From: Eutreptiella sp. 'Long Island Sound 2002' | Lineage: Eukaryota > Euglenozoa > Euglenophyceae > Eutreptiales > Eutreptiaceae | NCBI GenBank assembly: GCA_964036045.1 | Contig: OZ038384.1 | Location: 98,257,600-98,321,599 of the forward strand | Direction: 5' to 3' | DNA length: 64,000 nucleotides | In this document: positions 1 through 64,000 of the stretch, in pieces | How positions within the stretch are numbered: the stretch's first letter is position 1 | Layout of the letters: every line of letters starts with the position of its first letter | Translations under genes and position numbers: made by a program | Notes under the pieces: model-generated | What the model saw: the letters and a program-made list of their open reading frames with translations, nothing else | Database searches by the model: none | What the model was told of the DNA's origin: nothing

Positions 1-1641
1 GGCGCCGCCACAGGCTGACAGAGCCAACCACCAAGGCCTTGTGCCAACCCCCCCCCCCTACGGAACGAATTTTTGGTGCATTGGGCCAAAACATGAGAAA
101 CCCCTAAAAAATTGCGAATTTGCTCCATATTGGCACATACCGGATGTCCCCGAGAGATATGGTACTGCATATGTGCTGCGAACCCCTTTATCCACAACGA
201 CTTCTTTCCACTCGAACAGCGAGAATGGTGATCGCTTTGCTGTCACTATGCTGCTGTGTATTGCACGTGGTTGTGCCCGGCGAGGTGCTTGTGTCGAACC
301 TGGAACATGCCAAGAGAACAATTCTCTTGAAGAAAGCTCCAAAATCAGCCATGGCCTTTTCTGACGGCCACCCCCTTGGTCGACCAGCTTGGTGTGCAAT
401 GGCTGCAATTGTGCAGGGCGGGGAGGGCGGGGGGCGATTTTGCGCGGGGATCATTTTGTGGGAAATATTTGTCTCTAAAGAAGGTGGCAACATTTTCCCC
501 TGGCGAAATCTAGGGGCTTTGGCAGTGCAGTGTGTCTGTGACACAGTGTTTGGGTTTGCAAGGGTGGCGGATTTTTCCCCCTCCGATTCCGAGAGGTTAT
601 TTCGAGTACTGTAAAGTGAGCAGGTTACGCCAGCTCATCTTGATCCGAGCCAAAAAAACATTTCCTCCTCTGAAATTTTCCCTAGCGAAATACTCCCAAC
701 CCCCCCCCCCTGTAGGGTGCACACTTAGCGCAGTGCGTGCGCAGTGCAACTTTTTGGGCGTGTGGCCGTCCTAGAGACCCATACTTTGCGATACTCGGGG
801 CGTCATTGGGGTTTGAGAGTAGGTTTTGATGCTTCTTCCACAATGGGAACACGTTAATTTTGGATTTTTACCTGGTTTCACCCATTTGCACCCTTTCTCA
901 CACTTTTTTTTCTCGTTTCCACCACATCCACTGCAGTTTTGTGATTGCAGTGAGCGTTGTGTTTGGGCTTGGGCCTGGGTCCAAAGTTCGTGCTTGTCGG
1001 GTTGGTTGAGGGTGGGGTTGTGGCTGTCCGTGTGCACGGTCATCTTTCTTCTGTTGTGATCAGTCCCTGCCCCACATCCTGGGCCCTCGCTGGAAAATGG
1101 CCATAACCCCGACTAGGTGCATCGAATGCTTAGGGTTGTGCTTAGTGTCTGGGCGACGGGACGGCGGGGGGGGGGGGGGATGAGGGCAAAAAAAGGTTTG
1201 TGTACCTAAAATGGGCCTCTTATTCTTGGCTCTCTATTCAACATTTCATTTTCCCCCAGAGGAAAACTGAATTTTATTTTTGGTTTTGGGTGGGCAGGTG
1301 GTTTGGCCTGCCCCCCTCTGATACGCCGTTACGCCCCCAACTCAGCCCGGTGCTCAGGCGATAATGACCCCCCCCCCTCCGGATAAGCGGAACTGGTATA
1401 CGCGGAGAGAGCGGAATCACTGATTGAAGTGGTTGAGTGTGGCACAGGGTCAGGACTGTGCTGGTTATTTCAAAGCCTGACGTCATGGCCTCCGTGATAA
1501 GCACGTCCCTGATCGAATGCACCCCTGCATCATGCACACACCCCCACTGACTCCCCTCTTCACTGCAGCCTTTGTCTCTGTGGGCGCCCTGCCTCTTCCT
1601 TTTCATGACGCGGCTGCAGGTCCTTGTGGCGTCTTAGCCAC
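1..1641. other. Non-coding or unassigned left flank
   Basis: I recognise no protein in either strand. Open frames here overlap one another on both strands and contain C/G homopolymers (for example 49-58, 700-710, 1165-1179, 1369-1377), so they look like shadows. Around 1440-1500 there is a fragment of a dispersed sequence that recurs near 5800 and 6510 (core CCTGACGTCATGGCC). Confidence 0.5.
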
Positions 1642-1950
1642 ATGGCCGACGCCGAGCATGTGGAACTGCAGCTGCAGGAGGCGCTGGCCGCCGCGCGCAG
1701 CCGCGGCGATGCCGCGCAGGCGCGCACCGCGTACACGCAGGCCGGGCTGGCGCATTACGCGCGGCAGCGGTACGACGAGGCCATCCGCTGCTTCGAGGCG
1801 CAGGTGCGCAGCATCGCCGCGGGGCCTCAGGTGGGGGACGCGGATTTGGAGGCGCTGAGCTTCGCGTTCCGCCTTTTGGCGCAGTTGCACATGGAACTGG
1901 GGCAGGAGGAGCACGCCGGGGCGTACGCACGCCGCAGCAAAGAAGTGCAG
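1642..1950 (+). CDS. First exon of a TPR-repeat protein
   Basis: The exon opens with ATG (MADAEHVELQLQEAL) and stays open for 103 codons to a donor at 1950/1951 (GTGCAG|GTGTGT, phase 0). It is about 70% GC, far richer than the flanks. Residues about 26-55 (AYTQAGLAHYARQRYDEAIR) have the A-G-Y-A spacing of a tetratricopeptide helix pair. A second, weaker helix pair follows at about 72-100 (LSFAFRLLAQLHMELGQ). TPR modules are protein-protein interaction scaffolds; the partner cannot be read here. An in-frame TTG lies 18 nt upstream, but the ATG is the natural start. The phase-0 donor matches the phase-0 acceptor at 6631/6632, so the two may belong to one gene. That link is inference, and extra exons between them are possible. 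Confidence 0.6.
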
Positions 1951-2768
1951 GTGTGTGGCCCAAGACATGCCACTAGGGGGGCGTACCGTGCGCTGTGCGA
2001 AAAGTTGGCTGTTCTCCACCACCGGGAGTTCGGTAAGTTCGGAAGGTTCAAAGGACGTCATTGAATGGCTGCTGCAGTGGACGGGGCTATAGGGGGCAGA
2101 ATTTAGGTCCCTGGGACCCATGGCAAGCATTGGATGTTTGAATTTTTGAGTTTTGAATTGATTGTGCATGATTCCGCAGGTGGGTGGTTTTCAGGGTTGT
2201 TACCTGGATAATCACCGTAATAATTGGCGCCGTGCGCGCGCTGTGCGAAAACGCCCCCTAGTGTCTGGCAGGGAAATTGGTTCTCGGTCGGAATTGGCCC
2301 AGTATCAAGGGCAGCCACTCAGTAATACCCGGCCCCTGCACCACCAGAACTCAGTAGGAACGTGCTGCGTCTAGTGTGTGGCTCAGTAGGACCCTGCTCC
2401 ATCTGATCATGTCTGGGCTGACAGACGCTGGTGGCAGGTCTGGTGTAGACCAACCGGCTACCAGACAGTCTCTCAGACATGTGGACGGATGGACAAGAGG
2501 GACAGATCCCGGGGGGAGGGGGGGGGTTGATTAGGAACGCGCGAAGTTTGGAGTGGCAAAATTGGCACAACCACAGTGTGGCCACCTGTGCCACGGTATT
2601 TTAGGGTTGGAAGCCATTTTTCCAGGTGGCATTCTTGGCGCCCTTGGCGTGCACATTCCCATTGTGCTCGCGCACTTTGCTCTACAAGAAGCCTCCCGGA
2701 AACAGCAGTCGGAGGCCTCCGGGAAACAAAGAGCAACCAACCAAAGGCCCATGGGGAACAACAACCAG

Positions 2769-3172
2769 GCGGCCCGAAAATTGCTTTGCGGGGGGGGATG
2801 GCATGGGCGCCCGGCGAAGGAGGGGGGGGGGGGGTTCCAGAAATGGGCTTCCGTGCCGGGCCCTTTGTTTTGTGTAAGGACGGTTGTTGCCACCAAAGGC
2901 GCCGGAACATAAATTTTGGCCCGGAAAATTTTTTTCACTCAAAAATTTTCCCCCACATATGTGTAGTCAAAATGATCAGCGCGACGTGGGGATCATTTTG
3001 AGCCATGTATGTTGGGGTCGGACCCCCCCCCTCCCCCCCGGCACGGCAGGAAGGGCAGCCCCAGCCCAAACCTCCCTCGCGGCACGGCGACCAAGGAGGG
3101 GGAGGGGGGGGTTGGGCAAATGGGCTTCCGTGCCATCCCCCCCCCCCCCAAAGCAATTTTCTTCCCGCCCCA
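2769..3172. mobile_element. Foldback/MITE-like repeat A, copy 1
   Basis: This is a non-coding element of about 0.4 kb. It starts with GAAAATTGCTTTGCGGGG and ends with the inverse, CCCCAAAGCAATTTTC, so G and C tracts sit just inside the terminal inverted repeat. In the middle, TCAAAATGATC (2967-2977) and GATCATTTTGA (2991-3001) form a second inverted pair around AGCGCGACGTGGG. A second copy lies at 7624-8034. No transposase is encoded. No clear target duplication could be set. Confidence 0.65.
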
Positions 3173-3440
3173 CCATTCATGGTCGATGCTTGCTCTTGTG
3201 CCACCATCTGGGAATGTGGCCAGCGATGGAACCGGACACCGCGGCCCGTGCAAATGCACCGTCATTCAGTCGGGAGCTTTGGTGTTGGCCTGGGGGTATG
3301 GGGGCTACAGAATCAGCGAGTGGAAGGTACCATGGGCCTCTGACCCAGTCGCCCGTAGGCGCATGTCTAAGACCCGGGACCCCGGGACACCTCCCGCCTT
3401 CCTTGACGAGCATTCGTGGTCTGGGTACACCGGATGCCTC

Positions 3441-3687
3441 CCATCAAATACCCCGCTCGGATCTTGGCGGTCCTCGCAGTGGTCCTAGACAGACACCCGT
3501 GCACCATCCCAGACCTTGCGGTGAGTGTACTGTGTGGAAAATGGATGCCCCACCTCCCGAGTATCGCACAGGTCGGCACTGCTCTGATCCCCCGGGCACC
3601 GGACTGTGAACTAAAAGCAGCTGGGTTCGATCCCACGGCTGATGACGTGCTAGCATTGGTGCTTGACCACTCGGACATCCAGCTCTG
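3441..3687 (-). repeat. tRNA-derived SINE-like repeat, copy 1
   Basis: Read on the minus strand, this 245-bp unit starts with CTGGATGTCCGAGTGGTCAA and then GTGGGATCGAACCCAGC. These resemble the A box and B box of the RNA polymerase III promoter of a Leu/Ser-type tRNA gene, followed by an unrelated body. It is almost identical to 4859-5105 in opposite orientation. The T stem and acceptor do not fold well enough for a functional tRNA. Confidence 0.6.
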
Positions 3688-3746
3688 TAGGGGGGGGGGG
3701 GGGGCTTGGTTGCTGAATCGCACTGTGCAGTGTGGTCCGACGCTGT

Positions 3747-3787
3747 GGTTAGGGGTAGGGTTAGGGCTAGGGTTGGGGTTAGGGTTA
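3747..3787 (+). repeat. Interstitial telomere-like tract
   Basis: About seven imperfect units of GGGTTA (with GGGGTA, GGGCTA and GGGTTG variants) lie in tandem. They are flanked by a 14-bp G run at about 3691-3704 on one side and unique sequence on the other. The tract suggests a TTAGGG-type telomere repeat in this organism, but it is short and internal. Confidence 0.55.
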
Positions 3788-4070
3788 TGCACACTTGGGC
3801 CTTTGGGGGCGGGGGGAAGGGGGTTGCCGCCAAATTGCATGTGCCGTGTCCCACAGTGTCGTCCTCTCCCCCCGCAGATGCAGGGGTCATGTCTGCAGCT
3901 TGACGGGCACAACCGCCCACCGCTGCTGAACTGTGTGAGTTCATCCGGGGGCGTCCTTTCAGGTGCGCACTCATAGTCCGTCCTCCAACGGACAGGGGCC
4001 CATGGAACATGTGCCACTGATGAGTCTCTTTTCTGCCTTTGCCTGCTGACGTACCCCTTTGGGGGAACGT

Positions 4071-4091
4071 TAGCGCGCCGGGCGCGCGCCG
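4071..4091. repeat. GC-rich direct repeat, left copy
   Basis: A 21-bp sequence with core AGCGCGCCGGGCGCGCGCC is present here and again at 4788-4808. The pair brackets the transposase fragment exactly. The core is itself nearly palindromic. Confidence 0.7.
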
Positions 4092-4402
4092 TGCCCTACC
4101 GGTGGACTGTTGCCGTTGATATGTTGGGCAACATTATATGGATTTGCCCCTTGGCCCGCGGGACGTCAGCAGATGTTTTGATTTGGGATGGGTATGGACC
4201 TTCTCGTACCCGAGGTGATTTCTTCGATTTCGAAGTTGGGGGCCATGATGGTGCTTATAAGGGCCGGATTCATGTCATTGTGCCATTCATTGGAAGAAAG
4301 AATGGCGCTTTGACACCCCGCCAACAATGTTACAATGACGTGCACGGGTGGTATAGGGCACACATTGAGCCGCTGTTTGCTCGGTTGTGGCACGCAAGAT
4401 GA
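4091..4402 (+). pseudogene. Truncated Harbinger-like DDE transposase (DDE_Tnp_4 type)
   Basis: The frame starting PYRWTVAVDMLGNIIW matches the conserved middle and end of DDE superfamily endonucleases of the PIF/Harbinger type. It shows a GxxxD-like step (GTSADVLIWD), a second catalytic Asp in GGHDGAYKG, then the HVIVPF segment, the L-x-x-x-Q-x-x-x-N-x-x-H-x-x-x-R series and the catalytic Glu in RAHIEPLF. The first catalytic Asp region is missing and the frame begins inside a GC-rich repeat, so this is a 5'-truncated copy. The frame closes with TGA just after the Glu helix, where a different frame takes over. It is unlikely to be active. Confidence 0.65.
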
Positions 4403-4784
4403 GGCAGAGGATGAGGCAGAAGTGTGTGTGTTGTGTTGCCAGAAGCGCTCCACCGTCGCAGTTTGTGATGATTGTAAGGAGCACTATTGTACTGAATGTA
4501 TTGACACCCACACTTGTGGGACCAATGTTATGATGCAGCTCTACTGTTCGCGATACCTCAATAACGCCTATCGTTTCTACTGGAGATCGATGCGGTTGTG
4601 CTATCCTAACCCCCCATTCTCCCAACTTGCTAAGGTGTTGACCAAGATCGCCCTTAAAGGAGCGAGAGTGGTCTCGTGTACCCCAGTTTGCAACTTTCTT
4701 GAGCTGGGGCAGTTTGGGTCACCTAATTCCAAGGGCGTTTCCAAGGGGTGTGCTTGGGGGCTCTTCGGGGGGAACATAGTCTAA
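4335..4784 (+). pseudogene. Mobile-element ORF with Cys-rich (B-box-like) finger and NPPF motif
   Basis: The first part overlaps the transposase in another frame. From about residue 30 the frame looks genuine. A CxxC-x7-CxxC-x4-CxxC series (CVLC to CTEC) resembles a B-box or related zinc finger. Then comes YWRSMRLCYPNPPFSQLAKV and a short hydrophobic strand (GARVVSCTPV). The NPPF motif with a following helix is reminiscent of the [DNS]PP[YFW] motif of adenine-N6 methyltransferases and of similar segments in some retroelements. Identification is tentative. The frame change near 4400 may be a frameshift or an unrecognised intron. Confidence 0.4.
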
Positions 4785-4787
4785 AAG

Positions 4788-4808
4788 TAGCGCGCCGGGC
4801 GCGCGCCG
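4788..4808. repeat. GC-rich direct repeat, right copy
   Basis: Second copy of the 21-bp sequence at 4071-4091, in the same orientation. It lies immediately downstream of the NPPF-motif ORF. Confidence 0.7.
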
Positions 4809-4858
4809 GGCAAACATTCCCCCTTTTGCATCCCTCATCCCACGGGGGGGTTGGGACA

Positions 4859-5105
4859 AGAGCTGGATGTCCGAGTGGTCAAGCACCTATGCTAGCACGT
4901 CATCAGCCGTGGGATCGAACCCAGCTGCTTTTAGTTCACAGTCCGGTGCCTGGGGGATCAGAGCAGTGCCGACCTGTGCGATACTCGGGAGGTGGGGCAT
5001 CCATTTTCCACACAGTACACTCACCGCAAGGTCTGGGATAGTGTACGGGTGTCTGTCTAGGACCACTGCGAGGACCGCCAAAATCCGAGCGGGGTATCTG
5101 ATGGC
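4859..5105 (+). repeat. tRNA-derived SINE-like repeat, copy 2
   Basis: Inverted near-identical partner of 3441-3687, with only a handful of substitutions over about 245 bp. The tRNA-like heads face each other across the transposase fragment, so the pair could fold into a long stem or mark one insertion inside a palindromic unit. Confidence 0.6.
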
Positions 5106-5689
5106 AGGGGCTCGCCCCCCCCCCCCCCCTCCCGCGCGAACAAAATTTTCCCCAGCCAAAGGAAGCAAGGACAAAACTTCCGACAACTGCGAAGACTTGC
5201 GGGAAAAAGGTCGAAACTTGTGAAAATCTGCGCCTCGCTTGCGTCTGGAGTCAGACTGCGCAGAATGGAACGGGGAATCCGAATGTGCCTGGGGTCTTTT
5301 TGGACCCTCCCCCTTCCCGGACGCTTGGAAGTACCCAGTGGCACACTCAACCAGCGTTGACGGCACGCCCCACTTCCGGGGACCCTGCCACCCTCACGCA
5401 TGGCGTCCAGGACTACCCTGACAACCCCCCCCCCCCCCCCGGCCCCTCACCACATATATATTAGTCATCAGGTGAACACGCTCGAATAATGGCGTTTGAT
5501 TGTAGATATGGATGCAGTTCTTATGACAGATGAATACATTGTGCTTCATCTAGATTGTCCATAGCATATCCTTTGGAACACAAGAACCGTTGCAGTTTGA
5601 ATGATGATTGCGCCCCCGGCCCCTCACCACATCGATTTTGGGGGGTTTTCCTCTGGGGAACGAACGGGCTGGCTGCATTGGGACGAGCC

Positions 5690-5860
5690 CTATCCCTCAG
5701 CTGCCCTCAACGCGGCTATGCAACATCCCATACCCACTGATGGGTGGCGACCTCAAGGCAACATTCGGTGCTGGTTGACGTCGAACTGAGTGAGTCTGAC
5801 ATGAGGTGAGGGTCATGCTGCTGATTCCAGACCCTGACGTCATGGCCCCAGGCTCCATTC
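5690..5860. repeat. Dispersed repeat F, copy 1
   Basis: It shares two blocks with 6375-6560: GGCGACCTCAAGGCAACATT followed by CGGTGCTGGT, and a second block ending in CGTCATGGCCCC. A weaker fragment is at 1440-1500. It is non-coding. Confidence 0.5.
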
Positions 5861-6374
5861 CGTCCCAATCCCTTCCCACAGGCTTCTCCTTGGGTCGTCC
5901 ACGTTTGGACACGAATCGCGCTGGCAGACTGTTCTGAGGGCGCAGGCCGACCCGAATCAACTCGTCATGGAGCACGTAAAGACGGGGGGTTTGGGGTGTT
6001 GGGACACGATGTGCTGCGTGGCATTCTGAAGTGCCGTGCCCCCCCCGCCCCCGCCTTTTTGTTGCATTTTCGTTTCCTGTGCCTGCCATTCCATGCATTC
6101 GTTCTCTCTGTGATTACCAGTGATGTATTGGAAGGGCCGTACACCGTAGGAGGAGGGTGGATTACCCCCCCCCCCCTCCTCCCCTTCCAATGTTTGAGGC
6201 TGACAGCCACAATTTTGCTTTGGTGCCTTCGGTGCCAAGAGGATTGAAACTTAAAATTTTTTGGCCCGCCTTCGACGGGGACCATAGGGGGACCCAAGGA
6301 AGCCCCACACGCCCCGCTCCCCTCTGCTGTGGGAGGGGGCCGGGCTGGCCCGGACGGCCAAAGAAACATTCGAT

Positions 6375-6560
6375 AGCCGCCGATAGTCCGGCGACCTCAA
6401 GGCAACATTCGGTGCTGGTGTGGCTTGCGCCGCAGGAGCAGCAAAGGCAACACAGTTTATGAGCAAAGGACAGCGGGTTTGAGTTGAACTGCGTAAGTCT
6501 GGCGTGAGGTCAAGGGTCATGCGGGTCATTTCGAAGCCTGGCGTCATGGCCCCGCCCCAA
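6375..6560. repeat. Dispersed repeat F, copy 2
   Basis: Second copy of the sequence at 5690-5860, in the same orientation. It ends about 70 bp before the acceptor of the downstream exon. Confidence 0.5.
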
Positions 6561-6631
6561 TGAGTGTTGTCAAGAGCCAAGGCCCATTCCGCGCATGGCC
6601 GCCCCCACAAGTGCCGCCCTCCTCCGTCCAG

Positions 6632-7384
6632 GTGAGCGTGTGCCTGCGGGGCATGGCCGCGGCGCTGCAGCAGGACCCGGCCTGCGCCCTCCACGCCACC
6701 GCCCTCCGGGAGCTGCTCGCCCCCAACGCCGAGGACGCCGCCGCGCTGCTCCTGCACGCGCCCCAGTTCGCCGTGCTGCTGCACACGCTGCGCGGCGGGG
6801 GCCCGGAGGTGGCGCACGTGGTGCTGCAGCTGCTGGCCCTCGCCCTGGCCCAGCCCCTCCCGCAGCCCCCGCACCGGCGCCTCGCCCGCGTCCTCGCCGC
6901 CGTGAGCGCGCGCCTTGCGGCGTTGATCGACGCGGGCGCGTGCGCGCGGCCGGAGCGCCGGGTCGTCAAGGCCGCGGTGCTGGTGCTGCGGTGTCTCGCG
7001 CACTGGGCCCCGGGGGCCTTCGACGACCGCGTGCCGCTGGCGGCGCTGGACGGTTTCTTGCGGTTGCATCTTGCGCCGAGCTCGAGCCTCCTGGCGATCT
7101 GGGCCCAGGCGGCGGGGGACATCGCGAGCAGTCTGGGGCTCGACCCGGCGGCGCCGCTGGCGCTGAAGCCCGCGCCCCCCAAGCGGCCCGGCCCCGGCGC
7201 CGAGGCCGCGCGGCCGCCGCCGGCCCCGAAGGTGCGGCTGGCGCACGTCGACGACACCCGGTCCCCGTCGATGCTGACGGACACGTCGACGTACGACTCC
7301 TCCGAGACCGACACGCTGACGTTCTTCTCCGTCGTCTCGGACGAGGACGACGGGTCGGAGTCGACGCCGGCGGTCGGCACCTGA
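6632..7384 (+). CDS. Terminal exon of a helical (armadillo/HEAT-like?) protein
   Basis: After an acceptor in a pyrimidine-rich context (CCTCCGTCCAG|GTG, phase 0) there are 250 codons and a TGA. Composition is about 75% GC with strong GC3, as in the TPR exon. Residues about 1-175 are Leu/Ala-rich amphipathic helices (for example LLHTLRGGGPEVAHVVLQLL and VLRCLAHWAPGAFDDRVPL), the pattern of armadillo/HEAT-type solenoids, though no family signature is certain. A Pro-rich linker follows, then an acidic Ser/Thr/Asp tail (STYDSSETDTLTFFSVVSDE). With the TPR exon the product would be at least 353 aa. A TPR-plus-solenoid protein suggests a scaffold or co-chaperone, which is inference only. Confidence 0.55.
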   Translation: MSVCLRGMAAALQQDPACALHATALRELLAPNAEDAAALLLHAPQFAVLLHTLRGGGPEVAHVVLQLLALALAQPLPQPPHRRLARVLAAVSARLAALIDAGACARPERRVVKAAVLVLRCLAHWAPGAFDDRVPLAALDGFLRLHLAPSSSLLAIWAQAAGDIASSLGLDPAAPLALKPAPPKRPGPGAEAARPPPAPKVRLAHVDDTRSPSMLTDTSTYDSSETDTLTFFSVVSDEDDGSESTPAVGT

Positions 7385-7623
7385 GCCTTCGGCGGGGACG
7401 CAGCCTTCAGCGGGTTGCACACAGATAATGGGGCGGGGCCGGGGCGGAGCGCGGGGCAGGGGCCGGGATGCGCTTGACGGCCGGGGAGCCTGAAGGGCGA
7501 TTTCTGGAGCGGCTGCACTGGCGGTTACTGGCGGTTGGAAAAATGGTTGTGGGGCAGGTGCTGGCCGATACACAACGGCTGGAGGGCAGTGGGCAGCAGT
7601 TGAAAGCAGTTGGGAGGGGACTG

Positions 7624-8034
7624 GGCGACCTGAAAATTGCTCTGCGGGGGGGGGGGGGGGGGGGCTGACATGGACGCCCGCCGAAGGAGGGGGGGGGGTT
7701 GGAGAAATGGGGTTCCGTGTCGGGCCCTTTGTTTTGTGTAAGAACGGATGTTGGCGCCGAAGGCGCAGGAACACAAATTTTGGCCCGAAAAGGTTTTTTC
7801 CACCAATAATTTCCCCCCCCCCCACATTTGAGTAGTCAAAATGATCAGCGCGACGTGGGTATCATTTTGAGCCATAGATGTTGGGTTGACCCCCCCCCCC
7901 CGGCACAGCAGGTCGGGCACCCTCGACCTGAACCCCCCCTCCCGTCACGGCGGCCAAGGAGGGGGGGGGGGTTGGGAAAATGGGCTTCCGTGCCCCCCCC
8001 CCCCCCCCGCGCAGAGCAATTTTCTTCCCGTCCT
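7624..8034. mobile_element. Foldback/MITE-like repeat A, copy 2
   Basis: Its ends are GAAAATTGCTCTGCG and the exact inverse CGCAGAGCAATTTTC, each followed inward by a long G or C run. The internal TCAAAATGATC/GATCATTTTGA pair is conserved. The terminal pairing is perfect over 15 bp here, where copy 1 has a compensating T/A instead of C/G. This indicates that each copy maintains its own terminal complementarity. Confidence 0.65.
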
Positions 8035-8574
8035 GACCACCCTGGCCAGGGAGCCCCCCCCTTTTAAGCGCATCCTGGGGGTGGGGGGGATTTCAGTGAT
8101 TAGTCTGGCATTGTGCAGGATGGTTCACTTCGCGATAGTTGAACGAGCCCTCAGAATTGTTTGCATGGGGGTACCTCCTCTGTTACAGCGAAAGGCACCC
8201 ATGGCAATGTCACGGAAGGGCTTTGTGTTCTGGCTATTGTTGCTCTGCAGCCTTGGGCCTTGCAGTTGGGCCTTGCAGCGTAAAGGCCAGCATTCAACAT
8301 CTGCATCCCACATCGTTGGGGGGGGGGGGGGTAATGTCCAGTGTTGATTATCACACGCCCATGCCACAAGGTGGTCCCGATTGCACTTGCCCATACCACA
8401 CGGCGACGGGCTGTGCGCGGGCGATGAGGTGTGTGCTGCTTTACACTTGCATTGAAGTATCTTTCTCCGGATTGGACATCCTGCAGATGGGTTGCAGCGG
8501 GTGGGGCGTCGAGGGGGGCTCGGGGCCCGCATGCCCAGTGAAGGGGCGGGGGCGTGGGGGGGGGGGGGGGGGCT
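8035..8574. other. Unassigned spacer
   Basis: I see no gene or clear repeat here. G tracts at about 8319-8330 and 8558-8572 interrupt the sequence. Confidence 0.4.
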
Positions 8575-9530
8575 CATTCTCTCGCACTAGGGAACCATGA
8601 GGTGCGAGCACTGCAGCAACCACCAAATGCGGCGCACGCCGAGAGAGCCATCAGCAAACACCCCCCCCCCTCCCTCTACAAGGTGCCCACGTACTCCACA
8701 AGGGCGGGGGCTCCGCCCAGCGCACCGGGAGGTGCCCGCCATGGGGGGTGGCAACAGGGCCATGACCAGCCAACCGCGCATGGGACAGTCCGCGTCGTAC
8801 GGGGATGTGAAACCCTCGTACGGGGGGCAGGCGATGGGACAGGAGGGGGTGCGCGACAGGGACACCCAGGAGCACCAACAGACAGGGGGGGGAGCAACAC
8901 AGACACACAGAACGCGGGAGCCACACCAAGAGGGACAAGGGCGAGCACAGCAGACAAGGAGGAGGGGCACAGCAAGGCAGGAGAGGCAACCAGAACAGCG
9001 GGAACAGGGAACCAGAATGGAGGGTATGGCAGAGCGTGCGCATGGGAGGCAGCGACAATAAAGGGGATGGCTTGGCCAGCCAGGCCCGTCGCTACCGGGT
9101 ACCAGGGCAACCCCTGCTCAACCGGCATCAGGTGGGGGGGTGTCTCCCGCAGCCCAGATGGGCTGTTTACACAACGGGAGCGGGAGCCCATCAGGGGCAG
9201 ACCAGCCGTGAGGGGGAAAAGGACATATGGTGGACGGCCGGGACAGCGCGTGGAGGAACAGGGCACCTGGGCCTCACGCACACAGAAACACAGCGAGGCA
9301 GGCTATGGACGGCCTGTGGACAGAGGCGCGTGGATAGCAAACACAGTCAAATGACCCCGGCAACAACCAGCGCATCCTCAATACGCCAATTATTGGGCGC
9401 CGCTGACGCACAAACGGTACACCATGCCACATTCAGCACAGCCCCAACACACCAACCACTGGGCTCCACGAACGCACAAACGACACCAGCAAGAGCACGG
9501 GCCGCAGCCCCAGTTATCCGCAGGTGCCAT
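8575..9530 (+). repeat. GC-rich dispersed repeat C, copy 1
   Basis: This sequence of about 1 kb matches the minus strand of 33004-34010 at roughly 90% by eye. It also matches 62697-63160 and part of 43262-43640. The plus frame from MRCEHCSNHQMRRTPREPS is frameshifted compared with the copy at 33996-32851. The internal peptide NYWAP-x-T-x-KR is coded twice, reflecting a short tandem duplication of about 65 bp. No known transposon protein is visible. Confidence 0.6.
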
Positions 9531-9837
9531 TGCCCCCCCCCCCCCCCCCCCCCAAATTGCGCCATTTGGTTTCGTAGTGACTAGGCTGTGATGACCTGGC
9601 GCGTGGAGCCGCCCGCCCCCCGCCCTCCCCACATGAGAACACTGCCTATGACAGGGGGCAAGCAAGGGCGTCACGTCCGCACACGAAGCGGAAAAGATGG
9701 CCCGTCAGTGGCCAAACAAAGACCACGGGCGCCTTCCCGAACAGCGAGAATCGGGGCAAAGGGGCGCACCGGCGGTGGTGCATGGGCGAACAGCCCCACT
9801 GCATGTCCGGGCCATGTGAGAGAATGAGCCCCCCCCC

Positions 9838-9925
9838 CCCTATGACATTCCGTCTGGTTGTTGCTCCTTTACGGGGCCCTGGACAGTCACCCGTTCTTCC
9901 CTTCGCATGTTGCGTCGGGTCGTTG
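9838..9925 (-). repeat. GC-rich dispersed repeat C, terminal fragment
   Basis: Only the terminal block of the family is present (TGACATTCCGTCTGGTTGTT and about 70 bp beyond). It lies inverted relative to the neighbouring copy, which lacks this block. A local inversion or nested insertion could have split one element. Confidence 0.55.
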
Positions 9926-11730
9926 AGTTCTGTTCGCAACATTGGAATTTGTGGTAAGTCTGTCATCCTGAGCTTTGACTCTAAGTGCTTTGTGACAGGC
10001 CTTCTTCCCAAGACGAGGCATCCAACTGAGAAGAAGACTAGTCTCATGTTCACCTTCAGATGTCTGGTGCTGTTTGTGGACCTTTGAGGGAATCTCTCGG
10101 TTTCAGTTGCAGCCAAGCTGGCAGCAACTGAGTGTCACTGTAGCAGCCAATTGGTAGCTACAATTGATAGTTCATGCCAGCCACACGGGGAGGCATACAC
10201 CGAACCACCAGCCACTAGGAGGGGATTCAATGCCGCAACATTTAACCACAGCCAGTCATAGTCGGTAGGCATGGCTTGTCATCAAACGACAATGAGGACG
10301 AGCTCGTGACTAGCCATCAGCCACACGGCAGATGATTAAGCTGTTTGTAAATAATTTCCTTTTGTACATAAAATCTCGGACTTTGGCTGTCGGCCTCCAA
10401 ATGAACAAAAGAAAAAACAGGCACCTGCGGATTGAACGCCCTCAATGCGGTCAACAAATGGTGGTTAACAGCAATGTCCAGTTGCCCACCTGCGGTGGGT
10501 GCTTAACCGACAAACATACCGTAACGGTCCTCCATCAATCGACGCCAGTTGGCGTCCAACTGATGGGGGTCGGGGGGTCTCAACAAGGCGGGTCAAAGAC
10601 CGGGGTTGGAGGGAAGGATTCATTGGAAGGGGGGCAGCCCCCCCGAGCCCCCCCTGGGGGCCGAGCCTGCGACCGAGCCAGTCTCCAGTTTCTGCCAACC
10701 CGTCGCCCCAACGACATCTATAACCGAATGTAACCGCTCCGAACCGTTTTGCTAACCCTCGTGAACCGCCTTCTGACGCCAAGCCTGAGCCCCCTCTCCT
10801 ACCAATGCATCCCTAGAGGGAGGAGGGGGGTTCAGTTACAAAACAAAAAATTGGCCTCTGATGTTCCTCGTCCCTTTCTGGCCCCATGACAAGTCTGCGC
10901 ATGCGGTGTGCTGGGCCTAGCTCGGTGGGTGCCTGGCTGGGCTGAGCGGGGGCCGGGGAGGAGGGGATTCAAGGGGCAGGGGGGGGGGGGGAGAAGGGTC
11001 TTGTGGCGGGGACATCTGAAACGGCCGGTGCCGAGTCCCCCATCTCCCCGGACACAAAAGGTACTGCGGGGTATATCTGATGACCACTGGCCGACACGCG
11101 AGTGCATAACTGGGCGTGTTTCCAACCATCAAACCACCGGTGTACTCTCGACCATGGGGACTTTCGGGGTATTCGTAGGCTGCGGCTTTACTCACGGCAC
11201 CGGTAGTCTGCCCATGCATTGTACTCAGGCACAGGCAAAACACTTGTTTCTTCCAGCCCCGACCCGGGGAGTGGAAAGCAAGGAATGTGTCCCTGTTGTT
11301 CTGTTTCGTCGCTCGCATGATGGTCAGACGCGGCATGCCAAAGAGGAGGGATGGCATGCAGCGCAAAGGGTGCTTCCTGTCCAATGGGCTACCCCTGGAC
11401 GCTTCGGGAAAAAAAAAGGGTCAAAAGGCAGGCAGGCGCGGAGTTTCGGCCACTGCTCTTCCGCTTGAAGTTGCTGCAGCCCATTGTTGCTGCCAGCGCC
11501 CATCCGCGGACCTCCAGCAATGGACAACATCCATGATTTTTTGGCTTTTTTTTTGCATTACAAGTTTTCTGGGCCTCACAAAACAGGGGGCTGGGGGCCT
11601 GGCCGAATCCTCCACCCTCCCTCTCCCTTCACACCCCCGCCCCACAGTGCTCCACAGACGGCATGGCCATGAGTCCAGGAGTCACGTGCTCTAATCTCTC
11701 GCCCAATCAGGCTCTCTTCCCCGAGACAAA
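9926..11730. other. Unassigned intergenic sequence
   Basis: No recognisable product. ORFs of 60-186 aa occur on both strands but are low-complexity or mutually overlapping. Confidence 0.4.
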
Positions 11731-11805
11731 AGTTCGGCGGCCGAGTGGTTTGACTGGCGGGGGATCGCCCGGATGGGCCTGTGTTCAAATCCGACTATCA
11801 CCTCT
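11731..11805 (+). repeat. tRNA-like (Leu/Ser-type) sequence, probably SINE or pseudogene
   Basis: GGCGGCCGAGTGGTTTGACT resembles the A-box region of a class II tRNA. GTGTTCAAATCC resembles the B box about 40 nt later. The T stem (CTGTG against CCGAC) does not pair and no acceptor stem closes, so a working tRNA is unlikely. Confidence 0.4.
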
Positions 11806-11993
11806 GGGTGAGATGGCCCACCATCTTGGGCAACGCGACTGGGTTTTGTTCCGGGTTGACCGTCCAACACACTGTGTCATGTCATTTACTGGTTTGTTCC
11901 TTTCTGATGTGAGGTTTGGTGACGGCAGAACTCCGAAAAACACGCATGCGTCATCCCGTGTTGTTGTGAGCACCGTGCAGGATATGCAAGCTG

Positions 11994-12277
11994 CAATTTG
12001 TTCTTGGCGAAAACGAAAGAAACGTCTTGCGCGTCGTGTTGCCGAAATCAGTTCCGGCCAGTTGGCCAGCTGAGGGCCATTTTGGCACCATTTGGGTATT
12101 TTGCCCAGCTTGACCCATACTTTCAAACCTATTTTCTCCCCCATTTTCCCGCAAGCCGAATCCACCCAATTTGTTCCCAGCGAAAATGGAAACATTTGTG
12201 CGCGTTGCGCTGCGCACGTGTGTTGCCAAAATCAGTTCTGGGCAATTGCCCAGGGTCATTTTGGCACCATTTGGGTG
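11994..12277. repeat. Degenerate tandem duplication of about 170 bp
   Basis: CAATTTGTTC and the following 100 bp, ending CATTTTGGCACCATTTGGGT, occur at 11994-12098 and again at 12167-12277 with about 75-80% identity by eye. No coding potential was recognised. Confidence 0.5.
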
Positions 12278-13485
12278 TATCATGGGGAACAGAACACCTC
12301 CCCTTGGCGTCGCTCCCGTGCCGGCGCTGGTATGCTTCACATTTAGGCATTCCCAAACCAATGTGTACACCCCAGAAGTACCACACTTACTCAGCCTTTG
12401 TGGCAAACCCGCCCAAAATGCCCAGCGTTTCTGGTCCATTCGTGCACGAATATTTCCGAATCTCTGCGAACCAGAGCGAAGCCTGTACTTCCGAATATTT
12501 CTGAACACCGGGACTTGGGGATTTCGGCTCTACAGAGTTACAGTTACCGTCACAGTCCACAGAGTCACAGGGTCAGCAGAGTAAGCACTCTACAGTGCAT
12601 TCCCTCCTGCAAAGTCCTGCATGTTCTCAACCGTTGACGTACAAATAATTAGATCCCGGCATCAGGTGTTGTTCTATCGCAAAAAAAATGCAAAAAAAAA
12701 TTAATTTTCAGCTGCATGCCCTTCGAATTGACATCCACAAAATCGCATAAAACAAACAATTAAAACACTCATACCCCGCCCCCCCCCCCCATTGTATAAG
12801 CTACGCCCTTGTCCAAGCTACAGTAGGCATAGGGACGGTATTAATTTGGTACCTAATTTCAATTCGGTACCAAACGTAGTGCAGCCACATAAGACATGGG
12901 GTTCACAAATTTGCCAGTCACATAGAGTCATGGACACATTTGTTGCGAGTGTTTGCCCATTTGAACCCACCCCATTTCTGAGTCCTCTTCTTCAAGTGAT
13001 GATTCTAGTGACTCCGATGGTGCTCCCACTGAATTGGTTTTGGCTAAGGCTGCCCAAGGTGTGTGGGAAATGGCCCATGTCTTTGATGGGAAGTTGTAAT
13101 TTACAAGAGACCACATGCAAGGCAATTTCTTTCCCAAAACTTGAAGTTGCTTCAGCCCAATCCAGCCCCTAAACCTCAGGCAAAGGCATCTTCAAGTGAT
13201 GAGCATGTGCGGCTGTTCCGCATGGTGTATGATCGGAAGAAGGGTTTCCAAGCCGAACATTTGTAGGCTTCTCATGCTTCATTACTTTTGAGAACATAGG
13301 TGGGAACCTGAATTTCCATGTTTCAAACCTTTTCTTGTGTTTGCATGCTTTTGGGAACATGGGTGGAGGTTGAGGTGCACTCATACTATGCGCTCATTTA
13401 CGTGTGTGTCGGTAGTTGCATCTTTGGCGCGCAAGCTACGCCCGTGTCCAAGCTACAGTACATAGGCGTAGGGACCAAATTTATT
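12278..13485. other. AT-richer spacer with a short direct repeat
   Basis: The motif AAGCTACGCCC-TTGTCCAAGC (or GTGTCCAAGC) followed by TACAGTA occurs at about 12800 and at 13434. No gene is recognised. The second copy abuts the transposon that starts at 13486. Confidence 0.4.
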
Positions 13486-14698
13486 CTTAGCCCACGCAAA
13501 CTGCACCCTGTTTTTCACCTCAAGGGCGGCATTTGTGTGCAAAAAAAAGACGCGCAGTTTCCGCGTGTTTCCACCTGAAAACTGAGAATTAAAAAACGGA
13601 GGAATCTCAAATATATTTTTTTAGGCTATCAGCGGAATGCAAGTAGTCAGAGGTATGAAAAAAACGTTTTTTTTGGCATGTTGAGTGCGCGAGGCCTTGC
13701 GCACTCAATTATGCAGAATGTGTATTTCCCAATGGTCCTGAATAAACAGTATTCCATGCCAAATGAGGCTCTGATGTCTTCATGGGTGCCTCATGGTGTA
13801 CCGTTCGGGTCATGTCAGCAGCAAGAGTGGTCAATCAATGGACGTTTTGTACACGCCATGCACTATGTAAGGTGTAATAGATCTAAAAAGGCGGGTTGCC
13901 CTCAGCCTTTGCTAAACACACGATTTTCAGTTAGTTTGCCTACAAATGAGGTGCCCAGCCTCCCATCTTTTGGGGCTGTACAACAGCTTGTCAGAAGCGC
14001 TAGGTCACAGGACCTATGAAGCAAGTGCTCTAGAGGAGGATAGTCTAATCGCTACTCTTGAGCTCACTGTTTTCACAGGATTCCAAAAGGGAGGAATCTC
14101 AAACAGCCTTTTGGAGGCTATCAGCAGAATGCAAGTAGTCAGGGGTATTCAAAAACCCATGCTTCTAGCATGTTGAGTGCGCGAGCCCTCGCGCACTGAG
14201 TGTTCCGCTGTGCAAGTCTTTAGCCCATATTGAATCTTGCAGTTTTGCTTTTGCTCCATCCTTGCTTCATGCCACTTCCGATGTCAACAAGTGATCTCAA
14301 AAAAGCCTGAAAATCTGACTCCAGCTGGCTGAGTGCGCGAGGCCTCGAGCACTCAGCCTCCCATAATAAGTATTTTTTCATGTGGACATGTACCGGATGT
14401 GTGAACAGCGCCCATCTTTAATAATTTTCCAGACGATCCAAAAATTGGTATTCTTCAAATTAGGTAACAAAATTTTTTTTCGGGGAGAATGAGCGGTAAA
14501 CCCTCTGATTTTGGACTAAAGAATGGTTATTTGACCCCCCTACAAACAGCAAAAAATGGGCAAAACTGATGAAAAATGCATTTTTTGGGAGGGTTTGAAA
14601 AACAGTATTTTCAAGATGGCAAAAAAAAACTATTTTTTTCGGTGACAAAATCTAGGTGCTTAGGTGAAAAAAAGGGGGTGCAGTTTGCGTGGGCTAAG
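13486..14698. mobile_element. 1213-bp DNA transposon with terminal inverted repeats
   Basis: Both ends read inward as CTTAGCCCACGCAAACTG and stay nearly identical for about 38 bp, past CACCC, a T run and TCACCT. The element is flanked on each side by TTATT (13481-13485 and 14699-14703), a 5-bp target-site duplication. Inside are a duplicated block of about 105 bp (13595-13700 and 14088-14195) and three long palindromes. The longest inner frame (13678-14019) is not a transposase I recognise, so the copy is probably non-autonomous. Confidence 0.8.
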
Positions 14699-14703
14699 TT
14701 ATT

Positions 14704-16036
14704 GGGGGGGGGGGGGGTAGATAAAATAAATGAATCTTAACGGCTTAAGAATTCGGATGGCAAGCAACAACAAGCAACAAGCGCCAAGAAAAGTTATTTC
14801 GTCAACATGCTATTTCAAATCGAACCATTGTTTTTGCACACTGATAGGCAGGTCAAATGACAGCTTTTCTCAACTTGCCTCCCAAAACGAAGCTAGTGGT
14901 GACTCTCTGTGCCCAAAAAAATGGTCAAAAATGACCAAGTTTTTTCCTTATGCCATTTCATCCTGAAAGTTTAGACCGGAGGCTGCTATGCCGAGCTGGA
15001 ATTTGCAAACGGAGCAATTGGTTTTCACAATCAATGGCACATCAATGGGATGCGAATGAGCTATTTTTGAGCCATAGTGCAAGCTGTAGCACCGTACTGT
15101 GAGCATTTTTGGTGCTGAAAAACAGCCATTTTCCCGTGGATTTTGGACACCGATGGAGCCAAACCAAGAACAGATTATATCTTGGCCTACATAGATCAAA
15201 ATGACATTCCAAGGGCACATAGACCACACACAACCCCCCACTTTTTGTGGTTTCTACCCCTCTGAATGGCCCAAACGGATGCCTAGACCCCAGTACTTGT
15301 GCTAATTATGCGGCGGCAAGGTGCAAGCTCGAGCACCACCAAGTGGGCGCCCAAATGGGTCAACAGGGTCCACCGGGGCCATCAATATGACGCTTTCCAA
15401 GAATGATCCCAGACCACATGGGATGCCAAAACAAGTGGTTTTAGCCCATTTGGAGCCCTTGGTGGCCTGTTTTGGTCCCTCGGAAGTCCCGAAATGCCTT
15501 AGAAATGGGCCTTTGTGGGACCAAAAGTGGGCGGAAGATGGGTCGACATTGCTTTTTTCCAAAATCAATCCTCAACCATTTGGGATGCACCAACGGGTGA
15601 GATAAGCTTATTTTGAGCCCAGTTTGACCCCTTTGGGGCCATGGAAAGTACAAAAAGGCCTTCATTCAAAGGTGGGGAGGAGGAGAAGGGGGAGGAGGGG
15701 GTGGAGGAGGACAGCCGGACTTCACATGGCGTCCATGTCTAGTAAATGAAATGAATGAATATTGACAATGATAAAAAGACAGGGAAAACAATTTTTTGCT
15801 CTGCTGCCCCTTTTCTACTTGAACACACTTGTGCTGCATGGTGCACCTCTTTTCTTCGTTACCTCTCTTGCTTCACTTTTAGACGTTTCAAATGTGATGC
15901 CCATTGAGTCACTCTCCGCCCCGAGAGTGTAGTGGTTTGTGCCCCCTTCACTGCTTTCCATCAAGCGTAGTGATTGGCCAACGTGCGATGCCTCGCGGCC
16001 CTCTGCTTTGCAGTGCGGGCAGGCAGTTCCTGTGGC
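14704..16036. other. Unassigned sequence
   Basis: No confident gene. Open frames at 15302-15605 on both strands are mutually antisense and show no family signature. A purine-rich GGAGGA tract lies at about 15675-15712. Confidence 0.4.
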
Positions 16037-16390
16037 AAAAAGTTCCGCTTTGAGATGGCAATGCCCAACAAAAATTTCGACCTCGGCTGGACCTACAACC
16101 ACAATCTTGGCCGCATTGCCGTCAAGAAGTAGATGAGAGAGACGTACCTAGATCTCGAGGTGGAGAGCGTTGTGGCCCACAACGTGACACAGACCTGGGG
16201 TTCCGTGTGCAACACGGAGTTTGTACAATGGGCGGAGGACGGGCTTAATCTCGTCATCGGCGCCGGGATAGGGTACCAGTACTGCCTGGCGGAGGTGGCG
16301 AAGAACTACAGCGACACGGATTTCTTCCAAACTCCGGGTGTCAACCAGGGCTGCCGGTGCATGGCAACCTCGGGGCGGGGGGGGCTCTAA
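16037..16390 (+). pseudogene. PnrA/BMP-family (basic membrane lipoprotein-like) domain fragment with in-frame TAG
   Basis: The frame KKFRFEMAMPNKNFDLGWTY, then NHNLGRIAVKK, a TAG stop at 16130-16132, and MRETYLDLEVESVVAHNVTQ, is followed by a hydrophobic segment LNLVIGAGIGYQYCLAEVAK and YSDTDFFQTPGV. This order resembles the Bmp/PnrA substrate-binding fold: N-terminal strand, D-x-GW-x-x-x-H-x-x-GR, E-x-V, then the strand and helix before the sugar pocket. Bacterial members bind purine nucleosides for ABC uptake; eukaryotic homologues are poorly known. The stop falls where the family continues without a break, so this is a pseudogene, or less likely an exon with a sequencing error. The match ends near 16345, where CCGG|GTGTCA could be a donor. 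Confidence 0.5.
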
Positions 16391-19300
16391 GTCTGTTCGA
16401 ATAAGGAGGGGGGGGTAGCAAATAGGCTCGAAGGGCCAAGCTGTCAAATTTTAGATAATGATGTGTTCCCGAAATGTTATGATGAGGGTAAAGGCACGAA
16501 ACACACACAGGCTAGGTGTGGAAAGGGGCAGAGTACTGTTGAGGGTACCCCACTGCTTGGGATCCGAATCTTGCGGATCCTTTCTAACAGTGGCCCACTT
16601 GGGTTTACAGCTGATAATTTTCAATTTTTTGAAATTCTCTCTTCTTTTCCAAAAATATGAGTACTTCGGGTGATGGTTTGTTGTTTTTTTTTCCTTTTGT
16701 GGTGAGCGGATTTTCTTGAGGTGTGGCCTCTTTGCATTCAGCCATATCGGTTCCTCATGAGTTTTCATCTTACCAAGCCCAACAAAAGATTGAAAAAGGA
16801 GGGAACATGGTGGTTTTTTCTAGCGTGCAACGGCAGCGCTCAAAGTGGAACAACAGAGGCCTGCACTTGTACTTGGGCACCAAGGGACAATTGCATCATT
16901 TGCGATAGCACCTAAAAGCAAACCAACAGCAACAGGCATCCATAAGGCACCAAGAATTGCTAGTAAGCATACCTAATCCTTATAGAAGTACTAGGGGGAT
17001 ACACTTGGAATGGTCCGATTTGCCTCAACAAAAATGTATCATTTTCTAGGTGTTATGGTTGGAAGGACCCTTTTGCATGCTAGTTGGATTGGATGCCATA
17101 TGTCTGTAGGAGCAATAAGCATCCTAGTAGCATGTAGGAGGTATTTGCAACCATTGAAAGGTGCATAGGAAACAGCAACTGCTGGTCAGCGCCCATGTGT
17201 GTCAAGTATTTTGTACCACAAAAATCAATTCTATTTGAAAAACTGGCGCCCAAATTTCTTTGCACCAAATTTTGCCACTCCAGTTGTGGCACATACCACC
17301 CCCCGGCCCCTCGGTAGCAACAAGTAGCCGAAATCCTCCTACAACCATTAGGAAGCCTCCGAGAAATATTTTGGTTTAAGGTGTATCGCAAAGAGGTAGC
17401 CCACCCCCCACCACCAAAAAAAACTGAGTGGTTTGAATTAGTGGGTGCAGTGGCAACTAGGGGGCACTGCGTGTTTGAGATATGATGTGTCAAATGTGTG
17501 TGGAATGTGGAATGGCAGAGTGTGGGATTACGTTGGTGGGCCCAACCCCGAGAGTCTAACAAAGGGTCGGGGTATTGGGAAACAAGCTTGGGTGGCCCTC
17601 TCCCTTGGAGGCAGATGCTGAAGACAGGCAGCATCGCGCTCACAGGACTTTCCCAGGAGCGGCACATTGGACAGGTTCATGCTGTTGCTACCGCTAATTG
17701 TTTCTGTAATTGTTGCGGAATTTGGTGTTGTCCATGTTGGTGTGACCGGTGTTGTTCATGTTGGTCTCATTGTGGCTATGGCTATGGCTATGGCTATTAT
17801 TGTTACTCCAAGATCCTAGAACAAAAACCTCTGTGACATCAATGTCAAGTATTGCTACATATGCATACCAAGACCCGCATGTGTGGTTCATTTTGTGGCC
17901 TCCTTGTTGCCCTCGTAGCAACAAGCGTCCAAAAGCCTCCCGCAACCATTAGGGGTGAGGGTACATCCAAAACGGGCAGCCTCCTCGCACGACTACGGGC
18001 TAGGTAGTTTGAACTGGTGGATGCATGTAATAGGGTAGCGGAAGATAGGCAGTAAAGGCGCCCGAGAGTTATAAGTTGCGCGGCAAATATTGACTAAGTA
18101 ATAGGTCATGCGCGCACCAACACTATGATACAGCACATCAGGATCACTGTTTACCGTGAGTTGTTTTAAAATTAATTCTATATTGTTTATAAGGTTTGAA
18201 ACAGCTTATTTTTTGGACCGCTCAGTGAGCTTTGCTGTCATTAAATTCAATTGCAAACAAATTCAGTTACAAAAGTTGCACTTGTGTTTCACAACGGATT
18301 TGGGCCAGTGCGTACAATTTCTTTGAAGTTCACAGGGATACTGTGAGTCAACAATTTCGATTTTGATAACAAAAACTTCGGTGAACTTTTGGGAAAATTG
18401 TACAAGAATAGCAAGGTTCAAGATCAAAAATCATGACCAGTCCTATTACAATGCAGCACACTTCCCTAAAGAGGGTGGCACTGTGCTTTTGAGGTATGAT
18501 TGTTGGAATTTATGTGTGAGGTCATTTGGTGAGCCCAGCCCCAAGAGCCCAATAAGAGGGGGGGGGGGGATTAGGCTTAAAGGGGGCCCCCACCCGGAGT
18601 TGCAATGCATCCCGGGCCCTGGACCGCCTCTGTAGGGCAGAGGGGTGGTACACAGGTCTACAGTGTTCCACACTGCGGGCAACAAAACCAGAAGACAGGC
18701 CATTTGTGGTTTGATGACTGGGGTGGGGGGCGTACCTAAGAAAATACGCCGACGCATATATAGCATACGAATTGATTAAATGAAACCATGTTGCAAATAC
18801 ACCTTGCCCCCTCGGTGTTCGGAATCGTGAAAAGCGACCCATTAGGGCCCAAACCGTGGGTTACACAGGGGCAAAGCACCCCCTGCTTGACCAGTGCTTT
18901 GGCCGGTGGATTGAATAGTTTGAAAAACAAACAAGGGGGGAAAGCAGCAAAATATGTGGTTGTCTCTACAACGTAGAACATTACCACATCTCGTAAAGAT
19001 TGTGGGCCTGGGTAGAGAGCCAAGGGGAGAGCCAAGAAGGATCACCAACCAAGAGTGCATTCCTGCTTCCGACTGAGAAGGTATCTGAACCATTATGGCG
19101 GCTCACCAATGCAACACATGGCATCTTCATCTCCATTTGAATACCACGAGACGTATGCTTTGGGAGGTATTTTATCGTTAGGTGGGAATCCAATGCCATT
19201 TCAACATTGACAAATTGCTTCGCATACTTTGTACAACTTGAATAATTGTCTACTGGAGATATTACGCCCTCACTTTTGATCTTTTTGGCATAGAGTGGCA

Positions 19301-20461
19301 TGTATGGAACGTACAGTTAACAGCAAAATATCAATAACAATGGCCATTTGTGTAATAGACATCACTTTTACTCGTTAGGATAAGAGACACCTTTCTCATA
19401 TTTTCTCCCCTAGATTCATCTTGCTTCTTCTTTACTCATAGCAGGGCTCAGTGGTTGGCGCACATGCAGATGCATAATTTTTGGCGAGGAAAACCTAAGC
19501 GTGTTGCTGTTGCCACAGAGATGCACCTCTGCCCCAAGCCCTGAATATTCTGTTCCAGACCCTGACATCCATAGAATAGCCAGCCCACCACCCTCATCCA
19601 CTGCCTCACATCACCCGCTTCCATGCTCCAAAATGACACTCAACACATGGACAGCACTGCACTGCGGTGTTATATGTTTGCAGGGCAACACACAGGTCTA
19701 TTCCCTGTACCTGCAAAGATCCCATGCGTCAGAAAAAGGCAACACCCCCCCATAAGAAAACCTAATGGCGCCATCAGATGGAAGCGCTCCTGTAGTGCCT
19801 GCCAGTCGCTAAAAGGCCGATTGATATGTAACAATACTGCTGCAATCACTCATGCCCATATCGCAGGCAGAGGCCAAGAAACAGGTTAAACATTGACCAC
19901 AAAAACACCATGGTCAATAAACCACCAACTGTTTTACAAATGCACACCACAAGCGGCTAACCCATGCAAGCTGGCAACCTTTGCAAACTTTGCACGTTTG
20001 TGGGCTTGCCCAGGCAGGGGTCTAATCCACCACAATGTAGTGTGAAAGCAGATATTTCCTATCAGCTGGATATATATCAGCCCTGTATGACAATCTATTG
20101 TGATCATGATTGAAAGAGGAACCAAAAGAACCTCTTGAATAGAGTTTGTAAAAACCTTAGCAAGAAACCGCGCAAAACTCATGGGCTACAGATCATCACC
20201 ATAGAGAATGGCATGGGCAGAACGAACCGTGCAGAAAAATTGGTGCCTGCATGCAACCAAAAAATCGAGAAAATTAGAGAAAAAATGGAAAAGTGCAAGA
20301 AATTCAAATCATACGTCAGTAAGACTATCAGAGAACTGAAAGATAAAAACTAAGCTACAGCGAGGGTAAGAAATTGTGAAGCGCAGCACGCATCAGGAAA
20401 ATTGGCAAGTCAATGGAACGTTCGTAAGAATATAATAAAGCAGAAGAGTGCGGGCAGGAGA
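16391..20461. other. Long stretch without a recognised gene; degenerate repeats
   Basis: Blocks near 17300-17410 and 17895-18010 share GTAGCAACAAG, CCTCC(T/C)(A/G)CAACCATTAGG and a following GTAC/GTATC segment. A related block is near 18480-18560. A 72-codon Lys-rich frame at 20135-20353 (+) has heptad-like K/E spacing but no start context or family match. The remainder is AT-rich and featureless. Confidence 0.4.
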
Positions 20462-20781
20462 TTAAGCAGCATGACTTCCGTTAAGCATTGCCTGCAGCTT
20501 GCCACTGCGGGCTGCTGCCTGTGAGTCATCGTTGCCCCCAAGATGCTGGCCCCTGATGAACACATTCGGCACCGTCCTCTGCCCCGTCAGGTCAAGCAAT
20601 GCACTCTGAATGTCCGCACCCCCATCCATTTTGTCAAGCTCCATCACCACAACGTCATATCCAGCGCCCTCCTTCGCAAACAGATCCTTGGTCTTCGTGC
20701 AGAAAGGGCAGTATGTCTTGGAGAAGATCACAGCGTCATGGGCAGCAATTGTCTCCTTGACAAACTCACTGGGCGCCTTGG
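20462..20781 (-). CDS. Poly-glutaredoxin exon 13: last glutaredoxin domain with stop
   Basis: It begins after TTTGCAG and keeps the complete glutaredoxin fold to KLQAML. It then departs from all other copies: the next codons encode NGSHAA and a TAA stop at 20462-20464. The other eleven copies run instead into a Ser/Gly/Met linker and a donor. This is therefore the natural C-terminus and the likely ancestral 3' end of a single-domain gene. Length is 320 nt, phase 1 at the start, about 105 aa, the usual size of a class I glutaredoxin. Confidence 0.85.
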
Positions 20782-21414
20782 CTGCAAATCAGACATGAAA
20801 TGGACAGCAGCACCAAAACAACACGCGCCCTATGCACACCCTCCATGGCTCGCAACAGCAGAATGCAATACACCGGGCCCTGTGTTATTATACGTGGTTG
20901 AGACAGGGATGTTCTGGTTTACTACTGGAGTTGAAAATTGTTTCTTACTTCGTCTAAGACACTGAGTCAGAAGCCAAACAACACATGGGACGATCACTGC
21001 ATTGTCTCTTTGGAGCACATGCATGCCTCAATTACGCTGCATAGGGATGTTTCTATGCAACAACACCGTGTTTGGATGTCATCGCTTGGTCCTGTTTGTT
21101 TCACGGTCGCCATAGCCCCTTGAGACATATGCCAGTCATTGGAGGAAGCTTCCCCGCTGCTGTTGTGGTGCAAGATCCCCCTGGTATTGGATGCACCATC
21201 CAGACCTTCACGCAACGTTGTTTGTTTTGAGGCTCTAAGATGAAAGGCCACTGCACCTACTGGTGAATTGGGAACAACTTACACCAATTGAAACCCACCA
21301 ATGCACCCAACTAATGCCTGCAGGGTCAGCACACACATGTGACGCCGGGTACCAAAAGAATGTGCACAGATCTCCCTGCATCCTGCTCTGCCCCAGCACA
21401 CTGCAACGGCATAC

Positions 21415-21756
21415 CACCACTGGCGCTCATCATTGCAACCGAGTCCCCGCCCCCACTCAGCATCGCCTGCAGCTTGCCACTGCGGGCTGCTGCCTGTGAG
21501 TCATCGTTGCCCCCAAGATGCTGGCCCCTGATGAACACATTCGGCACCGTCCTCTGCCCCGTCAGGTCAAGCAATGCACTCTGAATGTCCGCACCCCCAT
21601 CCATTTTGTCAAGCTCCATCACCACAACGTCATATCCAGCGCCCTCCTTCGCAAACAGATCCTTGGTCTTCGTGCAGAAAGGGCAGTATGTCTTGGAGAA
21701 GATCACAGCGTCATGGGCAGCAATTGTCTCCTTGACAAACTCACTGGGCGCCTTGG
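21415..21756 (-). CDS. Poly-glutaredoxin exon 12
   Basis: A 342-nt phase 1-1 exon encoding one domain. In the 114-residue unit the active site CPFC is at 25-28, TVP at 70-72, GGNDD at 82-86 and the linker at about 101-114. The intron base just upstream of the acceptor reads CGA instead of TGA (plus-strand ATCGGACATG), a variant shared with exons 7 and 4. Hence the open frame runs back 36 codons beyond the acceptor in those three copies. Confidence 0.85.
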
Positions 21757-22389
21757 CTGCAAATCGGACATGAAATGGACAGCAGCACCAAAACAACACG
21801 CGCCCTATGCACACCCTCCATGGCTCGCAACAGCAGAATGCAATACAACGGGCCCTGTGTTATTATACGTGGTTGAGAAAGGGATGTTCTGGTTTACTAC
21901 TGGAGTTGAAAATTGTTTCTTACTTCGTCTAAGACACTGAGTCAGAAGCCAAACAACACATGGGACGATCACTGCATTGTCTCTTTGGAGCACATGCATG
22001 CCTCAATTACGCTGCATAGGGATGTTTCTACGCAACAACACCGTGTTTGGATGTCATCGCTTGGTCCTGTTTGTTTCACGGTCGCCATAGCCCCTTGAGA
22101 CATATGCCAGTCATTGGAGGAAGCTTCCCCGCTGCTGTTGTGGTGCAAGATCCCCCTGGTATTGGATGCACCATCCAGACCTTCACGCAACGTTGTTTGT
22201 TTTGAGGCTCTAAGATGAAAGGCCACTGCACCTACTGGTGAATTGGGAACAACTTACACCAATTGAAACCCACCAATGCACCCAACTAATGCCTGCAGGG
22301 TCAGCACACACATGTGACGCCGGGTACCAAAAGAATGTGCACAGATCTCCCTGCATCCTGCTCTGCCCCAGCACACTGCAACGGCATAC

Positions 22390-22731
22390 CACCACTGGCG
22401 CTCATCATTGCAACCGAGTCCCCGCCCCCACTCAGCATCGCCTGCAGCTTGCCACTGCGGGCTGCTGCCTGTGAGTCATCGTTGCCCCCAAGATGCTGGC
22501 CCCTGATGAACACATTCGGCACCGTCCTCTGCCCCGTCAGGTCAAGCAATGCACTCTGAATGTCCGCACCCCCATCCATTTTGTCAAGCTCCATCACCAC
22601 AACGTCATATCCAGCGCCCTCCTTCGCAAACAGATCCTTGGTCTTCGTGCAGAAAGGGCAGTATGTCTTGGAGAAGATCACAGCGTCATGGGCAGCAATT
22701 GTCTCCTTGACAAACTCACTGGGCGCCTTGG
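22390..22731 (-). CDS. Poly-glutaredoxin exon 11
   Basis: Internal domain exon, 342 nt, with no residue differences from the consensus unit seen by eye. It is followed by a 633-bp intron (21757-22389). Confidence 0.85.
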
Positions 22732-23364
22732 CTGCAAATCAGACATGAAATGGACAGCAGCACCAAAACAACACGCGCCCTATGCACACCCTCCATGGCT
22801 CGCAACAGCAGAACGCAATACACCGGGCCCTGTGTTATTATACGTGGTTGAGACAGGGATGTTCTGGTTTACTACTGGAGTTGAAAATTGTTTCTTACTT
22901 CGTCTAAGACACTGAGTCAGAAGCCAAACAACACATGGGACGATCACTGCATTGTCTCTTTGGAGCACATGCATGCCTCAATTACGCTGCATAGGGATGT
23001 TTCTACGCAACAACACCGTGTTTGGATGTCATCGCTTGGTCCTGTTTGTTTCACGGTCGCCATAGCCCCTTGAGACATATGCCAGTCATTGGAGGAAGCT
23101 TCCCCGCTGCTGTTGTGGTGCAAGATCCCCCTGGTATTGGATGCACCATCCAGACCTTCACGCAACGTTGTTTGTTTTGAGGCTCTAAGATGAAAGGCCA
23201 CTGCACCTACTGGTGAATTGGGAACAACTTACACCAATTGAAACCCACCAATGCACCCAACTAATGCCTGCAGGGTCAGCACACACATGTGACGCCGGGT
23301 ACCAAAAGAATGTGCACAGATCTCCCTGCATCCTGCTCTGCCCCAGCACACTGCAACGGCATAC

Positions 23365-23706
23365 CACCACTGGCGCTCATCATTGCAACCGAGTCCCCGC
23401 CCCCACTCAGCATCGCCTGCAGCTTGCCACTGCGGGCTGCTGCCTGTGAGTCATCGTTGCCCCCAAGATGCTGGCCCCTGATGAACACATTCGGCACCGT
23501 CCTCTGCCCCGTCAGGTCAAGCAATGCACTCTGAATGTCCGCACCCCCATCCATTTTGTCAAGCTCCATCACCACAACGTCATATCCAGCGCCCTCCTTC
23601 GCAAACAGATCCTTGGTCTTCGTGCAGAAAGGGCAGTATGTCTTGGAGAAGATCACAGCGTCATGGGCAGCAATTGTCTCCTTGACAAACTCACTGGGCG
23701 CCTTGG
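23365..23706 (-). CDS. Poly-glutaredoxin exon 10
   Basis: Internal domain exon, 342 nt, consensus sequence. The adjoining unit is essentially identical to that of exon 11, pointing to a very recent copy event. Confidence 0.85.
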
Positions 23707-24339
23707 CTGCAAATCAGACATGAAATGGACAGCAGCACCAAAACAACACGCGCCCTATGCACACCCTCCATGGCTCGCAACAGCAGAACGCAATACACCG
23801 GGCCCTGTGTTATTATACGTGGTTGAGACAGGGATGTTCTGGTTTACTACTGGAGTTGAAAATTGTTTCTTACTTCGTCTAAGACACTGAGTCAGAAGCC
23901 AAACAACACATGGGACGATCACTGCATTGTCTCTTTGGAGCACATGCATGCCTCAATTACGCTGCATAGGGATGTTTCTACGCAACAACACCGTGTTTGG
24001 ATGTCATCGCTTGGTCCTGTTTGTTTCACGGTCGCCATAGCCCCTTGAGACATATGCCAGTCATTGGAGGAAGCTTCCCCGCTGCTGTTGTGGTGCAAGA
24101 TCCCCCTGGTATTGGATGCACCATCCAGACCTTCACGCAACGTTGTTTGTTTTGAGGCTCTAAGATGAAAGGCCACTGCACCTACTGGTGAATTGGGAAC
24201 AACTTACACCAATTGAAACCCACCAATGCACCCAACTAATGCCTGCAGGGTCAGCACACACATGTGACGCCGGGTACCAAAAGAATGTGCACAGATCTCC
24301 CTGCATCCTGCTCTGCCCCAGCACACTGCAACGGCATAC

Positions 24340-24681
24340 CACCACTGGCGCTCATCATTGCAACCGAGTCCCCGCCCCCACTCAGCATCGCCTGCAGCTT
24401 GCCACTGCGGGCTGCTGCCTGTGAGTCATCGTTGCCCCCAAGATGCTGGCCCCTGATGAACACATTCGGCACCGTCCTCTGCCCCGTCAGGTCAAGCAAT
24501 GCACTCTGAATGTCCGCACCCCCATCCATTTTGTCAAGCTCCATCACCACAACGTCATATCCAGCGCCCTCCTTCGCAAACAGATCCTTGGTCTTCGTGC
24601 AGAAAGGGCAGTATGTCTTGGAGAAGATCACAGCGTCATGGGCAGCAATTGTCTCCTTGACAAACTCACTGGGCGCCTTGG
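24340..24681 (-). CDS. Poly-glutaredoxin exon 9
   Basis: Internal domain exon, consensus protein. Its upstream intron carries the variant TTACACGTGG (others TTATACGTGG), shared only with exon 8's unit. Confidence 0.85.
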
Positions 24682-25314
24682 CTGCAAATCAGACATGAAA
24701 TGGACAGCAGCACCAAAACAACACGCGCCCTATGCACACCCTCCATGGCTCGCAACAGCAGAATGCAATACAACGGGCCCTGTGTTATTACACGTGGTTG
24801 AGACAGGGATGTTCTGGTTTACTACTGGAGTTGAAAATTGTTTCTTACTTCGTCTAAGACACTGAGTCAGAAGCCAAACAACACATGGGACGATCACTGC
24901 ATTGTCTCTTTGGAGCACATGCATGCCTCAATTACGCTGCATAGGGATGTTTCTACGCAACAACACCGTGTTTGGATGTCATCGCTTGGTCCTGTTTGTT
25001 TCACGGTCGCCATAGCCCCTTGAGACATATGCCAGTCATTGGAGGAAGCTTCCCCGCTGCTGTTGTGGTGCAAGATCCCCCTGGTATTGGATGCATCATC
25101 CAGACCTTCACGCAACGTTGTTTGTTTTGAGGCTCTAAGATGAAAGGCCACTGCACCTACTGGTGAATTGGGAACAACTTACACCAATTGAAACCCACCA
25201 ATGCACCCAACTAATGCCTGCAGGGTCAGCACACACATGTGACGCCGGGTACCAAAAGAATGTGCACAGATCTCCCTGCATCCTGCTCTGCCCCAGCACA
25301 CTGCAACGGCATAC

Positions 25315-25656
25315 CACCACTGGCGCTCATCATTGCAACCGAGTCCCCGCCCCCACTCAGCATCGCCTGCAGCTTGCCACTGCGGGCTGCTGCCTGTGAG
25401 TCATCGTTGCCCCCAAGATGCTGGCCCCTGATGAACACATTCGGCACCGTCCTCTGCCCCGTCAGGTCAAGCAATGCACTCTGAATGTCCGCACCCCCAT
25501 CCATTTTGTCAAGCTCCATCACCACAACGTCATATCCAGCGCCCTCCTTCGCAAACAGATCCTTGGTCTTCGTGCAGAAAGGGCAGTATGTCTTGGAGAA
25601 GATCACAGCGTCATGGGCAGCAATTGTCTCCTTGACAAACTCACTGGGCGCCTTGG
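25315..25656 (-). CDS. Poly-glutaredoxin exon 8
   Basis: Internal domain exon, consensus protein. It shares the TTACACGTGG intron marker with exon 9, so the two are sister copies. Confidence 0.85.
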
Positions 25657-26289
25657 CTGCAAATCAGACATGAAATGGACAGCAGCACCAAAACAACACG
25701 CGCCCTATGCACACCCTCCATGGCTCGCAACAGCAGAACGCAATACAACGGGCCCTGTGTTATTACACGTGGTTGAGACAGGGATGTTCTGGTTTACTAC
25801 TGGAGTTGAAAATTGTTTCTTACTTCGTCTAAGACACTGAGTCAGAAGCCAAACAACACATGGGACGATCACTGCATTGTCTCTTTGGAGCACATGCATG
25901 CCTCAATTACGCTGCATAGGGATGTTTCTACGCAACAACACCGTGTTTGGATGTCATCGCTTGGTCCTGTTTGTTTCACGGTCGCCATAGCCCCTTGAGA
26001 CATATGCCAGTCATTGGAGGAAGCTTCCCCGCTGCTGTTGTGGTGCAAGATCCCCCTGGTATTGGATGCACCATCCAGACCTTCACGCAACGTTGTTTGT
26101 TTTGAGGCTCTAAGATGAAAGGCCACTGCACCTACTGGTGAATTGGGAACAACTTACACCAATTGAAACCCACCAATGCACCCAACTAATGCCTGCAGGG
26201 TCAGCACACACATGTGACGCCGGGTACCAAAAGAATGTGCACAGATCTCCCTGCATCCTGCTCTGCCCCAGCACACTGCAACGGCATAC

Positions 26290-26631
26290 CACCACTGGCG
26301 CTCATCATTGCAACCGAGTCCCCGCCCCCACTCAGCATCGCCTGCAGCTTGCCACTGCGGGCTGCTGCCTGTGAGTCATCGTTGCCCCCAAGATGCTGGC
26401 CCCTGATGAACACATTCGGCACCGTCCTCTGCCCCGTCAGGTCAAGCAATGCACTCTGAATGTCCGCACCCCCATCCATTTTGTCAAGCTCCATCACCAC
26501 AACGTCATATCCAGCGCCCTCCTTCGCAAACAGATCCTTGGTCTTCGTGCAGAAAGGGCAGTATGTCTTGGAGAAGATCACAGCGTCATGGGCAGCAATT
26601 GTCTCCTTGACAAACTCACTGGGCGCCTTGG
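26290..26631 (-). CDS. Poly-glutaredoxin exon 7
   Basis: Internal domain exon, consensus protein. The unit upstream carries the short-intron sequence, and its flank matches that of exon 4, 2871 bp away (three units), marking a higher-order duplication. Confidence 0.85.
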
Positions 26632-27210
26632 CTGCAAATCGGACATGAAATGGACAGCAGCACCAAAACAACACGCGCCCTATGCACACCCTCCATGGCT
26701 CGCAACAGCAGAACGCAATACACCGGGCCCTGTGTTATTATACGTGGTTGAGACAGGGATGTTCTGGTTTACTACTGGAGTTGAAAATTGTTTCTTACTT
26801 CGTCTAAGACACTGAGTCAGAAGCCAAACAACACATGGGACGATCACTGCATTGTCTCTTTGGAGCACATGCATGCCTCAATTACGCAGCATAGGGATGT
26901 TTCTACGCAACAACACCGTGTTTGGATGTCATCGCTTGGTCCTGTTTGTTTCACCACCTCTATAGCCCCTGTAGACTTATGCGAATCATTGGACTAGCTC
27001 CATCGCACTGGTATTTGATGCACCATCCAGACCCCCACCCAACGTTGTTTGTTTTGAGGCTCTAAGATGAAAGGCCACTGCACCTACTAGTGAATTGGGA
27101 ACAACTTACACCAATTGCAACCCACCAATGCACCCAACTAATGCCTGCAGGGTCCGCACACCCATCCTCCCCTGCATCCTGCTCTGCCCCAGCACACTGC
27201 AACGGCATAC

Positions 27211-27552
27211 CACCACTGGCGCTCATCATTGCAACCGAGTCCCCGCCCCCACTCAGCATTGCCTGCAGCTTGCCACTGCGGGCTGCTGCCTGTGAGTCAT
27301 CGTTGCCCCCAAGATGCTGGCCCCTGATGAACACATTCGGCACCGTCCTCTGCCCCGTCAGGTCAAGCAATGCACTCTGAATGTCCGCACCCCCATCCAT
27401 TTTGTCAAGCTCCATCACCACAACGTCATATCCAGCGCCCTCCTTCGCAAACAGATCCTTGGTCTTCGTGCAGAAAGGGCAGTATGTCTTGGAGAAGATC
27501 ACAGCGTCATGGGCAGCAATTGTCTCCTTGACAACCTCACTGGGCGCCTTGG
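27211..27552 (-). CDS. Poly-glutaredoxin exon 6
   Basis: Internal domain exon with one amino-acid change: the Phe of PSEFVKE is Val (GTT for TTT), outside the active site. A synonymous GCA for GCG precedes the Met-Leu that ends the fold. It is followed by a 579-bp intron. Confidence 0.85.
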
Positions 27553-28185
27553 CTGCAAATCAGACATGAAATGGACAGCAGCACCAAAACAACACGCGCC
27601 CTATGCACACCCTCCATGGCTCGCAACAGCAGAATGCAATACAACGGGCCCTGTGTTATTATACGTGGTTGAGACAGGGATGTTCTGGTTTACTACTGGA
27701 GTTGAAAATTGTTTCTTACTTCGTCTAAGACACTGAGTCAGAAGCCAAACAACACATGGGACGATCACTGCATTGTCTCTTTGGAGCACATGCATGCCTC
27801 AATTACGCTGCATAGGGATGTTTCTACGCAACAACACCGTGTTTGGATGTCATCGCTTGGTCCTGTTTGTTTCACGGTCGCCATAGCCCCTTGAGACATA
27901 TGCCAGTCATTGGAGGAAGCTTCCCCGCTGCTGTTGTGGTGCAAGATCCCCCTGGTATTGGATGCATCATCCAGACCTTCACGCAACGTTGTTTGTTTTG
28001 AGGCTCTAAGATGAAAGGCCACTGCACCTACTGGTGAATTGGGAACAACTTACACCAATTGAAACCCACCAATGCACCCAACTAATGCCTGCAGGGTCAG
28101 CACACACATGTGACGCCGGGTACCAAAAGAATGTGCACAGATCTCCCTGCATCCTGCTCTGCCCCAGCACACTGCAACGGCATAC

Positions 28186-28527
28186 CACCACTGGCGCTCA
28201 TCATTGCAACCGAGTCCCCGCCCCCACTCAGCATCGCCTGCAGCTTGCCACTGCGGGCTGCTGCCTGTGAGTCATCGTTGCCCCCAAGATGCTGGCCCCT
28301 GATGAACACATTCGGCACCGTCCTCTGCCCCGTCAGGTCAAGCAATGCACTCTGAATGTCCGCACCCCCATCCATTTTGTCAAGCTCCATCACCACAACG
28401 TCATATCCAGCGCCCTCCTTCGCAAACAGATCCTTGGTCTTCGTGCAGAAAGGGCAGTATGTCTTGGAGAAGATCACAGCGTCATGGGCAGCAATTGTCT
28501 CCTTGACAAACTCACTGGGCGCCTTGG
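28186..28527 (-). CDS. Poly-glutaredoxin exon 5
   Basis: Internal domain exon, consensus protein, followed by a 633-bp intron. The ATGCATCATCC intron variant is shared with its neighbours. Confidence 0.85.
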
Positions 28528-29160
28528 CTGCAAATCAGACATGAAATGGACAGCAGCACCAAAACAACACGCGCCCTATGCACACCCTCCATGGCTCGCA
28601 ACAGCAGAATGCAATACAACGGGCCCTGTGTTATTATACGTGGTTGAGACAGGGATGTTCTGGTTTACTACTGGAGTTGAAAATTGTTTCTTACTTCGTC
28701 TAAGACACTGAGTCAGAAGCCAAACAACACATGGGACGATCACTGCATTGTCTCTTTGGAGCACATGCATGCCTCAATTACGCTGCATAGGGATGTTTCT
28801 ACGCAACAACACCGTGTTTGGATGTCATCGCTTGGTCCTGTTTGTTTCACGGTCGCCATAGCCCCTTGAGACATATGCCAGTCATTGGAGGAAGCTTCCC
28901 CGCTGCTGTTGTGGTGCAAGATCCCCCTGGTATTGGATGCATCATCCAGACCTTCACGCAACGTTGTTTGTTTTGAGGCTCTAAGATGAAAGGCCACTGC
29001 ACCTACTGGTGAATTGGGAACAACTTACACCAATTGAAACCCACCAATGCACCCAACTAATGCCTGCAGGGTCAGCACACACATGTGACGCCGGGTACCA
29101 AAAGAATGTGCACAGATCTCCCTGCATCCTGCTCTGCCCCAGCACACTGCAACGGCATAC

Positions 29161-29502
29161 CACCACTGGCGCTCATCATTGCAACCGAGTCCCCGCCCCC
29201 ACTCAGCATCGCCTGCAGCTTGCCACTGCGGGCTGCTGCCTGTGAGTCATCGTTGCCCCCAAGATGCTGGCCCCTGATGAACACATTCGGCACCGTCCTC
29301 TGCCCCGTCAGGTCAAGCAATGCACTCTGAATGTCCGCACCCCCATCCATTTTGTCAAGCTCCATCACCACAACGTCATATCCAGCGCCCTCCTTCGCAA
29401 ACAGATCCTTGGTCTTCGTGCAGAAAGGGCAGTATGTCTTGGAGAAGATCACAGCGTCATGGGCAGCAATTGTCTCCTTGACAAACTCACTGGGCGCCTT
29501 GG
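29161..29502 (-). CDS. Poly-glutaredoxin exon 4
   Basis: Internal domain exon, consensus protein. It is the partner of exon 7 in the three-unit duplication: both have ATCGGACATG upstream of the acceptor and ACGCAGCATAGG in the intron. Confidence 0.85.
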
Positions 29503-30081
29503 CTGCAAATCGGACATGAAATGGACAGCAGCACCAAAACAACACGCGCCCTATGCACACCCTCCATGGCTCGCAACAGCAGAACGCAATACACCGGGCC
29601 CTGTGTTATTATACGTGGTTGAGACAGGGATGTTCTGGTTTACTACTGGAGTTGAAAATTGTTTCTTACTTCGTCTAAGACACTGAGTCAGAAGCCAAAC
29701 AACACATGGGACGATCACTGCATTGTCTCTTTGGAGCACATGCATGCCTCAATTACGCAGCATAGGGATGTTTCTACGCAACAACACCGTGTTTGGATGT
29801 CATCGCTTGGTCCTGTTTGTTTCACCACCTCTATAGCCCCTGTAGACTTATGCGAATCATTGGACTAGCTCCATCGCACTGGTATTTGATGCATCATCCA
29901 GACCCCCACCCAACGTTGTTTGTTTTGAGGCTCTAAGATGAAAGGCCACTGCACCTACTAGTGAATTGGGAACAACTTACACCAATTGAAACCCACCAAT
30001 GCACCCAACTAATGCCTGCAGGGTCCGCACATCCATCCTCCCCTGCATCTTGCTCTGCCCCAGCACACTGCAACGGCATAC

Positions 30082-30423
30082 CACCACTGGCGCTCATCAT
30101 TGCAACCGAGTCCCCGCCCCCACTCAGCATTGCCTGCAGCTTGCCACTGCGGGCTGCTGCCTGTGAGTCATCGTTGCCCCCAAGATGCTGGCCCCTGATG
30201 AACACATTCGGCACCGTCCTCTGCCCCGTCAGGTCAAGCAATGCACTCTGAATGTCCGCACCCCCATCCATTTCGTCAAGCTCCATCACCACAACGTCAT
30301 ATCCAGCGCCCTCCTTCGCAAACAGATCCTTGGTCTTCGTGCAGAAAGGGCAGTATGTCTTGGAGAAGATCACAGCGTCATGGGCAGCAATTGTCTCCTT
30401 GACAAACTCACTGGGCGCCTTGG
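30082..30423 (-). CDS. Poly-glutaredoxin exon 3
   Basis: Internal domain exon with a Lys-to-Glu change in MELDKMDGG (plus-strand TTTCGTC for TTTTGTC), on the surface loop before the third strand. It is followed by a 579-bp intron. Confidence 0.85.
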
Positions 30424-31002
30424 CTGCAAATCAGACATGAAATGGACAGCAGCACCAAAACAACACGCGCCTTATGCACACCCTCCATGGCTCGCAACAG
30501 CAGAACGCAATACAACGGGCCCTGTGTTATTATACGTGGTTGAGACAGGGATGTTCTGGTTTACTACTGGAGTTGAAAATTGTTTCTTACTTCGTCTAAG
30601 ACACTGAGTCAGAAGCCAAACAACACATGGGACGATCACTGCATTGTCTCTTTGGAGCACATGCATGCCTCAATTACGCTGCATAGGGATGTTTCTACGC
30701 AACAACACCGTGTTTGGATGTCATCGCTTGGTCCTGTTTGTTTCACCACCTCTATAGCCCCTGTAGACTTATGCGAATCATTGGACTAGCTCCATCGCAC
30801 TGGTATTTGATGCATCATCCAGACCCCCACCCAACGTTGTTTGTTTTGAGGCTCTAAGATGAAAGGCCACTGCACCTACTAGTGAATTGGGAACAACTTA
30901 CACCAATTGCAACCCACCAATGCACCCAACTAATGCCTGCAGGGTCCGCACACCCATCCTCCCCTGCATCTTGCTCTGCCCCAGCACACTGCAACGGCAT
31001 AC

Positions 31003-31344
31003 CACCACTGGCGCTCATCATTGCAACCGAGTCCCCGCCCCCACTCAGCATCGCCTGCAGCTTGCCACTGCGGGCTGCTGCCTGTGAGTCATCGTTGCCC
31101 CCAAGATGCTGGCCCCTGATGAACACATTCGGCACCGTCCTCTGCCCCGTCAGGTCAAGCAATGCACTCTGAATGTCCGCACCCCCATCCATTTTGTCAA
31201 GCTCCATCACCACAACGTCATATCCAGCGCCCTCCTTCGCAAACAGATCCTTGGTCTTCGTGCAGAAAGGGCAGTATGTCTTGGAGAAGATCACAGCGTC
31301 ATGGGCAGCAATTGTCTCCTTGACAAACTCACTGGGCGCCTTGG
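31003..31344 (-). CDS. Poly-glutaredoxin exon 2: first glutaredoxin domain
   Basis: The 5'-most domain. Sequence upstream of its acceptor matches the array only to about 31445, then becomes unique, so this copy marks the 5' edge of the array. Its acceptor is phase 1 and accepts exon 1 across a 1283-bp intron (31345-32627). Confidence 0.85.
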
Positions 31345-31784
31345 CTGCAAATCAGACATGAAATGGACAGCAGCACCAAAACAACACGTGCCCTATGCAC
31401 ACCCTCCATGGCTCACAACAGCAGAACGCACTAAACCGGGCACTGTGATATTGCCAACTTCTATGTCCCACCGTTCTGGAATTGTCATGCATTTCGCTTT
31501 CCCCACGCTTTCGGAAGTAAGGAACGACATTCAACTCCAGTATGAAACCAGCACCTCCCCATCTCCGCCCTGTATTGGCACTAGATCACCGCATCGTCCC
31601 TTCAGCATGTTTGAACCCTCCACTACATACCATGAATTCCGACACCACACATAAGTTGGAGGAAATCGCCGGGAATTTCCGAAGCCTTTTCGAAATTTCT
31701 TGGAAAATTACCGTAGGTTTGGGACTTTTCGACAAATATTCTTGTCGCATTTTCCCCATCAAATTCTGAGCAGTTTGACTACAC

Positions 31785-32620
31785 TTGTGGGGGGGGGGGG
31801 GGGGTAAATCACTGTTGTCCCCTGTGCGTAGGTTTTGGAGGTCTGGAGCAGCGGGGAGGGGGTGGGGTCAATGGTCAGGTTGCAGTGTCCGCATTAGGCT
31901 CTGGTCGCACCTGCTCCCTGCGACTTCCATCGCCCACTGTCCATTCCAGTCGCTTCCAGTGCATTCAGGTCCCCCCTGAATGTCTGGATTGCGATCGTCA
32001 GGACTCTATCGGGTCGGGCGTGCATACAGGTCAACGGTCACTCCTGTGCTGGGTGCATTACTGCTGGCCCCATTCGGCCCTCCCAGGTCCGGCTTTGCGC
32101 GGTCCTTGGGACGAAATACCCAGTGGGACCAGGTTGTGGCTGGAGGGGCAATGACATTCAACATTCAGGGGTGGGGGTGCGTGTGCTCTGCTTGCTGGGA
32201 TTCCCCTGAGCGGCTGTTGTGTAGCCGATCTGGGTCCTCCATTGCCATCAGCTGCAGGGGCCTCAATAGGTCAGGTGTGGACCCGCCACTTAGCTCCAGC
32301 TGCGCCTGCCTCACGACCTTCATTGCCATCTCAGTTCCTTGATTGTGCGTGTCACGCGGACAGGGCATTGCAGTTCTTGTCCCTTCCCTCCGCCCTGAAT
32401 GGGGTAAGAGTTGGGCTGCTTCTACAGGGTTCTGGGCTTTGTCGCCTTTTGGACTGAGTTCGGGGCGTAGCGTTAAAATGTGTCCCATTTTGGTGTCCGC
32501 CGGTGCACTGGTATGCTTGCTCAGCTGCGGGGGGGGGGGGGGGGGGCAGGGTGCCCGCTTACACGTCCCGCGTGGGTCATGTCGTGTTGCGAGCACATTT
32601 GGACACAAAGCGTGTGGTGG
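31785..32620 (-). other. Non-array part of candidate intron 1
   Basis: It contains two long homopolymers (14 G at about 31789 and 18 G at about 32529 on the plus strand). I see no other exon with matching phases, though a small one could be missed. Confidence 0.4.
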
Positions 32621-32627
32621 GGCATAC

Positions 32628-32766
32628 CGCTGCTGGACATCATGGCCCACTGGAGCGTTGCCGGGCGCGAGTTGTGGGAGTAAAGATACCACATCATCGC
32701 TACGCTCAGCGCGCCGACGGGGACCAGCAGAAGCCGAAGGAGATCGAAGCGCTCCTGCAAAGGCAT
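32628..32766 (-). CDS. Poly-glutaredoxin candidate exon 1: start codon and membrane anchor
   Basis: The exon opens MPLQERFDLLRLLLVPVGAL followed by SVAMMWYLYSHNS, giving a hydrophobic stretch of about 20 residues (9-29) behind a short charged N-terminus, the form of a signal anchor. It ends in TLQWAMMSSS with donor AGCAGCG|GTATGCC, phase 1. This is the same donor and phase as the internal glutaredoxin exons, so it joins exon 2 in frame (SSS-A-KAPSEF). The frame has no stop for some distance upstream, so a longer exon or another start is possible. The join is inferred from phase and donor match only. Confidence 0.5.
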
Positions 32767-33003
32767 AGACCCCCTTGACAAAGCCTTCCCCAACGAAGGT
32801 GATGGCAGACCATGGGAAGCGGGCAGGGGTTTGCTTGAGGGGGAGGCGGGTTATGGGGGTAATTCCAGAGCTGCAGAGCGGTCACAGGGCACTGTGAAAG
32901 TGGTTAGGGGGCGGTAACTGGCGGTTGGAAATGCGATTGGGACTGGTGTTGCGGTGTGGAAATGCCTTTGGGGTGGAGTTAGGGCCGGAGTCTTAAGAGC
33001 CCC

Positions 33004-34010
33004 CCCCTGTGTGACATTCCGTCTGGTTGTTGCTCCTTTACGGGGCCCTGGACAGTCACCTGTTCTTCCCTTCGCATGTTGCGACGGGTCGCTGTTTTCT
33101 GTCGGCCGCTGCGGCCGGTGCTCTTGCTGGTGTCGTTTCCGCGTTCGCGGAGCCCAGTAGTTGGTGTGTTGGGGCTGTACTGAATGTGGCATGGTGTGCC
33201 GTTTGCGCGTCAGCGGCGCCCAATAATTGGCGTATTGAGGATGTGCTGGTTGTTGCCGGGGTCGTTTGACTGTTTTTGCTATCCACGCGCCTCTGTCCAC
33301 AGGCCGTTCGTAGCCTGCTTCGCTGTGTTTCTGTGTGTGTGAGGCCCAGGTGCCCTGTTCCTCCACGCGCTGTCCCAGCCGTCCATCATATGTCCTTTTC
33401 CCCCTCACGGCTGGTCTGCCCCTGATGGGCTTCCGCTCCTGTTGCGCAAACAGCCCATCTGGGCTGCGGGAGACACCCCCCACCTGATGCCGGTTGAGCA
33501 GGGGTTGCCCTGGCACCCGGTAGCGACGGGGCTTTATTGTCGCTGCCTCCCATGCGCACGCTCTGCCATCCGCTCCATTCTGGTTCCCTGTCCCTGCTGT
33601 TCTGGTTGCCTCTCCTGCCTTGCTGTGCCCCTCCTCCTTGTTTGCTGTGCTCGCCCTTGTCCCTCCTGGTGTGGCTCCCGCGTTCTGTGTGTCTGTGTTG
33701 CTCCTCCCCCTGTCTGTTGGCGCTCCTGGGTGCCCCTGTTGTGCACCCCCTCCTATCCCACCCGCCTGCCCCCCGTACGAGGGTTTCACGTCCCCGTACG
33801 ACGTGGACTGTCCCGTGCGCGGTTGGCTGGTCACGGCCCTGTTGCCACCCCCGTGGCGGGCACCTCCCGGCGCGCGAGGCGCAGTTCCCGCCCTTGTGGA
33901 GTACGTGGGCACCTTGTAGAGGGAGGGGAGGGGGTTTGCTGATGGCTCTCTCGGCGTGTGCCGCATTTGGTGGTTGCTGCAGTGTTCGCACCTCATGGTT
34001 CCCTTGTGTA
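33004..34010 (-). repeat. GC-rich dispersed repeat C, copy 2 (fullest)
   Basis: On the minus strand it carries an uninterrupted frame of 381 codons (33996-32851), starting MRCEHCSNHQMRHTPREPS and rich in R, T, G, Q and P. The frame includes a CxxC-type start, a duplicated NYWAP motif and a C-terminal HAKGRTGDCPGPRKGATTR. It resembles no family I know; a gag-like or low-complexity element protein is possible. It lies directly upstream of the poly-glutaredoxin gene, so that promoter may fall in or beside it. Confidence 0.55.
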
Positions 34011-35786
34011 TTGTTGTGTGTCATGTTGGGGCTCGTCTCACTGCCGTGTGTGGGGCGGCCCTGTGCCCAGTCGCTTTGCTGCTTGCGTTCCTCCCAATTT
34101 CGGGCTCTTTCTTTTTCTGCTGGCACGCTCATTGCTGCTAGTGTGCAGCGCTAGGGGGGCAGCATGTCGCTCCCTGCATCCCATTGTGGCTGTCGGGTTG
34201 TCCCACTTGCAGTTGGGTGGTACAAGGGGCACCGGGCACTGTTGCACATGTCTCCAAATCTACAAACTTACCTGTCACTGGTGGTTGTTGGGGTTGTTCT
34301 GGGGTGAATGTGGTGCATTGTTGCTCTTTTGCTTTCTGGGCTGCTGAGGGGCTCCCTGTTTGAGGACTTCACTCCGGGCTGTCCACGCCTCGGAGCTAGG
34401 GACTCGTGTGAGTCCACCCCCTGGTTGGTCGTGTGCAGTGACCATCAATGGTTTGGACGCTGTGTCTCATAAGCGTGCCCAAGGCCCTTGCACTAGGCCC
34501 TGGTGATAGAACTTAGCTACTCGCGGGCAGTACATGTTTTAGTACATGTTTTAGGTCGCTGCCCAATGGACAACCATGTAGCCGGCTGCCAACCCCCCGC
34601 AGGGGCGACCCCCTTACTTAGGTTTGGGTTGCCTTCTCCTCCCGGTGTGGTCGGGATGGTGATGGCTCCCGGGAGTGCATCAGGGAAGCATCCCTTCTAT
34701 GTTGTGTGTAGGTGTGGCCTTGGTTGTTGCGTGTGTGGTGGACGCCGTGTTGGCGTTGGGGCGTGGGGTCGTGGGCCCTTGGTGATGCTCCACATTCGTG
34801 CCTTGTTTGTGGGCAGCGGTGGCTGTGTGTGGGTGAAGTGTCCGTGTTGTGGGTTTGGCCCCCACGCTGGGTGTTGGGTGTTGGGCTGGTGTTGGTGCTT
34901 GCGGTGAGTGGTGTGGCTGTCCGCCGCTATTGTTGCAGTACACTACTTTGCTTTGCTCTGTTGTACTTGTTGTACTGTGTGCTATGTGTTGGCGTGTGCT
35001 GGCGCATTTGTGTGCCTCTGCCGGCTTTGGTCTGCTGCGCTGCGTTGTGTGCTATGCTGCCTCCGCGTTGTGCGCTACGCTGCCTCCGTGAGGCGTGGCG
35101 GCCGCGGCTACCCGGGCACGGCCGCTCCCCCCGTTGGGGCCGAGTTCGGGTAACCTCCGAAGCGCTTGGATAGCGCCGCCCACCCATTGGCTGGGAAGTC
35201 CCGAGCCCCTGGGGCCTGCCTTTGAGGCTCCCCCCCCCCCCAGTGATTCCCTTGAAGCCGGTGAGGAGGGTGCGCACGGGGGCTGGGTGCGGGCAGTCAG
35301 TAAGCGATACCTTGCTCCCTGGCAGAGCCTTCACAAACGGGTAGGGTGTAGTACAAACTCAGAAAAAGGGCGGCGTGGAGTAGCGGCCCCAGGCGGAAGT
35401 TTTCTGACAAAAATGGTCCTTGTGACACATGATTCAACAAGATCAGTGCGTCGTGGGGGATTGCCTGAGGCAAATGTGTCGGAGTAGCCCCACGCCTCCA
35501 CCCATGCCTGGGGGGGGGGGGGGGGATGATTTGGCCCCCTGGACAACACCGGCTGACCCACCTCCCACCCGCATCAGAAAAATTTTCCTCCGGAGAAAAA
35601 TGAAATTTCTTGAAGGTACACAAACTTTGCTTTGGCCTCTGACCCTGCCCCCCCCTCCCCAGAGGTGGTGGGGGGGGGGGGGGATTCTGCCCACTGGGCT
35701 ACGGCCCGCACGGGAGCGTCTTTCCTGACCCCCCCTTGCCTCCCTCATGATCAAGCTAGTGCGGTCCCTCGGAAAAATTTCTTGTG
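34011..35786. other. Unassigned GT-rich sequence
   Basis: Between about 34680 and 35060 the plus strand is GT-rich with repeated GTTGGGTGTTGGG-like words. No protein is recognised. C and G tracts lie at about 35230, 35511 and 35669. Confidence 0.4.
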
Positions 35787-36304
35787 CTGCGGCATGCTGC
35801 GGCACGCTGCGGCATGCTGCGGCATGCTGCGGCACGCTGCGGCATGCTGCGGCATGCTTCTGCCTGCACATGTGGGTACCTACACTTCTATGGGAGCAGA
35901 CAGACAAGGCAGACAAGCTGATGTGGTCCCCAATACCTTCCCAATACACCAAAAAAGCGGAGATCTGTGCAACAATAGAGAGGAACTGACAGGCAAAACA
36001 TTGCCCTTTCCGGGAATGGAACCCAGGACACTCCAAAATGGTATGTGGTACATAGACCACTGAGCTACCATCCAGTTCTGGAATATCTGTGCAACAAAGG
36101 CTTCAGATGTTCGACGTGTTATGAAAAAAAAAGTCCGCCATGTGAAAATTTTGGCTCGCTGCGGCATGCTGCGGCATGCTGCGGCACGCTGCGGCATGCT
36201 GCGGCATGCTTCAAAACCCCCATGTGCAGCTCCAAAAAACAGGTGCTGCGGCATGCTGCGGCATGCTGCGGCACGCTGCGGCATGCTGCGGCATGCTGCG
36301 GCTG
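35787..36304. repeat. 10-bp palindrome-containing minisatellite in three clusters
   Basis: The unit GCTGCGGCAT/GCTGCGGCAC repeats in clusters at 35787-35859, 36157-36212 and 36244-36304. Most junctions create GCATGC. The CAT/CAC variants follow the same order in the clusters (CAT CAT CAC CAT CAT). It reads through as RHAAACCGML on one strand and PQHAAACRSV on the other. Confidence 0.85.
36002..36073 (-). repeat. tRNA-like sequence, probably SINE head
   Basis: On the minus strand GGTAGCTCAGTGGTC is a good A box. CTGGGTTCCATTCCCGG makes a complete T arm (five pairs, one wobble). The D stem and acceptor stem do not close, so I read it as a tRNA-derived repeat between two minisatellite clusters. 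Confidence 0.45.
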
Positions 36305-36450
36305 CACTAGCTTGCTCATGATTGTACTATGCCTTCATACCCCATGATTGCAGTGTGCCCCAACACCCGAGGATTGCACCGGAATACTGGCACAACGGAC
36401 CAATCACCCCCCACCCACACATCCATGACCACCCCCGCACCCGCGCATAC

Positions 36451-36837
36451 CCCGGCCGCGCCCATGGCGCCTTGATGCGTGTTGGCGCGAGGCCCCTGGG
36501 CTTGTAAGGCACCCAATCGGCGCACACTGCCCACTGTCGGTCCGCCGGAAGCCACAGAGACTGGTTGGCTCAGCCTTGCTCTTTCCTGGAGGTACGGACT
36601 TCGCCACACCGAGGCCTCAGGAGCCGTGGCGATTGGCTGAGTGGCACCCGCTGTTGGGCCCACTGTACTCCAGAGATTGGTGGGTCGTGGACTAATATGG
36701 GGCACTGACAGGGACAGGGCAAGGAGGCCGGCAGCTGCAGCCAGGGCCCCCACAACGTGGGAGGGAGCCACGGCGCTTGAAGGGGAAGACTCAGGCACCG
36801 CCATGGGTATGCTGTGGTATGTGCCTTGCTGTGACAT
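36451..36837 (-). CDS. Putative exon of a single-pass membrane or targeted protein
   Basis: From ATG the frame reads MSQQGTYHSIPMAVPESSPS, then a hydrophobic segment VVGALAAAAGLLALSLSV at residues about 28-47, then a Pro/Thr-rich and Arg-containing tail (SPYLQERARLSQPV). It ends at a GCCGGG|GTATGC donor in phase 0, 129 codons in all. The donor matches the style seen in the other genes here. An alternative start is an acceptor at ATGGACTCAG just upstream. No family is recognised and the next exon was not found. It could be a targeting or anchor exon. Confidence 0.35.
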
Positions 36838-36959
36838 GGTAGTGCCTGAGTCCATGAAAGCCGGCAAAGAGGCAAAGTCCTCAGTGAAGAGTTTGGCAAA
36901 AGAATCAGCATACCCCCGCCCCTCCCCTACAAGAGCAACACTAGAGTTCCAGATTTTGA

Positions 36960-37300
36960 CAAAAACGACACATCTTGTTGCTCTGACAAGGGCGCCGTTT
37001 GTGCGCGCCGTGAGAAGAGACAAGCGGTGACTATTGCGTCATGAATGTACCATTCGTCAGGTGATTCCCCAATCGCCACCTCCAAAGGACGAGAAGGGGT
37101 GAAAGCGGGTGGCGGGCAGCAGTCAATATCCCCAAACCACCATCCCCAGCCTTACATCACCGAAAAAAACGTGCTCTTTATGGACCACCAGAAAATGGAA
37201 CCGCCAGATTCCGCAGGAACAACACCAACTGTTACTCTGACAAGGGTGTTGCTCTCGCAAAAGGGGGGGGGGGGACAGCTAATTGAGACCAACACCCGTC
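36960..37300 (-). repeat. Dispersed repeat E, copy 1
   Basis: The minus strand shares GGCGGTTCC-x-TTTCTG, then GGCTGGGGATGGT and a CTGACAAGG-containing block with 46505-47112. The two copies are in opposite orientation. Confidence 0.45.
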
Positions 37301-40300
37301 CTCCCTGGGAACGCAGGCACACATGCACTGGGCTGAAGAGGCACTGACTGAAGAGCCGGTGCCTCTGCCCATTGCCGTAAGTACAAACACACTGCACAAG
37401 GCAAACAACGTGCCCCAAATAAGTATTCATTCGCCACACTCCCAAACGTAGGAGGAAGGAAGTATCTGCCACCCCGGCAACACTGCATTTTGATGGTCCA
37501 AGGGGTTTATATTTCCGCCACCCCTTGTGGTGACAGGTACACGGTACCCTTTCCCTCAAAAACGGGCCCAATAACAGCACCAGCACCAAGAGAACAGTGA
37601 GCAAATGGTCATCTAAGTAATCTCCCACAGTCACAGTTGTGCAAGGATGTGCTCCAAGTACGCAATATGTTGTACTCTTCTTGTCATTTCACTTCCATCT
37701 TCCGCAAAAGGGAACCACTTACGGCCGCTGTGTGCATGCCACGCTTTTTACGAGCAAAGGACCAGCAAGATTTCTCAACCTTTGTCCTTTAGTGCTGCAA
37801 CGGGGTTTCAAGGATAATCCCCTGCCCGTTCCATCATTATAGATTCAACTCAAAAATTTTACCAGGCCAGCGTTGTTGGAAAATGGACATCAAAACAGAG
37901 CGGATTCGACATCTTTCACGTCTGTGACAAAGCAAGCGTTGGTGGCTTCATGGCAACTGCAACACCCTTGCATGATTAGAGGTGATGTCCCATGACGTGC
38001 TGTGAGAGAACATTTGGGCCCATGGCATTTCCGCCCCTTTCCCCCACTTGGTAGCTGTTGGTGCCTTATCATTTCTACTTGCATGCATGTGGTTCGCGTC
38101 ATTCGTGTTTCACTTGCCCCAACACAGCAAAGGAGATGTAGCTGATTTCCATCTTGTTGTTGGAATGGGCTGGCCTTGATACACCACAGGTTATGCAGCC
38201 ATGTTCCTCCACCGTGCTTCGGAGACCCGACACGGTTATGTAGCCAGCACTCCTCTCCGGTTAGGACAAGAAGGGTCAATTGGACAATTTTTTTGATGAT
38301 GAGGTTGTTCTACATAGTAGGCGCATAATGGCAGCTTTTGTTGAATGGTTTTTGGCCCGTTGGACTTCCATCACAACGAACAGAAGTGGAATTTTTGGCT
38401 TTGGAATAAATGCACAATTGTTTTGCCATTTGTGGTTGACAGTGTGCATGGCGGCAGGCTTGTCTGGGAGGCTGCTGTTCGTACCGTGCGCACAGAGTCT
38501 CAACGACTCTGAGACCATGTGGCTTGGAGGCGTGTTGCAAAACCTACTGTGTCTTCACCCCTTCCTGAACCTCTTGTTTTCTTTTCTCGCAGGTGTTGTC
38601 ATGATGCCCCTCACGACCAGTACCTGCAGGCGCAAAAGATGGGTACAACAGGTGCATAGAAGGCTTTCGCATGAGCAGAAGCACAAGTGGACGTGCGTGA
38701 GTTGCACTGGCAACCGGCAACGACATTCCGGCAAAAAAGCCGACCTGCTGCCATTCTCTTGGAAAGCAGCTCCATAATGAAAGCAGTGCATAGCAGCATC
38801 GTTTGCCAAGGTCCGACAAAGTGCCTGAGCCTAAGACCGATGACCACCATCCGCCAGTCAAATTGCGTGCAGAATGGCAAAATACTACTCCTGTACTGCA
38901 GTATTCCACGGTGGCTGAAGAATAATACAGTGCACAGTGCACCGCTCAGCCCCCGGGGAGGGTGGGGGCTACAGAGAAGCAGTGCTCGAATATATAACAT
39001 GACATGCATGACCCGTTCCGTTGCTTCAGTGTCGGGTACGGGAGGCCCTGAAAGCCCCTAACAGTACATGGGCCTGGCACACCTCGGACCCACATGCTCC
39101 GCCGTTGGCAATGGAATCCGGATAATTGAGCCCCCCCAAATCCCTGAGTGCCCACTCTGTCCCGAACTGCAAGCCCTTCCTCGAACCCCGTGTGGAACCG
39201 GTTCAACGGTTACTGCACTCTAATTGCACCGGTTCGATGCGGTTCACCTTGGCACAGCTGCTGCCGCCAGAAAGTTTCTAAATGCCACTTGCTCCGTACT
39301 GCCCTGGGGGTTTTTTGTGCCATAAAAGTGTGCTTTCAGGAACGGTCTCAGAAAGCCATTTCGCGGTGAACACGGCCGCGCGTGGAGTGCTGGCGCATGC
39401 GCCGGCGCGGAATGGTACCTCAAACCACCTTCCCCGGGTTCAACATGCTTTGCCGCAGTTCACGTAGGAAGGTGGTACGGTTCAATGTGGGTCCCCAAGC
39501 TATGCCAAAGTATTGTTGTTCTGGAAATGTGCAAAGACTTATTTTTTGTGTCGCTGCTTCTTTGATGGTGTTACAACCCTCCTGCACGTGTTGCGAGGAG
39601 TCTGGGGCCGGAGTCCATGGCACGCTTGCCACGTGATTTTATGCAACCAGCCACAACAAGCCAATGGGGACATCGTTGTTTAGCCAAATTAGTGCCCGGA
39701 TTCGGCGATCGATTCGACGTGTGCAACACTCCAAAAGGGGGCTTCGTGTAGTGTCCACTCCCAACCGAGCCGTGAAACTGATCTTGGACCTTCGGATGCC
39801 CAGGAGGAGGTACAGAAACCTACCCACATGGTTTTCCTCCGAGACCGATGTAGCAAGACATGAAATTGCCCCATTTTGGTGCATGCTACCGCCCTCGCAT
39901 CACACGACGCACAAGGGATGTGTGATTTTGCGAGCTACCAAGCTTTTGCATTGTACAATATATAACGAGAAGGTTGCTGTGTCTTGGCCTTTTCAGGCTT
40001 GGCTACACGGTACAGCGACTCTATAACGCGAGTCGATACCACAAGAATCATTTTGAGCCGCCCCCCCCTCTCCCACCCCAGCATTCCCACCAAGAACACT
40101 GACCTTGAACACAGTGTCAGGCCATGATGGATTTGTTGGCCAGACATCCCAACAGGGCAACAGGGCGAGCAACTCCTTGCCCCACCCATGGGAATGCCAT
40201 CCCCCAGTCCCCCCTTCCCCATGGCGAGCCGCGGCCGACTCGACCCGGCTGGAAATATTGGCAACCGCCGGAAACCGCCGGTGGTAGCGGTCAGATCCGG

Positions 40301-40887
40301 TGGGCCTGCCTTTGGCTCAGTTCTTGGTTGTTGGGGTGAGTGTGGGCTGGTTGTGGGCTAGCCCAAACTAGCCACTGGCCGGCTGGCGAGCTGGTTGGAG
40401 CCCCCGCATCCCTCCCCCCGTGTCCCCACACTGCCCACAACGGCCCTGAAATGCGTCGTCCCGTCCACACACGCACGCCATGTCCTGATCACCACACTGG
40501 TGGCCTGGGGACGCAACAGAACTACACCACCAAGGCTCGTAGGCACCCGAATCCGATTTCCCTGAGTCCCCGAAGACGCCGTGGAAAAACGGGAAAGATG
40601 GAAAAATGGGGAAAGACGGGGGGAAATGCGGGGGGAATGGGGAATCATTAGAAGAGCACAATAGAAGTTGTATGGACAACCTCTACAAGTGGCAGGAAAA
40701 CGGCGAACAAGGGCGGGGAGGGGGTAGTGAGAGAAAAACGGGAGAGAAATGCGACGAGATACCCCTATTCCCCAATCCCATTTTCCCCATTTTTCCGGAG
40801 GCCGCAGACCTTCCCATTAGTCGAAAGTATCCGTGGGTATCCGAAAATTCGGGTACCTCGGAGGCTTGAGCTCGGGGACGCGACAAC
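37301..40887. other. Unassigned 3.6 kb
   Basis: One frame at 38280-38777 (+) is hydrophobic and runs through a strong acceptor-like site (TTTTCTTTTCTCGCAG at about 38590). I recognise no product. A fragment like the 85-bp repeat of the phosphatase intron (GGTTATGTAGCC) lies near 38235. Confidence 0.4.
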
Positions 40888-41093
40888 TCAGAACTGAACC
40901 ACATCCATCATATTTGTGATGCGGTAGGTGGGGAAATCATCTTCAAAGGCGTATGGCGCGTCCTTGGCGTAAGTGATGTAGGCCGTGTGCATCCCGGCCG
41001 CCGCACCACATTTGATGTCCCAAAGCGCATCGCCAACGAAGAGGGAGTCCTTAGCGCTGCCGCCGAGGAGTTCCAATGCCTTCAGTGCGGGAC
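40888..41093 (-). CDS. HAD-family phosphatase, exon 4 (C-terminal)
   Basis: It begins after CTGCGCAG in phase 1 and reads GPALKALELLGGSAKDSLFV, then GDALWDIKCGAAAGM. That is HAD motif IV with the two Mg2+-binding acidic residues (about D172 and D176 of the joined protein). The final strand, AYITYAKDAPYAF, leads to the end DVVQF and a TGA at 40888-40890. It joins exon 3 exactly (KPHP-G-PALKAL), as in Gph/PpaX-type phosphatases. Confidence 0.85.
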
Positions 41094-41287
41094 CTGCGCA
41101 GACGATGCATGGACCGACACAAAGGGCTGGTGCCGGCACCAATCAGGTGCCTGGCACCCGCACAACTGCATGGATTGTGCGTGTCCGTCGAGTGCGAAAA
41201 CGAAACATGTTTCATAAAGTCCAACGACCTTGAATGTAGCAACGAGAGACAATCGTCCTTCATGCAACTGTTGGCGTACACTGGAGA

Positions 41288-41640
41288 CAGCATGGGTTAT
41301 GTAGCCACCAGGCCCACTTATGGGCCCTTTTTGATTTTGTCCCCTACTCTGAAGCGGTGGGGACCCCCCAAATAGCAGGGTTTATGTAGCCACTAGGCCT
41401 ACTTGTAGGCCCTTTCTGATTTTGTCCCCTGCTCTGAAGCGTTGGGGACCCCTTAGACAGCACGGGTTATGCAGCCACTAGGCCCATTTGTGGGCCCTTT
41501 GTGGTTTTGTCCCCTGCTTTGAAGTGTTGGGGACCCCTCAGGCAGCACGGGTTATGTAGCCACCAGGCCCACTTGTGGGCCACCTCTGATTTTGTCTCCT
41601 GCTCTGAAGCGTTGGGGACCCCTCAGGCAGCACGGGTCAC
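41288..41640. repeat. Four tandem copies of an 85-bp repeat in phosphatase intron 3
   Basis: Units start CAGCACGGGTTATGTAGCC and end TTGGGGACCCCTCAGG. Start points are 41288, 41374, 41458 and 41543, with a fifth partial unit at 41628. The two central copies differ slightly more from the others. They are non-coding. Confidence 0.9.
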
Positions 41641-41886
41641 AGCTTTTCTCGGTCTCCCATCTAACAACAAAGACAAGCTCTCAACAGTTTTTTTTCTTGG
41701 GACCCTTCTCCGCCTGTCGCAGTTTGTAGCTTCTCTCGTGTTTGGGATTTTGAGCCCTTGCTTTGTTTTGATGAGCCACACGCGCATTCTGCTCGACGAA
41801 AACTGAAGTCCGATGACCCTGACCTGTGCCGCAGGAGTCGCGGAGAATTTAGGACTCCCTGTCGTCTCCCTCCCTCCGTCTCACAC

Positions 41887-42019
41887 CCGGATGCGGTTTG
41901 TGCTTCGTTGTGCTCTCCGGGGTCAGAAACGCGTCGAAGTAATCAAAAATGCCCAAGCTCCTGGTGAAGAGTTCTGCTGTGTGCCGGGTACGGGACGTCA
42001 CAATCGCCAGCTTCTTCCC
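41887..42019 (-). CDS. HAD-family phosphatase, exon 3
   Basis: It runs from acceptor GTCCCAG|GGG (phase 0) to donor CCGG|GTGTGA (phase 1). It encodes GKKLAIVTSRTRHTAELF, with HAD motif II (Thr114 of the hydrophobic strand), then SLGIFDYFDAF and TTKHKPHP with the motif III Lys147. A TGA lies just upstream of the in-frame ATG, which confirms that this is an internal exon and not a separate start. Confidence 0.85.
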
Positions 42020-42315
42020 CTGGGACAGCATTCACCGGGGGGTGAGGCGCAGATTTGTCGGACAATTGCGCAAGGGGACCTGTTTGCATCCACAACCGAT
42101 TTGTTGCGAAATCAGGAGATTGGAAGGCTGCATCATGTGAATGCGCATTGCCTGATGCAAAGGCCAGCCCTGCTGGCGAGGGATATTCGGGACATTCACG
42201 CAAACCCCGAGCAATCACCACATCTATGTGCACCAAAACTACTGCCAAAGAGACATGGACACCGCGCAACAGCATCAAAGTATGCCACACGCCTCGCCAC
42301 GGAACAAGCTTGGCG

Positions 42316-42365
42316 AGGGAGAAAAAGGTTTGCGGGGCTGGGGGTCGTTCAAGCCCCTTTTCCAG
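42316..42365. repeat. Short dispersed repeat, copy 1
   Basis: GAGAAAAAGGTTTG, then a G tract and GGGTCGTTC, recurs at 43922-43965. Both lie in intron 2 of the phosphatase gene, in the same orientation. Confidence 0.4.
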
Positions 42366-43261
42366 ACCCCCCCCAGGTGGGGGGGGGGGGAGGGCGTGGC
42401 TCCCGGGACGGGAGCCCAAAACAGGCCCCGGGGGGGTCCCCGGGGGGTACCCCAACATATACAGCTCAAAATGAACCCCACGATGCGCCGATCCTTTAAG
42501 GTATGAATCATGGGGGGGGGCGGGGGTGGGGGGCTTCTTCAAATTTTTTCGACCTGGCCGCTTCGGCCGCTTTGCTTTTTGTGGCTGAGTTTCTGATGAG
42601 CCATCACTGGTACTTGGACTGCCCTTTTACAAAGGCTCTGTCACGGGAGCCCCTTTCCCAACCCCCCCCCCCCCCCCCGGCCGTCCACCCGGCGATCCGC
42701 TCCGTAATTGTCAAGAAAAAAAAATAGCCGGCCTCCGGTACGCTCGGACCTCAGCAGAGCGACCGCCAACGAGTGGCTGCTGTCAGCCATTGGCCAATGG
42801 GTGTCGGTTGACTATCAAGTGCCGTCGGTTACGAACGCTGGCACAGTGAAAGGTGGATCATTCGGTAAGGTGGACCATCGTGTCGATGGCTTGAGCTGCT
42901 GCTTCCAGCGGCACTTGTCTCGCCAGTACTCCAAATACTCCACACCGGGTACTCACTTTTTGTCCACAACATTTCTTAAGAACTATGTCTGACGGCCGTC
43001 GCACGCTCATGATGGTGAACCAGTCATTCACGATAACCCCCGACTTCCTTTTTCTCGCCCCACCCCCTCTTTTGCGTTTGAATCTGAACCGCGTGAGTGC
43101 TACTCCCCTCTGGTCATTGGTTGCCATGACAGGGGGCGATCACAACTGCAGCAGAAAGTGGGCAGTGGGAGCGGGATGATGCGAAGCACGGTCACGGCCA
43201 CGCAAGGCCACGGCAGGGCCAACGGGCCCCCCTGGACCGCCAAGGGTTCATGGTCGTCTGT

Positions 43262-43640
43262 GCCCCCCTGTGTGACATTCCGTCGGGTTGCTGTTTCTTT
43301 ACGGGGCCCTGGACAGTCACCCGTGCTTCCCTTCGCGTGTTGCGTCGGGTGCTGCGTTTTGTCGGCCGCTGCGGCCGCTGCTCGTGCTGGTGTCATTTCC
43401 GCGTTCGCGGAGCCCCGTGGTTGGTGTGCTGGGGCTGTGCTGGTTGCGGCGGGTGCCGTTTGTGCCTTAGCGGTGCCCAGCAGTTGGCGTACCGGGGGTT
43501 GTGCTGGTTGCTGCGGGGTTCAATTGACGGTTTTTGCTGCCCACGCACCTCCGGTCGCCCACAACCTGGTTCGCTGCGTTCCCGTGTGCGTGAGGCCCAG
43601 GTGCCCCACTCCTCCACACGTTGAACCGGCCGTCCACCCC
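43262..43640 (-). repeat. GC-rich dispersed repeat C, copy 3 (partial, diverged)
   Basis: It carries the terminal block TGTGTGACATTCCGTCGGGT and the duplicated core with CCCGTGGTTGGTGTGCTGGG. It loses similarity after about 43640. It is inserted in phosphatase intron 2. Confidence 0.6.
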
Positions 43641-44068
43641 CTGCGCTCCACCACTCTGTGGGTCGCGCGTGCGACGCGTTCCTCGATGGTCGCGGGTAGC
43701 GTGCGCTTCGCGGGTGGTGTGCGCTCCGCTATGGTTGACGTGGGTGGCGTGTGCGCTTGCGTGGTGTCCGGGGTGATGCACGGTGGCCGAGCAGTCGTCC
43801 TTGGTTCTGCCCACCCCGGTTTTGTCGGAGGTTCCTTCCCTTCACCCCCTTCCGGAAAAAGGTTTGTCAATCTTTTGAATCTCAGCTTTTCAGTATGTGC
43901 GTCCCATGTCCCCGGGGGAGGCGAGAAAAAGGTTTGTGGGGGGGGGGGGGTCGTTCGAGCACCCTTGACGGTTTGGCGGCGTTTTGGCAAGCAAGAGAGC
44001 GGCACCGAGTGAGCAAGCAGTAGCCAATGGTCAACTTAGACCTGTGCAGGGCTGAATCACAAGCACAC

Positions 44069-44283
44069 CTTATTCTTCAACACTTCCAAAGCTTCCTTGA
44101 CCCCAGGATACAGCACCACGTTCCCCTCCCAATGATTGATTTGATGTTCAAAGTGCGCTTGTGCCCAAGATTCCACGACACTTTCGTCGCATGGAATTTG
44201 GTGCTGTTCGCCGATCTCCTTGTATTGTTGCCGAAGCGGTTTGCCTATGGTCTTCTTCACTTCGGCATCAGTCATATTGATGC
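44069..44283 (-). CDS. HAD-family phosphatase, exon 2 (cap domain)
   Basis: It runs from acceptor CTCATTCAG|GC (phase 1) to donor AATAAG|GTGTGC (phase 0), 215 nt. It encodes an all-helical cap: INMTDAEVKKTIGKPLRQQY, a Glu/His-rich middle, then LYPGVKEALEVLKNK. The LYPGV-x-E-x-L-x-x-L step into exon 3's strand is typical of class C1 HAD phosphatases with a four-helix cap. Confidence 0.85.
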
Positions 44284-47200
44284 CTGAATGAGCGTAGGTC
44301 AGAAGAAGCAGGTCCGCAAATGAGCACCCACCACTGTGACGGCAACACCGCAGCAACCAGTGGTTATGGGCATGCAACACGCCCATCAATGCAATCGTCG
44401 CATGGAAGCTTCGATGGGGAGAGAGACGGCGTGGGAAAGGCGCAAACTCTGCATGAACACAGATCAGGATACTTGAGGCTGCGCTGTGGGTCCTGTCCAA
44501 TGTGCGTCGGGTGCCCATCCCACTCCTACCCTTCGCCATCACCATCACCAGGACACTTGGACACCAGGCAACTCTCACCAACCCCCGGCAGATCCTGCTG
44601 ATCGCATCGACTCGGCGTGCCACAGGCCACCATCACCCCGGCACTGATGCCAAGGCGCCACCCTTCTGGCACTGGATACCCCATTGCCTGCCCACACACA
44701 CTCCATCCTGCCCACCAACAACCACTGAGTGCCCCTCCAATCCACTGATCGTCACCCCGAGCTTGCTGTGCCCCCAGTATTGCGTATGCGACTTTTGCAC
44801 CTCTTGCGGGTCCCGCGCCCAATGCCCGTTGATGCACCCCACATCCTCCATACGCTCCACTGTGGTGACCACGCAAGGTGCGTCCACACCCGTTTCCCCG
44901 GCTTCCTCCCTTGCACCATGAACCGCACTGCGATGCACCCCTTGGAACCCTCTACTTGCAGTTGCAGCCAGCAAGCCGGATGCAGCCACCCCACCTCATG
45001 CATGCACTCAGCGTGGTGTTACTTGCCACAGCTGTGGCTAGGTGCTTTGCTCTGGCTGGCTGCAGCTGGCTTGGAATAGGGGGCGTTTGTGCACAGCGCG
45101 CACATTACAGGGGGAAATTGGGGATTTTTGCTACCATTGGCAATATTCTTGCCTCTGTGGACCATACTACACCCCTGACCAAGGGCGCTTTAGCGAGGAG
45201 GGGTGGCCCAGCTTCTCATCATTCCAAAAATTCAGATGCAACATTTGGAATTCTTGTTGGTAAACCTCCCGTTGACGAGGCCGGCTTGCCGCCCATGGTT
45301 GTGACACCGACGTAGACAGTGTATTTGACCGCCCCGATGGCGGGGGTTTGCGCCGCTTAGCCTTTGGCAACGTGAGGAGACTACGGCCGGGCTGACTTAG
45401 AGAGGGTGGCGGTGAAGGTGACCGCACCCGGTACTCCCTTTCCATTGATGTGGACATGAAGGTCTGAGAGACGGTAGAGTAGTGGAGGCCCCCGAACAGG
45501 GTACCCGAATGTATCACCATTACACTGAATCGGGTACCCTTTTTGAGTGACATACACACAAATGCACTAGAAATGACGGCTAGGCATGCAAGCAAGTCAT
45601 ATGAATACACAACAAGGCTCATTTTTATTGATACTAGGCACTACTATGCAGTTTGGGTATGGTCTTGTACACCACACAACAGTAACCTGAAATCTAGACT
45701 ACCCAACTAAAAATTATCTTATACGCCTTGGACGCCTGTGATTTCCTATTGATTCCTTATTTTTCATGGGCCCAGTGATACCCCCCCCAAAGGGGAGGGG
45801 GGTGGACGGGGGGGGGGGGGATCGATGCACGCTTTGCTCTGTCCACTAGATGCCACAGATGACTCTGTGTTTCTGTATAGCCTCACCTAGGGAGCCACAA
45901 GGTTTGACGGTGCTGCATTCCTCACCAGGGCACGGTACGCCAGCAGGTTCCGCCACTCTCACCACCCACCCCTTCCCATTTGGCGCTCCACCCCTAAAAC
46001 GGGCTCGGAGGCGATTCATTGGCATGTGAGGCATACTTGGAGCAGGTGTGTCTGTGGGGGTCTCGACCAGCACGCGGCTGGCGACAGTACCCCCCCTCCC
46101 GCTGTTGGGTGTGGAACAGGGGGCCGCTTGGCTGCCGGACGCATGCTGGTGGACAGCACGAGACGGAAGGCCTGTGGGGCGGGGTTGGGGCAGGGTGCAT
46201 TGCCGTCCCCCTGTTTTCATTTGTTGGGTCCTCCATCCATCATGGTATCGGCCTGCTTGGGAAGGCCCCCTCTATGCGAGGGCCGTGTGGGCGTCAAGCG
46301 TGTCCCACTCCACGTTGTCGCATTTGCGGGCGAAAGGCGTGGGGGACACGTCGATATTTGATGTCTTGACCGGGTACTTTGTGCTGGTTGTGCACACGTG
46401 GCTTGGGCGCTTGCGCGTGCGTTTTCCATCCGCTTGGACGTAAGTTGCTGCGGGACTGTGGTTGTGGTATCAAAGCAAGTGCGACAGCGCTGTGGTGGGG
46501 CGGCCTTTGCATGAACAACAGTGAAAGCACTGGCAATGACTCAAACAACACCTCCCGTTGTTCTGGCAAGGACGTTGTGTCCGCACACTGTGAGCAGACA
46601 CTAGCAGTGAGAGCAGCGTTGAGGTCCACACCACCATTTCGATGGAGGCGCAGGGCAGGGCAAGAAGTGGCAGGACAAGGATCAGCAGCCCCACGACACC
46701 ATCCCCACATCACTGAACAAACTTCGTGGATGGTGGAACGGTAGAACTGGGTCATAATGCGATGAGGTCCCTCACAACACTTGGCTCAGACAAGGGTGAC
46801 GAGGTGGGGTGGGCGATGACCGGCACGGGCTGGTACCCCCCGCCCCCCCCCCCCCTTGCGGGAGCAACAGTAAAAGCACTGACAAGGACTCAACACCTCC
46901 TGTTGTTCTGACAAGGCCGTTGCCATGCGTACACCGTGAGCAGACACCAACAGCAAAGCAATGCATCATTGAGGCCCAGACCGCCATCGTGTCAGAAAAA
47001 CACGAGGTGTTGTTTCTGCAACCTTTGAAATCATGGAGTTTGGCGGTTCCTTTCTGTGGTTGTCCGAGATGATCAAGTTTTTTCTGTGGTTCGGGGCTGG
47101 GGATGGTATTTCAGGGGTACGAATGGCTGTTATGCCACTTGTTGCTCCTCCCTTCAGTACGTGACTTTGGTGCACCTCCACAGACGAGGGGGGCCGGTAG

Positions 47201-47367
47201 TTTGTTATCAACGGTTGATATGAACGACTTCTTGAATAAATGCTGTTGATATCTATGTCACACACGTTGCTTTGGTTAGGGTTTATCTTTTATTGAGTCG
47301 GCAAAAGGGCCTCTGTGAGCTTTTCTCCCCCTGGTCGATGAACGTCCGAGCAAGGAGAGTGGGCAAC
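44284..47367 (-). other. Phosphatase intron 1, 3.1 kb
   Basis: It is bounded by ATAG|GTTGCC and CTCATTCAG|GC. It holds repeat E copy 2, C/G tracts near 45782 and 45809, and no recognisable gene. Confidence 0.6.
46505..47112 (+). repeat. Dispersed repeat E, copy 2, with an internal direct repeat
   Basis: Blocks at 46505-46650 and 46858-46990 are alike (AACAGT-AAAGCACTG, then GTTGTTCTG-CAAGG and GAGCAGACAC). The distal part matches the minus strand of 36960-37300. Confidence 0.45.
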
Positions 47368-47470
47368 CTATGACGTTCTTGAGCACGTGTTGAAAGCAAG
47401 CCACAATGAGGCCACTGGAGTCAATCAGCGTGCCATCCAAGTCGATAAGATAATAATCGTAGCCTCTCAT
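47368..47470 (-). CDS. HAD-family phosphatase, exon 1 (nucleophile motif)
   Basis: The ATG at 47470 begins MRGYDYYLIDLDGTLIDSSG, carrying HAD motif I D-x-D-G-T-L with the nucleophile Asp10 and acid/base Asp12. The exon continues GLIVACFQHVLKNVI and ends at G|GTTGCC in phase 1. Joined with exons 2-4 (103+215+133+206 = 657 nt) it gives a 218-aa protein, the normal size of Gph/PpaX-like hydrolases. The substrate (phosphoglycolate, a nucleotide or a sugar phosphate) cannot be told from sequence. The start is short of targeting sequence, so a cytosolic enzyme is likely. Confidence 0.85.
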
Positions 47471-49680
47471 TCTTTCAATTCTACACACGAGTCCAAGCAC
47501 GGATGAAAAGTTCGATGCGTTTGGGACATTTGGTGCCGGGAGAATGGGAGCCAAATGCCACACGCGGCCGCAACCCGCCAGCCGATTCGTGTGGGGCCCG
47601 ATGATCCCATCTCTCATCGCACACGAGCGCGGGCGAGCAGCGTGATTCGGATTCAATGTGGAACTTCTCTTGGGTGTTCAGTCCCCAGTGAGCTTGGGTG
47701 CCAAGTTAGGGTACCTCAACTGTACTAAAATCGTGGACCCTGCTCAAAGCAATGCGTGTGGGTCCCCACCAATCATTAATACCACGTGCAAAGCAAAAAG
47801 GTGTCGTACAAGCGACGGTAACCCCCCCCCCCTGCCCAACAGATTACCGTTCATCTTCAATTCAGAGTAATCACACATTCAAAAATTGCATATCCTCCAA
47901 TCTTGCATAGGGCTTTGGGCCATAGAAAAACAAGTACATGAACACAAAACGCCTGCAGTGTGATCTCGCTTTAAGTGACCACTGCAAATGAAGCGACGAA
48001 CCGAAAACATTGTTCTCTTTGCTTCGTTAGTGGCAGTTTTCCATGTTTTGCCTGTGTTGGTGTGTTCCAGTTCACTCTCAGGGTTTTCCACCACATTCCC
48101 AACATTTGTGGTCATCATTGTGATGGTTCCTCCCAACTTAGTATGGCTCCTCCATACTGACGAGTGGCATGTGTTCGATTTTCATCACCTTTTCCTCTCC
48201 CGGATTGCCGCATTGAATTTTCATGATTACTGTGCGTCGGCTTTTTTGTTTTTTTCTAGGTCCAGACCAAGATGAGCTGGCGTAGCCTGCTCACCATATG
48301 GTACTCGAGGCAACCTCTCGGAATCAAGGTTCAGAGCTGTCCAGTTGTACGATGATCCCACAAGCGACTGTGGTCGCGGATCTGACACATAGTGAGGATT
48401 AGCTGAGTAATGCAGTGGAAGACTGCCACGCCCATAGGCTTCTCAGTATGCATAAGGCACTCAGACTGTAGGCTGATGTTCATGATTCCTGTGTGTCTCC
48501 TTTTGTTGGGCCTCAATAGGAAGCACGCGATGTGAGCCAGTTTCCTTGCAAACGGCACAACAACAAAGCGGAATTGCATTGATGTGCCTAAACGGAATCT
48601 CTTTGAGTTCATGTTAAATTGGAAAATGTCGAGTACACTTTTCCAAACTTCTCTCGATGGCCAATTTTGAAAGGAGGCCAGCCTTTCTCGGTCTTGGACA
48701 ACGCACTGCCCACGATGGGAAGAGGCCACGGACTGTGACAACAATGCTAAGGTTGACCTTTGTTGATTGCCCACTGGCAGTCTTCCAGTCGGGTGCTTTT
48801 CCAATATAGTCCCATGAGGCAAGGCACGGCGAAGATCTGGTATGTCTGAATTGCACGGAAGATCCAGAATAGTACCAAGAAGTTGAATCGTCGTTGAGGT
48901 AATTTGAAGAAGTTCATGAGGCAGGGGATACGGGAATCTATTTTGCAAGCTTTGTCGTCCACCCCAAGGAATGGGACACATGACATAGGAAATGTCAGCG
49001 CACAGGGGGCGGGCGGGCTTTCAACTGGGGGGGGGGGAGTGTCGGTACAGCCCTCAGGCCAGACCCCCCCCCCAAAAAAGGCTCAATTGACAGGCCCCCC
49101 GAAATCCTACGGAGACTGACCCCCGAGCCCAAAAAGTCAGCCAAAAATGGGATCAGTTGGTGGTGGTCTGCATCTACTTGGGTGGTGGTGGTGGTGCATG
49201 TTTTGGCTATTGGAAAAAAGTCTGGGGAACCCGGATGTTTGTGGCATGTGCCATGAGTTCCTTCAACTGGCAAGGTGCTTTGCGTCTCCATGCTGTTTCA
49301 AGGCAGCTCAGGTCATTCAAGGTCACATTCCCACTACACTGCCTCTTCCCTCAACCTCTCCCTTGGGCCAAGTGACCTGCACAAGCCTTCACCCCCGAGG
49401 CACGACAGGGTATGGAGAGCAGGCGAAGGCAAGGCACAAGACACAAGGGACTCACCCACGCCACCAATGTCAACAAGCAGTGGGGATAGAGCACCACAGC
49501 CAAAGCCTAAACCTCAGCCTTTGCCACATCTACCAATTGCTGGCGTTTTGAGGTCCAAGGCATGTGGCACCACACGAAGGCGCTCACATGACTTACCCCT
49601 GGCTTTACGACGATTGAGACCTCCTTTGAAAGCTTCTAGAGGGCCATTTGATTTGCCCATGGGTTAATGCAAGTTTTTAC
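47471..49680. other. Unassigned sequence
   Basis: Small frames such as 47988-48275 (hydrophobic) show no family signature. A G tract is at about 49027 and a C tract at about 49066. Confidence 0.4.
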
Positions 49681-50990
49681 AAGCTACATCTTTCTCTCTG
49701 AACGCCATTTTGAGCTGGTCCTCAAGCGTTTGCAAACTAACTTTGAAAATGACTTCATCACTCTATCCCTCATTCTCAGCATTTGACTTCTCGTTTTAAT
49801 CGTGCAGCACGTGTGTCATCACTCTCCTCCTTATGCCCATGCTCATAGTCTTCTCGGCAGGCTAGCCATCATTGCTCTTGACATGGTTGGTGAAGTCTCA
49901 ATTTACGGAGCTTTTTGCCATCCACAACAAGCACTTGCAGCATAGTAATCACGTAGACCTCTTCGTGGTTTCTCTTGTCGATTATCATCTTAGGCCTGCT
50001 GACTCTTCTGCAACTATTCCATTGACACAGGCATGAAAACTTTCAACACCATAATTTGATCTTCTTCAGTAATAGCACACGTACCATAATTCTTCTTGAT
50101 GCTTGACTGCAAGCATACATATTTAGGTGGTCTCACACCTAAGTATTGGCATTTTTCATCAAACAATCAGGGAACTTTGGATCTGAATTTCAATGTCAAA
50201 CAAATGGGCGAGACGATGAAGCCGTAATTGTGATCATTGAAGGCAACGCTTCCAGGCGTAAAGCATGAGCTGAGTGCCGATTTCACATTACAGCATCTGA
50301 TTGTTGTGGTTGTTAGGAAGAAAAATTGAATTCCATTCATCTTGTACAGTTTGATATTCTTTGCTTTTTTTTGGCCGCCAAGAGGTTGATTGTTTGCTGG
50401 CCATTACTGGGTTCTCTTCTTGCCCAGGGGACCAAATTGACTTTGTAGCAATTCTGGAAATCTGCACTTTTGAGTCATCGGTTGGGCACTAACATTGGAT
50501 CAAATGGGAAACAATTGCTGTTTTTGGATACCATCATAGCAACTGTAAGTAAGAAGTTTTATTGTGAGGTGCAATCATTTTGCCATATTTGTATGATTGG
50601 ATCTGAGGTTGGTCAATTCTATTCATGAAGCCACCCTTTTACTTTGGTGTCTATTCTCAAGTGCATGGTCCAATTATATTGTGCTACATTACGTCAAGGC
50701 TTCGCTGGGTATTTTGAAAAGTAGCGAAGCTCGCAATGGATGTGCTCAAGGCTGATCTTCCATGACATCTTCCGGCTCCCAAAGTTAAGCCTGATCTTCC
50801 ATGATATCTTCCGGCTTCAAAGTGTCAATACTGAGGCCCCGTTACGGCATACTTTTTCTGCACTGTGTGCTGCTTAACCTGTTGATTAGAAAGAAACTTC
50901 TGAGTGATGCTGCCCTGATCCTGGTCAGAAACTAGAATGGAAGGTAGCAGTCATAGTGCAGGCCTTCCACCAACCACTGTCCAACTGATT
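49681..50990. other. AT-rich gap with no open frames of note
   Basis: No frame above 60 codons on either strand. The only structure seen is a duplicated block of about 38 bp at 50748-50820 (TGATCTTCCATGA-ATCTTCCGGCT, twice). It could be a degenerate element or plain intergenic DNA. Confidence 0.5.
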
Positions 50991-53200
50991 TGACTTCATA
51001 GTGTCTGAATTTGCTCAACACAAGACTCACATCCTGACGCGACTGTATGCCATTGCGGCAACATCCGTGGCACATAAACACACCGTGTGTGTCCACATGT
51101 GGTTGGGGGGCATATGTGTGTGTATTTGCACCACATGCCGCAGATCTAAATCAAAGACCATGCATCGCAATGACACCAAAGCACAAAAAGCAAATGCACA
51201 CCTGTTCCTTCAACGGAGGAGTAAAGACTGCAGACACAATCCTAAACTCCATGCTACAACACTGCTCGTGTCCCCTGACAATGTGACGATTCCTTGCCCA
51301 ATTGTTTCTGTAGAGGCTCAAAACACTGCATGCAATATCTTTGCGGGGGGCAAACAGTGCCCGACATGCCTTGATACAACTTGATACAAACCACTGTTGT
51401 TTTTGAAACAGCCGCTGGCCTCTGGAACACAAGACGAAAAGAGCCCGGTGGAGGCGGGAGTCAGCACCCCCAAACCCAGCCTAGGCGGTCCTGAAACTTG
51501 GTCAGAGACATTTTGGCATGGCGAACTCGCAATTCCCAATCACTGGAGGATTTTCAAAAGGGGGGGGGAACGGGATAGGGTGGGGTCAGGGGATTGGGGA
51601 AGGGGTGGGGGGGGCACTGTAATGAGGCTGGCTTGCATGCATGCATTGGGAGCAAAATACTGTCAGGGTGCTGCGCTGGCATGCATGGTTTTGCACTGTT
51701 GGCCATCCGACCACTGAATAGCGCTCGCCAGTCACGGGAAAAGAATCGCAAACAAAAAAATACGCCAGTGCCCACCCCAGTGCGGTGCTAACGTCATGGA
51801 ATGGCCTCTGGAGGCTAAAAGCCAACCCCTGAGCTGCAGAGTCCTGTATTTCGTTGTGGGGAAATCCAACTTTCTACGACACAGACCGTGTTCGGCCCTT
51901 TGAAAACCCAACTTCCTGGGCAAACAATGACTACATGGCACTGCGATCTGCGTCGTGCCAACAGAGGTCAGAGTGGTATATCCCTTTTTCTCCTCCTCGC
52001 TTGCACAGCTAATTTTTACCTCACCTCACGCTCCTCTTGACACTACACGTGGTATGCATTTTAGGGAAAACGGTAGGGTAGGAGGCTGCGATGCAGCTCA
52101 AAATGGATTGCAACACCATGGCCCAATCAGGCAGCACTTCCCCAGGGGTTCAAGTAAATGTGACGCTGCATGTAACCTCCTTGTGCAATGACTGCACAAG
52201 CGAAATTGTTCGGGCGCTGGCGCGGCACCAGCACTGTTCGTATGCGCACTGCAGCTACAGCGGATGTAGCTCCCCAATCTCTGCAAACGTACCCAGTATC
52301 GCAGTTTCCGACACTGATTCGCAGGAAGGAGCCACAAGTTTCGGCAAATCTTGACTTGTGGCATGAGATTCACCCTTTTGCGGTGGTGGCGTGAAGGCGG
52401 TGCACGGGCTGCGCGACACTTGTGCAAAGAGCACACGCTGGACCATTCCGAACACCCAATTTACCTGCGCAATCCCACCCTCTTATAGAGCCAGCCATGT
52501 GCAGCTCATCACCGTGCACCCACCGCAGCAACAGTTCGGTATTGTTGGGACAGTAAAGCTCCCATGGTGAGCCCTAGAACCCTTTCAAAACGCCCAAACG
52601 AAGGAAAAAGGTTGGTACACTCCACGCGCGGCTTGACTTCCCCGTGTCAAAGAGCCCTGCGGTGCCCTCTGACTCCACGATAAGTCCAGAGACGCCCCCA
52701 AGAGGACGCAAAAAGCCTCAGAACCTGCACAGATTAGCCGCTACCTGTCCCAAACCAAGAACAGGCCTTGTCTTGGGCCCCTTTATCATACCTGGCACCA
52801 CATCGCATCGCAAGTCCCTGCGATCCTTTGACCAACCTTTTCCGCCGTTTGCTTCGTTGTGAACATCTCCATCCTGACTGTCCATTGCTCCGAGCGTTAG
52901 ACCTGTTGCCCCTGAAAACTGGCATCACCAATCCAATGCAACCCCCTGTTTTGGCGTCCTGGGACGGAGCACCGAATCGGTAGACGCCCAATGGTTAGGC
53001 CTGTGCACACGAGGCGTGGGAGGTGTGTCTAGCGAGAGGCACGCGTCAATTATGTGCACACACGGGTTCGGAGCCCCACCTTCATTGTTCTATGTGCTGG
53101 GACTACTGTGTGAAGCTGAGCCCGTATCGCTGACTGGGTCTGTGAATCGGAATGTGGTGGAATGGCCTCTGCCTCCTGGGGTGGTGTCTATGTTGGTGCC
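50991..53200. other. Unassigned sequence
   Basis: Several overlapping short frames on both strands, none recognised. Confidence 0.4.
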
Positions 53201-53221
53201 CACAACAACGGTTGTCACTTG

Positions 53222-53398
53222 ATGCCATTGCCTGTGATCTTCAGCGGCCACAGGGGACAAGGCGGACCAGTGGCCTCCGGCTATCAGGCGGCCCTTTGCG
53301 AAACCAAGGGTAAACGACGTGCCAATGACGACGGCAACAACACCAACAACGAAGGGGGATACTGGGAATCGATCAAAGAATAGAGACAGTTGAGGCAT
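53222..53398 (-). CDS. Putative first exon with a membrane anchor
   Basis: From ATG at 53398 the frame reads MPQLSLFFDRFPVSPFVVGV, then VAVVIGTSFTLGF and a basic AKGR. This is one transmembrane segment with positive charges after it. A candidate donor is CATCAA|GTGACA near 53222. The design is like exon 1 of the poly-glutaredoxin gene (short charged start, one anchor, quick donor), but the following exon was not found. The putative PUF-like exon downstream (54109-54695) lies at higher coordinates, so it is not its partner. Confidence 0.3.
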
Positions 53399-53800
53399 CT
53401 CGGAGCACCAGCCATCTGCCCACAGCGGAGAGCCCAAAGGCGCCAGGGGCGGTTGGCAAGACACCTCGACACCTCGACGTCTGGGCGAGCGTTCGTGCGT
53501 TTTTTGTCCGGAACCGGTGTGCGCCTCTCTTGGCCTGCGTTTTCAAGAAGGTTTCAGAGAGCGAAATTGAACACATCCAACAGGGTCGGAACCGGAGCCT
53601 CAGAAACATCGGCTTGGGTCATTGCCCCCTCACCCCCCCCCCCCCCCAAAAACCGATCAGTACCCAGAAATACCAACCGGCACACCAACTCAGCCCCACC
53701 ACCCAACCCACCAAAAACAGCAGGGCTGTCCTCGATACCCAACTGCCGGACTCCGATTCCTCCAGCAAGCGCGCGCGACCCGGTCATTGCATCGGTTGGT

Positions 53801-53971
53801 AGCACGCCTCCGACGCAATGCGCCGGCAGACCATGTTTCTGGGCTGCAGAACGGTCCGTGGTCTGCCCCGCGACCACCCCCCGGTCGACCGGCGCTTGTT
53901 CGCTTGTACCGTGTCCGAACCTGCCACTGCCTGGGCCCTGCGCCACACGGCCCCTTGGCACGTACAACGCC
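53801..53971. repeat. Direct repeat H, left copy
   Basis: About 170 bp, from GTAGCACGCCTCCGACGCAA to CCCCTTGGCACGTACAACG, is repeated at 55436-55612 with about 95% identity. The pair brackets the exon at 54109-54695. Confidence 0.75.
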
Positions 53972-54108
53972 ATTCTGACCCGGGCACATACCACCGACCA
54001 ACCGCCGTCGGTTGACCAACAATCGCCAACCGACCGCAAATCCCTCAATCCCAAAAGACCAGACCGCGCGCCACGCGGGAGACAACGAGCGCCCTGCCCA
54101 GCCGCGCC

Positions 54109-54695
54109 CTAATTCCCTTGATTGTAATACCCCATGGAGCCCTGCATCTCGTCCCACGACCGCTTGGTGCCCCCCGACGGGTCCCCTCCGCCCCCCTTGC
54201 CGTCTTTGCGCGGGGCCCAGGACCGCCTGCCGCCCTGCCCCTCCCCCGCGTCCCCCTTGCCCTCCCAGCCCGCGGGCCCCTGCGGGCGGGGCATCCACTG
54301 CTGCTGGCCCTGCGGCTGCCCCTGGACCTGCACCGGGAGCGGGGCCTGCGGCACCGGCACCGGCATCTGCACCTGCACCTGCACCTGCGGCACCGGCACC
54401 GGCGCCCCCTGCCCTGCCCCCTGCCCCTGCCCTTGCCCCGGCCCCGGCCCACGGCCCCCGCCGCGCCCCCCCTTGCCCTGCCCCTTCCCCCCGCCCTGTT
54501 TGCTCGGTTCGGGCTCCTTGCCCTCGATGAACGCCAGCAGCTTCTTCTTGTCGCCCTGGCCCTCAATCACGGACTTGTGGGGCGCCAGGAAGGTCCGCAT
54601 CGCGTGCTTGTGCTGGGGGTTGTCGGACTTGGCGAACATCTCCTGCAGCACGCCGGCGGAGTTCCCGTTGTGCAGCAGCAGCAGCGCGAACTCCC
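54109..54695 (-). CDS. Terminal exon of a PUF/Pumilio-like protein with Gly/Gln/Pro-rich tail
   Basis: It opens after CGTCTGCAG in phase 1 with GEFALLLLHNGNSAGVLQEM, which fits a PUF-type helical repeat (core N-S-A-G-V-L-x-x-M). Then come KHAMRTFLAPHKSVIEGQ and GDKKKLLAFIEGKE. A low-complexity tail of about 110 residues follows (GQGQG, PVPVPQVQVQVQMPV, QGQQQW), ending SMGYYNQGN and TAG. It is very GC-rich. By spacing it could continue the repeats coded at 62182-62429, but the phases (0 and 1) do not meet, so at least one exon between them is missing or a junction is wrong. Membership in that gene is inference. Confidence 0.5.
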
Positions 54696-54810
54696 CTGCA
54701 GACGCGGGGGCGCGGGGCGGGACGGGGCGCCGCACAGACACAAACAACACACAGCGACGAGATCGAGTTGAAGGCCAGTCAGGTCCAAAAGGAAAATGCC
54801 ACTGCGATAC

Positions 54811-55215
54811 CCGGGGGGGGCGAAATTAGGAACGTGCGAAATTTGGAATCGCGAAATTTGGTGCGGAGAAAATCTGGCACCAATTCGCAAATGCCACTGC
54901 AAACTTTGGTACCAATTCCCAGATTGTGGCACAAGAACAAACGTAGACCGCGAATGGTGGTTGTTATTTCCTACGGGCCTTCAGTAGTTTCGTTGGTTGC
55001 TGTTATTTCTTGGAGGCTTCTGAATGGTTGCTTGGATGGTTGCTCTTATTTCCTGGAGGCTGTGGGGCACAATGGAAATGTGCGTGCCAAGAGAGCTAAA
55101 AGCGACACCTAGAAAAATCGCTTCGAACCTTCAAATACACCGTGGCATAATTTGGCACACTTTTGTTGTGCCGAATTTCGCCGTTCCAAATTTCGCCTCT
55201 TCCCTCCCCCGGTAT
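54811..55215. mobile_element. Foldback element G
   Basis: The left end CCCGGGGGGGGCGAAATTAG and the inverse of the right end (CCGGGGGAGGGAAGAGGCGA) carry matching GCGAAATT-x-GGAACG blocks over about 50 bp. A related GATTAGGAACGCGCGAAGTT lies at 2529. It is non-coding. As in repeat A, a G/C tract marks the tip. Confidence 0.5.
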
Positions 55216-55435
55216 TTCGAAAGATTTGGTGTCGACACAATGTTTACTGCTTCGTATGTCATTGTTCCTGGTCGGTGCGTCATCATCGATAAGGATGCGC
55301 TGCCGTTCCGATGCTATGCTACAGTTCGCAGAAATACATGGAAATGGGCGCACGGTTCATGACTGCGTCGAGGCTACTCCCACTTCTGGGCTGCGCAGTG
55401 GCAGTCATTCGTCCACCCGTCGGCAGGGCAGTGGG

Positions 55436-55612
55436 TAGCACGCCTCCGGCGTAATGCACCGGCAGACCATGTTTCTGGGCTGCAGAACGGTCCGTGGTCT
55501 GCCCCGCGACCACCCCCCGGTCGACCGGCGCTTGTTCGCTTGTACCGTATCCGAACCTGCCACTGCCTGGGCCCTGCGCCACACGTCCCCTTGGCACATA
55601 CAACGGCGAAGT
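55436..55612. repeat. Direct repeat H, right copy
   Basis: Second copy of 53801-53971 in the same orientation. Similarity stops at TACAACG, after which the two flanks differ. Confidence 0.75.
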
Positions 55613-57280
55613 CTCTGTTCGCCATTCTGACACGGGCACACAACGGAATGCCGCATGCACGGAATGGCGCGGAAGTGCAGACAGGGACGGGTGCTGCCGG
55701 ATTGGGAAGCGCTCAAGACCTGGAGGAGGCACAATTCCTCCTGAGGCAGGGCGGGGGAACGGCACAGCAGGGCAGGGAAGCGCCATGCGTGCCCTGGGAA
55801 CCTAGCCAGGGGTAGAGTACGACAAGCATTCAGCAAAGACCTGGTCCCAGACCGTGACCCGATCCCTTGCCCTGACCTGAATTACCGCAGACACCTGTTG
55901 GATCAGCCAAGACAGCCCTCAAGATCTTCTCGCGGTCCGTGGACACTCCCACATCCCAGGCAGCTTTGCAGATGGGGCTGCCCACCGGATGCATCATCAG
56001 CTGGCACCACTCCGGAAGCAGCACCTGGAGACCACCGCAATGATAGGCATGGGGGACATAGCGATGCAGGGGATGGGAAAGGCTTGCCTGAGGACGATGC
56101 TGAATGGGACAGTTGCGGTGCGGGGAAATTTGGCCACCCCTTGGCACCACAGGCATTGCGACTGCGGGGGAGGCGGGTGGGGGGGGATCGAGCCCTCCGC
56201 CAGCCCCCTGTGGGGGGCTGACCGGAGGGGCTCCATTGATTGGATCCCCCTTAAAGGGCCGCAAGGTGGCCTGAAGATGCCATGAACCCCAAACGTGACA
56301 AAAAATGAAAATGGTAGTTTGGGGATCAGTGCACGGAGAGGGTCCGCAAAATTCAGTGCTTGTCTGGGGGTCAGTGCAAAAACTTTTTCAACCATTTTGG
56401 ACCACCACAAAGTTTCGAAACTCATGGTGACTGATTGAGGGCCCAGTCAATTGAGCCCTCAGCCCGGACCTCCACCCCCAAATTTTTGAGGCGGCTCTAT
56501 TGACCTCACTCCCCCGCACTGAAAGACGACTCCTGAACATCACAAAGGTTGGAGTGCCATGCGTTGCAATATGGTGCAGGTATGCAACACTTTTGCTACA
56601 TTGTTCAATCATATGGCATTTCACTGACCACAACCGCAATGGCATGGCATTCCGAGTCACAACAAGCGCTTGGGGTGGAATGAACCATTGCCGCCAAAAC
56701 CAGCGGCGGGGAGCGGTGGCTCCCCCTATTCAAGGGCATGCTCGCCCGCCTCCTGCACACTACTGCAGCTCTGCCTTGGCACATGACAAGTCTGAAAGAC
56801 ATGCATCTTTCTGCCACAGCTCTGCTTGACACTGGCAAGTTCCATCTCTACTTTGTTTACACTGGGGATGGGGCAGCCGGATGCCAGCAGCGTCGTGGGG
56901 GCATGCCACCGGCACCCGTGCCGTCAGCAGTGCCGCCGAGGGCCTAGGGTGGCCAGGTGAGCACCCGTTTGAGCCCCAAGCCACAGGGGGCCAGTCCTTG
57001 CGGTCTCACTAACAATCCACGCACAGTCGGCACTGCCACGGAACCCGGAACCAAGTCCCGAGGACCCTGACCTGGACCCTATGGGGAATGCCTCCTACGG
57101 AGGTGACGAAGTGGACTCTCCCCAAGTTGAGGCTCCGGACATGGGCCACTCCCCACGGGCAAAGGCTGGCGAGGAATGAACTGCCGGAGACGCCTCCCAC
57201 CACCACCCACCCGTGTGCAACAGGGACATTGTCCCAGCAGGAGGCACAGGGCCTCAGCGATAGCGACGCTAACAATGAGG
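55613..57280. other. Unassigned sequence
   Basis: Frames here are GC-biased shadows. I see nothing I can name. Confidence 0.4.
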
Positions 57281-57289
57281 AGGAAGCCC

Positions 57290-58018
57290 TCACACCAAGA
57301 GGGCCCCAAGCCCGTCCACGCTACATCCTAGATCGCCTGGGACATAGGCGTTGGGGGTATGAGCGTAGTGGCCGCCTAGGGTCCTTCTAGGCTCCTCCCA
57401 CACGGCTCCAGCGATCTTGTTGGGGGCGATTGTCAGCCCAACGGCCCCCATGGGTTGGAGGACCCAATGTCCACCCTCCTGAGGGGCATCCACCATGGCC
57501 ACCACCTCAAAACAATTGCGCTTCTTGATGAGGATGGACATGGGGTGTGCCGCCGGTGGCGCCTGCGGGGGGGGGGGGGGGTCACCAAGTGGCGGATGAC
57601 CATAAGGAGAGCCCGTGTCTGCGGGGGCGCCTGCCAAGGAGGCGGTAGGGCGCTCCAAGTGTTGGTGTCGGCCATGGCTCTCCCCCGCGAATTTCAGCTC
57701 CACCTGGCCCTCTACGACGAAGTAGGTCGTAAAGCCCACGCCCTTGGGGGTAGGGTCCTCGATGGCGTTCCCTTCCCAGCTGCGGAGCTCGTAGCTCGGG
57801 GACTCCACCACGAAATCGGTGAGGTGCAGCTGGTCTCCAATGCGCAGGGCGCAGGTGGCCAATGCTTGGCCGAGGTTGTCCCCATCCGGGGAATGGGGTC
57901 CCACGATTGGGGTTGTCATGGCCCTTGCCTCTCGCATTTGGCGGCCCACGGCCACTAGGCGTAGGGTGTCCACGTAGGCTGCCACATCGTGCAAGCAGCA
58001 TGGGTCCGCCTCATCCAC
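57290..58018 (-). CDS. Unidentified 242-codon open frame
   Basis: The longest open frame of this block reads as ordinary protein (LRIGDQLHLTDFVVESPSYE, VGFTTYFVVEGQVELKF, ILIKKRNCFEVVAMVDAP) with a Pro-rich middle. I cannot assign a family. It lies antisense to the retroelement-like sequence that follows. It may be an element ORF, an exon in the PUF-like gene's region, or chance in GC-rich DNA. Confidence 0.25.
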   Translation of the reverse strand: MDEADPCCLHDVAAYVDTLRLVAVGRQMREARAMTTPIVGPHSPDGDNLGQALATCALRIGDQLHLTDFVVESPSYELRSWEGNAIEDPTPKGVGFTTYFVVEGQVELKFAGESHGRHQHLERPTASLAGAPADTGSPYGHPPLGDPPPPPQAPPAAHPMSILIKKRNCFEVVAMVDAPQEGGHWVLQPMGAVGLTIAPNKIAGAVWEEPRRTLGGHYAHTPNAYVPGDLGCSVDGLGALLV

Positions 58019-59065
58019 GGCCCTATCCGAGCATGGCCACCAGCCGCATGTGGTCTCGGAGGATGTCCGGGTGGGTGCTCCGCCTCCGTGTCCTGGGTGG
58101 CTGCGCCAAGATTTGCCACCGCATGCTGGGCGGCCAGACTATCTTAGAGGGCCCCAAACACATGAAGCAAGCTGTGGGTATCCACTGGCCTGTCGCGGGC
58201 CAGCCCCGGCTGCAGCCAATCCTTCAAAGCCTCGGCGGGGGCACCCCGGAGCTTGAAGTGGGCCGGCTTAGTTGGCTTAAGCTGTTGGCTGTAGCCCCAC
58301 AGTGCCCGCAACGTTGAGCGGCACCCATGTTGTACGGTACCTGTGGCTCGACCCGGGGGCGACAATTGCTCCAACCTACGGCCCGGGTGGAGTGCTGCGC
58401 GGTGAGCACGACTTGCACACGCATGCCTCGGGGGTGCACAATGTGCGCCATCCGGGGCTAGCTCCACCAGCATCGAGAGGACCTGCGCCCTTTGCTAGAA
58501 ATGTGGGTCCGTCGCTGGCAACAAGCCCCCAAGGATTGGGCTCTGGGCCCAATAGGCCCTTGCCACTCCGAAGCGGTCATGGGTGGCCGTGAGGCCAAGA
58601 CCACCCGAGAGCGGGTCGCCTGCCGGCAGGGCCACACGGTCCAACTCACCATGGCCATGGGGGATGCTATGACCACATTGGGATGGGCCGTGGTACTCCC
58701 GGTGTGTGAGCAACCCATGAACGACCTCCCTAGCGACACCTGCCTGCATAGGCTGTTGGTGAGTGTGGTGGACATCCACATGCAGGTGGAGCTCCCCCTA
58801 CATGCATGCCTCCAAGAGCACCTACGAGTGGCCACGCTCCCACAACCCCAGGCTAGTGGCACGGAGGGCCCCACCATGGTATGGCACCGAACACCGCCCA
58901 GGGACCGCAATTGGGAGTGGGTATCGAGGCACGGCACACAATGCTTACCATTATGACCGCCCGGCCACCGGAGCCGTGGATAGAGCTCCGAGCAAAGGTA
59001 GTTTAGGTACCTGGCTAGGTGCCTGGCCCACAAGTGCCTAGGGCACCTAAACAAGGGACCCTTGA

Positions 59066-60250
59066 ATGTGGCCCTCCACGCCCCGCAAGCATTGCCGTCA
59101 GCCCTGCATACACACTTGCGGGAACATTTTGGAGGCAACGCAACATTGCGCCCCCCCAGGGCCCCTACGGCCCCACAAGGCCCCTACGACGGCCCCCCAA
59201 TATATGCGGGCCCGGGCGGAACTAGGGCTATGGTTCCATGAACTACCGCCGCTGGCAACCATCCGTGGGGCCGTCTTGGCGACCGATGCAGGCGCCACCT
59301 TGGCGGGGATGGCCATGGCGCTGGTGTAAGAGAGCACACTAGGGGAACACCCAAGTGGCCTCCGGAGTGGGGACAAGAGGGGGGGGGGGTGACCTTGTTA
59401 CTCTGTGTCCGCCGCCTGGCGCAGCCAGGAGGGCATCCAGTGGGTGGTGCCCGACTCAGAATCTGCCGTAGGCGCCCTATGCACCTGCCAGGAAGGCGGG
59501 CACTACGGGGATGGTGTACATCACCATTGTGCACATACCTTAGGAGCGCAACGCCTTACCACAAAGGCTATGATAAACATTCTAGCCACGCCATCGCACT
59601 GGATCACTTATCAACATATCAACATGCGAGTGGGTGCCGCCACCTAGGAGGAGCCACGGACGGACCTCGCCTGGATGTTACGCCACCCGTACACGTTCCT
59701 GCCCACGGAGAAGCTCAAGGACCACTACCAGCTGGCCCCTTCCTATCTGCAGAATTGGCTACAAGAGTAGGCAGCTGTCCCCGCTCAGGTGCAATATGCG
59801 CACTGGTGGGGAACAAACTATGAGCAAGGCCTCGGTTTGCCGCTGGACTGGTTCACCACTGACTAGCAGAGGCACCTAATCACCCAATTGGATGCGCAAT
59901 CTCCCCACCATGACGGTTCTGGCAGAGCGCTCCAAACACCGCAACCAAGAGCTGTGCACACGCTGCCTCCTCTCCTCCTGTGTGGAGAGAGGCGGCCCAA
60001 CACCTCTGGGAGTGCCCAGTGCAGTCCCATGAGTGCCGGCCCATCAACGCCTCCACACATGGCTGAGCACGTATGTGGAGCCCCGAGCGTCCCAAGTGCA
60101 GGGCCAGTTGTGGGACCCTGTGGTCCTCGAACAGTGGGCGGAGGCCGTTGCAATGCCGTCCATGCAGACAGCGCATATGGGGTGGGCAGGACCGCATGAC
60201 GTGGGGACGGAGTTCATCAAGCAAGTGCTGTCGGAGTCATGGAGGGTCTA
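59066..60250 (+). pseudogene. Degenerate retroelement with RNase H-like domain
   Basis: In one frame LPPLATIRGAVLATDAGATL resembles the first strand and catalytic Asp of RNase H. After a TAA at 59327, PDSESAVGALCTCQEGG resembles the DSE motif. The frame goes on (TFLPTEKLKDHYQL, YAHWWGTNYEQGLGL) through TAG codons at 59645, 59768 and about 59864. A shifted frame gives a Cys series (ELCTRCLLSSC) and HLWECP, like the terminal finger of non-LTR elements. I could not find a convincing reverse-transcriptase YxDD box upstream. It is dead by several stops and at least one frameshift. Confidence 0.4.
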
Positions 60251-60535
60251 GCTGGCCCACTCGAGAGCTCGAGACAGCCTCATCAAGGGCTGCGCGGGGC
60301 CAGGAGGCACGATGGCGTGGGTGCTGTGAGAACTCCAACTGCACCAACATGCGGAGCAGCAGGACGTCCCCCGGGCAGCTCTGAATAAAGACTTCCCGAA
60401 ACGAGGACAATGCCCGGCCGTCCCAGGTGCTCAACACACCGCACACAGAGCGCACGTAGACACATAGCCCTCCCGGTTTGCATTTTCCGGTGTGCAAGAC
60501 CATCCCGGCCATTGCCTTTTGGTACCGGCGTCTTC

Positions 60536-60778
60536 GACACACCACACCACACCACACCACACCACACCACACCACACCACACCACACCACACCACACCAC
60601 ACCACACCACACCACACCACACCACACCACACCACACCACACCACACCACACCACACCACACCACACCACACCACACCACACCACACCACACCACACCAC
60701 ACCACACCACACCACACCACACCACACCACACCACACCACACCACACCACACCACACCACACCACACCACACCACACC
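60536..60778. repeat. (ACACC)n microsatellite
   Basis: About 48 perfect pentamers without an interruption. Being a multiple of five, it is open in every frame and gives HTTPH or WCGVV strings, which are not genes. Confidence 0.98.
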
Positions 60779-62085
60779 GGGCATTTGGTGAAACCTAGTA
60801 TGCACATAGCAAAACCTAGTAAAATGTAGCAAAACCTAGTAAAATGTAGTGAAACCTAGTAAAAAAAATTTTTTGAAAAAGTTTTTTTTACTAGGTAAAA
60901 AAAGCAAAAATTTGAAAAAAAAATTTTCCTCACTAGGTCAATTCCCGGCCACCGTTGCCAGCGGCGCCCCACCCAGGCCGAACCATGCATGGTGAAGAGG
61001 GAGTTCATGTATGTTTCGAAACCCTTTGGAGGAGAGGGGGGGGGGGGTTGCAAAGGGGGACAAACCCCTGCCTTCTGGAGGGCCCACAAGTGGGCGGAAA
61101 TGCTACGTCACCCCTACATTCTTGATGATCCCCAACAAAGGGGACAAAATCAAAAGACAAAAAAAAATAAAAAAAACAAAAACGAATATTTTCCCATGAT
61201 GTCTATGACTCACCCTTAGGGTCTACTGATTACACCCATTAGGGTTTGAACCCATGACTTTTCACTTGCAAAGGCACTGCTTTACTATAAGCCATCTCTG
61301 CACAGGGGTGGTATATTTGGTGCAATTTGGTTTTCATCCATTATTTGGTTCTCCTGAAAAAACTGAGTATTTTGAGTATAGACACATGGGGTGAAAACCC
61401 ATTTTTTCGTCCTCTACTAGTTCAAGCAAAATTCGTAGCTGTGGATTGTGAGTCCCTAACCCCAACTCGAGGGGCCACGCAACAAAGCGTGGGAGTCAAA
61501 AAAAAAAGGAAAGAAGGTGGGAGGCAAAATGGCATTCTCGGGGATCCCCAACAAAGGGGAGCAAAAGCAGAAGTGTTCCCCAACAAAGGGGAACAAAATC
61601 AGAAATGGCTGCCTCACCCCTACCTTCTCGGGGGCCCAAAAGAGGGCGGAAGTGCTACGTCACCCCCGCGTTCTCGGGGTCCACTACAGAAGGGGAGGGA
61701 AACAAAAGTGGCCCGCGCCGGGGGCCTGGAAAAAATCCCATAGTGGGGGTCCTTAATGGCGGTCCTTAACAAAACAAAAATTGGTCCTAAAGGACCACCC
61801 TGCCTCACCAGGCCAGTGGAAAAAAGCCCCTCAGAGCGGGGGACAAGATCAGAAGTGGCCAACAAGTGGCCCGAAAGTTCTACAGCCTAGTTCTTTTGTT
61901 TTTGGTGGTTTTGAAACCTAGTAAGAAAAAAATTTTTTTACTGGGTTCTGAAACCTAGTAAAAAAAAAGTTTTTTTTTACTAGGTTCCCGATACCTAGTA
62001 AAAAACTAGTGAACCTAGTAAACTGTTACCTAGTAAAAAAAATTTTTTTTTTTAAAAAACTTTTTTTTACTAGGTTTAACTACAG
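60779..62085. mobile_element. Hairpin-rich insertion bounded by CCTAGT repeats
   Basis: At both ends (60793-60937 and 61915-62078) the word AACCTAGTAAAA and its inverse TTTTACTAGGTT alternate, making several short hairpins with A/T-run arms. Between them lie tandem-like blocks (CTACGTCACCCC and CCAACAAAGGGGA near 61100-61140 and 61550-61670) and a tRNA-Ala-like sequence. ACACC units occur on both sides (to 60778 and again at 62089-62110), as if the element entered the microsatellite. Confidence 0.45.
61223..61297 (-). repeat. tRNA-Ala(TGC)-like SINE head
   Basis: The minus strand has a TGGCTTATAGTAAAGCAGTG start, then CCTTTGCAAGTGAAAAG, an Ala-TGC-type anticodon arm, and TCATGGGTTCAAACCCTAAT with an intact B box. 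The acceptor stem does not pair. Confidence 0.5.
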
Positions 62086-62181
62086 ACCCACACCACACCA
62101 CACACCATCCCACACAACACAAACAACACAACACGGCATGGCACAACACAAGTCCCTGGTGTGTGACTACCACCCCCATAC

Positions 62182-62429
62182 CGTGATCAAAGCCGTCCGC
62201 ATCGCTTCTGTGCCCTCCCTCAACATCTGCACCACAAACTCCTTGCTGAAGGCACTCTTCGCAAGCTCCAGCGCCACTGGTGCAATCTCCTCCACAATAG
62301 GGGAAAGCAGGTTGAACTGTCCCTTGTAACTCTGCAAGACCTTCAGCAGCAGCCGAGACCCATACATGTCCGTCAGCAGGGCGTAGTAGTGCCCTGCCAG
62401 ACGCTCCAGCAGGAAGCGTGTTTTGGGCG
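62182..62429 (-). CDS. PUF/Pumilio-like protein, repeat-coding exon
   Basis: Acceptor CCGGTTGCCAG|CG is phase 1. The donor is ATCACG|GTATGG, phase 0. It encodes PKTRFLLERLAGHYYALLTD, MYGSRLLLKVLQS and, 36-40 residues later, SAFSKEFVVQMLREG. The two share the helix pattern of PUF repeats, whose central five residues contact RNA bases. It splices to the exon at 62516 in frame. PUM3 or NOP9-type nucleolar proteins are alternatives to classical Pumilio. Confidence 0.5.
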
Positions 62430-62515
62430 CTGGCAACCGGAAAAAGAGTTTGCCCAAGAAGGCACTTGGAATCTGGACAGCAGCATGAAACGGCTGGTGG
62501 ATGGCGGGACCTCAC

Positions 62516-62615
62516 CACAGAAATGCCGCCCGGCCCACTGAGGAACTTTGCGGTCCTTTGGGCCTTCAGGGAAATAGCCTTGAAAACTTTGCAGCACCTC
62601 GTCGAGGCTACTGTT
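62516..62615 (-). CDS. PUF/Pumilio-like protein, upstream small exon
   Basis: After a pyrimidine-rich acceptor (CCTCCTCCATCCTCAG, phase 0) it reads NSSLDEVLQSFQGYFPEGPK, then VPQWAGRHFC, and ends TGTG|GTGAGG in phase 1. Intron length to the next exon is 86 bp. Earlier exons are not seen; repeat C lies upstream and the window ends at 64000. Confidence 0.45.
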
Positions 62616-62696
62616 CTGAGGATGGAGGAGGGACTAACGGGTCCCGTCCACACCCAACCAGCCCGCCCACACTAAGCCTCTATGCACCCCCACGCC

Positions 62697-63160
62697 CCCC
62701 TGTGTGACATTTCGTCTGGTTGTTGCTCCTTTACGGGGCCCTGGACAGTCACCCGTTCTTCCCTTCGCATGTTGCGTTGGGTCGCTGCTTTCTGTCGGCC
62801 GCTGCGGCCGGTGCTCTTGCTGGTGTCGTTTCCGCGTTCGCGGAGCCCAGTAGTTGGTGTGTTGGGGCTGTACTGAATGTGGCATGGTGTGCCGTTTGCG
62901 CGTCAGCGGCGCCCAATAATTGGCGTATTGAGGATGTGCTGGTTGTTGCCGGGGTCGTTTGACTGTTTTTGCTGTCCACACACCTCTGTCCACAGGCCGT
63001 CCATAGCCTGCCTCGCTGTGTTTCTGTGTGCGTGAGGCCCAGGTGCCCTGTTCCTCCACGCGCTGTCCGGACCGTCCACCATATGTCCTTTTCCCCCTCA
63101 CGGTTGGTCTGCCCCTGATGGGCTCCCGCTCCTGTTGCGCAAACAGCCCATCTGGGCTGC
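62697..63160 (-). repeat. GC-rich dispersed repeat C, copy 4
   Basis: It is about 95% identical by eye to 33004-33470, from TGTGTGACATTTCGTCTGG to the GGGCTGCC point, then breaks at a C tract. It lacks the distal half. Confidence 0.65.
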
Positions 63161-64000
63161 CCCACGCCCCCCCCCCCCCCCCAAAGCACCACCACAGTTT
63201 TTGGGGCACGGGTGCAGCCAGGCCAGACATTACTCTCATGTACCAGCCAAGGCCAGCAGCCTATCCACAGCTCTCCGATGCAATCACAGGGCAGGGGGGC
63301 GATGAGGGTTGCGTATCCGATCAATATCAGACCTGCAACAAGCAAGCACTTGCTCCCTGTGTGTGTGGGGGGGGGGGGCACCATTTGACCAGGTAGCTCT
63401 CCGGATACGCCTGTATGGCCTCACTGGCGTCCTCGGGCGGGGTCACTCCCCTTTGGTGCAGGCCCTGCTGGGCCAGGGGTGCGTCCCTGTGCGCCCCCTC
63501 GACCAGTGCAATATGCACTCTGGGCGACACCCTGGCTTGCTGCCCCGGGACCACCTGGGAATGGAACTGGGGTGGTAGCTCTGGGGCTTCCAACGGGCCA
63601 GCTTCACAGTATTAGTTCAACGAGCCCGTCATTGCCATGTTGCCCTGTGTGTTGTGTGGGGGTGGTGCACCGGAGAGGGGAGGGATAAGACCTAATTAAG
63701 GTGAGCTCAGCATGAGAGTAGGTGGAACCTTTGGCAGGCTTAGCACACCCACATCCCGGGGCTACTGGATTACAACCACTCAAAGGCACGTAACTTCAAA
63801 GAGGAGTGGAAAGGAGGGATGAAACAAAATGGTGTGTGTGTGGGGGGGGGGGGCGGATATGAAAAGCACTGTCGAAAACGATGTGTCAGAGCGAGAACCT
63901 ACTGGGTGTCTGCTTTTCGGCGTGTGTGTGGGGGTGTGGGGTGGGCACTGATTGACCAACAAAAAGGGGGGGGGGAAGATTGGCACCGGGAGCATGAAAC
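63161..64000. other. Unassigned right end
   Basis: No gene or clear repeat recognised. G tracts at about 63367, 63842 and 63966. Confidence 0.4.

Follow-up and report, generated by a model that had tools for sequence, protein, structure and literature searches.

A nuclear gene with twelve glutaredoxin domains, probably encoding a plastid polyprotein in a euglenophyte

The window, a stretch of 64 kb, lies on a contig of 99.9 Mb (C7) in a genome of 2.28 Gb. Its minus strand carries array A, in which twelve glutaredoxin (Grx) units were found by pattern at a spacing of 975 or 921 nt. All twelve Grx exons splice in frame and encode the active site CPFC, giving a predicted chain of twelve domains in 1520 aa with one terminal stop. 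Every one of the 13 introns, when exon 0 is included, has the form GTATGC...TTGCAG. Scans of the 64-kb window for Rfam families and tRNAs gave no matches. The parts of the gene are listed below in the order of reading, with slashes at exon boundaries.

36451..36804, minus: predicted exon 0, open frame with phase-0 donor GGG/GTATGC at 36450; putative signal peptide with its hydrophobic segment 1 at residues 17-35, then an 85-aa spacer resembling a transit peptide
32755..36450, minus: intron of 3696 nt, GTATGC..TTGCAG
32628..32754, minus: exon 1, with hydrophobic segment 2 and the junction ...QWAMMSSS/AKAPSEF, aligned with P0121
31345..32627, minus: intron of 1283 nt, preceding Grx exon 1
31003..31344, minus: Grx exon 1, 342 nt
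20782..31002, minus: span with the 11 introns between Grx exons (eight of 633 nt, three of 579 nt)
30082..30423, minus: Grx exon 2 (K to E)
29161..29502, minus: Grx exon 3
28186..28527, minus: Grx exon 4
27211..27552, minus: Grx exon 5 (F to V)
26290..26631, minus: Grx exon 6
25315..25656, minus: Grx exon 7
24340..24681, minus: Grx exon 8
23365..23706, minus: Grx exon 9
22390..22731, minus: Grx exon 10
21415..21756, minus: Grx exon 11
20462..20781, minus: Grx exon 12, terminal, LNGSHAA and TAA

A first-pass annotation of this DNA had proposed one gene for twelve Grx domains with canonical GT-AG introns, eleven exons of 342 nt with phase 1 at both ends, and a twelfth that alone carries a stop (NGSHAA, then TAA). 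The exon features were all seen, the twelfth exon being 320 nt long. The spacers of 633 bp that it described are found in eight cases out of eleven; the other three measure 579 nt. Each of the eleven introns between Grx exons splits a linker codon, G/CC, after ...SASG. The start had been placed at an ATG at 32766 and the length given as 1406 aa. That ATG, however, falls within the 3'-terminal 12 nt of an intron (TCTATGCCTTTGCAG/GAG), exon 1 begins at 32754, and an additional exon is read at 36804-36451, so that the predicted protein has 1520 aa instead. The candidate start of exon 0 is the ATG at 36804, with two further in-frame candidates upstream at 36837 and 36855. It was spotted by eye among the listed frames after the RbcS presequence of the same genome had been seen; a scan for upstream hydrophobic segments at a threshold of 2.1 missed it. 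The 3696-nt intron carries a copy of an interspersed repeat at about 33002-34008, and the final 108 nt of the 1283-nt intron share 92.6% identity with the two types of internal intron used for comparison, i1 and i3.

Nine of the eleven full units share one protein sequence, the exceptions being a single K-to-E change in unit 2 and a single F-to-V change in unit 5. The motifs CPFC, TVPNVF and GGNDD are present in all twelve units and correspond to those of a class I dithiol Grx, defined here by the Grx fold, C-P-[YF]-C, the cis-Pro TVP and the glutathione-binding motif GG-N/D. The structure of the unit is predicted with a pLDDT of 92.8, and its Foldseek matches are Grx structures. Array A shares with the CPYC type of class I dithiol Grx this fold and the profiles TIGR02180 (GRX_euk; 97.6 bits against a cut-off of 87.25) and PF00462, and differs from it by having twelve domains per chain, CPFC and a 14-aa linker tail. 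A scan of IMG/VR for the unit gave two pattern matches, neither of them confirmed. The nearest named Grx relatives are from ochrophytes; the probable euglenophyte assignment therefore rests on the RbcS and light-harvesting arrays of the genome and not on this gene. An ochrophyte or a green alga as host, which the Grx matches had suggested at first, was given up in view of those arrays.

PICOT/Grx3 and other multi-Grx proteins likewise have multiple Grx domains in a chain. The monothiol motif of PICOT/Grx3 is CGFS. Array A departs from this class both by its CPFC active site and by a presequence where a Trx domain is expected; the available text of two papers describes PICOT types as a Trx-like domain with one to three monothiol Grx domains (PMC6558291, PMC2757866). 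The earlier statement that known multi-Grx proteins have two or three domains was too narrow, as the Grx profile, which detects twelve domains in array A, finds four divergent ones in 3 of 143 comparison proteins (an MsrA-Grx protein, P0122; a TGR-like protein, P0123; and a fungal protein, P0133). Four is the maximum among the 143, none has five or more, and the twelve of array A are unmatched in that set.

The same design is repeated ten times in array B on another contig (C13), where all ten exons are 342 nt long. The Grx fold, the linker and the junction are retained, and the active site reads DRLG in place of CPFC in 10 of 10 units, so that the array is without CxxC. Two pattern scans of the 7.35 kb upstream gave no candidate for a presequence exon. 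A comparison of array A with array B gives a dN/dS of 0.43 and a dS of 0.90. Within array A, 3 of 342 exon columns are variable as against 42 of 633 intron columns, and 51 of 975 circular shifts are equally low. With the commoner intron type only, the figures are 0/342 and 7/633 (p 0.10, not significant), and in array B they are 6/342 and 24/890 (p 0.41). On these grounds exon identity was not taken to prove that the array is under selection. Much of it is accounted for by recent homogenisation, and unequal exchange and conversion inside the array probably keep the units so alike.

Euglena is known to make some photosynthesis proteins as polyproteins, and Koziol and Durnford (2008) reportedly dealt with those of the light-harvesting type. 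The Class I presequence of euglenophytes consists of two hydrophobic segments with a hydrophilic transit region of 60+/-8 residues between them. In array A the hydrophobic peaks fall at residues 17-35 and 121-139, and the spacer of 85 aa exceeds this published range. In the RbcS polyprotein of this genome the peaks are at 27-45 and 115-133, 69 apart, and in P0121 at 20-38 and 111-129. In having two hydrophobic segments, the predicted N-terminus of array A resembles a euglenophyte plastid presequence of the Class I type.

The genome encodes, in the nucleus, a chloroplast-type RbcS polyprotein joined by TGEKD linkers, the best solved-structure matches of its unit being chloroplast small subunits, and it also has many light-harvesting polyproteins. 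The inter-domain linker of array A is VAMMSASG/AKA and that of array B IAMMSMSG, their common form being [VI]-A-M-x-x-x-S-G-x-K-A. The light-harvesting linker is mostly PVAMFAAFGRKA, also FAASGRKA, and is near the Grx linkers SVAMMSASGAKA and PIAMMSMSGAKA. The linkers were compared with light-harvesting linkers of the same genome by counting how many of 5000 shuffles reached the score. Against the common light-harvesting linker (15 of 23 seen) the counts were 7 for array A, 0 for array B and 2 for P0121; against the form seen in 6 of 23 they were 30, 1 and 61; against the form seen once, 0, 0 and 2; and against the spliced linker of an array on contig C15, 26, 12 and 0. Arrays A and B thus match all four forms at 0 to 30 shuffles of 5000, which indicates a shared type of linker. 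Moreover, for the linkers of A, B and P0121, the best 17-residue window in both light-harvesting frames (481 and 678 windows) is the linker. The matches to RbcS linkers are weaker, with 1 of 15 pairs at 0 of 2000 shuffles, three at about 1% (18, 18 and 27) and the other eleven at 63 or more.

The exon-1 junction and the end of the P0121 presequence have no light-harvesting linker match (1322 to 5000 of 5000 shuffles), and their best windows in the light-harvesting frames are not linkers. The idea that the linker was copied from the end of the presequence was considered and rejected: the exon-1 tail resembles the internal linker weakly (949 of 20000 protein shuffles and 337 of 5000 DNA shuffles), and the stronger light-harvesting match does not extend to the exon-1 junction. 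Among the listed relatives with at least 45 residues before the fold, 57 of 71 have M and a small or polar residue at the place of the junction, compared with 5 of 71 for a control stretch; this pair may be only the mark of an old start Met. In line with a polyprotein, four more relatives (P0005-P0008) retain VAMM(S/A)x; SGG or SSG comes next, and after that dissimilar sequence, as would result from run-on of an unspliced internal exon.

The light-harvesting array on C15 also has one unit per exon, its six complete units all reading as 654-nt exons. A phase-1 intron lies within the linker in this array and in Grx arrays A and B; on C15 it splits the Gly codon of SG and in the Grx arrays the next codon, one codon apart. 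By contrast with array A, where every unit occupies a separate exon and the linker is cut by the intron, the two multi-unit RbcS frames of the genome (10 and 11 units) are uninterrupted over 1693 and 1642 aa. Other light-harvesting arrays of this genome form open frames, the longest of 6122 aa.

Taken together, array A is probably a 14-exon nuclear gene for a plastid-targeted polyprotein of 1520 aa (158 kDa), which would be cut into twelve monomeric class I dithiol Grx. A single mRNA would be transcribed across the array from exon 0 to unit 12, and the chain would be imported into the plastid as one piece by means of its double-hydrophobic, Class I-type presequence. The linkers would then be excised by a putative protease that also matures the RbcS and light-harvesting polyproteins, releasing twelve Grx of about 11 kDa that may reduce glutathionylated proteins with GSH. 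The benefit would be one of dose, as one promoter and one import event would serve twelve enzymes.

Known plastid polyproteins resemble this arrangement in part. The available text on the RbcS polyprotein of E. gracilis and E. longa describes a Class I presequence, tandem units and a short linker, with 8 units instead of 12 and a cargo other than Grx (PMC4938576, PMC6242988). Light-harvesting polyproteins of Euglena are named in the available part of PMC4938576; those of the present genome have the linker in common with array A and, on C15, also the exon-per-unit layout with a phase-1 linker intron, and differ in cargo. The form II Rubisco polyprotein of dinoflagellates, as far as the accessible text goes, has a two-transmembrane plastid presequence and tandem units with a 21-aa spacer, but it comprises 3-4 units of another protein in another lineage (PMC3747160).

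The first-pass annotation had suggested that the domains stay joined as a high-capacity, locally tethered thiol-disulfide buffer. A membrane-anchored string of twelve uncut Grx would agree with the hydrophobic segment that precedes the array and with the linker, which is predicted to be flexible and disordered (pLDDT 53-62, as opposed to 94-99 for the fold); in addition, the RbcS polyprotein of E. longa is kept uncut according to the available text of PMC4938576. The predicted disorder of the linker suits the polyprotein reading as well. The same portion of that paper, however, reports that such linkers are excised in E. gracilis. Since the array's linkers correspond to the light-harvesting polyprotein linkers of this genome and its N-terminal part resembles a presequence for plastid import, processing to monomers is the more probable course, and permanent tethering appears unlikely.

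Somewhat less probable still is that the symmetrical exons of a single gene are variably skipped to yield a ladder of 1 to 12 domains, as might be imagined from eleven full exons of 342 nt in phase 1-1 with an identical donor and a near-identical acceptor. The authors who obtained a ladder of products by PCR from E. longa RbcS cDNA explained it by incomplete strands that had mispaired, in the part of PMC4938576 available. Inflation of the copy number by assembly of near-identical repeats is a slight possibility, since units 3/4 and 8/9 are identical in their exons and in the introns after them. Against it, the two intron types follow the order A A B B A B B B B B B, and private variants occur in several of the introns; such an error would affect the count and not the architecture.

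TGTAA is a poly(A) signal in green algae. It occurs as a candidate in all eleven spacers, reading on from any of the eleven full exons leads to a stop after 30 or 50 intron codons, and some intronic ATGs (introns 1 and 3 were examined) could in principle begin a spliced first exon; twelve single-domain genes with their own promoters and poly(A) sites are nevertheless very improbable, because an in-frame ATG ahead of the fold is missing from every unit (0 of 12), nine of the twelve frames close no more than 2 codons upstream, the eleven full exons are free of stops, and the 357-aa relative P0121 is a fused two-domain protein, which aligns at 64% (144 of 224 identical) over the junction of presequence and domain as well as over that between the domains. 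The absence of a start or stop belonging to each unit, and the fusion of twelve dithiol Grx in one gene, had been proposed in the first-pass annotation and are supported.

Neither a Grx cargo nor a sister array without CxxC was found in the literature searched, in which subscription journals were thinly covered. The available text of PMC4938576 reports misassembly of the E. longa RbcS repeats from short reads. A transcriptome built from short reads can get repeats of this kind wrong and thereby overlook genes like these.

The reading of array A as a plastid polyprotein would add a redox enzyme to a list of cargoes made up of bulk photosynthesis proteins and a few others, with the same type of linker on an unrelated cargo. 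Array B raises the question of why an apparently catalytically dead Grx should be made ten at a time. Tentatively, the exon-per-unit arrays (A, B and C15) might represent a reusable device, a symmetrical phase-1 exon flanked by linker halves that yields a polyprotein upon tandem duplication; array B might then supply the plastid with ten non-redox Grx-like copies per mRNA, perhaps for glutathione binding or scaffolding. A unit that is a single exon, with the intron in the linker, suggests how polyproteins arise and change their copy number.

The glutaredoxin gene on the minus strand of the window (array A) contains twelve glutaredoxin exons, repeated with a period of 975 or 921 bases. Eleven of them are 342 nt long with phase 1 at both ends, as the first-pass annotation had read them, and the twelfth, of 320 nt, encodes the C-terminus LNGSHAA followed by TAA. 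CPFC is present in 12/12 units, and nine of the eleven full units have the same protein sequence, units 2 and 5 carrying one change each. The eleven internal introns are of two types, 579 nt (three introns) and 633 nt (eight), which are separated by 33-37 aligned differences and indels, mainly in the 5' 60% of their length; introns of one type have 0-6 site differences. The intron preceding glutaredoxin exon 1 has a 52-nt segment (window 31514-31565) that recurs in inverted orientation, at 81% identity, in the internal introns.

A glutaredoxin profile that excludes the window sequence and the five relatives nearest to it detects 12 domains in the array A chain, in agreement with the earlier claim of a twelve-domain protein. 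Among 143 comparison proteins there are one (89 proteins), two (36), three (15) or at most four (3) domains, a comparison limited to the proteins covered by searches of which the first two scored only about 8000 candidates sharing most words. The 143 comprise the 120 listed out of 325 matches of one search, 20 further among the 29 of a second (the other 9 being common to the first) and three of a third.

Each unit matches PF00462 and scores above the cut-off of NCBIfam GRX_euk. The modelled fold of the unit (mean pLDDT 92.8) has Foldseek matches to Grx2 of zebrafish and human and to glutaredoxins of wheat, yeast and Chlorella, and its last 14 residues, the linker (pLDDT 53-62), are predicted to be flexible. 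The CPFC units more probably act as oxidoreductases than as carriers of Fe-S clusters, since a proline directly following the first cysteine of the active site is reported to block cluster binding in some class I glutaredoxins; two CPYC glutaredoxins are reported in the same source to bind a cluster (PMC8161271). The nearest named relatives, among 120 listed of 378 matches, are from diatoms and one bolidophyte, and the gene could thus be of ochrophyte origin.

The units do not look like twelve genes. An in-frame ATG between the fold and the nearest upstream stop is present in 0/12 units, and the upstream frame closes within two codons in 9/12. Other sequences hold four further relatives (P0005-P0008, 66-76% identical) in which the domain ends in VAMM(S/A)x plus SGG or SSG; what follows is dissimilar, the pattern expected of an internal exon read without splicing.

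The gene start originally proposed, ATG 32766, has to be abandoned because it lies inside TCTATGCCTTTGCAG|GAG, an intron 3' end whose acceptor hexamer is that of the other introns. A first exon (exon 0), which we infer from sequence to be part of the gene, is predicted further upstream:

36804-36451, minus strand, predicted exon 0, with a phase-0 end at GGG|GTATGC, in frame with 32754

The predicted intron between exon 0 and 32754 is 3696 nt long, and with exon 0 included the splice hexamers are GTATGC...TTGCAG in 13/13 introns, giving a predicted product of 1520 aa and 158 kDa. Two other in-frame ATGs lie upstream of the exon 0 start, at 36837 and 36855. In the predicted N-terminus, residues 17-35 and 121-139 form hydrophobic peaks, separated by an 85-aa spacer with 44% S/T/A/P, 8 basic and 3 acidic residues. 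P0121, a two-domain relative of 357 aa (encoded on a JGI contig of 1327 bases, cDNA or genomic not stated), has peaks at 20-38 and 111-129 and is identical to the spliced product at 144 of 224 residues, from WAMANASA-IAPKDF of P0121 through its domain junction TSG-AKASPKD. As this alignment crosses both, the presequence-domain and domain-domain junctions are supported independently of the window.

The first intron holds one copy of an interspersed repeat family (window 33002-34008, 8585-9508, 43262-43638 and 62694-63178; copies 78-96% identical). Elsewhere the window contains a HAD-like hydrolase fragment (44057-44632, minus strand; PF13419 slightly below cut-off), a CACAC microsatellite of 48 copies (60538-60778) and roughly 4 tandem copies of an 85-bp repeat (41285-41637).

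The genome holding the window (C7:98257600-98321599) comprises 2,280,300,865 bases in 2205 contigs. Two further arrays in it can be compared with array A:

C13:53967217-53978646 (loci L009 and L010), array B, ten 342-nt exons
C15:9198488-9250342 (locus L026 in part), light-harvesting array with 19 of the listed matches, adjacent listed ones being mostly ~1.45-1.47 kb from each other

Array B has a period of 1232, introns of 890 nt and the donor G|GTATGG. Its glutaredoxin-like domain is 48-50% identical to that of array A and scores 90 bits against a glutaredoxin profile, versus 155 for array A. The CxxC is lost, DRLG standing at the CPFC position in 10/10 units, and 13 of the 22 residues invariant among 41 aligned glutaredoxins are kept. 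Identity to array A is 14/16 in the N-terminal junction, 6/24 around the active site, 7/14 in the linker tail and 6/8 in the linker core; the linker, IAMMSMSG, is kept, and unit 1 has AKARNEF in place of AKAPSEF. A degenerate glutaredoxin C-terminal segment with a stop (~53965486) looks like the terminal exon; a presequence exon looked for in the 7.35 kb upstream was not found. The other glutaredoxin genes examined in the genome (C18, C9 and two on C5) are single-domain in 4/4 cases. Among the weaker matches, a diatom-like single-domain gene (C807:2635-3064, L016) lies on an 18-kb contig, the first 6 kb of which are 41% GC; this contig is probably contamination from another alga.

The C15 array has one unit per exon (654 nt, phase 1) in 6/6 complete units of the stretch read. 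Its intron lies inside the linker and cuts the Gly codon of ...FATSG-TK, and the introns of arrays A and B cut one codon further on, within the Ala of ...SASG-AK and ...SMSG-AK. The three arrays therefore have a common intron phase and a linker position common within one codon.

Open frames that hold light-harvesting matches reach 4424 and 6122 aa (C9:43682069-43694992 and C23:19070551-19075362). Two light-harvesting frames gave 23 linkers or junctions: APSPVAMFAAFGRKAAP (15), APSPVAMFAASGRVSDN (6), APSPVAMFAASGRKAAE (1) and GTAPVAMAAAFGRKAAP (1). The numbers of shuffles, out of 5000, reaching the score of the array A, array B and P0121 linkers are respectively 7, 0 and 2 against the commonest form, 30, 1 and 61 against the second, 0, 0 and 2 against the third, and 26, 12 and 0 against the DNA-spliced C15 linker. 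For all three, a light-harvesting linker is the top distinct 17-residue window of the 481 and 678 in the two frames.

RbcS polyproteins and Class I presequences have been described in Euglena, with (G/N)MAAMTGEKD published as the RbcS linker in one of the reports (PMC4938576, PMC6242988; linker, PMC4938576). Multi-unit RbcS frames are found here on C11 (10 units in 1693 aa) and C14 (11 units in 1642 aa). The 21 unit starts are preceded by SYWAMAGTTGEKD in 14 cases, by ATWAVTGEKE in five, by the presequence end VSMAAATGEKD in one on C11, and by GWHGTTGEKD in one, which lies at the upstream edge of the C14 frame. Given these RbcS frames, the light-harvesting frames and the Euglena precedents, the host is probably a euglenophyte. 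Many contigs also carry dispersed matches, dozens in all, to the last half of RuBisCO_small (model positions ~51-97); a frame of exactly 81 aa is common among them, and they may belong to a mobile repeat with an RbcS 3' piece. Of 15 glutaredoxin-RbcS linker pairs, one is at 0/2000 shuffles, three are at ~1% and 11 do not reach this. As the shuffle and window results match and the RbcS pairs mostly do not, the internal glutaredoxin linker belongs, by sequence, to the light-harvesting type. This does not hold for the presequence end: neither the exon-1 junction nor the end of the P0121 presequence matched the same light-harvesting linkers, a non-linker window fitting better.

The architecture and the linker type are established from sequence, and how such a gene would work, from exon 0 and its presequence through transcription and import to cutting and catalysis, is a proposal. 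Most likely, the mRNA would be made from one promoter, and the signal peptide would lead the chain while the second hydrophobic segment anchors it en route to the plastid. There the linkers would most likely be cut out, a step reported for the RbcS of E. gracilis (PMC4938576, PMC6242988), and each message would yield twelve dithiol glutaredoxins of ~11 kDa. Cutting cannot be assumed, because the E. longa RbcS chain is reported to remain uncut.

A glutaredoxin polyprotein, a CxxC-less sister array and linker-splitting exon modules were not found in the literature searched. Plastid polyproteins of Euglena are already reported for RbcS, light-harvesting proteins, phosphoglycerate kinase and EF-Ts (PMC4938576, PMC6242988). 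The polyprotein kind itself is known; this gene would be a further member of it with glutaredoxin as cargo, together with one odd relative, array B.
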